64,000 nucleotides of DNA from Crambe crambe (lineage: Eukaryota > Porifera > Demospongiae > Poecilosclerida > Crambeidae). The position numbers and the translations under genes were made by a program. The stretch covers positions 5,021,001 to 5,085,000 of the forward strand of contig OZ004584.1 of NCBI GenBank assembly GCA_963924555.1, given 5' to 3'. Every line of letters starts with the position of its first letter. Position 1 is the stretch's first letter. Below, piece after piece: positions 1-64,000 of this stretch. The notes beneath the pieces were generated by a model that saw nothing but the letters and a program-made list of their open reading frames with translations, did not search any database and was not told the DNA's origin.

Positions 1-1
1 T

Positions 2-3000
2 CAAACTCAGCTCAAACTTCTTGATGCCAATGGAGTTGCTGATCTGTTGCCACTCGTATTTCCCCAAGATTGGGAAGAAAAGGAGGAATTGAAACTGGAT
101 GGAACTGATTTACCTGAGGATTGGCTTAAAGTCTTTTGGGAATGGGTGAAGGACTATAAACTCGAGCTTTTTGAAGGCATGCTTATAGTTCCTATTGCTC
201 ATCCCAAAACAAATTTGAGTATCATGAAATTGAAAGTGGATTTCGGTATTGTTTGTGTCCAGAGTTTTGATACACTTTCTAAAGATATGCAGGACATTCT
301 ACATAAACTGGATGTTAAGTACACTTTGTGTGAGAATGTACCATACTTTAAACACAAAGCCTTGTTCAAGTACTTGCATCCCTTTGAACCATCTGGCATT
401 CTCAGTGCTATTAAAAAGGTCCATCCAGTTTCTTCAATTCAGCGAGTATCCTTCTCAATTAAAAATGCCAAAGCTTTTCAAAACTTCATAGCTTCAAATC
501 CACACAACCTTGCAGAATACAGAGAAGTCATTGAGAATCTCAACATCTTTCTTACGCTTAGTGGCACAACACCTATTTCCTTAGCTACATCATCTGTCGG
601 CAAAAAAGTTGTAATGGAACCTCATGGTTTTTGTATCAGTCATGACAACTTACCCTCAAACCTGGTTGTACTGTCACTCTCTCAGAACAATCAAACTATT
701 CTCCACATAAGCCGCATCACTTGTTTTCCCAGTTCAAATGAAGAATTCATACTTCAGTTTATCTTCCCTCTAATCAGTAGTGGTACATTTGAACCCATGT
801 CGAAGCTCAGCCTTCTCATGCAGGAGATATTTGATGTATTTTCAAGTCTGAAGTCTCCTGCTTTCATCAATGCTCTAAAGAAACTTCCCTTTTTATCTTA
901 TAGTCCTGAATGTAGCAGTTGTAAATGTCCTCAAGATCTCTACGATCCTTCTAACAATCAGCTCAAGCAACTATACAGAGGAGAGGAAGTATTTCCTCGA
1001 CCTCCCTTCAATAAGGAGGAGTATTTGTTGCACCTACGTGCATGTGGTCTCAAGACTTCTGTTAGTGGGCAAGATCTTTATACTATTCTGACTGAGATTT
1101 CTAGGAAGAAAATTTCAAGTAAAACTAGAGCACAAGCAGTTTTGAGTTATATCAGATCTCACAAAGACCTGTTAAAAAGTGACTCAAAGGTGATGGTTTC
1201 AGAAAGGAAATTTATGCCCTTAAAACAGGCCATTGTAGATCTGGCATCTGAAAAGAGCATCCTGCCCATAGAGTCTCCCCCCTATTCAGAAGGATATCCA
1301 CGTTGTCTTCCATGGAAGGGTTCAAAGTGCACCTTTCACCTGACCACAATGAATTCTTCTGTGCTTCCATGTAGCAGTAAAGATATACACACTTTACCAA
1401 ACATTGTGGGCTCACAGATGTACATAGTTTTCTGTCCATCTGAGCTCTGTTCTGCTCTCTGTCCTGAGCCTCCTGTCAAGCATGTGATAACACACTTTAT
1501 GGAGGTCATCAAACACAAGAGTGAATTCAATTCCAGTCAAATGGATGAAATTGTAAACCAAACATATTCATACTTACATAACAACCTGCAATTTTTTCCT
1601 GAAAAATCAGAACTTCCGAGTGTTGACTTGCACAATACCAACTGGGTATGGGTCAGTGAACTACATAAATTCGTGAAACCAGAAACTATTGCTTTCAAAC
1701 GCCATCCAAAATTCTTGTATCCTCTCTCGCCTTTCTTCCATGTAGTCACAGAAAAATTTTCAAAAATTTCCTCACTTTTTCTCAAATTTGGTGCTCACAA
1801 GGAAATTACTGATCAGCTCCTTATTTCTGTGCTAAATGTAATCAAGAGTAAGAACCATTCAGTCAGCTGTGATGTGTGGGAAATGGTTTCAAACATACTG
1901 AATTGTGTTAGTGATCACGGAAAGAAACAAATCACCTTGGATGATGTTTGTGTTCCAGTTGAGTCTGAGTCATCTTATCCCGAGTTAGTCGCAGTCAATG
2001 ATGTGGTGTACACTGACTTGAACTATCTGAAGAATTTCCAACTGTCCAAAGATAAGTCCTTGAAATTTGTTCATAAAGATTTCGTGCATCTCACCTCTTG
2101 TTTAGGATTGACTCCTCTCAGCAAAGAGCTCAACATTTCAGATGATGCCTTTGAAGATGTTGGTCAGAGTGAACCTCTAGTGAAACGGCTGAAAAACATC
2201 CTCAGAGATTATAAAGATGGATTAACCATCATCAAAGAGCTCCTACAAAATGCTGATGATGCTGGAGCCAGCGAGGTCAATATTTGCTATGATGCCCGCC
2301 AACACAGCCAAGATGCCAGTAATCTGATATTCGAAGGGATGGTAGAATCTCATGGTCCAGCATTGATTGTTCAGAATGATCGGACCTTCTCAGATGAAGA
2401 TTTTATAAATATTCAAAAATTGGCTGGAGCTACAAAGCAAGATCAGCCTTTGAAGATCGGCAAATTTGGAGTTGGTTTTTGTTCAGTCTACCACATAACT
2501 GATGTGCCTTCCTTCATTAGCAGAGATTTACTGTACATATTTGACCCAACACTTGAATACCTGAAGGATGCAGTGAAGAATCCTTTGAAGCCGGGAAAAA
2601 AGTTACGTTTCACTGACAAGTGTGTCCAATATTCCTCTCAGATGGATCCATACAAGAACCTCTTTAACTTTGAGGTAAATGCTCCTTATGAAGGAAGTTT
2701 ATTTCGTCTACCATTTCGCATTCGCTCCAGCAGCATCAGTGGCATAAAGTATGGAAAAGAAGAAGTGGACAAGTTGATGTCCAGTGTGAAAGAGGCAGGC
2801 CCAAAGCTGCTGCTGTTCATGAAGCACTTAAAGACCATCACGTTTAGTCATATCGATGATGACCCAAAAAATCCCATTCGTCTCTTGACGGTATCAAAGA
2901 GTATGGTGAATCAGAATACCTCAAAAGGCAACATGCAAGATGCAACAAGTACAGAAATCCTGAGTGTGAAAGTGTCAGCAAGAACCCAAGACATGACAAA

Positions 3001-6000
3001 TGCAGAAACTATGAGTGTGAATGTGTCAGCAGGAACCAAATCACCAACTTCTGAGCACCTTTTTTTGATGGCAGAAAGTATTGATATTGAAAATAGTCAA
3101 GTAAGTGCTGTTGCTTGTTCATTAGAGAAGCTATCCAGTGCCCACACCTTCACTTATCAACCAAAAGTAGTCCGAGGGGAAGTGTTTTGTTTTCTCCCTC
3201 TACACTTGGAAACTGGTCTTCCTGTCCACGTCAGTGCCAATTTTGCCGTGATGAATGATCGAAGAGGCATCCACTATTCTGACAGCGTCTGCAAGAGTGA
3301 CGAATCTCAGTTTAACGTGCATCTGATGGAAGAGAGCATTCCTTTATCTTACCACAGGTTACTAACGACATTGCGAGAACTCTGCCTGAAAGGGCAGGTA
3401 TCTGCTAAAGATTACAAGTATTATTCTTTCTGGCCTTTACAGGAATCACTGAAGACTCACAATCCTTGGGATTGTTTTGTTCCCAAGTTGTATGCACGGA
3501 TTGCTACCAGTGAATTGTGCTATTCAGAATCTATTCAAGAATGGCAGTGCATCAGTAATAGCAGACTTGTCTCACTTAAAATTCTTCAAGAGGAAAGTTT
3601 TGATGATGTCTTTGATATTTTGAAAGTTCTGAAATATCCACTGATTCACCTTCCATTGAGTTACCACCCTTCTCTAGTGAATGAGGTCAAAAAGTCAACT
3701 ATTAACGATATACAGTTCATCCACATATTTTTCCAGAACATAGGAACATTTTCCGCTATTACTGCTACCAGAAATAGAATTCTATTGAGTTTGATGAAGA
3801 CTTATGCCATTCGTCCTTCACCTGAACTTGAGTCTATCATCAAAGATCACAACTGTATTCCATGTACTCCTCATGGACAGGTTCTGAAGAAATGCAGTGA
3901 AATCATTGACATTTCCAGTGAACTCAGTTCACTTTATGAACCCAAAGATGGCATGTTTCCTATAGAGAGTTTCAATAACGATATTATCAATATCAAGCTT
4001 GTGAGACTTGGAGCAATATCATCTCAGCTTCCGTGGAATATGGTTGTTGAAAGAGCAAAAAGTGTGAAGAAGCTCTATGCATCAAACAAGGAAAAGGCTC
4101 TGAAAAGAACTAATTTGTTGATCCATTGCATAGATACTAACTTGAAACAGCCTAATCTTCGACTATCATTGCCACAAGAGTTGACTGGGATTCACTTTCT
4201 TCCAATTCTACAGAAACCAAGTGATTATCCAAGCGAATTGAACTGGGAAGGTGATGGTAAAACCTTGCTCAGTAGTTCACAGGTCATAAGTTATAACAAA
4301 CAGAACCCCCTCTTAGTGGGCTCCAGAACCTGTATCATTTCTCAAGATTCACCTTCAAATGGTGGGTGTGGTTCTATCATTCCTCATGTTGTTTCTGCTT
4401 TGAAAATTGAACCATTGCCAACTGTAGCTGATGTGTTGGAACATCTAGAACATATTGCCAATATGTATTCTTCACGTGGGCCAACTTCGTGGATCACTGA
4501 AGCTTGTAATGAGATATACAAGTATTTTGAAAGAAAAATCTCTGAAGAATGCCAGTGTGGCACCACACTTAAAAGGCTTCTTTCACCCCCTGGGCTTCTC
4601 TGGAATGGAACTGAATTCATTTATCCCGAACAGATAGCTCTAAGTTGGAAACATGAAGGACCACACTTGTATGCGTTGCCCTCCCTGCTAAAAATTGGGA
4701 ATAGCAAGCTAAAGAAGTATTTACGCCTGAAGAAAGATTTCTCAACCAAACAACTCTTGCATGCTCTGAGTGAGATGAAGAGACAATTTGGTGAAGAAAA
4801 AATAAGTCAGAGAGAAGGGAAAATCATAGCAGACATTGCCATTGCTTTAGAAATTTCTTTAGAAAAAAGCCTCGATGAAAATATAATGCTGAGTGAGAAC
4901 CATGTATGCTATTTGCCTGATGAGAACTCTTACATGCGAGAAGTAAAAGACTTAGCATGGAACGATGCCCCATGGTACAGGTGGGAGCAAGAACATTACT
5001 TTGTACACAACTACATACCTCGATCAGTAGCCATTAGGCTGGGTGTGAGGGCAGTACGGACTAAGGCATTGGATATGTATGATTCCATGTATAACGATTT
5101 TGCTGGCGTTCCTTTCGGCCAGCATGAAGAATTGACTCAGAGAATTCGTAACATCCTGGATACTTACACTCATGATGAAACTGTGCTCAAGGAATTACTA
5201 CAAAATGCTGATGATGCAAAAGCAACTAAGCTGTACTTCATTTTGGATAAAAGGACGCATGGAAGAGAAAAAGTCCTTTCAGATGAGTGGAAAGATTTGC
5301 AAGGACCAGCTCTGCTTGTCTGGAATGACAAGGGATTCACAGAGGATGATATGAGAGGTATACAGAAGCTCGGTCTTGGAAGCAAAAGGTCAAAGGCAGA
5401 GAGCATTGGACAGTATGGAATAGGCTTTAATGTGGTGTACCACCTCACTGACTGTCCGAGTTTCTTTACCAATGGCAAAACACTGTGTGTTCTGGACCCT
5501 CACTGTCGCTACATGCCTGGGGCTAGTGAAAGGAAGCCAGGAAGGAGACTTGACAATGTGGATGAGAACTTTTGGTCAAATTATTCAGATCTCAAAACAG
5601 CATACTTGCGTGGGGGTCTTTCCGACTGCCCTAATGAGATCACACAAGGAGGTACTCTATTTCGATTCCCTTTACGTTCAACTGAAGACCTAGTGAAGAA
5701 ATCTGAGTTGATTGAGGAGAGAAACAAGAGCTTCACACAACCGTTATCAGCATGGAAATTGGAAAAATATTTGAAGGAATGGGCTCCAAAAATGAAGGAA
5801 GCTCTCATATTCCTCAAACATGTTACTGAATTGAAATTCTTTGTAATAACAGATGGTAAACTGGGACCTACAGCTATGATCACTGCTAATCATTATAAAA
5901 GTGAACTTGGCAATGAAGGAAAAGATGGACGATTGAAGCTGCAGGAAAGAGCTGTAACATTCACCGAGAATGGTACCAAAGAACCACTCTTGGTGAATTA

Positions 6001-9000
6001 TAAGCTTAAAGTAATTGAAGAAGTCCCTAACAAGAAAGAGGAACAATGGCTGGTACAGCAAGGGGTGGGTGACATCAACAAACCTTCCCAGCACTGGCAA
6101 TACCTCTCACACATCAAACCAATGCACGGAATAGCAGCTCAGATCAAAGGAGGTTCATTTACTCCTAAAATATTCTGCTTTCTCCCTCTCCCTAATGAAT
6201 CCAAGCTTTCAGTTCATGTAAATGGCAACTTTATTCTTGATTCTTCATCGCGCAGTACTCTGTGGCAGTCTCGCGATACTTCGACTCCCGATGACAAGAA
6301 GAAATGGAACAACAGGCTAATAGAAGCACTTGGAGCATCTTATGCAGAGTTCCTGGTTAAACTTCAAGATATTATTCTACAGAAATCATACACGAATTCT
6401 TCAAATTTATCAAGTGACATCAAATCTTACTATCATTTTTCCCCTAAGTGGATCAATAATACAAATTGTCCAGAAAATGAAATGAGGGATCTTGCACAAA
6501 GCACCTATAAAATCTTGGGAAACAAAAAGTGCAAAGTTCTTATCACTACCATAGAATCATCTTCACCTGAGATGTTTCCACCTCAGTCAAATGACACTGC
6601 ATCACCAATGGAATCTCCCCAGTGTATGTACACTGTTGAGTGGCATCCCACACTGAATGATGATGCATCAAAACAGATATACTTCTGGGAAGAGTCTGTG
6701 GAGTTGAGACCACTTTGTCTTATTTTGAAGCAGATAGGCATTACGCTGTCAGTAGCACCAATGTGGCTCAAAGAACACTTCGAGTCTGTTGGTATAAGCA
6801 TCCCTCAGGCACTCCCAGATTCAGTGTATGAATACTATACTGCACATTTTCATCAAATAAGTTCTACCAGAAAATTCCCCATCCACATCTCAGATACTTC
6901 CTTTGGAAATGTTAAATCCATGAAGAGATTCATACAATATGTTATAAAAAAGTATTATTCAGAAGATGAAAATGGAGTTACTTCCTCAAGAGTTATTTTT
7001 CCTTCTTCTCCATTTGGTTTTCCACTGCTGTTGACTGCTGATGAACAAGTGCGAATCCTTGATGAGAAAGAAAAAGTCATTTCATCTGAGTTTTCTTCCA
7101 TTTTTGAGCAAAATTCAGATATATTTCTTCACAGGGAAATTCAGGAACTCAAATTAGATAGCAGCTACTTTCTGCCACACAAAGAAAACTGGCATTTAAT
7201 ACAGCAAATCCTAAGCTGTACACTCAACAGGACCCTGAAGTGTGTCGATCGAGTCAAAAATGCCAGTGTCCATATCAATGTAGAAAGATTACTCAAACCA
7301 TTGTGGCAGTGTATGCACAATGATGGAGTGTTTAAAGAGCACTTGAAGCAAATAGTGAAAAATTGGGCTTTGATTTTATCCAATGGTGATGAATTGTACC
7401 GTTATCACTCAGATCCACAATTCTTAATGCCAGTTGTTCCTCCTCATATACCAAAATCTACCTCAAATACTTATCCTTCTCAAGAAGAAGATACTAGGCT
7501 TTATTCTTCCATTTTTGAAATCTTGAGAAATCATGGAATGCCAGTTGTAAGCAGAATAGTTCTCAAAGCTAAAACGTTCTGCCCTGACTTCTCTCACCCT
7601 AAAAGTATTCTCACCAACTTGCGCCATCTTTGTGATGAGAGTGGAGGGTTGGGCTCTCTTCTGGCAGATAGAGATGTGGATACTCATATTATCAATTTGT
7701 TCACTTATTTCAGCAAGATTCACTTTGCTCAAGATCTAATTAGTTGCCACAACATTAAACACTTGCCACTGTTCAAGAATGTTGATGGAAGATATTGTAA
7801 CTTAATGAATGAAACATATTTCTGGCTTGATCATGTCTGTATGGCTGGAATGAAAAAGTTGTTAGCACAAACATCTTCTATTTTCCTCAGACATCATGAT
7901 CCATGGAGAAGATTAACTGATCCTGGTACCCTTGGCATCAAAGAAATTCATGTATTGAATTTCTACGTTCGATTTATTTTCCCTCACTTCCATTTACTGG
8001 ATGGTGACGATCAAATCAGCCATCTTGTGCGCATAAAAGACAAACTATTACCTCAAGCTCAAGATTATAGCAATATGGAGTCTGACGAAGTTGCACAATC
8101 TATGGGTAATAACTTCATTGATAAATTGAAAGGATTGCCCATACTAGTGAGTGTTGATGGGTCCTTACAGCCGGCTCATAAATTTTATGATCCAGACAAT
8201 CAGGTGTTCTTAATGTTTCCTGACAAGTATATCTTCCCTCCCAAAGCCCTGTGTTCTGATGACTGGCTGCGATTCTTGAGAAAGATAGGTCTTCAAACAA
8301 AACCTTTCAAAGAGGACTACATTACGTTTTGTGTTCAAGTATCAAGAGGTGAACACAAAGAACTTGAGAAGGCATCTGCTGTACTCCTTACATTCTTATT
8401 CCAAATGCATGATTGGCATACAGATGGGACGTTTCTACAAAATCTGAGGAGCATTCCTTTTATTCTAACGAAAGAAAGAACTAATTTAGATTGGATTCGA
8501 CATGCCAGTACTGTTGGTGTCTCTATAATTCAACAGGGAAGTGCGAAAAAAGTGAGCCTAGTTTCTTCAAAGGATTGTGCAAGTGATGAATGTGATTCGT
8601 TGATTTGGACAGTGCTGCCTGTGGTGAAACTTCCAAGATTATCACATCCTCTAGGTCTTCAGCTGAAAAGGAGGCAAGATAGAGAAAGATTTTTTATGCA
8701 GATGTTGGGAATATGTGTGACACCTTCTGCTTCACAAGTTCTTGAAAATGTGTGTAACATATCCGTTTCACGATTCTACAACATCAAACTTTTTGATAAT
8801 TACAGTCTAGATTGCATCAAAGGCAAAGAAGACAAAGATTTGTTCATGGTTATTAAAGAAAATATAAGTTTCCTTGGCAACTCTAGTATATTTCCTTCCA
8901 AGTTGAGTTCTACTCCATTTATTCCAGTGAGCAAGGACTGCTCTGGTGATTCGTCACATCCAATTCTAGTCCACCCTTTACAAGTTGTCACTTCAATACC

Positions 9001-12000
9001 ATCAGAGTTTGCAACCTCACTTCATCCTTTCCTCGTTACCCTGTCAGTGGCACTTAAGCCATACATTAATTTCTTTGACAAGGTCGGAGTCAACCATAAC
9101 ATCAAACTAAGCAATATTTTCCATGCCTTTAAATTGATCCATTCTTACATTGAAATGCCTCTGGATCTCAACACTGTTGAATCTGTGAAGGCACTCCTCA
9201 AACTTCTCTATCAACAGTTGAGTTTAGTGACTTCCGATGATAAATATGAAGGAGATCACTTTCTTCCAGGTCATGACTACAAACTCTACAAGAGTACTAA
9301 ACTCCTTTATGATGATAGTGGATGTTTCAAAAAAGAAACTCTAAATTTTGACTTTTCTACAGCTCCGGATTATTCAATGATGTCCCTCCTCTGCCCAAAG
9401 CAGGAAGAATTAAGAATCTACAGTTTCTCAATGGTGGACTTAATACGAAAGATACCAGAGACTTTTCGTCCAATTCCACTTTCCATTGGATCGACCAATA
9501 AAATTCATAGCAGTTGTAAGCCACAGGTTAATCTCTCAGAATTCGCCAAAAAGATCGAAAGAGTATTCCAAATAAGTGATTTTGCTGAAGCAGCAAGGCT
9601 CTTGCTCATGGAGCATTCCAATGCTGACAAAACAGCCTGCAACCGGTTTGCTGCTGCTCTGAAAAAATTTATTGAGTCCTTGATAGTTTATTGTGTGCCT
9701 GATCTAAAAGTCGACATATTCTTGACTCTTGAGTCTCCTATCAAGATTGGTACTGCAGAAATGGACTTCTTGCTCTACAGAAAAGAGGGTAGCAGAGAAG
9801 AGAATGATGGATTTATTTTATACATTGACTCAAATGCCACTGCCCTTCGCTACAAACTTCTCGACTTGCTCACCAAATCACTAGTAACTGAAGTGCTAAA
9901 GATGAGTGGAATCAACAGTGAAAAACTCACTGAACCTGAAAAGGTCATGGAGCTGCTCCTTAAAGCTGAAAAACAAGAGGATATCAAAACAATTTTGAAT
10001 GACGTTGGAATAGATACTTCAGGAATGACATTTGAAAGGAAGTTTGATTACAATTTTAACCCAAAACTTGGAGAACCAATACCTGAAGAATGGCACCATC
10101 GCTTGCACTCTGATATTTATAACAACTTCAAACCTCAAGAACTTGTTGGATATGAAAAGAAAGAAAATGAATACATATTTGCTCGTGTGGAATACAAAGT
10201 CAGGAGAGTCTATACAGCTGATGAAGATGAAGAACTTGATAAGTATGTGATACGACTGAAAGAAAGGGAGGAGGAAGATGGTGTAAAAACAGTATCCGTT
10301 ATTGACCTGCACAAGATTCTTCGCATCAAGGAGGCCACCAGGAATAGCGATGTAAAAGAAATTGATCTTTATGATCCAGATAGTGAATCGATCAAATGGT
10401 GGGAGTCAATAAAAGATGATAAACTTAAAGATATCCTACTTAGAGTTTGTCAAGAACTCAAACAGATTCAAAAGATTCAAGACAAAGATGAGAGAAGAAG
10501 AGCCATAAAGGCAATGTATCTGAAATGGCACCCAGACAAGAATGAGCATCCTTTTGCAACGAAAGCTTTCCAATTTCTTCAGAAGCAGATCCAGCGGATG
10601 GAAGAAGGTCTTGAAATAGAGGATCCTGAAGGATGGGAGTCCAAGTCTAGCACATCATCATGGAGTCACAACTATCACTGGTTTCATTTTTGGGATGAGA
10701 TCGTCATTCGGCGCAGGAGTGGTCACGCAAGTGAGCAAAACTGGTGGAGGAGCAGTAGTAGCAGTTGTCAGAGTAGCGGGGTATCTTTTACAGTCTTGCC
10801 TGATCAGTTCAAAGCCAAGGTGTGGTTTGAGCAAGCTGAATGTGACCTACTTGCAATGCAGACCATGTATGATGCAGCACAGAACGAGAGCAAGCTCTGT
10901 GCACATGTTTGTTTCCTCGCTCACCAAGTTGCAGAGAAAGCACTGAAGGCAGGGATGTATGCTAAAAACGGTCTTCACCCTGATGCCCTCCAGCATCACA
11001 GTTTGATCGGTCATGCAAGGGCACTGGAACAAGTCGATACAGCCATGATTGGGTTAAGTGAACTGGCACGAACACTAGAAGGTAAAGACTACTATATAAA
11101 GTCAAGATACCCCAATCGGTACAATCCTCTTCAAGTCCCATCCAAGTGTCTCTGTCTCCCTCAAGCTGAAGAGGCTGTGAAAATCAGCAAAAAGATTCAT
11201 AAATACATTTCTGCTGCATTTAATCGTGGACTGGATACACTAACATCTTCATGTACTGATGTCTCAAAGGCTCTAAGTGATACCATTTCATCAGAGAGTG
11301 CTGATGAGGAAGAAGCACTAAACCACCATTGTAGTAATAATTTTACTAGTAATATCAATTCCACCGAAGATGTGCATACTTCTGTTGAATTAATTGCCAA
11401 CAAGTGCACTTCTACTGCATTAAGTACTTCGGTAAGTGAAAAAACCCAAACAGCATTTATGACTGAAAGAATTAGAGATAAGTGTTTTGATTCAAAGGGT
11501 GGTTTGTATCATGATACTACACATGATATTATTATCAGGGTACCAGAAGGGGCTATTCCTGGAAACCAAGCAATAGAGCTTGATATTGAAGCTACTTTGA
11601 CCAGCACATTGAAGTTACCAGAAGGCTACAGACCCATATCTCCAATCACTCGTGTGTGTGTTAAAAATGATCCATATTTCCAGTTTATCAAGCCAATTGA
11701 AGTTATGCTTCCCCATTTTCTGGATATTCAAAGCCAAACAGCAGTATTGGATAACCAAATCAGTTTCATGAAGGCAAATCATGGAGCAGATCACTTTGAA
11801 TGCATTGGACCACAAGCAAAGTACTTTGATTACTATGGTGTGCTGGAAACAGAACACCTATGCTATTTATGTATAGCTGCTGGCAAAAATCATTCACCAG
11901 ATGAGAGATTCAGTTTAATTCGTGTTATGCCTGAGATTCAAAGTGCCACAAAATGGACAATGTACTTTTATGTCACTTACAGTCTGTCAACATGTACCAA

Positions 12001-13240
12001 GGTAATACTGTTATTGTAGAACCTGTATGTTAATTAATGCAACTTTTACAGATGATCAAAGAGTTATTTCTAGAGAGAGGCCATTTTGAAGTAATATGGA
12101 TACGCGACTTCAGATTTAGTTCCATGAAAGATCCAATTGAAATTTTGTATGATAATGATATCACAGGTTGGAAAGTTTGCTGTGATAGTGATAATGAGGT
12201 TAGTAGCAACATGTGTAATTATAGTAGTGAGGAATTATTGTAATTTATGTTGTTGTCTTTTTCCATTGTTGTTGTTATTTCTTTTTGTACTCTCACAGAT
12301 ATTCCAAGAAGATGTGATGTATGATCCTGATATAACCGAAAAAGATCTAAAAGAAAAGTGTTGTAGTGACATGTATCCGCCGCGCTTCTGTATTCGGGTG
12401 TCTGGAAAAAGAGATAGTCCTGAAGTTGTTACCACATTTAAGTTTACAGGAACCACTAGAAATTTACGATCCCAAGTCATACTGGAATGCACAGGTAAAT
12501 ATTGCATGTGTGTAGATATTCTGTGCATCCATTAGAATAGAGGGTGGTGGAGCTACTGTATAATGTGAAATTTTGTGTAAGAGCTGAAATGTGAATGACA
12601 AAACTGAGCACAAACATTTCTCATTATACAGGATTATTTCAGGGATCCAGTAGATTCACATAAAATGGCGCATACCTGTACAGTCGTTCCATAGCTATAG
12701 GCCTTTTATCTAGTTAGTGCATAGAGGTAGGCATTATTATAATATCCATAGGCCCCAATCTATTTGTGGAGTTGAAAAGTGAGCCTGAGTGGGTTAAAGA
12801 TTACAGAGATAGATTATGAATCTGCAATTATTTAATAGGTGTGTAGCTGAGTTATTTATCATTGTTACATACGTACAATATTTATTGCTCTGTGTAATTT
12901 TGTTAAAGGTGGTGGAACTCAAGCTCAGCCACCTACACCTTTGCCCATAAATGGTTCTGAATTACAGTTAAATGAATTGATGGATGAAGTTGCTGCACAG
13001 ATACCAACCAAATGGTATTTCTTTGGAATGGAAATTGGAATACGGAAGGAAACATTAGATGTCATAGAACAAAACCATCCCAAAGATCAACTTCGTTGTT
13101 TTCTTGAAGTGTTTAGTGTATGGAAAAACCAAGTGACTGAAAAGATATATAGCTGGTCATCTGTGCTAAAAATATTGAGGGCACCTAGTATTAACAAGTG
13201 CAAAATTGCAGACGAATTAGAACTAAAATTAGCACAATAA
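2..13240 (+). CDS. Sacsin-like giant protein fused to a ZU5-UPA-Death tail (5' end outside the window)
   Basis: The frame is open from base 2, so the gene starts upstream. Exons by GT-AG and phase: 2-12001, 12052-12198, 12299-12494, 12909-13240 (TAA). Residues here are numbered from base 47. Two Hsp90-like ATPase regions are visible: ELLQNADDA near residue 731 with KFGVGF near 805, and ELLQNADDA near 1725 with QYGIGF near 1788. The first 700 residues look like the rest of an earlier sacsin repeat. A J domain follows (HPDK near 3494), then a HEPN domain (about 3586-3720). This order and spacing match sacsin, a cytosolic cochaperone of about 4,500 residues. The sequence then continues into ZU5 (about 3805-3975, with KGGLYHDTTHDIIIRVPEGA), a UPA region in exons 2-3, and a Death domain in exon 4 (MDEVAAQIPTKW ... 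WSSVLKIL). Sacsin normally ends at HEPN. No frameshift or stop interrupts it. A signalling role for the tail is inferred from UNC5/PIDD relatives. Confidence 0.9.
2954..3055 (+). repeat. 51-bp (17-residue) tandem duplication inside the sacsin-like gene
   Basis: Two adjacent 51-base units encode related segments (EILSVKVSARTQ and ETMSVNVSAGTK), spaced exactly 17 codons apart. The duplication keeps the frame and lies after the first visible ATPase fold, in what looks like a low-constraint loop. Confidence 0.6.
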
Positions 13241-13490
13241 TAGCACTAAACATGAGTATTTTTATGGTCAGTCATTTTTAATATTATTGCCAGAAACACT
13301 TGCAGCTACAATAAAATTTAATTCGGCTCTCTTTGAACACTGAAAAAAATAAGCATTTTCACAGGTTGTTGTCACTAGTGGGATAATTAAGTCATGCTAT
13401 TAGTTATAGTTAATGTCTGTACGTAGATATTGACTATATTATCATCCTTGATCCTATAGTCTGGAGGGAGGTCCCGCGATTGTAGGGGGA

Positions 13491-13634
13491 GGGGGCCCTC
13501 GGCATATTCCCCGATTAGCGTCAATTACTGATTAGCACCAATTAACTTGTGAGCTTGCTATAGCTAGATGTTTTGTGCTATTAAGCACCAATTACCAGTA
13601 ATTGACATTAGTTAGCAACCTGCCAAGGGCCCCC
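13491..13634. repeat. Imperfect palindrome, MITE-like
   Basis: The left end GGGGGCCCTCGGCA pairs with the right end TGCCAAGGGCCCCC. Inner blocks (GTCAATTACTG against CAGTAATTGAC) continue the pairing. The stretch 13241-13783, between the sacsin-like gene and the retroelement, holds no coding signal that I see. A short hairpin, AGAGGAACTTGTTCCTCT, lies at about 13682-13699. Confidence 0.6.
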
Positions 13635-13783
13635 TTAATTAATTAATATCTACTGTTTGTGGGGGATAGATTACCCATCCAGAGAGGAACTTGTTCCTCT
13701 CCCCCCAAACGGAGATAACTTCTTCCTTCCTTATATTAAGTATTATCTTAATTGATGCTTGATGACTGATTACATAATATTCA

Positions 13784-14797
13784 TTATGAGCGAGCTATAG
13801 ATATTGACAGTCGTGCTAATTGTTCTCGGGGTATCCTGATGTAGGCCAAGAATGCTGCACTGTTCCATCTACCCAACATCTGAATTGTCGAATCTTCAAT
13901 GCCAGCCCTGGCAGCTGAGGTGGCGGCTCCGATCCTAAAGCTGTGCCCAGCGAAGCTCTGGCACGGCAGTCCTACCACTCGAAGGGCCTGTCGGATGCGC
14001 TGTGTGAACTTCGACTTAGTCAGGGGTTGACCATTGTCAAACTTAAAGAAAGGACCTTCTTCATCACCACGAACTGCCATGTAAGCCAAGACACCGGCCA
14101 CTGGACACAATGCACATCCTGTCTTCCCAACGAACACATCAGCCCCATTACCCAACTGATCAGTCTTGGACTTCTTCAGTCTAATTTTCAGCATGGTAGG
14201 GGCCTCTAAACTATCCACGGCAATATCCCCCCAGCTTTATAGATGTTTGCCAGAGTCAAAGGCATTCAGTGATGGCAGTGTGATCTCCCCTGCTCTGAAA
14301 AAGCCAAAAAAGCAGAGTACCGATGCTGCCCACAACATTTTTATGTCCCTATCTGCCGCCCTTGGTGTCCAGTGCTCCTTAACCATCCCCAAAATGGCGG
14401 GTGTGATTGGGAGTCTAATTCTATTTGATAATGGGGACCGTTGTGCGTGTGCTCTCTTAATTCCCGACTGTACTAGCCGTAGTCTTGGGAGCGATGAGAA
14501 CTCCTTTGGTTCTGGCAGGCCTATAGTAATTTGCATGAATCTGATTCCTGCTAGGTAGGTTTTTATTGTTTGTGGGGATAAATTATTGGTTGCTAAATAG
14601 GAAGCGAAGTAGCACAAAATGGGCTCGGAAACTGGGAAGGGGGATATGACATTGTATAACGAACAAAAGTTAGCAAATTTTTTCAGTGCTGACTGGTACG
14701 TTTTGTGCGTTGACTCTGCTATACCCTTCGAACAATAGAACTGAACTGTTCTGTCCAGTTGGGTGAGGTCCAATCCAGTTCCTGCTGGAGTAGCCAC
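13784..14797 (-). pseudogene. Tyrosine recombinase of the DIRS/Ngaro element, one in-frame stop
   Basis: This is the element's integrase. An N-terminal SAM-like core-binding region (DRTVQFYCSKGIAESTHKTY) leads into the catalytic domain. Visible catalytic elements are the first arginine in FFRAGEI, the HxxR box in GHSFRIGAAT, and the tyrosine in LGRWNSAAFLAYIR. The two open stretches 14797-14240 and 14236-13784 are in the same frame and separated by a single TAA at 14237-14239. The sequence continues sensibly across it (HL, stop, SWGDIAVDSLEAP). The start overlaps the end of the RT frame by 79 bases in another frame, as is usual for this group. A single recent nonsense mutation is the simplest reading; read-through cannot be excluded. 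Confidence 0.82.
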
Positions 14798-16518
14798 TGC
14801 AGTAAAAGAGGTGGAATGAATGTTGGGTAAGGGTTGGATTCTTTATATTTTCCCATAAAGGATGATAATTTATCCCGTGACAGATCGTCGGCTAAGTCAT
14901 TGTCTACCCCGGGGATATGTGTGGCAACTGTTTTAAATTGGAAGTGTGCTTCAACGAAGAATAAACATCGGAGCATTCGCATTAGGTGCTTATCCTGGCA
15001 ATAACGCTTATTGACAACTGCTACCACCGCTGCATTATCACACTGTGCCAGAACTCTACAGCCTTTCCACTCCTTGCCCCAAACAATTCCGGCTATTACA
15101 ATTGGGATCAGCTCCTTAGCTGCGATGTGCCAACCTCGGACTTTATCGTTCCATCGCAGTTGGAACCATTTGTGGCTTGAATATGCTCCGCACCCCCATG
15201 TTCCGGATACGTCCGATGTTAACGTGACCTCTGTGCTGTTCTTATGAATCAGCAGTGAAGCCCCATTCCAGTGAGATGCAAAGACCTTCCACCACATCAT
15301 ATCTGATCTGAATTCGGCATTTAGCCGGATATGGTGGTGGCGGCATTTTACTACCTTCAGGAGGGATATGGCCCGCCTCATGAAGGATCGACCTGGGTGA
15401 ATTACTTGGCAAGCATGATGTAGTGACCCAATCAGTGATTCCAACTCATTCTTTGTGCAAGCTTTCTTCCCGATCCAATGAGTGACTGTCTCCAGTATTC
15501 TCTTGAGCTTATCCTCTGGGAGACGTAGTTCCTGTCTGACAGTATCAATCAAGATCCCTAGAAACACTATTTTGGTTGTAGGACCATCCTGTTTCTCCTG
15601 AGCCAACGGAACTCCTAATTCGGAACACACCCTGGAAAGGGTATGGAGCGCATCTAGACATCTCGTTGAATCAGGTGGGCCAATCACTGCAAAATCATCC
15701 AAATAGTGATAAATAGGAGAAACCCCTTCCTGAGAGACACACCATTCCAGTGCGTCAGCTAGAGCATTGAATATTTTTGGTGCTGATCTCAGCCCAAATG
15801 GCAGCATGCCATCTACGTATACTGCTCCATTCCATCTCATTCCTAAGTACCTACGGTCTTGCGGGCAGACTGGTACTAGCCGATATGCAGACTTTATGTC
15901 AATCTTTGCGATGAGGGCCCCTTTCCCAAGAGCCACTGCTGCTTCTGCTACTTCATTCACTGTTGTGTATGTAAGGGAACAGGACTCTGGGCAGATGGAA
16001 TCATTCACACTCGCCTCATCTGGGTAAGATAGATCCGTGATTAGTCTCCACTTGCCCGGTTGGTGCTTTTTTGGGATAACCCCAAACCTGTTGATGTGAA
16101 TTTTGGTTGCCATCTGTTCAGAAAATGGACCTAGTATGTTGCCTTTGTGTACTTCCTCGTCCAGATACCTCTCGATGACTTGTGGGTGCTGCTTCGCTGA
16201 TAGCATATTCTGCTGTGCTGATTTGAATGTCCTGGTGTCATCCCCTCCAATTGCAAAGCCATATTCAATCCCCTCCAAAATGTATCTGGCATATTCCTTG
16301 TCTGGATACTTGGCCAGCTTGTTCCTCCAAGCTGCCAGATTCAGTGGCGTTGAGATAGTGGCAAGGCGAGGGTCACAGACTGTTTGCCTTTTGGACCTTC
16401 CGGTCCCCAGTTTCAGTAGGTCTTGAGTATACTGATAGCCATCATCTGAAGCTGTGTTTAGTGTGTGTGCCAGAGATGATTCGATGTCAATAATTATTAT
16501 TACTATCTTTTCTTTCAT
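14719..16518 (-). CDS. Reverse transcriptase-RNase H polyprotein of the DIRS/Ngaro element
   Basis: This 599-residue frame copies the element's RNA into DNA. RT fingers and palm are clear: KWRLITDLSYP, AKIDIKSAYRLVPV, GLRSAPKIFNALADAL, and the YxDD box in YHYLDDFAVIG. RNase H follows (LTSDVSGTWGCGAYS, the acidic residue in AAKELIP, LAQCDNAAVVAVVN, and VDNDLADDLSR). The first dozen residues (MKEKIVIIIID) are translated microsatellite, so the real N terminus is probably an exon or frame further upstream. No methyltransferase follows RNase H. The frame is uninterrupted, suggesting fairly recent activity despite the stop in the recombinase. Confidence 0.88.
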   Translation of the reverse strand: MKEKIVIIIIDIESSLAHTLNTASDDGYQYTQDLLKLGTGRSKRQTVCDPRLATISTPLNLAAWRNKLAKYPDKEYARYILEGIEYGFAIGGDDTRTFKSAQQNMLSAKQHPQVIERYLDEEVHKGNILGPFSEQMATKIHINRFGVIPKKHQPGKWRLITDLSYPDEASVNDSICPESCSLTYTTVNEVAEAAVALGKGALIAKIDIKSAYRLVPVCPQDRRYLGMRWNGAVYVDGMLPFGLRSAPKIFNALADALEWCVSQEGVSPIYHYLDDFAVIGPPDSTRCLDALHTLSRVCSELGVPLAQEKQDGPTTKIVFLGILIDTVRQELRLPEDKLKRILETVTHWIGKKACTKNELESLIGSLHHACQVIHPGRSFMRRAISLLKVVKCRHHHIRLNAEFRSDMMWWKVFASHWNGASLLIHKNSTEVTLTSDVSGTWGCGAYSSHKWFQLRWNDKVRGWHIAAKELIPIVIAGIVWGKEWKGCRVLAQCDNAAVVAVVNKRYCQDKHLMRMLRCLFFVEAHFQFKTVATHIPGVDNDLADDLSRDKLSSFMGKYKESNPYPTFIPPLLLQWLLQQELDWTSPNWTEQFSSIVRRV

Positions 16519-16711
16519 TTTATTTATTTATTTATTTATTTATTTTTTATTTATTTATTTATTTATTTATTATTATTATTTTTTTAAATTTTTAAATTTT
16601 TTAAATTTTTTAAAATTATTATTATTATTATTTTTATACTATATTATTTCAATCCTCATTCCGTAGTTAACAGCTACGACAATGCAATTTTTTATTTTTT
16701 ATTTATTTATT

Positions 16712-16745
<34 letters not shown>

Positions 16746-16755
16746 TTTTTTTTTT
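16504..16755. repeat. AT-rich microsatellite tract (TTTA/TTA repeats)
   Basis: Runs of TTTA, TTA and T fill this stretch between the gag-like and RT frames of the retroelement. Its position inside the element suggests expansion after insertion, or an intron-like spacer. Confidence 0.85.
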
Positions 16756-16892
16756 TAAGCCTACTAGCTCTTAAACCACACCCTGATGGGTGGGTGATCA
16801 CGCCTTTTGGGCAGAGAAATATAACAAATGAGAAACACAACAACAATGATAGTAATTCTGGTCCAGTAAGTATGCTGTGTAGATTGTCCGGG

Positions 16893-17745
16893 TCACTTCT
16901 TTGGACGATATGGGGAAGGGGAACGGGCCCTTTTGGCTGCTGGTGGTCTTGTTCTTGGGCAGGTGCTCTTCGGATGAGCTCCCTGGCACTCCGTACAGGA
17001 ATGTATATACCTGCAGGGGTTATACCGGCATCTGTTTCCTGCTTGAGAGTTGTATAGTAAGCAGATCTTTCTCATGGTCCTTGGTGTGACCTTGCTGTTG
17101 CTGGAGTCTCTGTTGGCAGGAGTGTCAGGTGCATACACGCAGGTGCTAGAGGAGTGGTGTTCGCTCAAGCAGTACCTACATCGTGTGATTGATTTTGCCC
17201 GACCAGTAAATGTTTCATTATATAAGGTGAAATCTACCATTCCCCACTCAAGGGATTTTGTGAAAGAGGCTTTACGCCGGAAGCATGCGTCGTAGGTCAC
17301 CCATCCCTCGCCGATGAAGGTTCGGTGAGCTTTCACAATTGTCTGCTGGTAGGCCATCAGCTGTGGTATCTTTTCTGGAAATTTTGTTGCCAACACAGAG
17401 ACAAGCAACGCATAGCATTCGACCCATAGTAGGATGTCTGTTACTGGGCCCCGACGAGGTATGCGACGGATCTGGTGGCAGCACTTCTGTTCGTCCTCCT
17501 GGAATCTCCAGGCATCTGGCACCAGCTCACTCATTTCCACATATTCGAGATCCTGTATCCTCTGGACTAATTTTGGTGGCAGTGCTGAGGACTCTTTCAC
17601 GGAGGAGATCATGCGTGTCCCGCTGTTCGATGTAGCTGTCAGTGGCAGTGTTAAGGTCCTCGTGTTTGGTGTTGTGCTTGCATCAAAGATGTTGATTCCA
17701 TGTAGTTGGCTGGTGGTGGCATGATCCCTAGCCCTGCAAGGGAAG
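16893..17745 (-). CDS. Gag-like zinc-knuckle protein of the DIRS/Ngaro element
   Basis: The ORF with an ATG at 17612 extends upstream in frame to a good 3' splice site (CCCTTGCAG near 17746), so the true exon is longer. It shows a capsid-like middle region (GWVTYDACFRRKASF) and cysteine/histidine clusters near the C terminus (CRYCLSEHHSSSTC and CRYNPCRYIHSCTECQGAHP). It ends in a basic tail (KRARSPSPYRPKK). This layout is typical of gag-like ORFs in sponge and cnidarian tyrosine-recombinase retroelements. Joining to the exon at 19156-18988 does not work in simple phase, so either a splice site was missed or there is a small frameshift. Confidence 0.65.
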
Positions 17746-17788
17746 GGGGGTGGCTCAAGATAACACTTTTTTTTTCTTTTTTTTTTTT

Positions 17789-17805
17789 GGGGGGGGGGGG
17801 GGGGG
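17789..17805. repeat. Poly(G) run of 17 next to poly(T)
   Basis: A G17 run follows a T-rich stretch. It lies in the probable intron of the retroelement's gag-like gene. Long G runs can form quadruplexes and are prone to sequencing error. Confidence 0.8.
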
Positions 17806-18262
17806 TTCCCCCCACCTGGCTGCTTGAGGGATGGCAGGAAACGTGTCGTTTTATTTAGGCGAGTTTTTTTTTTTTTTTTTTTTACGTAATAATTTCCTGT
17901 AGCTATTTATCGATAAAAGAGTTGCGTTTTGCCTTATTTGGGTACAGCTCAATCAGCACGAATTCTGAGCTCTCAAACTAGCTCAATCAGCACGAATTCT
18001 GTTCTCGTGGCACTACTCCCTCTGTGGTTAGCATGCTTGCCCAAGGCTTGTGGCAGTTTTTTTTTGTTTTGTTTTTTTACAGCTTGCATGCATCATGCAT
18101 GGCTCTTGTCTGGTGATTGCTAAGTGAGCCGCTTTGCATGTGGACCGCTTGTCCCCTTGCTTGTTAGCTACGAGTGAGCAGCTTGCTCACTTCTTTTCTT
18201 TTTTTTTCTTTTTTTTTTTTGTAGAGCTTACTAAGTGAGCAGCCTGTTCGGGGCTTTTGCAG

Positions 18263-18461
18263 AGCTTGCATATGGACAGCTTGTCCTATTAAGGGAGCAG
18301 TCATTCACGGCTTGCAGAGCTTGCAAATGGACAGCTTGTCCTATCAAGTGAGCAGCTTGCATATGGACAGCTTGTCCTATCAAGTGAGCAGCTTGCATAT
18401 GGACAGCTTGTCCTATCAAGTGAGCAGCTTGCATATGGACAGCTTGTCCTATTCGTGAGCT
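18263..18461. repeat. 36-bp minisatellite
   Basis: Four contiguous 36-base copies at 18318-18461, each containing ATGGACAGCTTGTCCTAT, follow one more copy at 18263-18298. Inside each unit GGACAGCTTGTCC is itself palindromic. Degenerate relatives extend from about 18040 to 18560. The unit length is a multiple of three, so long spurious frames arise. Confidence 0.85.
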
Positions 18462-18592
18462 CCCTTTTGGCTTTTTTTTTTTTTTTTTGCAGACCTTGCA
18501 TCAGTGCAATGGGGTTAGGCTATTTGCCGAGTGTGAGCAGCTTGCTCAGCCGTTGTGGTGTTATGTCCCAACAGTAGGAATGTCTTCTCTTC

Positions 18593-18596
<4 letters not shown>

Positions 18597-18634
<38 letters not shown>

Positions 18635-18690
18635 GTTATTATTATTATCATTATTATTATTATTATTATTATTATTTTTATTTTCTATTT
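18597..18690. repeat. (ATT)n microsatellite
   Basis: A nearly uninterrupted TTA/ATT trinucleotide run with two point interruptions lies within the retroelement. Confidence 0.9.
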
Positions 18691-18987
18691 TTTTTGAGCT
18701 CCGTATTGAGGTGCTTGACATTCTGCTGACTCCTTTTGCCATCATGCTATAAGTACCTTGTGTAGCTTAAATAGGCCCTGTATTTATGACCTTACAACCG
18801 ACCTTGCATGCCTATACCTATAGTACGCTATTCCATTTGTCTGCTCTGATTCTGCCATGGTACCGTCTATCCTATTATTCGTAGCCCCTACACACTGGCT
18901 GCTACGGTTACCGTGACTGGCTATTAGCGTTATATCTATAGCTATTGGCTTCCCTCGGACTCTTAGCTAGCTCCTTAAGTCACTTAC

Positions 18988-19156
18988 CATCGAGTCCCGC
19001 GATCGTGGCTGTCGTTGTGGTGGTGCCGCTCGTCATAGTAGCTGCCTCAGCCACTGTAGCTGTGGATGCTGCCGCTAACTGTGTCGCCACTAGCCGCTCG
19101 ATCCATTCTTGCTGCGCCGGCGTGAATGATGGAGTGTCGTCCTCCCTGTCCGACAT
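18988..19156 (-). CDS. First exon of the retroelement gag-like gene
   Basis: On the minus strand an ATG at 19156 opens MSDREDDTPSFTPAQQEWIE, a start typical of gag-like proteins in this retroelement group. An alanine/threonine-rich stretch follows. The exon ends at a strong 5' splice site, ATG|GTAAGT, at 18988/18987. The reading frame continues upstream to 19321, but the internal ATG gives the family-like start. The next exon is probably the one beginning near 17745. Confidence 0.55.
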
Positions 19157-19321
19157 TGTGATCTGGCGAGACACAAGAAGAAGAAAAGGAGAAATTTGTA
19201 GCCACAAAAAGTCCCTAGCGCCTGTATCACGCTTCTGCTTCAGGCAATCCTGCTTGCAATGACTTCGACCCCTTGCATGTGCGTATTTTGACGCCTGCGC
19301 GCTGATGGTACCTCCCTCCAT

Positions 19322-20251
19322 TAACTCCGTTTAATGTACCATTAACCTTCATCTAAATTCCTTGAGGCTGAAGAAGCATACCATATAGTGGGTATATTTC
19401 GAGTGTTGAAAGTTTCACAGATTTCGCGATTTCTGTTCTGTCCGTGAATATTTAACCATGCGAATCACGTGGAAGAAATTTGGCAGATACTAGTCTCGCT
19501 CGGGACAGCTAGAGTTGTGTCTAGTTCGTGTGTCTGACTCTACAACGGATAGACTCACCTCGCTGAAGAAAAATATAGCCACATGATCAGATGGTCTGAT
19601 GAGCTCGAGGTGGCAGAGCATCTATCAATTCATCGCTACACCACGGCAAAAGGATTGCTGCACAATGTAACGCTTCGCTAACTATGGCACTCCAGTCTCC
19701 AGATAACCTGTCTAGAAAGTAGTCTCAAACGAAAGATGGCCTAGACTTGAAGCTTTAACTAGCTAGCTCTGTGTGCGTGCACTTGCGCACATGACCAGCT
19801 AGTCTGGCATAGCGGCCAGACTATAATGGCCAGCTGGCTTGCTAGCCGGCCAGGTTTTTTCAAAATCTAAACCGTGAATGATTTCCCCGCAAAATAAGAC
19901 AAAAAGGTCTAATCGCGAAACTTTCGCCCCTCGAAATATACCTGCTATACGTTACTTTTCTCCATCCTGTTGAGTCCAAGTTGCTCTACTATCTATATCT
20001 ATATCAAAATTGGGGGGGGGGGGGGGGGGGGGGCTGCAGTTACCCCATGACAAAATATCAGAGAGAGCGGTAGCTCTGAAAATATCATTCAAGATAAGTT
20101 TCTATGTAGCTGCTATGGCATGATATACTAAAAAGCCTTGTACACCATCAGAGCATCATATGCAAGAGACACATCCTCCTCCTCCCCACCACATAACTGT
20201 TTATGTGCCCCATCCTTTGAATCCATGGATCAACCCCTGCAGCTAGTAACC
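19322..20251. other. Non-coding stretch with a G22 run
   Basis: I see no gene here. A 22-base G run lies at 20012-20033, followed by GAGAGCGGTAGCTCT at about 20064, which resembles the hairpin that opens the 231-bp repeats at 42116. The 5' end of the DIRS/Ngaro element should lie somewhere in this stretch, but I could not identify its terminal repeat. Confidence 0.5.
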
Positions 20252-20606
20252 TAGCCTCATCCCCAGGCCCCTCCCACAAAGAAGGGAGAGGGCCTGGTAC
20301 AGACTATGCACTTACTTTTCCGTAAATATGCAGTAAATTTCTTTGCATGCACATTGTTTAATCTACATGGATTCAAAACAGACTCATATTACTTATATAC
20401 GGCTTGCTGCGTAATAGCTGGGAAACCACGTCATATCAAGTGGCAAAGAAAGGTCAAAGGTTAAGCTTATCCATGACATTAGAAGTTTACTGCTTAGATA
20501 TGCTGAGTGCTTTACAAAGATGTAGATTTTCTGGAAATAGAGCATGCACAAACAGTCTGTACCAGGCCCTCTCCCTTCTTCGTGGGAGGGGCCTGGGGAC
20601 GAAGCT
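20252..20606. mobile_element. MITE with about 55-bp terminal inverted repeats
   Basis: The left end (20252-20307, with CCCCAGGCCCCTCCCAC) is the near-perfect reverse complement of the right end (about 20550-20606, with GTGGGAGGGGCCTGGGG). Pairing continues through AGTCTGTACCAGGCCCTCTC. It has no coding capacity. A target duplication is not obvious. Confidence 0.85.
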
Positions 20607-21570
20607 ACTAGTATATAACCCCACCTTTTCATATTATAATATTCATAGCCCAGCTTCATGAATCACAACTGATACTGAGGGATTTATATACTGTATTTAG
20701 AAACTCGTAGGCCACTGGCTGTCTAGCTACATCTTCATGGAGTTCAGCTAGTCCTCGCTCTCAATTTCTCAAACCATTATATATTATACTGCTACTAACT
20801 ACAGTGTATATATAACATAATTATGTCAACAAACAGATAGACAGCACTGCTTGGAATTGTTAGATACTTTGACCAATCGGATCTACAGAATTTAGGGTGC
20901 ATGCATGAAGGAATTTGACAGCTAAAATTCATAGGTACTAATGATAACTTCAAACAACCTCAACAGCATTATGGCTGAAGATGAGTCAGTGGCATCACTA
21001 AGCCCTTACAATTAGCTATGATTAGACATAGTTTTTTTGCTTATAAACTGATAGCTATACTCACACCACTAGATAGGATATGTGATTAAAACCTCTAAAC
21101 AGAGAATATCAGACTTACCTATGTTTTTGGCTGCGAAGAGAGTCACTTACTTTTGGAGGTCCATCAAGAAATTGCAACTTTGTACAGCCGGACCGCCACC
21201 GTCCGCGAAAACGTTCTAAACGGGGAGTTTAATTGCAACTCCAATTAATGCCCAATTTTCTTCTTAATCGAGCTTTCTAAATGATTTCGGTTATATCGCT
21301 GTAAATACTAAATTTTAAGTTATGAAATTTTGCTGCAAATAATTATGTCCCTTAAATTCCTTCTAATCGCGCAAGAAGAGCGCTTCATTGGTCACTGATA
21401 GCCAATGGAATGTAGTGGCACACTGCTGTTTTTGCACGTGTTCAGATAAGTGATGTGTTTTATCTAGAAGATAAACCACCACTAATTCCTATAAGTGAAT
21501 TATCATAAGTGTCTGCGTTATATCTGTGTAGAAATAAGCAATTTTATTAGCAATACATTAATACCTCAAA

Positions 21571-22394
21571 GATGAATAATAACAATGATAATACTGGTGA
21601 AAAAAATTATGGCAAGTTCAGTAAAAAAAGTCTGGCCAAAGATGATGTCCAGCTGTGGGCCCTGTTTTGTCTGTAAAAGTAACAACCAAGGTATGATCAC
21701 TTCAGTAAGCTAATCAAGAGTGAACAAGAGTTAATTCTTGATGATCTCTGAAATTCCAAGCAATAGCTGCATATGCCATGCACACACCAGGGAAGCGAAA
21801 AGACACCGGTCTGATCCCAAGTACATCCCTATATGGAAACAGAGCTCTGATGGGTCACATAATCATATCTAGGCAAAAGATAATCATGCCCCGCCAAAGA
21901 AACATTTCAGATTTGTTAGCCACACACACAGGGCAGTGTGTCACTTTGTGAGACACATTACCAACACATGCATGTATCATCAAACACAAACATATGCATG
22001 TGTTGGATGTGGAGCACACCCAAATACTAGACAGGCCTGAGGGCTCCTATTTTAGGCACAGTCCAGATGCCATAACAATGTCTGAATTGCAAATCCATAC
22101 ATTCAGTTATATTAAATCAGATAGAGGAACAGGTTCATGGCTCTTATAGATTTGATGTTATGGAAGGAAAAAATAAAAGATGAAAATATTGAACTGACCA
22201 GAGCAATTCTTGCAAGTTTGCTAAAAAGCTACCGAAGAGAGCACTTCTTCTTCCCCATGCCGTTACAGTATTTCTTGATAACTACTCACAGAACACAAGA
22301 TACAGATGAGCTCTACTTGGAATTGGGAGATGGAAAAATTCCTAGGTGGCTACTGTACCAGTTAAAAATACATCGTGCATTGTCAAAAGACTAG
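21571..22394 (+). pseudogene. Unrecognised gene fragment with zinc-binding-like Cys/His pieces
   Basis: I do not recognise this gene. Pieces in different frames look protein-like: MNNNNDNTGEKNYGKFSK from the ATG at 21571; CGPCFVC; a Cys/His segment (CICHAHTREAKRHRSDPKYI) ending in PIWK; and an 85-residue frame at 22137-22394. Short introns could join some of these, but stops and frame changes between them suggest decay. The sequence just upstream (21020-21190) matches 61670-61860 in the same orientation, so part of this block belongs to a dispersed repeat. Confidence 0.35.
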
Positions 22395-22963
22395 GTACAC
22401 TATACCCTTATACCATAGATAAACGAGAAGGAGGGATTGGAAACGCGTGACGTCATAACGGAGAAAATGTACTGGTCGGCAAATCCTTTGATCCCATTCC
22501 GCGTTACAGCAATTAACAGAGTTACATGACTCTGGCTCAGCTTGAGCGGGCTTTATATAGACCTAGGTAAAGTCCCCAACTTGAAACCGCTGCTGAAGAA
22601 GGTCTTGCTACGCTTGGGTTACGTCTGAAAGTAAGAGCTACATTAAACCTTGAGAAATGGGAATTATTTGTGTCTGTGTTCCTCTAAGACTGTAGTATAA
22701 CATCCTTTGCCTTTATTTGCGAGATTTTTTAGTAGTTTGCTTTCTTTTGAGTGGACTCATGCATGTTTCATTTTCATGGCCTTTTTGTTGCAGCTATAAA
22801 TCAATCATTCCAACGCAACCTGTGGGTAGATCATGATACTTTGTGTTCCTATTTGCTGGCAATAAGTAGTTTCAGCAGTAAATACCTTCCGCCAAACCCT
22901 TTCTGTATTCAGTCATAATGGATATGTATAGTTTTTATATTTTATTTGGTGTTTTTAATAGAC

Positions 22964-23823
22964 ATGCCTCATAGAGTACGACTATCATATAAAAAGAATT
23001 GGGAACGAAAGAGACAGGAAAATAAAGTGAGTTTTATTCCATTGCATACATGTAAATTATGGCCAACATTCTCATTATTTTGGCAGAGGACTGTTGAGAG
23101 TCATGACAGCACTGAGTATGATTCTATGGATACATCAAGCACTGCAAAATCTGATTCTGAAGCTTCTGTTGCTAAACTACCTGATCATGACGACAAGGAG
23201 CCTAATGATTTTCCATTACGACATCTCCGAGGCTCCCTGAATCTTCCTTTGACCTGGAGTGATCATAGCCCAGAATCTTTAACATCAATGCTATTATGTA
23301 AGATATCCTCCATTCCTCACAGAGCAGGCAGCCTCTGATAATAACCCATTGTGTTACAGTGAATAATGATCTTACCTGGTCGTTACATGTACATAACCAT
23401 CTTGTCAGTCATTCTACATGCCCTGCCCTCTCTACTATTCCTGAAGTATTGAACTTGTCATCTCTGATTCAGTTACTTCAATTGCTAGACAGTCTCTACA
23501 TCTGTAGTGGACAGACTGACTCTCATCTTGTTTCAATGGTTTCCGCTAAAAAAGGAAAAATTCTATCACCGAGTGGTAAGGTTGTAGCTTCTGTTGAAAG
23601 TTATGCACCTGTCTTTTTGAATGGAAGTTGGTATTCAAAAACAGTTCGTACTTCTGAATGTCACTTGGTAAGCCACACTTTAAGATGTGAAATCTGCTCA
23701 AAGTATCGTCCAACTTTACGTGCCATATACCATCGATGGTCAAAAGGTTGCTCCAATGACATGAGTGACACTAGTAGCCATACCAATGAGAGGTATAGTT
23801 TCTTCCTTACAGGATTCTTGTGA
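22964..23823 (+). CDS. Transposon-borne protein of unknown function, three exons
   Basis: Exons 22964-23026, 23087-23297 and 23360-23823 join in consistent phase with GT-AG introns of 60 and 62 bases. They give about 245 residues without interruption. After a basic start (MPHRVRLSYKKNWERKRQEN) come an acidic serine-rich linker and a leucine-rich region. Near the end is a segment YSKTVRTSECHLV followed by CEICSKYRPTLRAIYHRW, a possible metal-binding CxxC site. I recognise no named family. Upstream exons are possible. It faces the second gene of the same element tail to tail, with an 84-base overlap. Confidence 0.55.
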
Positions 23824-24530
23824 CAATACTATGTAAGGAAGAATAGAGCGGACTTTCCTCTCGACTTCTGCGAAGAATGAAAATGCTTGGTCATTTAGGG
23901 GAAAGAGGCCTCCTCTATTTACAAGATCAATCCAATGTCTGCTATATGCATGAAAGTCATCACTATCACCAGCCACTGCCATATTGCCAAGGCACTCTAT
24001 ACACTGTTCAGACCTTTTGATACGACCAGCTTCATACTTCTTTAAGAGAGAATGGGGCACAAATCCACAAGCATATCTCATAGCATTCAGTTCATCACTT
24101 GTCAATACTACCATGGGTGATCTTTTAGGTTCAGAATTAGAGGTAAAACGTTCTTTTAGCACCATACGAAATACTTTCATGTTGACTGATTGCTCAAAGA
24201 GTGGATTAACTTCAAGATCAATTGAAGCTAAAAAATCTTTCCACAACTGGCAAATGAGAAAGACTCTGTTGGTGAAAATAACTCCATACCTTCTCATATT
24301 TAGCATCTGTAAGTTTTATTTCAGGGGGGATTTTATCAAATGATGCCTTTAATACACCAACTAGAGTATGGCTGAACTTGTCAAACAATTTCATCTCTTT
24401 GTCTCCATTTATGACTTTAGACAAAAAAAATTTTACAAAATGAAACTAAATCAGAACTCTTTGGTGAGTCCAGTCCATCGCTTTCTTCTTGAACTTCAGC
24501 TGTAGCACTTCTTACCATTCCACTAGCCAT
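23740..24530 (-). pseudogene. Second transposon gene, frameshifted
   Basis: On the minus strand an ATG at 24530 starts MASGMVRSATAEVQEESDGL. The frame is lost at a T-rich run near 24430. It resumes as KEMKLFDKFSHTLVGVLKAS, is lost again near 24260, and resumes through LWKDFLASIDLEVNPLFEQS and DELNAMRYACGFVPHSLLKK. It ends after RHWIDLVNRGGLFPLNDQAF. Two frameshifts make it non-functional as read. The C-terminal half has the feel of a transposase helper or core protein, but I cannot name its family. Confidence 0.55.
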
Positions 24531-25255
24531 GATAACTCGCTACTATTTTGTCAACGTGAGGAAGGCATGCGCGTCTAAACGTAACGCGGATAATTGTATT
24601 GGAGGGTCCCCCGTTTCCAATCCCTCCTTCTCGTTTATCTATGCTTATACTAGTGACCCATTAAATATCTTTGACTTGGATAGTTATTCTGATACAACTG
24701 AAATTTACACACCTAGAAAGCCAAATGAGATGCAGGTAATATTATATACTACATGATCCAGCACTATTATTGAATATGACCATGATCTATTTGCTGTAGC
24801 AAACCATTGTTTACATTCTAGCGCCAAGCTAGCTACACCTAAAACAGTGGTACACGGGCGTTTTTGCAACTGAATATGATCATATTATATACCAAAGATT
24901 ACCTTAGAGCATGCTCTACAAAATAGAATCGTCGAAATTTGTGTCTTGCTTACCACTTTCCGTTGATCCACGCTGGTATGATGGGTCCTTTCAATTTGAA
25001 GTCCATCTTTGGTTCCAAAAGACCTCCTCTTGCCACAAAAATCGATTACCACGATAAAAATTCATCACAGCTAGGTAGATATGTTACCTACTTCTAAAAT
25101 TGACTAATAAAAACTATGAACAAGAAGCAAAGCTGTCAGCAGAACAGTCCCGCCATTTTTTCACTAGATCGACTAGGTTGCCGCCCACATCCGTTGCAAA
25201 TAAAATAGTACAATTTTGTACGCTGGCGGCCCGCGTGCAAGACACCTGTGCAATA

Positions 25256-25515
25256 CACGTGTTAATTGCGCATGTGCGGTGACGACCTTTACCGTCTAAC
25301 TTGCCCCGCCTTCACAACTGCTGCTCCAGCTCATCTCTTGAAGTCTTCAGACTTCTTCTCCTGATTGCCCTCTCCCGTTCCCAAGACCACCCAAGCTATG
25401 TGGGTTCATGCATTAGTCTTAAAAAAATTCCCTTCAGCTTTGTAACTTAAAGACTTGACCATGTATCACTTAACTAGATCAAAAGGCTTATCAAATCTGA
25501 GTTATTAGTTAGCAA
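25256..25515 (+). repeat. Dispersed repeat, copy 1 (partner at 63667-63905)
   Basis: This stretch, starting with GCGCATGTGCGGTGACGACC and including GACCACCCAAGCTATGTGGG, matches 63667-63905 in direct orientation with small indels. There is no coding signal. The rest of 24644-26695 contains nothing I can identify beyond AT-rich DNA. Confidence 0.75.
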
Positions 25516-26695
25516 GCTGTATGCAGAGTTAGTCGAAGTAAGAGATAGCTAGCGATGTAACTAATTAACTAACTATACACACTATCATCAAGAGCTATAG
25601 GATGTGTTGAATATCATCAAACAGTTGCTATAAGAACTAGGCATCAGTAATGCGAATGATATTCAATGGAGTCATGTGATGTTCGAAGAAGTTATCTTTG
25701 CCTGTGAAAAAAAACAATGCTTGACAGTAAGTCACTAAATATTGAATAGACTATGCATGGTTATTAGGCTAGCTACACAAACTAAATAATTATGCTGTTT
25801 ATTATCACAAGGTTTTTCAGATTTTCATGAGGGAGGGAGATCAGTAATATTTTACTTCACTTTGAATAACTAAATCTAGCTATTGGCTATTTTCCAAATT
25901 TAACAGCAAATTGCTGAAGTTTTTATGGTTGTTTTCATCTGAAATAGCTAGCTACCTCATCAAAACTGACAAAATTGGATGAAGGAGGTGACAATAAACT
26001 CAATATTGAGTTTGCTTGGCCTTAGCTTGGATTAGTTGAATGGCTAATGTTTGCTGGCTACAGCTTTGGGAACTATAGCTAAGATGACTTCCTTATTGTT
26101 AATACTATTAGCTATATTATACATAACTAGTTAGCTATGTGCTTGTGGCACAGAAGGGCAAGCGAAGCAACAACTTTAAATGTTGCATTATGATATTTCG
26201 GAGCTGCATGCCCTCTTCTCATAGAGTCTATAATCCCTATCCCTTTCATTTCTTTTATCAAGCCTTGACTGTCTCTGTTCAGAGCTTCTTCTGGCTCTAT
26301 CCTTTGCATTCCTTCAGTCTTTTTTGCTGCTTAGTTTTGGAGCAGTGTTCATTCACTTCACTTTCCATTACTAGCTAAAAGTTCGCTATTTAGCACATGT
26401 GCAGTATTTTACCCTCGGGGCTTGATATATATTATATCGCCACTATCCAGTTTGTATAGAGAGTAGCTTGCTTCACTTGCAATTATGGGTATAATTATAT
26501 ATTAAACAGCTCTTTAATGATTAATTAATATCAATGTGATATAATATACTGTTAGTTAGCTATCAATGTAAATCATACCTATTCCAGTTGTTATGCAACC
26601 AAACCGGAAGTCAATTGGGCCCCGTTGAAATTTAATTTTACCGATCGGCACTAGCCGCCGCCTAAATCTAAAATTTTTATGATTCGTTCATCATT

Positions 26696-26945
26696 AGGCC
26701 ACTATTCGTTGATCATAAGTTTCTCATCAGATGGTTTTGCTCAGACTGATGCGGGCAGGCGGCATAGTAAAACCATTATGTCATTATTTTGATAGTTCTA
26801 TGCAGTCATTTTCTTGGAAAAACCACAGGAGTTGCAGAAGTGATGCGGTATAGAAATTCAATTATAATGGCCAAATCCTGTAGGTAGAGTAAACAAACTA
26901 ATGCGGGCGGGGGATGAGAAACTTGTAATCAACCAATAGTGGCCT
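26696..26945. mobile_element. MITE with GGCCACTATT ends, Harbinger-like
   Basis: The left end GGCCACTATTCGTTGAT pairs with the right end ATCAACCAATAGTGGCC. AAGTTTCTCATC is also shared further in. Both sides are flanked by TTA, the 3-bp duplication expected of PIF/Harbinger elements. It is about 250 bases and non-coding. Confidence 0.7.
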
Positions 26946-27280
26946 TATCATCATCATCATCAAATTCATCTTCTTGCCAGGCTGTAACTCCATGATCCTT
27001 TCACATAAGACAATGAAATTCATATCAACTTGTGCAGTTATAACCACACAATGTGCTTTTTACCATCGTTATATCCACAGTTTCCCTTCAAAATAATCAC
27101 TCATATCGAAAGACTTTTCATTATAACTATGTCAGCCATTTAAAAATGACATCATTTGTCATGCATGCACGTCTGTCATTATCACGTGCACGTACGCACA
27201 TGCCAACCAGCTATTTTTACTTGAAAATAATATTCAACCTTCGGGTCGTACAAAAAGTAAACAAACAAGTGAAAGGAAAA

Positions 27281-27556
27281 AAAATTATGTTAAATAAAAA
27301 GGCCGTGTAGGGTTAGTCTGTACTGTAACAGTTTTTGTCAACAAAAATCAAAATTATGCTGCCTTCAATAATATTCCCTACATCACTGCCTAAACCAAGC
27401 AAAACACTTTTATACTGACATGAACAATTAAAGCAGCTTGGTGGGAGGCAGTGATGTAGGGATTATTATAGAAGGCAGCATAATTTTGATTTTTGTTGAC
27501 AGAAACTGTTAAAGTACAGACTAACCCTACATGGCCTTTTAATTTAGCATAATTTT
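27281..27556. mobile_element. Nearly full-length palindromic MITE
   Basis: The left arm (AAAATTATGTTAAATAAAAA, then GGCCGTGTAGGGTTAGTCTG) is the reverse complement of the right arm up to 27556. Pairing runs inward through CAAAATTATGCTGCCTTC to a central spacer of about 60 bases. Such a sequence folds into one long hairpin. Confidence 0.8.
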
Positions 27557-27646
27557 ATCACTCCAAGGAGTGAACTACTTATATAGTAGTCCAAATTCGA
27601 GCCACTAGCTAATTAGCTAGCGATGTGCAGTTGAGTGCTTCAATAC

Positions 27647-28053
27647 TACCATATGGCCAGAAATATTGGCAGAGAATTTAATTTGGTGGTTTGGCAGTTG
27701 AAGACTGCAATCGCCAAAATTAATTCCACAATTGTAAAAGTCTTTTTTACATAGGTATGATAAAGGTCATCAACATTACAAATCTGATAATATCACGAGG
27801 TCAATCAACAGCTGTATCGTCTGTCCAGATACCTTTGTAGATATGATGTCCCCTAACACAGAGAATTCAGACGCCATTGATTGATTGAGAGCAGCTGCTC
27901 ACGCTTACATGCATGTGCATGCTTGATATAGCATGCACACGCATAAGCAAGCTCGCACATGCGCCAATGAGCATGCACATTCTGCCAATATTAGATGTGC
28001 CAAGTTTTAATCCGCCAAATTTAATTTCTGCCAATATTTCCAGCCATACTGTA
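27647..28053. mobile_element. MITE with GGCCAGAAATATTGGC ends
   Basis: TACCATATGGCCAGAAATAT at the left pairs with ATATTTCCAGCCATACTGTA at the right, and GCCAAA/TTTGGC blocks extend the inverted repeat. It is about 400 bases and non-coding. It ends about 340 bases upstream of the ankyrin-repeat gene. Confidence 0.75.
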
Positions 28054-28392
28054 TGATCAGTTTGATTTCAAAATTGGCCAATTAGAAAGTTAATGACATA
28101 ATATTAGCACAAAGTATAAAATCTGATTGCTCCTCAATAATTACAACTTGTGTTTGTCATTATGTAGATTTGGTGGACATAATTATTTCATGCGAATTAT
28201 AATAACATTGCAATAAAAATGAAAATACATTGCTGCTGGCTATAACAAACTTAGTGTCATCACTGTATTTCACATACGTAAGTTACGTAGCTATACATAA
28301 GCAATATAATAATTGCCACGATTCGACAATTGACATCCTTTCTTGTGTACATATGTACAATTCAAAATAAGCTGTCTACATAGCTTGAGTTC

Positions 28393-31018
28393 ATGACATC
28401 CATCGACCAATTACAAGTGAAATGTTGTGCAATTGAAATGGCAGGTGACTTCACAACAGCCATGCCTCTGATCAAAGATGTGAAGGATGAAACCAAGGAT
28501 GAAACACTTACACTCCAGTTATTGAATAGATACACTCCTCTTCACTATGCCTGCCAGCATGGAAGAGTAGATATTGTTGAAGAGCTCATCACCAAATACA
28601 ACTTCAGTATAGAGAGCAAGGATGATACTGGGTATACACCCATTCACATAGCAGCTCTGTATGGACACTTGAATGTGTTCAAATACTTGCTAGCAAACTT
28701 GAAGTCTGAGTTAGATGACTATGTTAATAATGAGGGTAATACCCCATCACATATAGCAAGTAGACATGGTTGCCTTGATATCATCACATATCTCTTCTCC
28801 AAGGAAATTGGTTGTAGCCGAAACAAAACTAATAAAGGTCTGTCCTGTTTACACTTGGCTGCACAGCATGGCCATTTCCTTGTGGTGAGGTTTCTGTTGG
28901 AGGAAGTAAGTTGTGATATTAGTCTTGTGGATGAGCATGGGAGGTCTCCTGTTTACCTTGCTGCAGGAGGAGGGCATCTAGATATCCTCAAATACATGTT
29001 AGAGCAGAAGCAAGCAGATGCACAATTCAAAACCACAAAGGAATGGAAGAGTGATAAATTCACCTTTGCAGCAGGTAGGTCACTAGTGCATACGGCCAGT
29101 CGTGAAGGACACCTCAGTGTGCTCAAATACTTAGTGGACCATCAGAACGGTAATCCATCTTGTTGGGATGATGTGGGGACCACTCCATTGCACCTTGCCT
29201 GTCAGCAGGGTCACATGGACATTGTGGTGTACCTGATTACTGACATGCATTGTGACCCTCATTGCACAAGTGACAATGGGATGTCTTGTCTCCATTCTGC
29301 TAGTGTGGGTGGTAGCCTGAATGTCATACAGTATCTTATTGATGTTCACCACTGTGACTCATTATCCAAGAAAAGGACAACTAAACAATACACCTCTTCA
29401 CTTAGCTGCTCTTTGGCTGTTGTCAAGTATTTTATTGAAGAATTAAAGTGTGATCCCAACAGTAAGGGTCAATGGGGTAGAATACCTCTTCATTATGCCA
29501 GTGAAAATAGTCACCTTGATGTCATACATACAGTATCTGATCACTGTGACCCTTCATGCACAGATGAAAGTAATACCACTCCATTACACCTTGCCAGTCT
29601 AAAATGGTCACTTAACCACAGTGAAGTACCTCACTGTGGAACACAAATGTGACCCATTGTCCAAGAATAAGTACAACGATACACCTCTTCACTATGCCAT
29701 TTTGAATGGTCAGTGTGATAGTTTTTTTATATCTGCTAGAATGCAAAGGCTCTAGCTTGACAACTTTAACTCATGATGGTTCGTCATATCTACATGTTGC
29801 TTCTGAATGTGGTCACTTAAATATAGTGTTGCAAATAACTCCAATCCTTTGCTGCTTAATTCTAAGAAGCTTACCCCTCTTCATCTAGCTGCTACAAACA
29901 TGCATCTAGATGTATTTGATTATCTGTTTGATAAGGTGAAAACTGACCCTTTACTTAAAGAAGTACACTTTACTTTCCGTGACCAAAGTGCACCTCTTCA
30001 CTTAGCCTGCCAGCATGGAAACTTGAGTAATATTCAACATCTCATGAGCCTTAATTACAGCATTGAGGCTAAAGATTGCAATGGATGCACTCCTCTTCAT
30101 TATGCTTCTCAGCATGGCCAGTTGAAAATATTGAAGTATTTACTACAACACATATTTGATACTGTTGATGAAAACTACTTACAAGCAAAGCATTACCAGA
30201 CACTCTCTCTCTCAATGAAAGAGACTTATAATAAAGTGATCATTTCTACTTATGTTGACAAAAGTGACGACACTCCATTGCACACTGCATGTATCCATGG
30301 TAAAATTAACATTGTACGCTTCCTGGTGTTTGAGATAGGCTTAAATCCAAATTTTCTCAATAAAGATCATCACTATTGCATGGACATTTCGACATAGTTC
30401 AATTATTAGTCACTGATGCAAAATGTGATGTTAATTGTATTGATTTGTATGGGAGATTCCCCGCTTATTTTGCTTGTGAAAAGGGATACCTCTATAGATA
30501 TCCTCAAATACCTCAGAGGCAAAGGTGCCAATCCATTTATCAAAACAACTAAATTATGGACCAGATGGAATGCTTCATATTTTCCTGGTCTCACGTTGGT
30601 TCATATTGCATGTCTTGAAGGACACGAAGAAATGATGAGATATCTGACTGAAGATTGTGGCATCGACCCCATGAGTAAGGATGAACAAGGTGTTACTCCT
30701 CTCCATCTTGCTTGCCTAAGTGGACATGCTGACATAGCAAAATATCTAATTATTGAACAGTATTGTGATCCTCATCTTTGTCTTAATGATGGACGAACTT
30801 GCCTTCATGCTGCAAGTGGAGGTGGTAATCTAAATATGATAAAATATCTGATCACCAAGTGCAACTGCAATGCATCAACTCAAGATGATAATAATCATGT
30901 TCCCTCCTACTATGCCTTAGAAAAAGGTCATTTGAAAGCTGCAAAGTATCTAGGGACTCTTCCAAATGAGAATGACAAGAAGGAGTTATTCAAATTTTCT
31001 GGAGTAAGTGGGATATAG
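28393..31018 (+). pseudogene. Ankyrin-repeat gene body, multiply frameshifted
   Basis: The frame opens at the ATG at 28393 and stays open for 419 residues to 29652. It carries about a dozen ankyrin repeats with the standard TPLHYAxxxGH...VxYL pattern (TPLHYACQHGRVDIVEEL, SCLHLAAQHGHFLVV, TPLHLACQQGHMDIV). Ankyrin repeats then continue in other frames (29807-30397 and 30416-31018). Frame changes fall near 29605, 29715, 29830, 30380 and 30490. No intron signals explain them, so this is best read as a pseudogene. Such repeats bind protein partners. The block leads directly into a ZU5-UPA-Death tail, so the parent gene was an ankyrin-ZU5-UPA-Death protein resembling ankyrin family members. Confidence 0.85.
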
Positions 31019-31104
31019 TCCAGTACCTTCTTGGTGAGGGAAAATGTGCAATACATGACTTAAATTCATGGGAGAGAACTTTATTCGACTCAAAATTCCC
31101 ACAC

Positions 31105-33105
31105 TTGGCCACTGATCCAGAGCAAGATCAAAGATTCATTAATAACTTTTCTATGTCAGGCCTGCTTGAATTCGCAAAATCAGAAAAACAAAATGTATTC
31201 TTTCCATTTCTTTATATCATTTCATCAGAAAGTGCTGATGAGGAAGAAGCACCAAACTGCCAATGTACTTTACTACAGATTCAGATGATGTGTCCTACAT
31301 TTCTCAGAGTGAAGACAGCAGACTGGACACACAAACATCTTCATGTACTGATATCTCAGAGGGTCTGAGTGATATTGCTTCATCGGAGAATGAGGAAGAA
31401 ACACTAAACCACCAATGATAACTTTACTAGTACTACAGATTCCATCAAAGATATCGATGTGCATGCTTCTGTTGAATCAGTTGCTGACGAAAGCACTTCT
31501 ATCACATCAAGTACTTCTGCAAGTGAAGAAACCCTTCTGACTGAAAAAATTAGATATAAGTGTTTTGATTCAAAGGGTGGTTTGTATCATGATACTACAC
31601 ATGATATTATAATCAGGGTACCAGAAGGGGCTATTCCTGAAAACCGAGTAATAGAACTGGAAGTTGAAGCTACTCTGACCAGCACATTGAAGTTACCAGA
31701 AGGCTACAGATCCATATCTGTGTGTGTGTTAAAAATGATCAACATTTTAAATTTATCAAGCAAATTGAAGTAATGCTTCCCCATTTTCTGGATATTCAAA
31801 GCCAAACAGCAGTACTGGGTACTGGATAACCAAATCAGTTTCATGAAGGCAAATCATGGGGCAGATCACTTCAAATGCATTGAAGAGCAAGCAAAGTACT
31901 TTGATTACAATGGAGTGCTAGAAACAGGTTATTTATGTATAGCTGCTGGCTTAAAGCATTTACCTGATGGGAAATTCAGTTTAATTCGTGTTATGCCTGA
32001 GATTCAAAGTACCACTGAATGGTCAATGTACTTTTATGTCACTTACAGTCTACCAACATGTACCAAGGTAATACTGATGCTGTATATCTGAGTGTAGCTA
32101 TTATCTTACATACGTATAATTATACTTTAATAGATGATCAAAGAGTTATTCCAAGAGAGAGGCCATTTCAAAGTAACATTGGTAGGCTACTTCAAATTTT
32201 GTTCCATGAAAGATCCGATAGAAATTTCGTGGGAGAATGATGTCACAAGTTGGAGACTTTGCTGTAATAATAATAATAAGGTACTGTAGGTATACGTAGC
32301 TATTATTGTACTGAATTTTGTGGGGGGATAGCTCTGAAAAATTTTTTCCCCCCACCTGTTAGTTCCGTTTTTTTGTTCATACATAGATATTCCAAGAGGA
32401 AGTGATGTATGATTCTGACATGACCAAAGAAGAACTAAGAGATTTGTGTAATTTGGATATGTATCCACCTCATTTTGATATTCAGGTGTCAGGAGAAAGA
32501 GATAGTCCTAAAGATTGTGCCACATTTAAGTTTACAGGATCGACTAAGGAGTTACAATCACAAGTCGTACTGAAATGCTACACAGGTAAATTTAATATTA
32601 ACAGTGTAAAGTAATAACTGTTCATCCCTTAATTTCACAATTAAGTGCCTGAATATGGCAGCCAAGATATGGCTTGGCATTCCTGTGAAAAGCAAGCTTC
32701 TGCTGCATGCTCTTCAACTCTTGACAGAGCTACAATGAGCTAGCTACTATGAATTTTTTCTTTGTATTATTTCTTAAAGATGGTGGAACTCAAGATCAGC
32801 CACCTACCCCTTCTCTCAGGAATGGTTGTGAATTAGAATTAAGTGACTTGATGGATGAAGTTGCTGCACAGATACCAACCAAGTGGCATCCCTTTGGAAT
32901 AAAGATAGGAATACGAAAGGGAATGCTAGATGTTATAGAACAAAATCATCCCAAAGATCAACTTCGTTGTTTTGCTGAAGTGTTTGCTGTATGGGAAAAC
33001 CAAGTAACTAAAATGGAATATAGCTGGTCATCTGTGCTAGAAATATTGAGGGCACCTAGTATTAATGAGTGCAGAATTGCAGACCAGTTAGAACAGAAGC
33101 TATGA
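31105..33105 (+). pseudogene. ZU5-UPA-Death tail of the ankyrin gene, second copy of the module
   Basis: The linker SSESADEEEAPN and the ZU5 segment KGGLYHDTTHDIIIRVPEGA closely match the sacsin-like gene. Relative to that gene, a 10-base deletion near 31719 and a 7-base insertion (tandem TACTGGG) near 31820 put the stretch between them out of frame, with a stop. TGA-TAA also interrupts the linker near 31417. Downstream exons are intact and use the same splice positions: 32134-32280 and 32387-32585 (UPA), and 32780-33105 (Death, MDEVAAQIPTKWHPFG ... WSSVLEILRAPS). The loss of frame is thus confined to the ankyrin and ZU5 parts. The region 33106-33519 is non-coding. Confidence 0.82.
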
Positions 33106-33519
33106 ATTGATTTAATCTTTTTGTCAATCCTTTGCAGCTATTATAATTATTAGCTAGCTATACTAAAGTAACATTTAGCTCAAGAATTACGCATTCACTA
33201 AAGGTTACAGGGTTGTTTTTTTTTGCTTTGTTGTTGTTATTGTTTTAAAGCCAGCTAGCTATTTTTAAAATTTTTATTTAGATGACTGTTCAGTTTTTAA
33301 ATCTCTACATTTGCTAGCTATAACAGTGGGACATTTGTGACATAGCTAATTGGATCTAATATAGCTGCAGTCATAGAAGCATCAAAAATGAGCTATCATA
33401 GCTATAATATGCGTCCCTATTCCAGCAGCTTTACACATGATCACCATACGTACATGAGCTGCACATTCTGCACATGTAAGATTAATAACTGACCAGGTAC
33501 TCTTGATCTCTAGCTGTAG

Positions 33520-33565
33520 CTTCCTTAGTTATATAGGGTTGGTATACAAACCCTAACTAAGGAAG
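33520..33565. repeat. Short hairpin
   Basis: CTTCCTTAGTTA pairs with TAACTAAGGAAG across a short loop containing GGTATAC. It lies between the ankyrin pseudogene and the 3' end of the receptor gene on the opposite strand. It may be a small MITE relic. Confidence 0.5.
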
Positions 33566-33688
33566 ATTAATTTTAGTGCCAATTATAGCTAATTTTTTAA
33601 TCTTCTGTACATATATACTAATGAGCAGTTAACTATTCAGTGTTATAAAAAAAAATGTAGTATGTTTTTGGGGGGCTCGCCATAGGTG

Positions 33689-36600
33689 TTAATTTGAGGT
33701 TGAATGCACTGGGACTCCATAAGCAGAACATGGTGTGAGCTGATAGGCTTCTTGTGTTGTGGGAATGTCTAAATTGCCATAGAGTTTAACATCCTCATAT
33801 TCATGCTTGTCCACTTCAGTTGTAGTCTCATAAGCTGGACATTGAGTGCAATTGAAGGCACTGGGAGGATCTGCTATATCTTCATACATGACTCTTGATG
33901 AAGAACTGATAACAGTCGGATCTAATTGAAACTCTACATTCTGGCTTTTCTTCTCTGAGCTGTTAGAGCATTAAAAAATGTTTTGTAATACAAATAGCGA
34001 GCTAGCTACATAATATTCACATACTTACCTAGGATTTCTGTTTGGTTTACATTTCTTATGAAATAGTAAAGTGGTAGTTCCACATAACACTATTGCAATT
34101 ACCACGAGAACAGTAACTCCAATGCCTACACCTACAGCTAATACAATTAAAAATTGATTTTGTTGATGGAATGGCCAGTTATGAGAACTATAGGTATTTA
34201 CCACATAGCTACAGGCATCATAAATACAATTATGATGGCTACATATAACATAATTATAGCCAGAACAATATTTTTATATGCCCCGTAATTTCATGATTGT
34301 GCAGGCTCTCAAATAGGCATCAGTCTATTATGCTAATTTTTTTGGCCTTTTATGCTTTTGAGCAATTCCCCAAAAAGTTACCCATTTTGCTCCTCTTTGA
34401 CCCCATTATGCTCTAGATTGTGCCCATAACCTTACTGAAAAATTGAGGTTTTCTTCTTTACACACACTTACTCAGCCTAAAGATTGTTCAGCCATGTTAT
34501 AATGCACTGATAAGATGTCATCATTGCATGCATTCCAATGATACATATGCATGATTTAAAAATAATTATGGTTCATGAGATAACTTGCTTCCTGTTTGGA
34601 AGCATAGTATGCCTGAAAATTCACCTATTACGTATGCTAGCATTATGCCTGATGCTCAGGAGTACCTATCATGCCTAAAATTATTCCGGCATAATAGGCT
34701 GGTCCCTACTCTCAAAGTAAACATTTTGAAACTTAGCTAGCTATAAGTATTGCTGTGCAAAATTAATGGAGGAAAAAATGCTAGCTAGATAGCTAGCTAT
34801 ATTGCCTTATGGCAATAGCTAGCTCTGAAAAACTTAGTCTCATAATTAAAATGGTTAGATCTGCTCATTGAGTTAATTGAAATCCTGCTGGGTATGCATG
34901 AAGAAACTAACAACTTTAGCTCACCTATTAAAGAGTCATTTGGCATAGTGTTATTTCCTGTAATTGGTGAAAAAGTCTCTGTTCCATCTATATTAAATAT
35001 TTGAAAAATTTAAAGCAAATAATTATTATGGATTTAGAGTATATCAATACTGACCTTGGATATTCACCAGACACTCCTTTGAATATGATGGAAACTCATC
35101 CAATATTGTCATGTTTAGTATTGCAAATATCGTGGCATAATAAGTCCCACTCCTGCTCACATTGATGGAGACTGAAGTGTTACGATCAAGGGTCTGATCC
35201 ACCATCAATCTACGAACACTCTCAACATTTGTTGGGTCATTGAACTGAAGAATGATCTGAAAACCACTTGCCATCAAAGTACTTGGGAATTCACACGATG
35301 CTAGAATATTTCCATTGCTATGACTCACATCACAGTTTTCAAGATGAGGAGATCTAGGGACAGGAACTGACCCTGTACATTTATGATATAATCAAGGAAA
35401 GGATAAAAAGAAATTCTCTTAACAATAATTATTGATACCTGTTTGGGTGACATTGATCTTCTGAATATAGGCTGGATAACCAACACCAGATAGTAATCTT
35501 CCATTACTTTCCACGTCATAAAACAGAACATTATATTTTCCAGGTCTCAAGTAAAGTGGCATTGTATGTTCTTCATTTCTTTGAATGAAGATAAATACAG
35601 ATGAGTAAAAATCGACACATCCATCATGAACAGAGATCAAGATACAGAGTGCTCCTTTGGCTTTGGTGTTCTCAACACAAGATATGTTGACTGTGGAGTT
35701 TTCTATATCAGTGCATTGAACATCATGCGTACCTGCAATACAGCTACGTATAAACAAAAAGACAGCAAACTAACATCATAACCTACTCAGCATCAGATTT
35801 AGTGTGTTTGCTCCAGCACTATTGCTGACATTAAATGTTACATTGTAGTGACGATTCAACATCAAGTAGAAACTTGTAATTTGAATGATTGTGCGATCAC
35901 TAGCATTGATAGTGGCAATCATATTTCGCACACTGATTTCTTCATCATCATAGTTCCAAATAGAAATGCCAACAACATTAACTCTACAAACCATGACAGA
36001 CTACATACATAGATGACAGCAAAAAATAGTACATAATAAGTCGGAAAATAAATTAATCAATGATGCTATATAATGCAACAAACAGTGCTCCACTAGCTAA
36101 CTCTATTTGTATGGTATACATACTTACCATTCTTATATGGAATGAAAACCATCCATTTATCAGGCTGGCATCATGACTCAGGACAAAAGGAACTGTGTAC
36201 AGATGGTACGTACTCAATTGGTATGCGCTATGGGTTTATCCATTAACTCACCAACATTAAGGAAACCTTTAGATATGCTAGATTCACTTCCATTGCCAAC
36301 TATGTTAACTGGTGTGATTGTGAATTTGAAGACATCACATGCTCTTCTTTCAGGTGACAGTGAAGTTGTGTAGTTGTATTGTGTGACATTGATCCCTCCT
36401 TGTGAGTGGATCACTTGTGAGGAAGTGGAGTTGATCACATCCACTCTGTAAGTGATGTCAGGGTCAACACCAGTGATGTCCAAGGTGAAGGGAGGGTTCC
36501 AGGTGAGAGAGATGGTTGAGTCCAGTGCAGTGGCACTTAGGTCACCAACAGCTGAAAGTATACCTAGATGATCAATTGAGAACAATAATTGCCATCACTT

Positions 36601-37844
36601 TATATACTTTGAGGTGAATGCTCTGGAGAACCTGTGTAACATTGACAACCTGTTTAGCTAGCTTCTACTAAATGAGTATTTCCAGCTCATGAGCTATATC
36701 AGGAAAAAGAGTAGCTAGACGTGAAGCATGGGTGAGTGTGCATGCTCAGGTATAGAATTATGCAAGCGTATTAACACGATGCATGCATATCACCTTGTAC
36801 TAGAAGTGTCATGATATTGGAGTAGATGATACTTCCAGAACTGGTATTAGCTCTGCACTGGATAATGGTCCCATTGTACTGAAGCTGGACATCACGTAAG
36901 AGTAGGTTACCCACACGTATTATCTGACTGAATTCAGACACTATGTTATTCATGTGGGAGCTGTTTAATAGTGTCCCATTCATCAGCCACTGCACATTCA
37001 CGGTATCACCACAACTACAGGTAAAAACGGCTTCAGCACCAGCATAGGACGCAGCAGGACCAGTGAGAGCAACTTGAGTTACTCCTACAAAAGCGTAAAT
37101 TTATCTGGTCATGTTCAACAATAAAAATTAATCACATGAAAATTAATTGCCTTGTACAAAATAGCAACAGAAAATAAACTAACATGAATATTGTAAACAT
37201 GAATTATTATCTAGTATAAATATTTCCCAATTTAGCTACCTACATGAGAGTTACATAGACTTAACGTATACAAAATTTTCAGAAAAATATCATTTTTGAT
37301 TGCACACCATCAGTTGAGTAGGAACCAATAATTACTTTACTATTATAGGTGGGTTATAACTTCTGTGCTAATACGTCCATATGTATGCGATCAGATTCGG
37401 GAAATAACCTGCCACTTATTATAGCAACTTATTAACAAGGACTTAGAAGTATGAAACTATATATAGTTAGCTAATTAAGTTGTATACGACTCGTATCAAG
37501 AGCTGTACCTTGGGCATTATAGGACCTAGAATTTTGCAATCAATAGCCAAATAAAATCAGAAAAATAATGCTGAGTGGCTGGCTTTCCCAAATTCAGCCA
37601 CAGAGCTAATTGGTCCTACATAGCTAGGTATACGACACAAGTTTGCTGTATCAAATAAATATAGAAATATCAAATTTTCATATGTTGCACATGATAGACC
37701 TTTAACACTTATAATGATGTGACCAATTGCCCTCAGGTTCTTTAATTAAAGCAAATTCATAATATTATTATATTATTCATTACCTGAATTCAGTACGGCA
37801 TACATTACACATAATATCATCTTCAGTTCGAGTGATTCCATCAT
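33689..37844 (-). CDS. Ig/FN3 single-pass membrane receptor with tyrosine motifs in the tail
   Basis: Exons on the minus strand, by splice sites and phase: 37844-37784 (signal peptide, MMESLELKMILCVMYAVL), 37084-36794 (Ig-like: FTCSCGDTVNVQWLMNG ... IIQCRANTSSG), 36551-36252 (fibronectin III: ISLTWNPPFTL ... VDVINSTSSQVI), a small exon near 36164-36127, then about 35983-35787, 35732-35439, 35372-35055 and 34987-34925 (extracellular, unassigned, many N-glycosylation sites). Next come 34137-34029 (transmembrane GVGIGVTVLVVIAIVLC, then HKKCK) and 33960-33689 (tail). The tail has no kinase. It holds VMYEDI (fits the ITIM pattern), YEDV, YGNL (fits Grb2 YxNx) and two [PS]AY sites. It resembles the extracellular parts of sponge Ig/FN3 receptor kinases but lacks the enzyme. 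One internal junction (near 36130/35983) is unresolved. Confidence 0.75.
34311..34709. repeat. Inverted repeat inside a receptor intron
   Basis: CAGTCTATTATGC at the left and GGCATAATAGGCTGG at the right are imperfect reverse complements. They bracket an AT-rich 400-base stretch in the large intron between the 34987 and 34137 exons. It is probably a degraded MITE. Confidence 0.4.
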
Positions 37845-39100
37845 TAGATCTGAAATGGTACATTTAAAAAATCATCACTGATTAAACTAGGGGTTGGCAA
37901 GTGAAGCATTTCATAACCCATGCCAAGCTTCACAGAGACTTGTTATGGAATTGATGCATAATTTTACAGGTTATGACATACTTGGTGTGCATTATTTTTG
38001 ATAATGACATACACAGTGACCATGTTTTGGCCTCTGATTCTGGGAAACCTACAGGACCCCAACTTGCACTTCATAGAGGGGACAACCTGACAAGATAAAA
38101 ATTACACATGCCAAAGCTTGAGCCACCAATTAAGATTATCAAGCCTGAAAACGAGGATCATGTGAAATATGTGTTGGAAGTGGTCGACAAACCAACCTTT
38201 ATTGACTACACTCTGGTGAGTCAGCCCCTGGCAATTGTAGTACTTATTGCCAATATTTCATCGCAAAAACTACATATTGACTTGCTCTCCTCAATAGACA
38301 CATATGTACTAGAGATGGAGCAAGATCACACACATATGTAAGCATGCACACAATTGAAAGGATAGTATTGCATGCACATTCATGTGTTTACAGTTAATCT
38401 AAATTGATGTTGAAGGTGTATTTTGGGAAGAGCAAATGTTACAGTCTTAATTAAGTTACATATACACATCCCATGTCATGAAGACAGGAAACATATATAG
38501 GTTCAGTGCATGTGGTCGAGACACGTACACACACATATGTATAATTAAATTATGGCAAGGGTACATGGAGGAGTAGTTGCTAGGAGGCAGTAATTAAACT
38601 AGCTAGCTAGTTACTGGAACGGTGGAATGAGTTGGTGGAATGAGTTACAGCTATTGGTCATGCTAGAAAATGTAACAGCCACATCATAATTTTCTCAAGT
38701 GTAATGCCACACACACACGCAGACATGCACACACACGCATGCATGCATGCACACACATGTATACATATAACAAGATACTGAGGTGTGTTCTCAACACAGG
38801 GCCACGTCCTGAGGTTGTGCATAAAGACTTTAGTTTGTACTATACTGCACGGTTCACCCCCAGTGTAACCTTGCCCATTCACTGACCTTCAAAAAGCTTT
38901 AATATCCCTGATCTGCTTCAGTGACTAAGTATAAAATATCCATTTTAAAAATTAATAGCTTTATAGGCATTATGATGGACCAAACATTTTGTACCCCACA
39001 CTATAGGCTTCACAACAGGCAGCAATTAAGCCTATTCTTTCCATTAGATTGCTTAGTGACACTGATATTTAACTGCACTCTATCATAAGCTAACTGAAAT
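37845..39100. other. Mostly non-coding; one possible exon and a CA-rich tract
   Basis: A plus-strand frame at 38109-38216 starts MPKLEPPIKIIKPENEDHVK and ends at a good 5' splice site (CTG|GTGAGT). I found no partner exon. CA/CATG dinucleotide-rich sequence lies at 38705-38765. Nothing else is identifiable. Confidence 0.35.
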
Positions 39101-39955
39101 TAGTCTCGCGTAGCCAGACCCAATTCTTTCCTTTTTCTTGGGGGCGGGGGAAAGAAAGGGTCTGGTCAACTCCCGTAGAGTGTTTTGTTCTGAGTGCACC
39201 CAAATTCCGGTGGGCGCTAATTGACCACCACTTAGTTAGCGGTAAGGCGCCGTGGTTACTATGAATCTCATTAAAGTCCACATGCATTTTATCATGGCTG
39301 CTGCTGCATCTTTAGTGAAGTGTTGCTTGTGCAAAAGTGACCTGAGTCCAGTTAATTTGAGGAAAAAAGGAAGAAATTGCATGGAATAACAAGAGCCAGG
39401 TAAGGAATGATGAATGATGTCATCACAGTTCAAGGCTGAGCTGAATGTGCTGTGTTTAGAGTTGTATCAAGTTGGTCTTAATGGAAACTGCAGACTGTGA
39501 TGCTTATTTGTGCCATGTCTGTAGTGGAGAGCTCAGCAGGCGAGCCAATCTGAGGGACAAACTAGAAGCAACAACAAATAGTATTGCTATAAAGATGCAA
39601 TGTCTCACTCTGAGTAGTAAAGCCAAAAAGAAAGCAGCCATCCCAAGCTAATGCTTCAATGGCTTTTGCTTCAATGCATGCAGTCCTATCTCCTGTGTCA
39701 GTGTAACTGAAGGAACATCAGGAGCAACAGAAGGATCAGCAGCCATGATAAAATGCAAAACAACCATGTGTGGACTTTAATGAGATTCATAGTAACCACG
39801 GCGGTTATCGCCTTACCGCTAACTAAGTGGTGGTCAATTCTGGAATTTGGGTGCACTCAGAACAAAACGCTCTACGCGTACGGGAGTTGACCAGACCCTT
39901 TCTTTCCCCCGCCCCCAAGAAAAAGGAAAGAATTGGGTCTGGCTACGCGAGACTA
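39101..39955. mobile_element. Element with about 200-bp inverted ends and a 9-bp target duplication (Mutator-like)
   Basis: The ends TAGTCTCGCGTAGCCAGACC and its reverse complement mark a terminal inverted repeat of roughly 200 bases with a few small indels. AACTGAAAT flanks it on both sides (39092-39100 and 39956-39964). Long inverted ends and a 9-bp duplication are the hallmark of Mutator-like elements. The interior has two protein-like pieces and no transposase. One is MAAAASLVKCCLCKSDLSP from about 39292, followed by a 5' splice site after a one-base frame change. The other is METADCDAYLCHVCSGELSR at 39481-39651. Paired CxxC motifs suggest a captured zinc-binding gene fragment, as in pack-MULEs. 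Confidence 0.8.
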
Positions 39956-40029
39956 AACTGAAATAGTATTCCACATAATAAACTACTACTGGTTCCTGGA
40001 AGAGTAGAATTAGCTATACATACACTTAC

Positions 40030-40082
40030 TAGCTTGAAATCTGATTGTTGGTAGAAAGATTGAACTTTGACCACCTGTTGTC
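40030..40082 (-). other. Candidate host exon on the left flank of the 15-kb element
   Basis: On the minus strand, a 3' splice site (TTTCTATTGTTAG) and a 5' splice site (GTAAGTG) bound 53 bases encoding DNRWSKFNLSTNNQISS. Removing the 15-kb element would place it directly after the phase-0 exon at 55391-55254. The next exon was not found. Confidence 0.35.
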
Positions 40083-40500
40083 CTAACAATAGAAATACAA
40101 ATTCCACGAACCAGGTGTTGAGTCTGTGCATAGATATACTAGACCATAGATATAAGAGGTTTACGGGATTGGAAACGGATCACGTGCTCTCGTTAGCAAC
40201 TACCTACACAGCTAGCTAGCCAATTCCTCTCAGTAACGTATCAACATGTAGGTCCGTACATGTTGATACATGTTGATATACGGACCTGATTCATGTTGTA
40301 GCGTACTTCAGTGCTGTTTCAGTGGAATCTCACTTTAATTCAACAGGTACACATGTGTCAGACATGTTGTTATACAAGTTGAGCCCATGTTATTTCCCAG
40401 AATTGTCATAAGAAAACTCATATGATGACATACAACCATATAGCTAGAACTCATACATACCAGGTAAGTTATTGCTATAATGTTTCAAAAGCTAAGGCTC

Positions 40501-41745
40501 TTAGTCACTGTCAGACTCCGAGTCTTCTCCAGCTCCATTGTGGTAATCATCTGACTCCTCTATTGTCATACCCTATAAATTATATGATAATTGTTAATGT
40601 TTGCAGTTCATGAATATCAAATGTACCGGAAGTGTACATACATGCTCCACATAATTTTCTTCCAGTAATTCTGCCCAGTCTTCTTCCGTGACACCAGAAG
40701 GATATTGGACAGTTACCCAGGCTTTGAAATTACTGTACAATTCTCTGGGTACAGTTGCACTAGCTGGATCAGCAGTAATGAACTTTCTCTTTTAGTATAA
40801 TTACAATTATTGTCATCATAATAATGATTAAAATGGACCTACCAGAAGAGCTACATTTCGCTGATATAAGTGAATTGTGACCGGATTCATGTCAGCCTTC
40901 ATACTATTCATAATCTTTGATGTTAATTCGCAAATGGACAGTCCCTTATAGTCTTCATACCCATTCTTTCCCAATAACTGAAAATATGTAATAACTTCTG
41001 TAGCTAGCTATTATACTATAGCATTGTACAACTCCATAGCTACCTTCCTTCTCTCTTCTGTCCTGAATGTGGTCACGAGTTTTCTTGCAAAAGCCACCCC
41101 TTTTTTGAATTTGATGGGCGATTTGTAATCACCAAGGGCATCAGTAACTGCTTGCTATATTGACTGCATGGTAGCTACAATTATACTCTGCATGCTTTAA
41201 TTACTTACTGCATACTGATGCTCTTTCAAACTCCTGAAGCGTGAGCGGCAGAAAAACCTCGTAATATTGGTATTAATATCAACCTGTTGTGTTATATAAA
41301 GTATTATCATGTAAGCCAGCTACATAGCTAACTGGCTTTAATCGATCATGAAATGAACTAAAAACCTTATATTCCTCAATATTTTCCTTTTCTTGCTTCT
41401 TCAGCAAGGTTAATATGTTCTTGCACAGTACATTTGTTTCTCGCTGCTGTTCGTATAACTTTTTCAGCTCTTTCTCTACATTCCTCATCCTCATATTTAA
41501 AATTGAGTCGGTTGCTGATAACTGAAAATTAATGACATATTGTAGTAGCCAAATTTGTTACATTCATGTCGATTTAATAGCTTAACTACCCGCATGGATG
41601 ATGATACAGAATTAGATCCTGATCCTGACACAGAATTAGATCCTGATCCTGATGCAGGTGTAGTAGATTTAGATGTAGTGGATTTAGATGTAGCAGAAGT
41701 AGATTCTGATATTGCAGATTTAGGTGCTGCAGACTTAAGTACCAT
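40501..41745 (-). CDS. Coiled-coil protein of unknown function, multi-exon
   Basis: From the ATG at 41745, a Ser/Thr/Lys-rich low-complexity start (MVLKSAAPKSAISESTSATS) ends at ATGCGG|GTAGTT. The next exon starts near 41521 and gives a coiled coil (VEKELKKLYEQQRETNVLCK). Further exons on the minus strand give VDINTNITRFFCRSRFRSLK (about 41277), DYKSPIKFKKGVAFARKLVT (about 41150), LLGKNGYEDYKGLSICELTS (about 40979), YSNFKAWVTVQYPSGVTEED (about 40760) and an acidic end, GAGEDSESDSD, then TAA at 40501. An upstream exon starting MDSTPLQLVGLGSK at 41915 is possible but does not join in phase. It lies inside the 15-kb element, divergent from the transposase, so it may be the accessory gene of that element. 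I do not recognise the family. Confidence 0.55.
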
Positions 41746-42115
41746 TGTAGAAGCTAGGGTTAGTTTTTTATGTAGAGGTTATAATTATACCTTAGATCCT
41801 GATGAATCCTTAGATCCTGATTTATATCCTGATGTAACCTTACATCCTGATGTAACCATAGATCCTGACGTAGCCTTGGATCCTAATCCTACAAGCTGGA
41901 GAGGGGTTGAATCCATTGGCTTGAATTTTTTTAAGGGTGGTGGTTTATAAGTGACCTGTAATAATAATTGGAAAGTTATTATAGCTAGAGCAGTTCAGCT
42001 ATACCTTGGGTGTCTTTGAGCTTTTTTTATTAGGAACTAAGCATAAATCCCAAACACATGGGACTGTATCTTTATCACATAGCTGTGGGAAGGAGATAAT
42101 TATATATATATATAT

Positions 42116-42812
42116 CAGAGAGTGCGGTAGCACTCTCTAAGTAGGGATGGCAGGTCAAAGTCCATAGGACAGTATAAACTAAAAACTCTTCTTTCTCTTC
42201 TACCCTTACTCTACAGGTTCTCAGAAGGCTACAGTGAATTATTATATCTACAAAGAAGAGAGGAGAATGTTCAAAAGCCAAAAATTCATTCGCCAACATA
42301 AGAAAAAAACGAGTTCTAAAATTGACTTTTCGTTCTTTTTCTTTATCAGAGAGTGCGGTAGCACTCTCTAAGTAAGTAGGGATGGCAGGTCAAAGTCCAT
42401 AGGACAGTATAAACTAAAAACTCTTCTTTCTCTTCTACCCTTACTCTACAGGTTCTCAGAAGGCTACAGTGAATTATTATATCTACAAAGAAGAGAGGAG
42501 AATGTTCAAAAGCCAAAAATTCATTCGCCAACATAAGAAAAAAACGAGTTCTAAAATTGACTTTTCGTTCTTTTTCTTTATCAGAGAGTGCGGTAGCACT
42601 CTCTAAGTAGGGATGGCAGGTCAAAGTCCATAGGACAGTATGAACTAAAAACTCTTCTTTCTCTTCTACCCTTACTCTACAGGTTCTCAGAAGGCTACAG
42701 TGAATTATTATATCTACAAAGAAGAGAGGAGAATGTTCAAAAGCCAAAAATTCATTCGCCAACATAAGAAAAAAACGAGTTCTAAAATTGACTTTTCGTT
42801 CTTTTTCTTTAT
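42116..42812. repeat. Three tandem copies of a 231-bp unit (block 1)
   Basis: Units begin at 42116, 42347 and 42582, each with the perfect hairpin AGAGAGTGCGGTAGCACTCT. They are nearly identical; the second has a 4-base GTAA insertion. Because 231 is divisible by three, the minus strand reads as a long repeated frame (FLAFEHSPLFFVDIIIHCSL) that is probably not a gene. Confidence 0.92.
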
Positions 42813-42825
42813 AATAATAATAATA

Positions 42826-44290
42826 AGATCGACGTACCGACTTACTGGCTATAGTCATCAAAATTCTGCTTTGGCCATCTGTTAGAGCGGCACCTAGAGG
42901 CTGATCTTTTGCTATTAGTTTTGACTAAGGCTCTACTTCACTATTCGATAGCACTCGGAACACAGCTGCTAATCTTTCTACGCCATTTTGAAGGGGGCGG
43001 GGCTTATGGGCGGAGCCACGTAAGCTTAAGTTTAGCTATAGCCAAGGTCTTCATTCATTATCTGATGATGTTCCAGTCACTCCTTGCTGAATTACAGTAC
43101 AGATGCTCATCCTATAGTAGCATTATAGCCAGTACTTGGCTGTAGTGTAGTCAGCTCACTTCACCATGCCGTGTACATGTCATTTACATTGCTGTTGCTG
43201 TAAAGTTTTATATCAACAAAACTTAAATAGCTAAACAAATTCTTCAACCAGAGACACTGCATGTACCTACAAAAGAGGTTTATGTAGAGCTGGCTTTGTA
43301 TAGTACTGTACTGTAGCCTCCCTCATTCAACTTCAAGCACTAAGAAAAAGGATAGAAACAAGTGAGCGTAAAAAATAAAAAGGTTAAGTAGGGATAGCCT
43401 AAAATCTAGCTGGGCTATCTATAATGTGCTGCAGCCTCGTATGAAAAAAATCTTCGCGATATTACCTCATAAAAGGGGTGGGGCAATTAATAGCAGTTCT
43501 CCTCATATAACACCTGCACAGGATGTGGCCATTTGATGGCATGCACTATTATGATCACTACACCAAATGCATAAACTCCCCATAGCTACTCCTCCCTCAA
43601 GCAAGACATACGTACCATCTCAATAATTATTTCAGTGATCACATATGTAACAATTAGCTAATGCTGTTCACTTTTTTAAATGTTCACTCCTTTCAGTACT
43701 CCATTACACTGCAGATGATCATCCTTCAAACTCTCCTCCCTGAACAGAATGAAATACTGATCATTAAATAAATTTAGTTCAATCAAGGAAGCCTTTAGTG
43801 TCTATCAATTTTCATAATCACAAAGAAAAAGAATGCAAACAAGTGAATGCAAAAAATTTCTTCGAAATAAAAATGTGAAGTAGGGATGCTATTATAACTG
43901 CAGCTTCATTATGAAAACCAAGTACTGCAGCATCGAAGCAGTATGGCCCAAAAATCTAGCTGGAATATGTATTATAACTGCATGCAAGAGAGTGAACTTA
44001 GTGAAGTGACCCTTACCCATCATCAAGTACAAGATACTATTCCTACTTCACTCCCATGATCAAGGGCCAAGGGAGTGAAGTAGGAATAGTATCTCGTACT
44101 TGATGATGGGTAAGGGTCACTTCACTAAGTTCACTCTCTTGCATGCAGTTATAATACATATTCCAGCTAGATTTTTGGGCCATACTGCTTCGATGCTGCA
44201 GTACTTGGTTTTCATAATGAAGCTGCAGTTATAATAGCATCCCTACTTCACATTTTTATTTCGAAGAAATTTTTTGCATTCACTTGTAAT
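42826..44290. repeat. 1.47-kb composite repeat, copy 1
   Basis: The unit starts AGATCGACGTACCGACTTAC and contains GGGGGCGGGGCTTATGGGCG. It ends in a long palindrome (43841-44285). A 78-residue plus-strand frame recurs in every copy, but it has no recognisable domain and follows the repeat, so I do not call it a gene. Confidence 0.92.
43841..44285. repeat. Near-perfect palindrome, about 215-bp arms
   Basis: Arms meet around a 15-base spacer centred at 44063 (CTCCC / GGGAG boundaries). The outer ends are AAGTGAATGCAAAAAATTTC and its complement. It would extrude as a cruciform or fold as a single RNA hairpin. It forms the 3' third of composite copy 1. Confidence 0.92.
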
Positions 44291-44296
44291 AATAAT

Positions 44297-44988
44297 CAGA
44301 GAGTGCGCTAGCACTCTCTAAGTAGGGATGGCGGGTCAAAGGTCATAAGACTGCATGAACTAAAAACTCTTCTTTCTCTTCTACCCTTGCTCTACAGGTT
44401 CTCAGAAGGCTACAGTGAATTATTACATCTACAAAGAAGAGAGGAGAATGTTCCAAAACCAAAAATTCATTCGCTAACATAAGAAAAAAACGATGTCTAA
44501 AATTGACTTTTGTTCTTTTTCTTTATCAGAGAGTGCGGTAGCACTCTCTAAGTAGGGATGGCAGGTCAAAGTCCATAGGACAGTATAAACTAAAAACTCT
44601 TCTTTCTCTTCTACCCTTACTCTACAGGTTCTCAGAAGGCTACAGTGAATTATTATATCTACAAAGAAGAGAGGAGAATGTTCAAAAGCCAAAAATTCAT
44701 TCGCCAACATAAGAAAAAAACGAGTTCTAAAATTGACTTTTCGTTCTTTTTCTTTATCAGAGAGTGCGGTAGCACTCTCTAAGTAGGGATGGCAGGTCAA
44801 AGTCCATAGGACAGTATAAACAAAAAACTCTTCTTTCTCTTCTACCCTTACTCTACAGGTTCTCAGAAGGCTACAGTGAATTATTATATCTACAAAGAAG
44901 AGAGGAGAATGTTCAAAAGCCAAAAATTCATTCGCCAACATAAGAAAAAAACGAGTTCTAAAATTGACTTTTCGTTCTTTTTCTTTAT
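44297..44988. repeat. Three tandem copies of the 231-bp unit (block 2)
   Basis: Units start at 44297, 44527 and 44758. The first is more diverged (AGTGCGCTAGCACT hairpin variant); the other two nearly match block 1. The block again sits directly before a composite copy, so 231-bp triplet plus 1.47-kb unit was duplicated together. Confidence 0.92.
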
Positions 44989-45013
44989 AATAATAAGGAT
45001 AATAATAATAATA

Positions 45014-46480
45014 AGATCGACGTACCGACTTACTGGCTATAGTCATCAAAATTCTGCTTTGGCCATCTGTTAGAGCGGCACCTAGAGGCTGATCTTTTGC
45101 TATTAGTTTTGACTAAGGCTCTACTTCACTATTCGATAGCACTCGGAACACAGCTGCTAATCTTTCTACGCCATTTTGAAGGGGGCGGGGCTTATGGGCG
45201 GAGCCACGTAAGCTTAAGTTTAGCTATAGCCAAGGTCTTCATTCATTATCTGATGATGTTCCAGTCACTCCTTGCTGAATCACAGTACAGATGCTCATCT
45301 TATAGTAGCATTATAGCCAGTACTTGGCTGTAGTGTAGTCAGCTCACTTCACCATGCCTGTACATGTCATTTACATTGCTGTTGCTGTAAAGTTTTATAT
45401 CAACAAAACTTAAATAGCTAAACAAATTCTTCAACCAGAGACACTGTATGTACCTACAAAAGAGGTTTATGTAGAGCTGGCTTTGTATAGTACTGTACTG
45501 TAGCCTCCCTCATTCAACTTCAAGCACTAAGAAAAAGGATAGAAACAAGTGAGCGTAAAAAATTTCTTCAAATAAAAAGGTTAAGTAGGGATAGCCTAAA
45601 ATCTAGCTGGGCTATCTATAATGTGCTGCAGCCTCGTATGAAAAAAATCTTCGCGATATTACCTCATAAAAGGGGTGGGGCAATTAATAGCAGTTCTCCT
45701 CATATAACACCTGCACAGGATGTGGCCATTTGATGGCATCCACTATTATGATCACTACACCAAATGCATAAACTCCCCATACTCCTCCCTCAAGCAAGAC
45801 ATACGTACCATCTCAATAATTATTTCAGTGATCACATATGTAACAATTAGCTAATGCTGTTCACTTTTTAAAATGTTCACTCCTTTCAGTACTCCATTAC
45901 ACTGCAGATGATCATCCTTCAAACTCTCCTCCCTGAACAGAATGAAATACTGATCATTAAATAAATTTAGTTCAATCAAGGAAGCCTTTAGTGTCTATCA
46001 ATTTTCATAATCACAAAGAAAAAGAATGCAAACAAGTGAATGCAAAAAATTTCTTCGAAATAAAAATGTGAAGTAGGGATGCTATTATAACTGCAGCTTC
46101 ATTATGAAAACCAAGTACTGCAGCATCGAAGCAGTATGGCCCAAAAATCTAGCTGGAATATGTATTATAACTGCATGCAAGAGAGTGAACTTAGTGAAGT
46201 GACCCTTACCCATCATCAATTACAAGATACTATTCCTACTTCACTCCCATGATCAAGGGCCAAGGGAGTGAAGTAGGAATAGTATCTCGTACTTGATGAT
46301 GGGTAAGGGTCACTTCACTAAGTTCACTCTCTTGCATGCAGTTATAATACATATTCCAGCTAGATTTTTGGGCCATACTGCTTCGATGCTGCAGTACTTG
46401 GTTTTCATAATGAAGCTGCAGTTATAATAGCATCCCTACTTCACATTTTTATTTCGAAGAAATTTTTTGCATTCACTTGT
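45014..46480. repeat. 1.47-kb composite repeat, copy 2
   Basis: Almost identical to copy 1 throughout, including the terminal palindrome (46034-46478, centre 46256). Differences are scattered single bases and short indels. Confidence 0.92.
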
Positions 46481-46500
46481 AATAATAATAATAATGTATA

Positions 46501-47476
46501 AGATCGACGTACCGACTTACTGGCTATAGTCATCAAAATTCTGCTTTGGCCATCTGTTAGAGCGGCACCTAGAGGCTGATCTTTTGCTATTAGTTTTGAC
46601 TAAGGCTCTACTTCACTATTCGATAGCACTCGGAACACAGCTGCTAATCTTTCTACGCCATTTTGAAGGGGGCGGGGCTTATGGGCGGAGCCACGTAAGC
46701 TTAAGTTTAGCTATAGCCAAGGTCTTCATTCATTATCTGATGGTGTTCCAGTCACTCCTTGCTGAATTACAGTACAGATGCTCATCCTATAGTAGCATTA
46801 TAGCCAGTACTTTGCTGTAGTGTAGTCAGCTCACTTCACCATGCCGTGTACATGTCATTTACATTGCTGTTGCTGTAAAGTTTTATATCAACAAAACTTA
46901 AATAGCTAAACAAATTCTTCAACCAGAGACACTGTATGTACCTACAAAAGAGGTTTATGTAGAGCTGGCTTTGAATAGTACTGTACTGTAGCCTCCCTCA
47001 TTCAACTTCAAGCACTAAGAAAAAGGATAGAAACAAGTGAGCGTAAAAAATTTCTTCGAAATAAAAATGTGAAGTAGGGATGCTATTATAACTGCAGCTT
47101 CATTATGAAAATCAAGTACTGCAGCATCGAAGCAGTATGGCCCAAAAATCTAGCTGGAATATGTATTATAACTGCATGCAAGAGAGTGAATTTAGTGAAG
47201 TGACCCTTACCCATCATCAAGTACAAGATACTATTCCTACTTCACTCCCATGATCAAGGGCCAAGGGAGTGAAGTAGGAATAGTATCTCGTACTTGATGA
47301 TGGGTAAGGGTCACTTCACTAAATTCACTCTCTTGCATGCAGTTATAATACATATTCCAGCTAGATTTTTGGGCCATACTGCTTCGATGCTGCAGTACTT
47401 GATTTTCATAATGAAGCTGCAGTTATAATAGCATCCCTACTTCACATTTTTATTTCGAAGAAATTTTTTACGCTCA
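46501..47476. repeat. Composite repeat, copy 3 (internal deletion)
   Basis: Starts like the others but lacks about 490 bases between the CAAGTGAGCG region and the palindrome. The palindrome is at 47038-47476 (centre 47257), and its ends now read GTGAGCGTAAAAAA rather than GTGAATGCAAAAAA. The junction thus fuses the outer end of one palindrome type to the body of the other. Confidence 0.9.
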
Positions 47477-47508
47477 TAATAATAATAATAATAAGGATAA
47501 TAAATATA

Positions 47509-48155
47509 AGATCGACGTACCGGCTTACTGGCTATAGTCATCAAAATTCTGCTTTGGCCATCTGTTAGAGCGGCACCTAGAGGCTGATCTTTTGCTATTA
47601 GTTTTGACTAAGGCTCTACTTCACTATTCGAGCACTCGGAACACTAGCCAATCTTTCGACGCCATTTTGAAGCGCACGTCGGTAGGGGGCGGGGCTTATG
47701 GGCGGAGCCACGTAAGCTTCTCAGTTAAATCGTTTAGGTTGCTGAATTACAGTACAGATGCTCATCTTATAGTAGTATTATAGCCAGTACTTGGCTGTAG
47801 TGTCTCAGTTGAAGTGACGGTCACTACTGCCATTCAATTCTTTACATACACAAACTTACATTCAACTTCAAGCAATAAGAAAAAAAGATGGAAACAAGTG
47901 AGCGTAAAAAATTTCTTCTAAATAAAAAGGTTAAGTAGGGATAGCCTAAAATCTAGCTGGGCTATAATAATGTACTGCAGCCTCGTATGAAAACAATCCC
48001 TACTTTTATAACTGCCATAGCTAGCTATAGGTAGTGGATGTAAATGTAGGGATTGTTTTCATACGAGGCTGCAGTACATTATTATAGCCCAGCTAGATTT
48101 TAGGCTATCCCTACTTAACCTTTTTATTTAGAAGAAATTTTTTACGCTCACTTGT
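47509..48155. repeat. Composite repeat, copy 4 (short, different palindrome)
   Basis: The 5' part is a diverged version of the unit with an added GCACGTCGGTA. The 3' part is a complete 260-base palindrome of a second type (47894-48155, centre about 48024), of which only a left half survives in copies 1, 2 and 5. Confidence 0.9.
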
Positions 48156-48186
48156 AATAATAATAATAAGGATAATAATAATAATA

Positions 48187-49641
48187 AGATCGACGTACCG
48201 ACTTACTGGCTATAGTCATCAAAATTCTGCTTTGGCCATCTGTTAGAGCGGCACCTAGAGGCTGATCTTTTGCTATTAGTTTTGACTAAGGCTCTACTTC
48301 ACTATTCGATAGCACTCGGAACACAGCTGCTAATCTTTCTACGCCATTTTGAAGGGGGCGGGGCTTATGGGCGGAGCCACGTAAGCTTAAGTTTAGCTAT
48401 AGCCAAGGTCTTCATTCATTATCTGATGATGTTCCAGTCACTCCTTGCTGAATTACAGTACAGATGCTCATCCTATAGTAGCATTATAGCCAGTACTTGG
48501 CTGTAGTGTAGTCAGCTCACTTCACCATGCCGTGTACATGTCATTTACATTGCTGTTGCTGTAAAGTTTTATATCAACAAAACTTAAATAGCTAAACAAA
48601 TTCTTCAACCAGAGACACTGTATGTACCTACAAAAGAGGTTTATGTAGAGCTGGCTTTGTATAGTACTGTACTGTAGCCTCCCTCATTCAACTTCAAGCA
48701 CTAAGAAAAAGGATAGAAACAAGTGAGCGTAAAAAATAAAAAGGTTAAGTAGGGATAGCCTAAAATCTAGCTGGGCTATCTATAATGTGCTGCAGCCTCG
48801 TATGAAAAAAATCTTCGCGATATTACCTCATAAAAGGGGTGGGGCAATTAATAGCAGTTCTCCTCATATAACACCTGCACAGGATGTGGCCATTTGATGG
48901 CATCCACTATTATGATCACTACACCAAATGCATAAACTCCCCATACTCCTCCCTCAAGCAAGACATACGTACCATCTCAATAATTATTTCAGTGATCACA
49001 TATGTAACAATTAGCTAATGCTGTTCACTTTTTAAAATGTTCACTCCTTTCAGTACTCCATTACACTGCAGATGATCATCCTTCAAACTCTCCTCCCTGA
49101 ACAGAATGAAATACTGATCATTAAATAAATTTAGTTCAATCAAGGAAGCCTTTAGTGTCTATCAATTTTCATAATCACAAAGAAAAAGAATGCAAACAAG
49201 TGAATGCAAAAAATTTCTTCGAAATAAAAATGTGAAGTAGGGATGCTATTATAACTGCAGCTTCATTATGAAAACCAAGTACTGCAGCATCGAAGCAGTA
49301 TGGCCCAAAAATCTAGCTGGAATATGTATTATAACTGCATGCAAGAGAGTGAACTTAGTGAAGTGACCCTTACCCATCATCAATTACAAGATACTATTCC
49401 TACTTCACTCCCATGATCAAGGGCCAAGGGAGTGAAGTAGGAATAGTATCTCGTACTTGATGATGGGTAAGGGTCACTTCACTAAGTTCACTCTCTTGCA
49501 TGCAGTTATAATACATATTCCAGCTAGATTTTTGGGCCATACTGCTTCGATGCTGCAGTACTTGGTTTTCATAATGAAGCTGCAGTTATAATAGCATCCC
49601 TACTTCACATTTTTATTTCGAAGAAATTTTTTGCATTCACT

Positions 49642-49644
<3 letters not shown>
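48187..49644. repeat. 1.47-kb composite repeat, copy 5
   Basis: Near-identical to copies 1 and 2, with the palindrome at 49197-49643 (centre 49420). It ends in a TA microsatellite (49645-49672) just before the transposase gene. Confidence 0.92.
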
Positions 49645-49676
<32 letters not shown>

Positions 49677-49879
49677 CTATGATGCTCTCAACAAACTTTG
49701 TGATTGATATTGGTGAAGTCAGCAAGTGCTTTTTCATGAACTTGTACATTCTGCTTGCGCAGTTCAGTGAAAATATCTTCCACAGTGCATCTGGAAGGAA
49801 CTGCCACAGTATTCCATTCTTCATTCTCTTCGTCCACACAAATCCTGCGATAAACTCTCACTGATTCCCCCTGGAGATC

Positions 49880-52800
49880 GATAAAGTGGAAGGTGTGAGA
49901 AGAAGTAATCGCTATTGCAGCATTTGTAATCGCAGATTTGCATCTCCGAGCAAGTTGAAAAGACATTGCCAGTCTCGATGCCATAATTTACGGATTTTGA
50001 GTTTAAAGATACTAGCTGAGGTACATCTAGCTAAGTGTATATACTTTCCTGTAGCTTAAATTTCATACATGCAGGGTGCTAAAAAATCAGGAACCAATGC
50101 TGATGAAGGAGAGTATCAAAGTACATTATATCTAGCTATGTAAAATACCTTGACACTAACTATATGCAATGACTATGTCTATGACAGAAACAATTGCTGG
50201 GATTCAAGACAACATTACAAGTACAAGTGAAGGTACTAAAATAGTACTCATGTTAGTGATGTATGATGCATAAGACAACAATGCTAGTGATAGGGACTCA
50301 GATTCTGATGATGGTGGTATGTTATAGGTATAACTATACCAGCGCAGCCATAATTGTGCCGCTATACTATTGGAAGTTGCAGACAATTTGGAAAATGAAG
50401 AAAGTGTAAGAGTAAGACTTGCTGAACATGACATGACTGATTTCAGTCCATTTACATCAACTGCTTCTGCTTTGCTGTACATGATGTTGCACTCACCAAG
50501 ACCCATGGTATAGATGGATTACTATAATATAGATTGCTATGATCTAATTATTGTAATAACACATGTAGGGTGAAACTCATTTAAAGTTCGTCATATTTGC
50601 AATGCAACAGATATTTCCAACTGCACCTAGCCTAACACAGCTCAAGGCAATCAATGACTTACCTGCATTTGCTTCTCCTGGAAAGGTATTAGCTAGTGTG
50701 ATGTTCTAAGTTTCCAATTTTTTTTACAGTTTTATAGTGCAAATGGTATACCCTTTTACTGTAACATGCCAGAAGAAGCTGTGAGAAGGTGTATGTGCAA
50801 TCCAAGGATTGCTTCACTTATTAAGCGCTACCCAGTGATGATGGAAGAGGATGAAACTATAAGGTTAAAGAACATGTGACATTGCAAAAATCAGAGTATA
50901 TATTATTTTTAGTGAGTTGTATGAAGCAGATAGATGGCATTCTGAGAAGCGTCTCTGGACTCCTATGATAATATTAAAGGATGGACAGCACATTTTTATT
51001 GGTGATATTATTGACTTGAGACTTGGACTCCCAGGAAATATTGTGCAGTGGTAAAGTAGTGAATTTTGTTGAGGTAATGATGGCTGTAGCTACATATAAA
51101 CGATTAATTTTTGACTTTTCTTGCAGAGAAATGGATTAATGCATGTGCTATTTCATGCCATTAAGTTCTCCAAACTAAGTGGACTGTATGTATTAGAAGA
51201 AGATGTTAGCATAATATTGTGCACCTCAATCGCTGGGCCTTCTACCTTGTGCATGAGCAGGGATGTGCTTATAAAAGAAACAAGTAATGGAGACTTCAAA
51301 CAATTAACTGAAACTGTAAGGAAAAAATTTAAGTAATAGCTAGCTACCATTACATATTATAGTTTTTTCAATAGGAATGGAAAGAATTTTGCTCTATCTC
51401 AAGCTTAAAATCAAGTTATGTTCCAATTGTGACAATTCCACTGCTTCTTTTTTGTGATGATACTAGTGGAAACACAAGTAAACAGTGGAACAAGTTTATT
51501 GTGTGGAATTTAATATTAGCAGGTATTTAAGGTTGTATGAGTAAGTTGCTGGCTATAGTTGAAAAAATATGTGACATGAATGTTATAGGATTACCTCAGA
51601 GTGAAAAAAACAGATTGGAAAACATACATTTCTTGGGATGTTCTAATAAAGTTGGTGCTTTGTCACTGGTTGAGCCCTTAGTAGAGAACTTGCTGCAGTT
51701 AGAAAGGGGCATAGAAATGTATGATGCATATTTGGAGCAAAATTTGTGATAGCTCCAGTGATGTTTATCATGGCTGACAATCCCATGAGCTCAGAACTCT
51801 GCAATCATCTTGGTAATACTGCAAGAAAGTTCTGTAGGATATGTTCAGTAAGTGTACAATTAATACAAGCATAACAATCATCACTCACCACAGGCAGATA
51901 AAGAGGAAAGGCCTGAATCAATAGCAAGGTTACGATCCAAGAAACAAGCATCAGCACAGTTATTGCTCATAAATAAACAAGCAACTAACAAAGGCAGACT
52001 CTCAGAGACTACTAAGTATGGGTTAAGGGATAGTTACAACCCACTGAATAAGTTGAGTGTAGATTTGTACAGGTAAGTGCATGCACAATTGAATTTGCAA
52101 ATAATTGTACATAATTATCATTAAATATTTTAGAAGTACACCAGTTGAGTGCTTGCACACAATTTTACTTGGCCCAGTGAAATACCTTCTACGAGAACTA
52201 ATGGATAGACTTACACCAGGAGAGAAGGCTATCATTATGTCGAAAACGGATTCTTTCCATTTCTCAGGTGTAAGACCAAAGATCAGTGGAAAGTCAATTT
52301 GTCAGTATGTGCATGATTTATGTTGTGATGGTATTACACTTAATCTGGAAAATCATAGTTACACCAATTCTCTCGTTGGAAGAGACTTTAAGGCGTGGGC
52401 CCAAGTGGGAATATTCATTGTGTGGCCACTGCTCACAACAAGTGAGAAAAATGTTTGGCTCTCTCTCGCAAAGGTGATAAGAATAATTAAGTAGCTAGCT
52501 AGAGTGCTTATAGACCCTTTACTGTTTATAGGTGTTCAGGCTTGCTTATTGTAAGCTATTCTGCAAAAATGATTTTAAAGCTGCACAGCAAACTTGTGAA
52601 GACTTAATAACATCAGTGAAAGCACACAATAGTGTTCTACTAAATAAACCTAAATTTCATCTTCTGCTGCACTTACCCCAGAATATGTTAGACTTTGGAA
52701 GAACAGCCTCATTCAACACAGAAAGGTATATATAGCTCTGCTATAATAATAATGTTGCAAACTGGCAAACCAAACATGTCATGTAACTGGTCAATCCTTT

Positions 52801-53945
52801 AACTGGACATGCAGCAACATTACTATATTCAGCTGTGTCATGAGTATACATAACAGGCTATTTGTTTGGAAAATCGAGAAAATGTTGTGGCTTCAAATAA
52901 ATTAACATGTGCACAACAATTATGCATGTGCATGCGAAAGAGGCGAGCAGTGAGCCTACACAGCTCGTTATCAAAAGAGATTGTAAACAGGAGCTTTGCT
53001 TCCCCATTCATGTTACATAAATGAGCATATCCTATATAGTATTCGTAACACTTAAAATTTTATACTGTGTGTTTGTGACCATTAACAGGTGCGAGTCTTT
53101 CAATGGACTCATGAGATTGCACAATGTTCATTCTAACAGACATGCTTCCAGTCATGATGTTGCAGTCCAATTCACCTACCTAGAACACTTGAGAAATATT
53201 CTGGAAGGAGGATCAAGGTATGTATACATGTGTGCAATAGTACACCTGTCTGTATGCGTAGTATCATACAAGGCATATATGCAGGATTGGCCCTGGACTG
53301 AAGTCCTTAGCTGCTACACCCGAGGTGCAGAAGTACTTATTTGGAAGAACTTCAAAGGAAGTTTTGCCTGACAAGACAATCTACACACCGGGTGTCTTGA
53401 GAAAGGTGTGTAGCTACTTTTTGCTATGAGGCTTTGACATGGCTATAGTGCCATGGCATTCTGCAGGATGACGATAACAAATGTACATTTATGGACACTC
53501 CACTTAAAACCATTAATGGAACTACTACAACACCTCAATTCATAGGAGGAAACATGCATAATGATTGCATTTCTTGCCAAGATGAAGTGTCTCTTTTCAA
53601 GGCGACTGAAGTGACACATATGGAGATGAGTTATGTTGGTGACTATGTTTCTTACAGAGGAGAGGATGAGGAGGTATACACTGTAGCATTGTATGCAAAC
53701 AAACCAACTATTGTCCCTATAATATACAGGTAGAGTATGGATTGATGTCGGCCTGTGTAAAGCACACTAAAGATCACACCAGCTACTGCGTCCTCCAAAA
53801 ATTTTGTAAAGTTTCTGCTGGTGGAGTACCAATAGTGAACGAAATGGACTGTCCTTTATTACAAGCAACAGACAGATTCTATGTAGTTCCTTCTGTGAAT
53901 GTCATTGGGTCTATCTCCATCATACATGAATGTAGCAATTCTTGA
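49880..53945 (+). CDS. Plavaka/CACTA-like transposase, many small exons
   Basis: A first visible exon (about 49880-50020) carries a C2H2-type finger (CSICNRRFASPSKLKRHCQS). Short exons then follow through introns of about 45-70 bases: GAKKSGTNADEG, TIAGIQDNITSTSE, DNNASDRDSDSDDG, DNLENEESVRVRLAEHDM with FTSTASALLYMMLHSPRP, then GETHLKFVIFAMQQIF. The transposase core shows LLLFCDDTSGNTSKQWNKF, IHFLGCSNKVGALSLVEPLV, GNTARKFCRICSAD, VECLHTILLGPVKYLLREL, KPKFHLLLHLPQNMLDFG and CESFNGLMRLHNVHSNRHAS. Order and motifs match fungal and animal Plavaka-type transposases of the CACTA supergroup, which cut and paste DNA. Several junctions (about 51050, 53220, 53730) do not resolve cleanly, so it may be slightly damaged. 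Confidence 0.75.
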
Positions 53946-54105
53946 GGGGTCCAACAATCAAGAAAAGCTCTAGTTGAAAGAGAAACAATAACTATTTTAG
54001 GTGGAACAACTTTTAAGCACGATGTAATGAGCAAGTTCTACTCAGTTAACACAGTATTAACTTTTATTCAACTTGAGGAATTATTATTATCATTAATAAT
54101 TAAAA

Positions 54106-54277
54106 GCATCATGATGTTCATGTTGTACACTGGACCTGTATCATGTTGTACACTGGACCTGTATCATGTTGCAAGCACATGTTGTAGAGACTTGAGCCTT
54201 AAACACCCGGATCAACATGTGTACACAGGTGTTGGTCCATGTTGGTACATGTTGATACGTTACTGGGAGGAATTGGC
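54106..54277. promoter_or_regulatory. Cluster of CATGTTG motifs, possible transposase-binding subterminal array
   Basis: At least six CATGTTG or CAACATG motifs, some within tandem copies of GTACACTGGACCTGTATCAT, lie just beyond the transposase gene. A matching inverted set is at 40229-40290. CACTA-type transposases bind repeated subterminal motifs; that role here is inference. Confidence 0.4.
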
Positions 54278-55241
54278 TGTGTAACAACCGAGGCGCGTTG
54301 ACAGCTGAATGACATAGCACTTTTGTCAAAGTTGCTGTTCTGACAAGATCCGTGAGGTAAGACTTATGCCAATGATACTATAATACACTAGGGCATAGAT
54401 TTACTGTATGAAATAAATTTCAGCTCAGATTTTCAAGTTTATTCCTACAAATACTACTGTAGTTAATGGGACTGTAATCCCTCTCACGCTTGATGGAATC
54501 AATTGCTGTTGCCCATTTTCTGATCAAAAGGCATGTAAACTTTAGCTACATGGAATAGTAATGTTGGTTTTTGTATTAGCTAACATATATTGTCTCTAGC
54601 ATTTGCAAGTGGTGTTAAAACTGTAATCCCTCTCCCAAGAAATAGATTAACAATATTGAAACTGTATTAGTTATTTCAGGGAAAGGATAGAACAGTAAAT
54701 GGAATTGGTGCATTCGTTTTCTATACAATAGTCGTCCTATGGAGATGGCAAGCTTACTATATTTCCCCCCTAATATCCATAGGGTCCACAGGACAGCTGA
54801 CTGAGCCGAATTCTTGAGGTGGATGGTGTCAAAACCCAACAGCCAAAAGCTGGAAGTATTGCAATAATGTTGATGAGGGAGAACTGAGCAGAAACTGGCG
54901 GATAACTTTGGGGAAAAATTATCTAGCTAGCTATAATAATAATGAATTTATGTCTAATTTTAATACCAAAAGTCATTCTGGCCTTTCTTTCAGATCAATC
55001 ACATAAAATTAATGTATAATGAGCAATGATACGTAGGTACTCATAGTTATAATTACAAGGAAAAAAGTTATGAATAATTAATAACTTCCTTCCTCTCTGA
55101 CTCTTCACTTCTTCAATACCTTCCCCTTAGCTTACTTGTACTATTCTGTGAGCTGTAGGGGCAGAATATCACTTTAACGGTTTATAAATTATACGCGCGC
55201 ATGCCCTGTTTCCAATCCTGTGTACCTAGTCTAGTATATCT
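54278..55241. other. No gene recognised
   Basis: AT-rich sequence between the CATGTTG cluster and the right-hand terminal core. No coherent reading frame or repeat stands out. Confidence 0.4.
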
Positions 55242-55253
55242 AACGCCACTTAC

Positions 55254-55391
55254 AGTTGTGCTGCAGGTCACATGAAGAGAAGGTGGTGATTCCTCTCTCT
55301 CCAGCTCTTGAAGCTTCCTTTCAGCAGCACCAGCAACCTCATTAGGATTCTGATGAGAAGGTTCTTTGCTTGTGGAGTCTTTTAGAGACAT
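55254..55391 (-). CDS. Candidate first exon of an unknown host gene, interrupted downstream by the 15-kb element
   Basis: The ATG at 55391 (context AACAAAATG) opens 46 codons, MSLKDSTSKEPSHQNPNEVA with a Glu-rich AERKLQELEREE stretch. It ends in phase 0 at a strong 5' splice site, ACT|GTAAGT. The element's end lies only about 11 bases further, so the insertion is in the intron. The candidate next exon is at 40082-40030. I do not recognise the protein. Confidence 0.4.
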
Positions 55392-55969
55392 TTTGTTATG
55401 TATTGCTTGTAGTCTTAAAAAATGAATTTTAGCACAGTGTAAGGATTTCCCCAGGGGATATACCCCCTCACGTGGTTTTTGTTGCCTACATTTCCTGTTC
55501 AGTTCAGACTTGATTGTTTTGAATGACCTCACAGGCTACAGTACAAAAGAGTTCCAGTTCTTGGTTAAGGTTGATGGGAATTCTTAATGTACAGTATGTG
55601 CATAGCGACTGTTATGAGTGTAGCATCAAACATACTATAGCTAGCTAGTTACACAAGAAATTATTGCTGCTGGAATTTGCATCACTTAAGGTTCTGGGCA
55701 TGCACAAGGATTGCAATGAGTATAAGGGAAAAAGCATTTCGTGAAATGAAAAAAAGATGTAGGGATGACCACTGCTCAAAAAAGTAAGGAAACAAGAAGG
55801 ATGGAAATGGGATCAATCTTTGTTCTGTATATCCAGCCAACAATCCCTACATATACGCACATTACTAGAGTAAATGATCAAAGATCGGACACCATGTATT
55901 ATCGATACACTATATCTCAGGAATGACAGTACGTAGAACCAAGTTTAAACTATCAAAATGGAGTGCAAA

Positions 55970-57801
55970 CCTTCCTTGTCCTGTCACCAAAAAATTGTTT
56001 TAGTACCTATTGTTATTTCAAAGCAATAGCTAGAAATGTAGCTTCACTTAAACCCATCTATATCTGGACAAAAAGTTCGATTTATGGACACTCACAATAA
56101 AGACTTATGAAATCAAAGCAGTAAGTTACTAAGCAATTTTCCCGAAATGGTACACTACTCTGGAACACCCTTGAAGATATAACAGTGTGAATCTTCCAAC
56201 AATGACCTGGGTGTGGCTGATTCAGAGGTCGATTTTTAATGTGTCCGGGTACGCGCATGTGTAATAAGCTTTGTTTCAAAACCATTGAACTTTGTATCGA
56301 AACAAGTGGGGATCTAAGTGTAAGTTTTAATTTTGGATATAGGTATAGCTTTATAAGGCTAATTCTAGCAAGGTGGAGTCTATATCTCTACAAGTTGAAG
56401 ACATCTGTACATAGAACAGTTACTTGACTAGCCTTCTAGCTAGCTATGTAGACTATTGCCACTGCAGTTAAACTGATCTCAAGTAGAATTATCATGAATT
56501 CATAGGCGGAGGAATATAATTTTACCTGGGGGGGCCAACCCCAAACCCCCATTGCACCATGTGTACCCAACAATAGTTGTGATTTAATTAGAGTCAAAAT
56601 AGAGTTGAAAATGTTTCACTTTGCACATGCAGTCATGTATAATTGTCTCCTACAATGACATAAATGGTTGAGGCCAAAACCAAATCTGGGGGTGGGGCCA
56701 TGGCCCCATGGCCCCCCTGGTTCCTCCGCTCATGGAATTTGATAGGTCAAGGTTGTCTCCAGCAAGTTCAATAATGCTGCCATACTCTCCTTTAAGAGAG
56801 AGGATTTTGAAGGTACTCTCATCTTCCATGTTTATGTATACCGCTTCTTCAGAATATTCAGCATATTCATAGCTGGCCAAAGGAAAGAATGAGCAGTACT
56901 CTTGAAGCAGTAGCCAGAGGTATGAATGTGTACAAGATCCACTTTGTGGGACTGAGCTCAGCCCCCAATTGGATATCCTAGGTCTTGCATGGAAGTATAA
57001 TGGCCAAGCTTATAGTCTGAGGAAATAAGACAATATCCTCAGATTGGTGGGAATCCTTCCACATGTGGCATCCCACAATTTCTCTTTGTATAAGTGCAAG
57101 GACCTGGCCGGCCAAGAAGAGATCAGTCTCAAGTGCAGTCCACAAGGATTTCAGAGCCACTGGGTAGCTGCTATTCACACACTGTCCAAAGTTCTACCCA
57201 GAAAAAGCAGTAGAGAAGTGAAATTTGAAACTGATGATACAGGAGTTTCTGAATGGCTTAAGGGAAAGATTTATTTCTTATCATTAACAAAGACTTTTAA
57301 AATTAATTTTTTATCTTAATTTTTGATCATGATAATTATTGTAGCTACCGAATGATCTATGATTAATATAAAAGACAGAGATAGCTAGATCAAATATTTC
57401 AGCTACCAAGTGAGATCAGTAAGTGCTACTGATTGACTTGGAACTGGGTAGTCTAAATGAGCACCCATAACCTAACCAAATGTGCTACAAACTCACTTTC
57501 CCCCGCTTACGCATGTGCGCATCCGGACGCATTAAAAATCGACCTCTGATTCAGCCACACCCAGGTCATTGTTGGAAGATTTACACCGTTATATCTTCAA
57601 GGGTGTTCCAGAGCAGTGTACCATTTCGGGAAAATTGCTTAGTAACTTACTGCTTTGATTTCAGGAGTCTTTTTTGTGGGTGTCCATAAATAGAACTTTT
57701 CGTCCAGATATAGATGGGTTTAAGTGAAGCTACATTTTAAGCTATTGCTTTGAAATAACAACAGGTATAAAAACAATTTTTTGGTGACAGAACAAGGAAG
57801 G
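55970..57801. mobile_element. 1.8-kb element with about 290-bp terminal inverted repeats
   Basis: The left end CCTTCCTTGTCCTGTCACCA (55970 to about 56260) is inverted at about 57505-57801, matching through CGGTTATATCTTCAAGGGTG-type segments with scattered differences. Interior frames exist (SYEYAEYSEEAVYINMEDES on the minus strand; EVKFETDDTGVSEWLK on the plus), but I recognise no transposase. A smaller inverted-repeat element (56505-56730, GGCGGAGGAA ends) is nested within it. Confidence 0.75.
56505..56730. mobile_element. Nested MITE with GGCGGAGGAA ends
   Basis: GGCGGAGGAA near 56506 pairs with TTCCTCCGCT at the right, and GGGGGGCCAACCCC pairs roughly with GGGGCCATGGCCCC. It interrupts a minus-strand reading frame of the surrounding element. 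Confidence 0.6.
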
Positions 57802-58505
57802 TCAAGGTTGGAGAAAGAGATAGCCCCACCACATTTAAGTTTACAGGAGCCACTAGGAAGCTACAATCACAAATAATATTGAAATCCTGCGCAGGTAAAT
57901 AGCTATATTATGTCATTGTGTGTAGTACTACATCACTATGCCTGTTATTATGGAGGTTATTCTGCTAATTCTAGTGAAGTAGCTAACACTTTGACACTTA
58001 GCTAGTTGTCCCAGTACACACACCATAAAATATCTGGCTTGTTACTGAGTGTGTGTAGCTAGAGGGAGTTACAATCCATAAGCAAGATCCCACAGATATA
58101 TGGCTAGGAATTCAATCTTTCACTTTCTAGTTCTGTACCTGATATATAATACTTTTGCTTTGTATTTTTTTTAAAGATGGTGCAACTCGAGATCAATCAC
58201 CTATCCCTTCTCTCAGGAATGGTTCTGAATTAGTGACTTAATGAATGAAGTTGCTGCGCAGATACCAACCAAATGGTATCTCTTTGGAATTGAGATTGGT
58301 TTGCAGAAGGAAGCACTAGATGTTATAGAAAAAAATCATCCCAAAGATCCTCATCGTTGTTTTTATGAAGTACTTGGTGCATGGGAAAAACAAGTAACTA
58401 AAATGCAATATAGCTAGCTGGTCATCTGTGTTAGAAATACTGAGGACACCTATTATTAATGAGTGCAAGATTGCAGACAAATTAGAAAAGAAACTAGAAT
58501 TGTGA
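57802..58505 (+). pseudogene. Third UPA-Death fragment, decayed
   Basis: The start (ERDSPTTFKFTGATRKLQSQ) matches the second UPA exon of the sacsin-like and ankyrin genes and ends at a conserved GCAG|GTAAAT splice site. The Death exon follows after TTTAAAG near 58174 (MNEVAAQIPTKWYLFGIEIG). It carries a deletion before LMNEVAA and a 4-base AGCT duplication at the WSSVL position, which shifts frame; the remainder reads WSSVLEILRTPIINECKIAD. The ZU5 part is absent, and the 1.8-kb element abuts the break. Confidence 0.8.
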
Positions 58506-60935
58506 GTTATTCGATTTATTAGCTAGCTATTATTTATTATTATTAGCTATTGCCAAAACATCTTTGGCTATAGCTATATAGCTACACTATAGCTAAATTT
58601 TTTTTGTAAGGATATTTAGTTTTCTAAATAGAATAACTAGGGTATGTTCGTGTAATATATTCAATCGGCGAGCGAAGCAGTTGGTGAAAGTCATTTGTAC
58701 GTCTTATTGGGCTGCAGTGGTTGTGGCAGCTGAATACACATGAGGCTGTATAATGCTTACCACAAGCACTTAGAAAGCCAAGCGCCTACAATCCACTTAG
58801 CGCCCCTATGATAAAATGCTGTAATAAGCAATAAGCTCAAGCTGTTTGTTCTAAGTGCTATGGGCACGTTTCATTTGTGGGGTCGAAGGTCAAACGAACG
58901 TGCGCATGCGTATTACTAATTATGCCCGCTAGCTATTGGGATATGCAATTACATGCCAGAAATATTACATATGAACTGAATAAATGGAATAGCTATAGCT
59001 ACCGTAATTTGCTTTTATTTCATTGATAAAATATTTTCGTACTGTACGAAAATATTCACAACAAAAATGTGTGTAATTAGTATTAGTAGTGATACCGGGC
59101 TATTTTTAAAAATACTATGAAACTATAAATTCATTTCTTAAAAATATTAAGCTCTCTTTCCTCAGCCAGATAAACTTTATCCGATAGAAATCCATCCAGT
59201 AGAAGCAGAGATACGTAACATTTTACAATTGAAATTGTACAGGAAAATTTTACTTTCTTTTAATTTAAAAAAACGGCACCTTTCCAAGTAGGTTAAAGGT
59301 CATAATGGCTAATAGTACTGCAATCTTTTGCTCGTATCTTAGGATCTACTGGATGGATTTTCTTCAAACAAAGTTCATATGGAAGAGTATGAAAGTGAGT
59401 ATAGAACTAAGGGTAAATTTTTTTAAAAAGGCCATGTAGTCTGGACTACACCAGACTAGTAGAAACTGTTGTACAATCGTTGTTAATTTGTCCTAGAGTC
59501 TGTCCCTGTTCTGAATGTACACAACATTGACAAAGTTAGGAACTTGAGTAGGCCTACCCTCCCCATCTAAAACGTGTTTTGGTTGCTCATTTCAAATTTA
59601 CTGTATTACGGCTTTGCTATATTTTAGAATTTGTGGCATTAAACCTGCAATTTCTGCTTCCAAGCTTTGCAGTGGACAGTGATTGATGTTCAAAGTCATG
59701 TACAGGATCTGAGAGCTTTGCTGTTATTAAGGAATTCAGACTGCAGCATTAATCAACTATGACTCCACAACCAGAACTGATTTGTGTTGTTCAGAGATTG
59801 ATTCAGAATTCAAACCTTTTTCACAACTTTTATTTTACATTAAAATGTGTACTATGGGGGTGAGGGGGGTTAGGCTATTCACCTGAGGCAGCACAGATTC
59901 AAATTTAGCGGGAAAGGGTTGAGGTCGTGAACTTTGACCTATCAGTTATATAAGTTGAATGCCTTATCCTTCTTGCGTGCCTTCTTTTCCGCTTGATGCA
60001 AGAAGTCATCCAAGGTACCAGAATCAGTTTTTGATGAAGTTTCCAAAAAATATGGTTTCATGACCTATTCAAGCGTTATATCATAAGAAAATCGAAATTT
60101 AAATATGTTTTTGAACATCAAATCTAATTTTAGCACTATATCTAAAAAGAAACTGTCACAGTTAGATTCTCTAGAATATTAGGATTCTGTTGATATGCTT
60201 TTTTTCTGAATTTCTTTGGATCTGGACCTTCGCAGCCAGGTTATATCTTGGTCACTTTTGGTGCCGTCCTGCAGTATTATCTTTGCGTATAAAAAATTGA
60301 CCCCGCCCACCATAGCATCCGGTATCACTAGTATTAGAGCTTAATATACAAGCTAGCTGTATTGTACGAAATTAATTTAACACAAACATTTATTACACAA
60401 ATTATTTCTAACATGAATTACAGTATTAGCTATAACCCAGTGTGGAGTCCAACAAAAGCTAAATGCTGTGAATCCAAATTCCTTCGCAGGAATCCCACAC
60501 TTTCCTTATCAAAAGATAATAGCTAGCTAGCTAGCTAGCTAGCTACAAAATGGTAGTAGCTAGCTACACACTCTTTCTTTCCCTACAGCCACTGCTATAA
60601 TTATTGTGAGCTGTATTACTGAGAATTTTTCCTTACCCGACTATGAAATAATTTATTTCACTTTCTGATAAAAGAACTGCACAAGTATTGTTCTTATGTC
60701 TGAAGATAAACATGATAGACCAAGGAACTAACAGAAATTGAAAGAGTTAAGCTACTCTTGCTTAGAAACTTGTATGAATTATTCCCTTTGATGTTGAGAG
60801 CTATAATGAGGTACCTAAACTCTGTAGTAACCTGGCTAAGCCACAATGGTCTATAAGTACACCTAGATCACTGGTGTAAAGCCTTGGATCACTGTGGTTT
60901 GTTAGATCATGTTAAGCAAAAAGGTTGTATAAAAG
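58506..60935. other. No gene recognised
   Basis: I see no coherent coding or repeat structure over this 2.4-kb stretch, apart from an (AGCT)n run at about 60521-60544 and scattered TAGC tracts. Several plus-strand C- or A-rich tracts occur but form no pattern. Confidence 0.5.
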
Positions 60936-61640
60936 TCAATAGTTGAAATTAAGAGTGAGATTAGAAGCACCAGAAAAATTAAAAGTAGTGGAAGCATGAC
61001 CAAAGGTATGACCAGAAATGTCCAATTTGTCCTTCTTTGGACAAGGAGGACAAGGAATAACAGCACAAAGTTCACTACTATTCATAGGTGGTGTGCTAAA
61101 ATTGAGCACACTAGATGTCATTTCTTTGAGAGGGGCTGACAGTCTCTTGTAGCTGCATACACCATCCGTACTGCTGTGTGCATGGAACATATGAGTGGCA
61201 GCTGTTGCACGCAGGGAGTGGTTGGTAAAATGTCCAACAATGCCAACCTCACTAAATAAGCAACTGATGGTCTTTGATAGTAAATTAAGGCCCAGTGGCA
61301 TTTTTGAATACCAAACATCTTCCCGTGGGCTTCAGGTAAAAAGCATTATCTGGTTGATCCACTGGACAGTGCTGGTTGTACAGTTTATACAATCAAACTA
61401 AACATCTTTTAGAGTTGGTCACATTTGCATGATGCATAACCTCTTTGGGAGCTTTTTTACGATGTAGAAGGCCACCTTGATAGTCTTTGAAACATCTTTG
61501 GTAAACACTAAATATGATGACCCATTTTCAGATGTAGCTGGGAAGGATTATGTCGAAGGCATCGGTGTTCTTCACCTCTTATAGCAAAATATAATCAAAT
61601 GTAAACCATGCAATGTGTCTACTAGTACTTTCATGGCTTT
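60936..61640 (-). pseudogene. DUF3504/Crypton-type tyrosine recombinase domain, decayed
   Basis: On the minus strand, pieces in different frames follow the family order: GEEHRCLRHNPSQLHLK; QGGLLHRKKAPKEVMHHANV; a stop within the LYKLYNQHCPVDQPDNAFYL region; WYSKMPLGLNLLSKTISCLF; NHSLRATAATHMF (HxxR arginine); and STDGVCSYKRLS (candidate nucleophile tyrosine). About ten residues usually present between the ATHMF and STDGV segments are missing. Domains of this kind derive from Crypton transposons and occur in metazoan genes. Stops, shifts and the internal deletion make this copy inactive. Confidence 0.72.
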
Positions 61641-61881
61641 GCTTCAGATATATCAGTGACATTATTAAGTCCTTACCATTATGATCAGACATAGCTTTTC
61701 TGCTTGTAAGATTATACTCACATATGTAATGATATAGCAGAAAATGCTAGCTAGTGTATTTACTTCGGGCTAAATAGGACCGGAGCATAACTTACAAAAA
61801 GCTGGTTATGAAGAGAGTTCCTTATTTAGGAGGTTCATCAAAAAATTGCAACTTTGTATCAAAAATAGCAGAGGGTGCACA

Positions 61882-63662
61882 CATAGATACATATAGCCTT
61901 ACGGGGATTGGAAACTTCGTACTTCAGAATGACAACATCCGTGTTGTCGGTGCGGTGGGCTATGGGGCGCACGCGTCTACAATTATAGAATGCATAGGCG
62001 AGCTGCAGCACTATAAGCAAGGCAAGTTATACATTTCTATACCTAGCTACTTCATGCAGTATCAACCAATTCATGCAGGCAACATCACATAAAGAACAAT
62101 TTCAAGAAGTGTTATTGTGAAGGAGTGGCAGGAGGGAAAAGGTTTTGAGAAAGTACTGTATCATAGTTTAAGATCCTCTGAATATCAGAAGACCTTTTTA
62201 AGTTTAGCAGGCTGTGGGACTCCCAACACATTGTTCGACAGAGGACTTCCTGCTTGGCCTGATAGGGTGATGAGTACTGATTCAGTCTATCTCATGAAGA
62301 ATGTAATGCCTTTAGATAATTATGTTGCAGGCATTAAAATGATCAGTAATAGCTATACCTAATACAATCTTTCATTTCCAGCTTGTTTGCATTGAGCTTG
62401 TCAAGTAAATATACATATAGCTACCAGGAGTGAATGAATCTCTCAGGACTCCTTGGAGAAATTTTTCAGATGTCATCGCCACTTACCAGAGGGGTTATAC
62501 CCATGAGAACTATAATGTTTGAGACACTATAAAAATACTCAGGCATTGAGAGTTATAAACACTGTGAGTTGAAATATTTCAAAAAAGAAATAGCTACATG
62601 AGGGCTCTAATGATGAAGAAAATATCAATGAGTCCTTGAAAATGAGGAGAAGAAAGAAGTAAATCCCAGCATAATAGCTAGCTATACTATTATTAAACTT
62701 ATAATTATAATCATTCAAGAAATTTGTGGGTACATAATGTGTGCAGTAAAAGACTGCCTAGCTTGCATTATCTAACTCTACATAAATTGCTGACCATTGT
62801 AAATTTACATCCTCTAGGATTCCATGACCATCTTCACCTATAATGATCGTCATTTTCTTGTAAAGTTTCGAGCAAATGTATAGCCCAAAACAGTTTCTTG
62901 ACTCACTTGCATTTTTAGACTTGGCTGCATTAGAGCATTAGTACTTGATTATGGGTGAGGTATTTTCCAATACTTGGCTCTCCTTGGAAGAAGGAGCTTT
63001 CGTGGCATTCTATCATTGCAGTTATGATTATGTATTACATTATTGTATTATGATATCCATGCAGTGTCTATTTCACAACTCAAGTTTCCTTATTATACTT
63101 GCAGTAAATGCAAGAAGTTCTAAATATTAGCACACTACAGCCTATGATGTAGTTGTTAGCGTGGAAGAAGACTGCAACACTCAAAGTGGTAAGTCAGGAA
63201 AGGGACCCAACGAATGGCACCTTGAAGACCACTATTTCAATGATTGTATCTCTTATAAGCAAACAGGCAGGTAATTTTGCACTTTATAGCACACTATAAC
63301 TTATTGGTGATATTTTGGTGTATCTTATCAGGTTTTTAATATATCCAGTGAGCCAAAAAAGGGGCCCAAGAGTAAAAAATACGGTATAATTGCCTATTAC
63401 TTCCATTATCTGGCTAATTTTTACTATAATTGTAGTTTCTTATTCACCACAAAATTAAAACATCCCTTAGGTAACAGCTTATTTGCCTCGCTAAAATTGT
63501 CGCTCTTCCATTTTGACACTACATGAATTTCCTTAGCAACCACCCAATGGCGGAAACCCGCTCCTTCGACAACACGGATGTGGTCAAAAATTGGCGCGCG
63601 CTAGTATTGAGTTTCCAATCCCCCGTAAGCTAGCTTAAGGCTAGCTATATAAGGCATCTATG
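61882..63662. mobile_element. 1.8-kb element sharing the GGATTGGAAAC terminal core
   Basis: The left end CATAGATACATATAGCCTTA then CGGGGATTGGAAAC pairs with GTTTCCAATCCCCCGTAAG ... CATCTATG at the right. ACATCCGTGTTGTCG is shared (inverted) further in. No target duplication is seen. Interior frames (e.g. EWQEGKGFEKVLYHSLRSSE at 62117-62362) match nothing I know. The ends resemble those at 22414/24643 and 40132/55242. Confidence 0.65.
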
Positions 63663-63666
63663 TAGC

Positions 63667-63905
63667 CACGTGTTAACTGCGCATGTGCGGTGACGACCTT
63701 TACCGTACCAATAATTTCTAGCTAGCTAGCCCCGCCTTCGCAACTGCTGCTCCAGCTCATCTCTTCTCCTGATTGCCCTATCCCATTCCCAAGACCACCC
63801 AAGCTATGTGGGCGCATACAACTTTAGTTAGTCTTTTTAAAAAAATGCCCTTGACCACTTAGCTTGTTCAAAGGACTTATCAAATGAGTTACTAGACAAA
63901 TGCAA
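63667..63905 (+). repeat. Dispersed repeat, copy 2 (partner at 25256-25515)
   Basis: Direct-orientation match to 25256-25515, starting GTGTTAACTGCGCATGTGCG. It begins right after the right end of the 61882-63662 element. The last 95 bases of the window show nothing identifiable. Confidence 0.75.
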
Positions 63906-64000
63906 TGCATTGTGATGCATGTTCCCTTTAGCAAGGGTGAAACAATGAGAATGGCCTCTCTTTCTGAAAACAATCTCTGGTCTGCATTCTCTGAGACTGG

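Follow-up and report, generated by a model that had tools for sequence, protein, structure and literature searches.

An in-frame join between a sacsin gene and the ZU5-Death tail of ankyrin-type genes in the sponge Crambe crambe

How does the frame of a sacsin come to read on beyond its HEPN domain into a ZU5-Death tail in the sponge Crambe crambe, and what could such a tail do there? The question was raised by a sequence-only reading of the window, that is, the whole stretch of 64,000 nucleotides analysed here (contig OZ004584.1), which described a continuous frame from sacsin into ZU5 followed by in-phase GT-AG exons. Both descriptions were borne out. The open frame at window positions 2..12019 (4005 codons in the frame listing) stays open over 2-12001 from the sacsin repeats through the J and HEPN domains into ZU5, and GT-AG splicing joins exons 2-12001, 12052-12198, 12299-12494 and 12909-13240 in a single frame, which ends after three GT-AG introns with a TAA at 13238-13240. 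The giant exon begins approximately 1.5 kb before the window, in a frame of 4,537 codons in the genome, and the full model, including two exons upstream of the window, has 6 exons and 4,864 codons. The sacsin part extends to 11227 and the tail starts at 11228. The gene model combining a sacsin with a ZU5-Death end is therefore confirmed as a prediction from the genome, and its main parts are as follows.

1..12001, + strand: exon 3 of the fusion, the giant one (uninterrupted frame, with splice donor AAG/GTAATACT)
12052..12198, + strand: exon 4, after ZU5 and before Death; only its position would make it UPA (aligned L010-L012 exons have the same GT-AG borders)
12299..12494, + strand: exon 5, likewise after ZU5 and before Death and UPA only by its position (same GT-AG evidence as for exon 4)
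12909..13240, + strand: last exon with the stop, containing the Death-like domain (12965-13132)
13310..13315, + strand: AATAAA/ATTAAA poly(A)-like signal (script scan; 70 bases past the stop)

This signal is the only AATAAA/ATTAAA in 10901-13900. However, L010 and L012, two related ankyrin-repeat genes described below, have no signal of this type within 600 bases after their last exon, so the poly(A) argument for a fusion transcript is a weak one. From the gene model, a single transcript and a stable protein would be expected.

The sacsin identity of the long part was examined with Pfam profiles, the domain coordinates being converted from residues.

2171..2875, + strand: best SACS domain within the window (two stretches match Pfam PF25794, with 501.9 bits for the protein as a whole)
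5168..5428, + strand: HATPase_c_3, the third of the GHKL ATPase modules (28.8 bits against a Pfam cut-off of 25)
10466..10585, + strand: J domain with HPD motif (Pfam DnaJ 19.6 bits, under the cut-off of 27.8)
10817..11206, + strand: HEPN domain (Pfam 42.9 bits, cut-off 22; paralogue alignment)

SACS was also found in the first 400 residues of the full protein (235 bits), the QNADDA motif occurs three times (residues 39, 1389 and 2374), and three GHKL places in the genome search belong to this gene, so that three sacsin repeats with GHKL ATPase modules are predicted. The J domain, with its HPD in KWHPDKN ahead of HEPN, matched the solved J domain of KIAA0730 (1iur) with an E-value of 1.6e-8, and we take KIAA0730 to be human sacsin. 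In the HEPN domain, RYPNRY stands at the place of RYPDAH in 1ufb, a HEPN-like protein of solved structure (E 1e-4, alignment). The predicted protein therefore has the three GHKL/sacsin repeats, J domain and HEPN domain in the same order as sacsin (SACS), but in place of the stop that sacsin has after HEPN it carries a tail of 482 residues. No N-terminal ubiquitin-like domain was found by Pfam in the first 400 residues, and just 38 residues precede ELIQNADDA in the model; the ubiquitin-like N-terminus of sacsin has been described as a vertebrate addition (PMC3710099).

In the tail, the proposed ZU5 and Death domains fared differently.

11227..11228, + strand: fusion junction (comparison with L014, L010, L011 and L012)
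11228..11482, + strand: linker from ankyrin-ZU5-Death genes (start of 79-84% DNA identity to L010-L012)
11483..11737, + strand: ZU5 domain (Pfam 22.1-26.8 bits, cut-off 21)
12965..13132, + strand: Death-like domain (Pfam Death 13.4-14.3 bits, under the cut-off of 22.6)

ZU5 was upheld by scores over the Pfam cut-off and gave an E-value of 0.058 with the ZU5 of ZO-1 in profile comparison. Death was weaker, lying below the cut-off in the fusion (E 0.046; 0.00097 for the best among the four tails scanned), and profile comparison gave FADD at E 0.036 and CRADD at 0.2 in a list with evident chance matches at 0.38-0.81. Six places matching the tail query exceed the Pfam Death cut-off themselves (C15:1453995, C15:1533028, C17:3699848, C8:8708122, C19:5013302 and C8:774473), and based on these transitive matches together with the weak profile scores, we take the domain in the last exon as a Death domain. 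The UPA domain that had also been proposed found no sequence support: there was no Pfam match at E 5 in any of the four tails scanned and nothing over the cut-off genome-wide, where a single weak match came from another locus, and a UPA between ZU5 and Death would be placed by position only. The predicted structures were too poor to help (mean pLDDT 49.9 for the Death exon and 36.4 for the ZU5 exon), and a PDB fold search with the first structure model gave no match at E <= 0.001.

The tail had been likened to those of PIDD and UNC5. PIDD1, UNC5 and the FIIND of NLRP1/CARD8 do have a ZU5 followed by a death-fold domain, as in this tail; however, the fusion has no leucine-rich or receptor parts, and UPA is not detectable in it. 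At the site of what we presume to be the self-cleaving His-Phe-Ser of PIDD, the fusion tail reads His-Leu-Cys, the position being judged by eye. The nearest relatives of the tail are instead the neighbouring ankyrin-repeat/ZU5/Death genes. At the junction, CGT, the last sense codon of sacsin, meets the linker GGACTGG... with a 2-base overlap (GT). This is where a plain sacsin of the same contig, sacsin A, has its stop (it begins approximately 158 kb away, with 95.0% protein identity over 4336 aligned codons), whereas the fusion reads on into a linker that it shares with three ankyrin-repeat/ZU5/Death genes close by. These genes, L010-L012, match the tail from base 11228, inside their ankyrin-coding frame, and the intron positions and exon borders of the tail are the same in their aligned exons. 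L010, L011, L012 and L013 (the first three in the same array, L013 farther off) all have the linker, ZU5 and Death exons of the fusion, but with ankyrin repeats in place of the whole sacsin; no Ank match was found by Pfam in window 2-12001. Since the fusion and sacsin A have stretches of introns 1 and 2 in common (77-88%, one piece inverted), the sacsin was copied as DNA, and an origin as a retrocopy was rejected. An open frame arising by chance was also rejected, as each side matches genes of the contig right up to the break. These alignments show the exact break, the predicted gene structure and the origin of the fusion.

Other sacsins of the genome bear on the age of the tail. The genome list holds 24 HEPN places besides the fusion, of which 12 were examined, and each of the 11 further sacsin frames retrieved terminates a short way past HEPN, in agreement with the earlier statement that sacsin ends there. 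No match to the ZU5-Death tail at E <= 0.01 was found within 4.5-8.0 kb downstream of these 11, and the fusion is the only pair of ZU5 and HEPN in one frame among the 64 ZU5 and 25 HEPN places listed (lists read by eye). A tail that is old and regular in a sacsin-Death family, and that the other sacsins have lost, could be suggested by the sacsin-like Death proteins reported from Amphimedon (PMC3710099). However, this is extremely unlikely given the tail-less ends of all the frames fetched, for which we rejected an ancestral tail, and the closest relatives of the tail, which are adjoining ankyrin genes that match from 11228 within an ankyrin-coding frame.

As the 95%-identical sacsin stops at the join, the linker of the ankyrin genes continues from it and the other sacsins have no tail, we consider it fairly probable that the gene is a young chimera, formed in a demosponge from a sacsin duplicate and an ankyrin-type ZU5-Death tail, with a working mode that we infer. 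An exact miR-2019 match, whose sequence folds into a hairpin, marks the species as a demosponge. The sequence shows that a complete sacsin (the start exon, the exon of the first GHKL module and the giant exon) was duplicated at the DNA level, either into a tandem array of ankyrin-repeat/ZU5/Death genes or inside it. The end of this copy was then joined to the linker of an ankyrin gene, with loss of the sacsin stop and the ankyrin repeats while the frame was kept open; most simply, this would have happened by a deletion between neighbours. In the predicted protein, with the ZU5-Death tail C-terminal to the three GHKL/sacsin repeats, J and HEPN, the sacsin part could replace the ankyrin repeats as input arm. 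This arm may engage clients or stressed filaments plus Hsp70 and then oligomerise or change shape; the Death domain could in this way be clustered or exposed and bind Death adaptors of the sponge homotypically. Signalling of this kind and a coupling to apoptosis or immunity are likewise putative. More tentatively, and on balance doubtfully, a stress chaperone may have taken over the receptor arm of a Death-domain gene in one step, giving a working sensor that ties chaperone client load to Death-domain output, with the array acting as a store of finished signalling tails on which new input domains can draw.

The substitution patterns differ between the two parts. Between the fusion and sacsin A, dS was 0.080 and dN 0.023 (ratio 0.28). 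Across 1359 codons, 16 nonsynonymous and 14 synonymous changes fell on the fusion lineage alone (P 0.0012 vs neutrality; 12 differences unassigned), and no stops were observed in the sacsin part vs 8.9 (half of the changes) or 17.6 (all changes) expected. These values show purifying selection on the sacsin part. In its codons 2800-3200 dS is near 0, which suggests gene conversion, a process that also erases decay. For the tail, dN/dS against the three ankyrin paralogues was 0.53-0.57 (ZU5 and Death exons 0.42-0.45), and the ankyrin genes' own tails gave 0.74 (L010-L011) and 0.71 (L011-L012), with 0.54-0.79 for the linker and 0.74-0.78 between ZU5 and Death; the tail value reflects mostly the time spent in ankyrin genes, whose tails are loosely held. 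Little time has passed in which the tail could decay, the probability of no stop in it being 0.095 even under neutrality since the duplication, and an intact tail is a weak sign of upkeep. The earlier argument that the absence of frame breaks means function is thus good for the sacsin part and weak for the tail.

It could therefore be that the tail is a passenger, the gene working as a plain sacsin with a ZU5-Death end that is untranscribed or functionless and will decay. The join is young (by the dS between the sacsin copies), chance leaves the tail intact in approximately 9.5% of neutral runs, and sibling tails in the window have decayed already, the one at 31525-33102 with frame breaks and the one at 57810-58496 into fragments. 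We regard this as unlikely, as every tail exon, splice site and stop is intact, the single poly(A)-like signal scanned for is 3' of the tail (a weak point), and the stop of sacsin itself is lost, meaning that translation must run into the tail if the exon is transcribed. A possible, if not likely, alternative is that the protein is made and that its tail anchors the sacsin chaperone to membrane or cytoskeleton, serving structurally as the ZU5/Death end does in ankyrins, without death signalling. The donor-type genes have long ankyrin arrays ahead of ZU5 and Death, a layout general to ankyrins, which are scaffolds rather than death receptors, and sacsin is linked to intermediate-filament and mitochondrial quality control. 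However, ankyrins carry a ZU5-ZU5-UPA module, whereas a single ZU5 and no UPA can be detected in this tail, and Death domains are abundant in the genome (965 first-look candidates, 150 scored), so signalling partners exist.

Tandem repeated families are where assemblers fail, and a sacsin read path could have been falsely joined to the tail of an ankyrin gene. This is very improbable here. Divergence is 3.9% of bases between the sacsin side and its closest relative, and 24-26% of protein residues between the tail and the three ankyrin tails used for comparison, so neither side is a borrowed copy of those relatives, and borrowing through misassembly was rejected. The 3' flank of sacsin A had no second full-length place among the 40 scored of 163 first-look candidates, the others being partial matches to dispersed repeats, and thus no orphan sacsin end was found among those scored. 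The join is also in frame and lies precisely at the last sense codon.

A link between sacsin and Death in sponges is already published: Anantharaman et al. 2013 reported sacsin-like proteins with DEATH domains in the sponge Amphimedon and put forward a suicide hypothesis (PMC3710099). Our young chimera shares with these proteins the combination of sacsin and Death in a sponge and the idea of suicide on stress. However, that paper places the DEATH domains N-terminally in sacsin paralogues of certain animals, ZU5 not being named with them in its passages on these paralogues, whereas in the fusion Death is C-terminal, behind ZU5, and the donor-type genes and the break are known. What is new here is the ankyrin-derived ZU5-Death tail and a break resolved to the base. 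Fusions of TRADD-N proteins with sacsin or with UPA-ZU5 have also been described (PMC8195603), and both sacsin and ZU5 modules serve animal conflict proteins, but no TRADD-N family was listed by Pfam for the fusion protein.

When domains combine anew in the immunity and cell death of animals, this mostly comes to notice long after the event. In this case, the close sister of the sacsin parent, near relatives of the tail donor and a single-base break lie on one chromosome stretch. The fusion shows one route to sponge sacsin-Death proteins, by capture of a ZU5-Death tail from adjoining ankyrin genes, and the gene may couple the sensing of protein stress with cell-death signalling. Whether a Death-domain protein becomes a working sensor when its input arm is swapped is here put to a clean test by nature.

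Relatives in viral contigs gave 9 pattern matches, none of which was confirmed. N-terminal Death domains near other sacsins were surveyed within 20 kb of a sacsin start exon or HEPN, and none of the 37 Death-like places used (C6, C9 and part of the C18 rows, drawn in part from the 150 scored of 965 candidates) lay so close, the exceptions being the fusion locus itself and its upstream ankyrin neighbour. A weak Death-like place at C6:1759428 is close to two short HEPN frames outside the sacsin-size frames.

The sequence-only reading had proposed a single frame running from the J and HEPN domains of sacsin into ZU5, and this was borne out, as frame 2..12019 of the window is open throughout its 4005 codons. 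With the surrounding genome (143 Mb, 119 contigs; the window is C6:5021001-5085000), the complete predicted fusion gene comprises 4,864 codons in 6 exons, and its spliced frame ends with a TAA stop at 13240.

C6:5015574-5015687: exon 1 with the start codon, upstream of the window
Upstream of the window: exon 2, the first GHKL module
Window 2-12001, 12052-12198, 12299-12494, 12909-13240: exons in the window, frame kept, GT-AG at all borders

A scan of 10901-13900 for AATAAA/ATTAAA gave a sole match at 13310, 3' of the tail. L010 and L012, two neighbouring ankyrin-repeat/ZU5/Death genes, have no such signal within 600 bases of their last exon, therefore its position is weak evidence for the transcript end.

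SACS (235 bits within the first 400 residues), HATPase_c_3, HEPN and ZU5 scored over the Pfam cut-off in the fusion and DnaJ scored under it; the J domain matched the solved KIAA0730 J domain (E 1.6e-8) and HEPN matched 1ufb (E 1e-4). It had also been claimed that phased exons lead into UPA and Death domains, the whole spanning window 10438-13240. The phased GT-AG exons hold, for UPA the sequence gives no support (Pfam matched it in none of four tails, and its single genome-wide match was weak and away from the fusion), and Death has weak scores: Pfam E 0.046 in the fusion (0.00097 in the best of four tails), and by profile 0.036 to FADD and 0.2 to CRADD. The tail query found six genome places (E 7.6e-6 to 6.2e-4) that are themselves Pfam Death over the cut-off, and on this sequence evidence we accepted that the fusion tail carries a Death domain. 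AlphaFold gave low-confidence models (mean pLDDT 49.9 for the Death exon, 36.4 for the ZU5 exon), and a fold search with the Death-exon model gave no match at E <= 0.001.

Both parents of the fusion have close relatives on C6. The window sits inside a tandem array of ankyrin-repeat/ZU5/Death genes, and sacsin A, a plain sacsin, lies on the same contig.

C6:5006k, 5102k, 5142k: array members with long frames
5053k, window 28384-33102, + strand: decayed member, ankyrin frames in pieces, tail with frame breaks
5079k, window 57810-58496, + strand: decayed member, tail fragments with broken frames
C6:5173760: sacsin A, exon 1
C6:5182385-5195151: sacsin A, giant exon

DNA similarity between sacsin A and the fusion covers the compared exons, takes in parts of the first two introns, and stops at window 11227. 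Starting at 11228, the fusion matches the array genes L010, L011 and L012 at 79-84% DNA identity (83-86% in the last exon), and identity to L010 and L012 extends through both short introns; in these three genes the matching stretch shares one open frame with the ankyrin repeats. At the break sacsin A reads ...AATCGT TAA, the fusion ...AATCGT GGACTGGATACACTAACATC..., and L010 and L012 ...GACAGT GGACTGGATACACTAACATC..., with two differences in L011. The break is therefore exactly behind the last sense codon of sacsin, with GT common to both sides. The two genes differ in intron 1, with about 5.9 kb in sacsin A (C6:5173874-5179770) against 0.5 kb in the fusion (C6:5015688-5016181), and a stretch of intron 2, about 0.77 kb long, has opposite orientations in them.

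An assembly misjoin would leave an orphan sacsin end, which was sought with the 3' flank of sacsin A. Of 163 candidates, 40 were scored, and none of them is such an end: the flank has one full-length place among these, the rest being partial and repeat-like. The sacsin side and the tail side both differ in sequence from the compared relatives, so that neither is a copy of these. Judged on sequence, the fusion is real, young and in frame, with an exact break.

For its polarity, 11 other sacsin frames were fetched from the 24 other HEPN places (a twelfth, L028, is a short HEPN frame). All 11 stop shortly 3' of HEPN, and a search of the 4.5-8.0 kb downstream of them gave no match to the tail at E <= 0.01, so by this comparison the stop is the ancestral state and the fusion is derived. 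The arrival of this sacsin copy sets an upper limit on the age of the fusion. Over 4336 codons, sacsin A and the fusion share 95.0% protein identity (dS 0.080, dN 0.023); dS between the fusion tail and the ankyrin genes is 0.23-0.25. At codons 2800-3200 of the sacsin A alignment, dS is near 0 over 400 codons, against 0.04-0.17 elsewhere, which points to gene conversion having recently taken place between this sacsin part and sacsin A.

The sacsin part evolved with dN/dS 0.28 relative to sacsin A and contains no stop, against 8.9 to 17.6 expected under neutral change. When changes were polarised with L020 and L021, two further loci, the fusion lineage showed 14 synonymous and 16 nonsynonymous changes over 1359 codons (P 0.0012 against neutrality), a further 12 differences having no lineage assignment. 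This constraint may be partly older than the fusion. Under neutrality since the duplication, the tail would stay free of stops in 9.5% of runs, therefore its intactness is only suggestive of selection. Pairwise dN/dS against three ankyrin tails is 0.54-0.79 in the linker, 0.42-0.45 for the ZU5 and Death exons, and 0.74-0.78 in the region that separates these two domains; among the ankyrin tails it is up to 0.71-0.74, with 0.26 for the nearly identical L010-L012.

The sequence-only reading had also proposed a sensor that links stress to cell death. The sacsin part could act as the input arm of a Death-domain protein, in place of ankyrin repeats. The sacsin repeats would bind clients or damaged filaments and the J domain would recruit Hsp70, by which the tail could be clustered or opened and Death-domain assemblies nucleated. 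PIDD cuts itself at His-Phe-Ser; at that place, judged by eye, the tail has His-Leu-Cys, which is kept in its ankyrin paralogues and is His-Phe-Cys in the further locus L025. The HEPN motif is RYPNRY in the fusion and RYPDAH in 1ufb, and by the Rx4-6H rule for HEPN RNases, as given in PMC3710099, the fusion HEPN is probably not an RNase. It may therefore serve in dimerisation or nucleotide binding, as in the human domain.

Anantharaman and colleagues (2013, PMC3710099) described several sacsin-like proteins that carry fused DEATH domains in the sponge Amphimedon queenslandica, as well as DEATH domains at the N-terminus of sacsin paralogues in certain animals, and proposed a suicidal response to unfolded-protein stress for sacsin-DEATH proteins. 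TRADD-N proteins fused to sacsin, and others separately to UPA-ZU5, are reported in PMC8195603. In the literature searched, which covered few subscription papers, none of the entries listed describes a sacsin that ends in a ZU5-Death tail. Sacsin joined to Death in a sponge is known already, and what seems to be new is a ZU5-Death tail taken over from ankyrin genes.

The sacsin family on contigs C6, C9 and C18 is large (26 start-exon matches at E <= 1, 25 HEPN places), with many frames of 4,200-4,570 codons. L023 (C6:3278001-3287900) and L024 (C6:2933001-2942900) are a divergent pair of sacsin size, their alignment lacking a J domain before HEPN and their C-terminus being slightly longer. Three pairs of sacsin start exons (C6:6016k, 6037k, 6136k) stand back to back on opposite strands, about 130-220 bases apart, which suggests shared promoters. 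C6:1759428 is a weak Death-like match (E 8.8e-4), flanked on its own strand by two short HEPN frames that are not sacsins (C6:1749691-1776784, -), and Pfam found no SACS or Death in the frames adjoining one of these.

In the window, frame 16896-17906 had no Pfam match, and a retroelement-like stretch (14240-16527, - strand) lies directly downstream of the fusion, with a layout which we take to be that of a DIRS-type element.

14722-16527, - strand: reverse transcriptase frame
14240-14842, following it: tyrosine-recombinase N-terminal domain frame

The organism is a demosponge, judged by its miR-2019: the mature sequence of this demosponge microRNA, taken from PMC4752309, has one exact match in the genome, with a hairpin fold at -44.6 kcal/mol.
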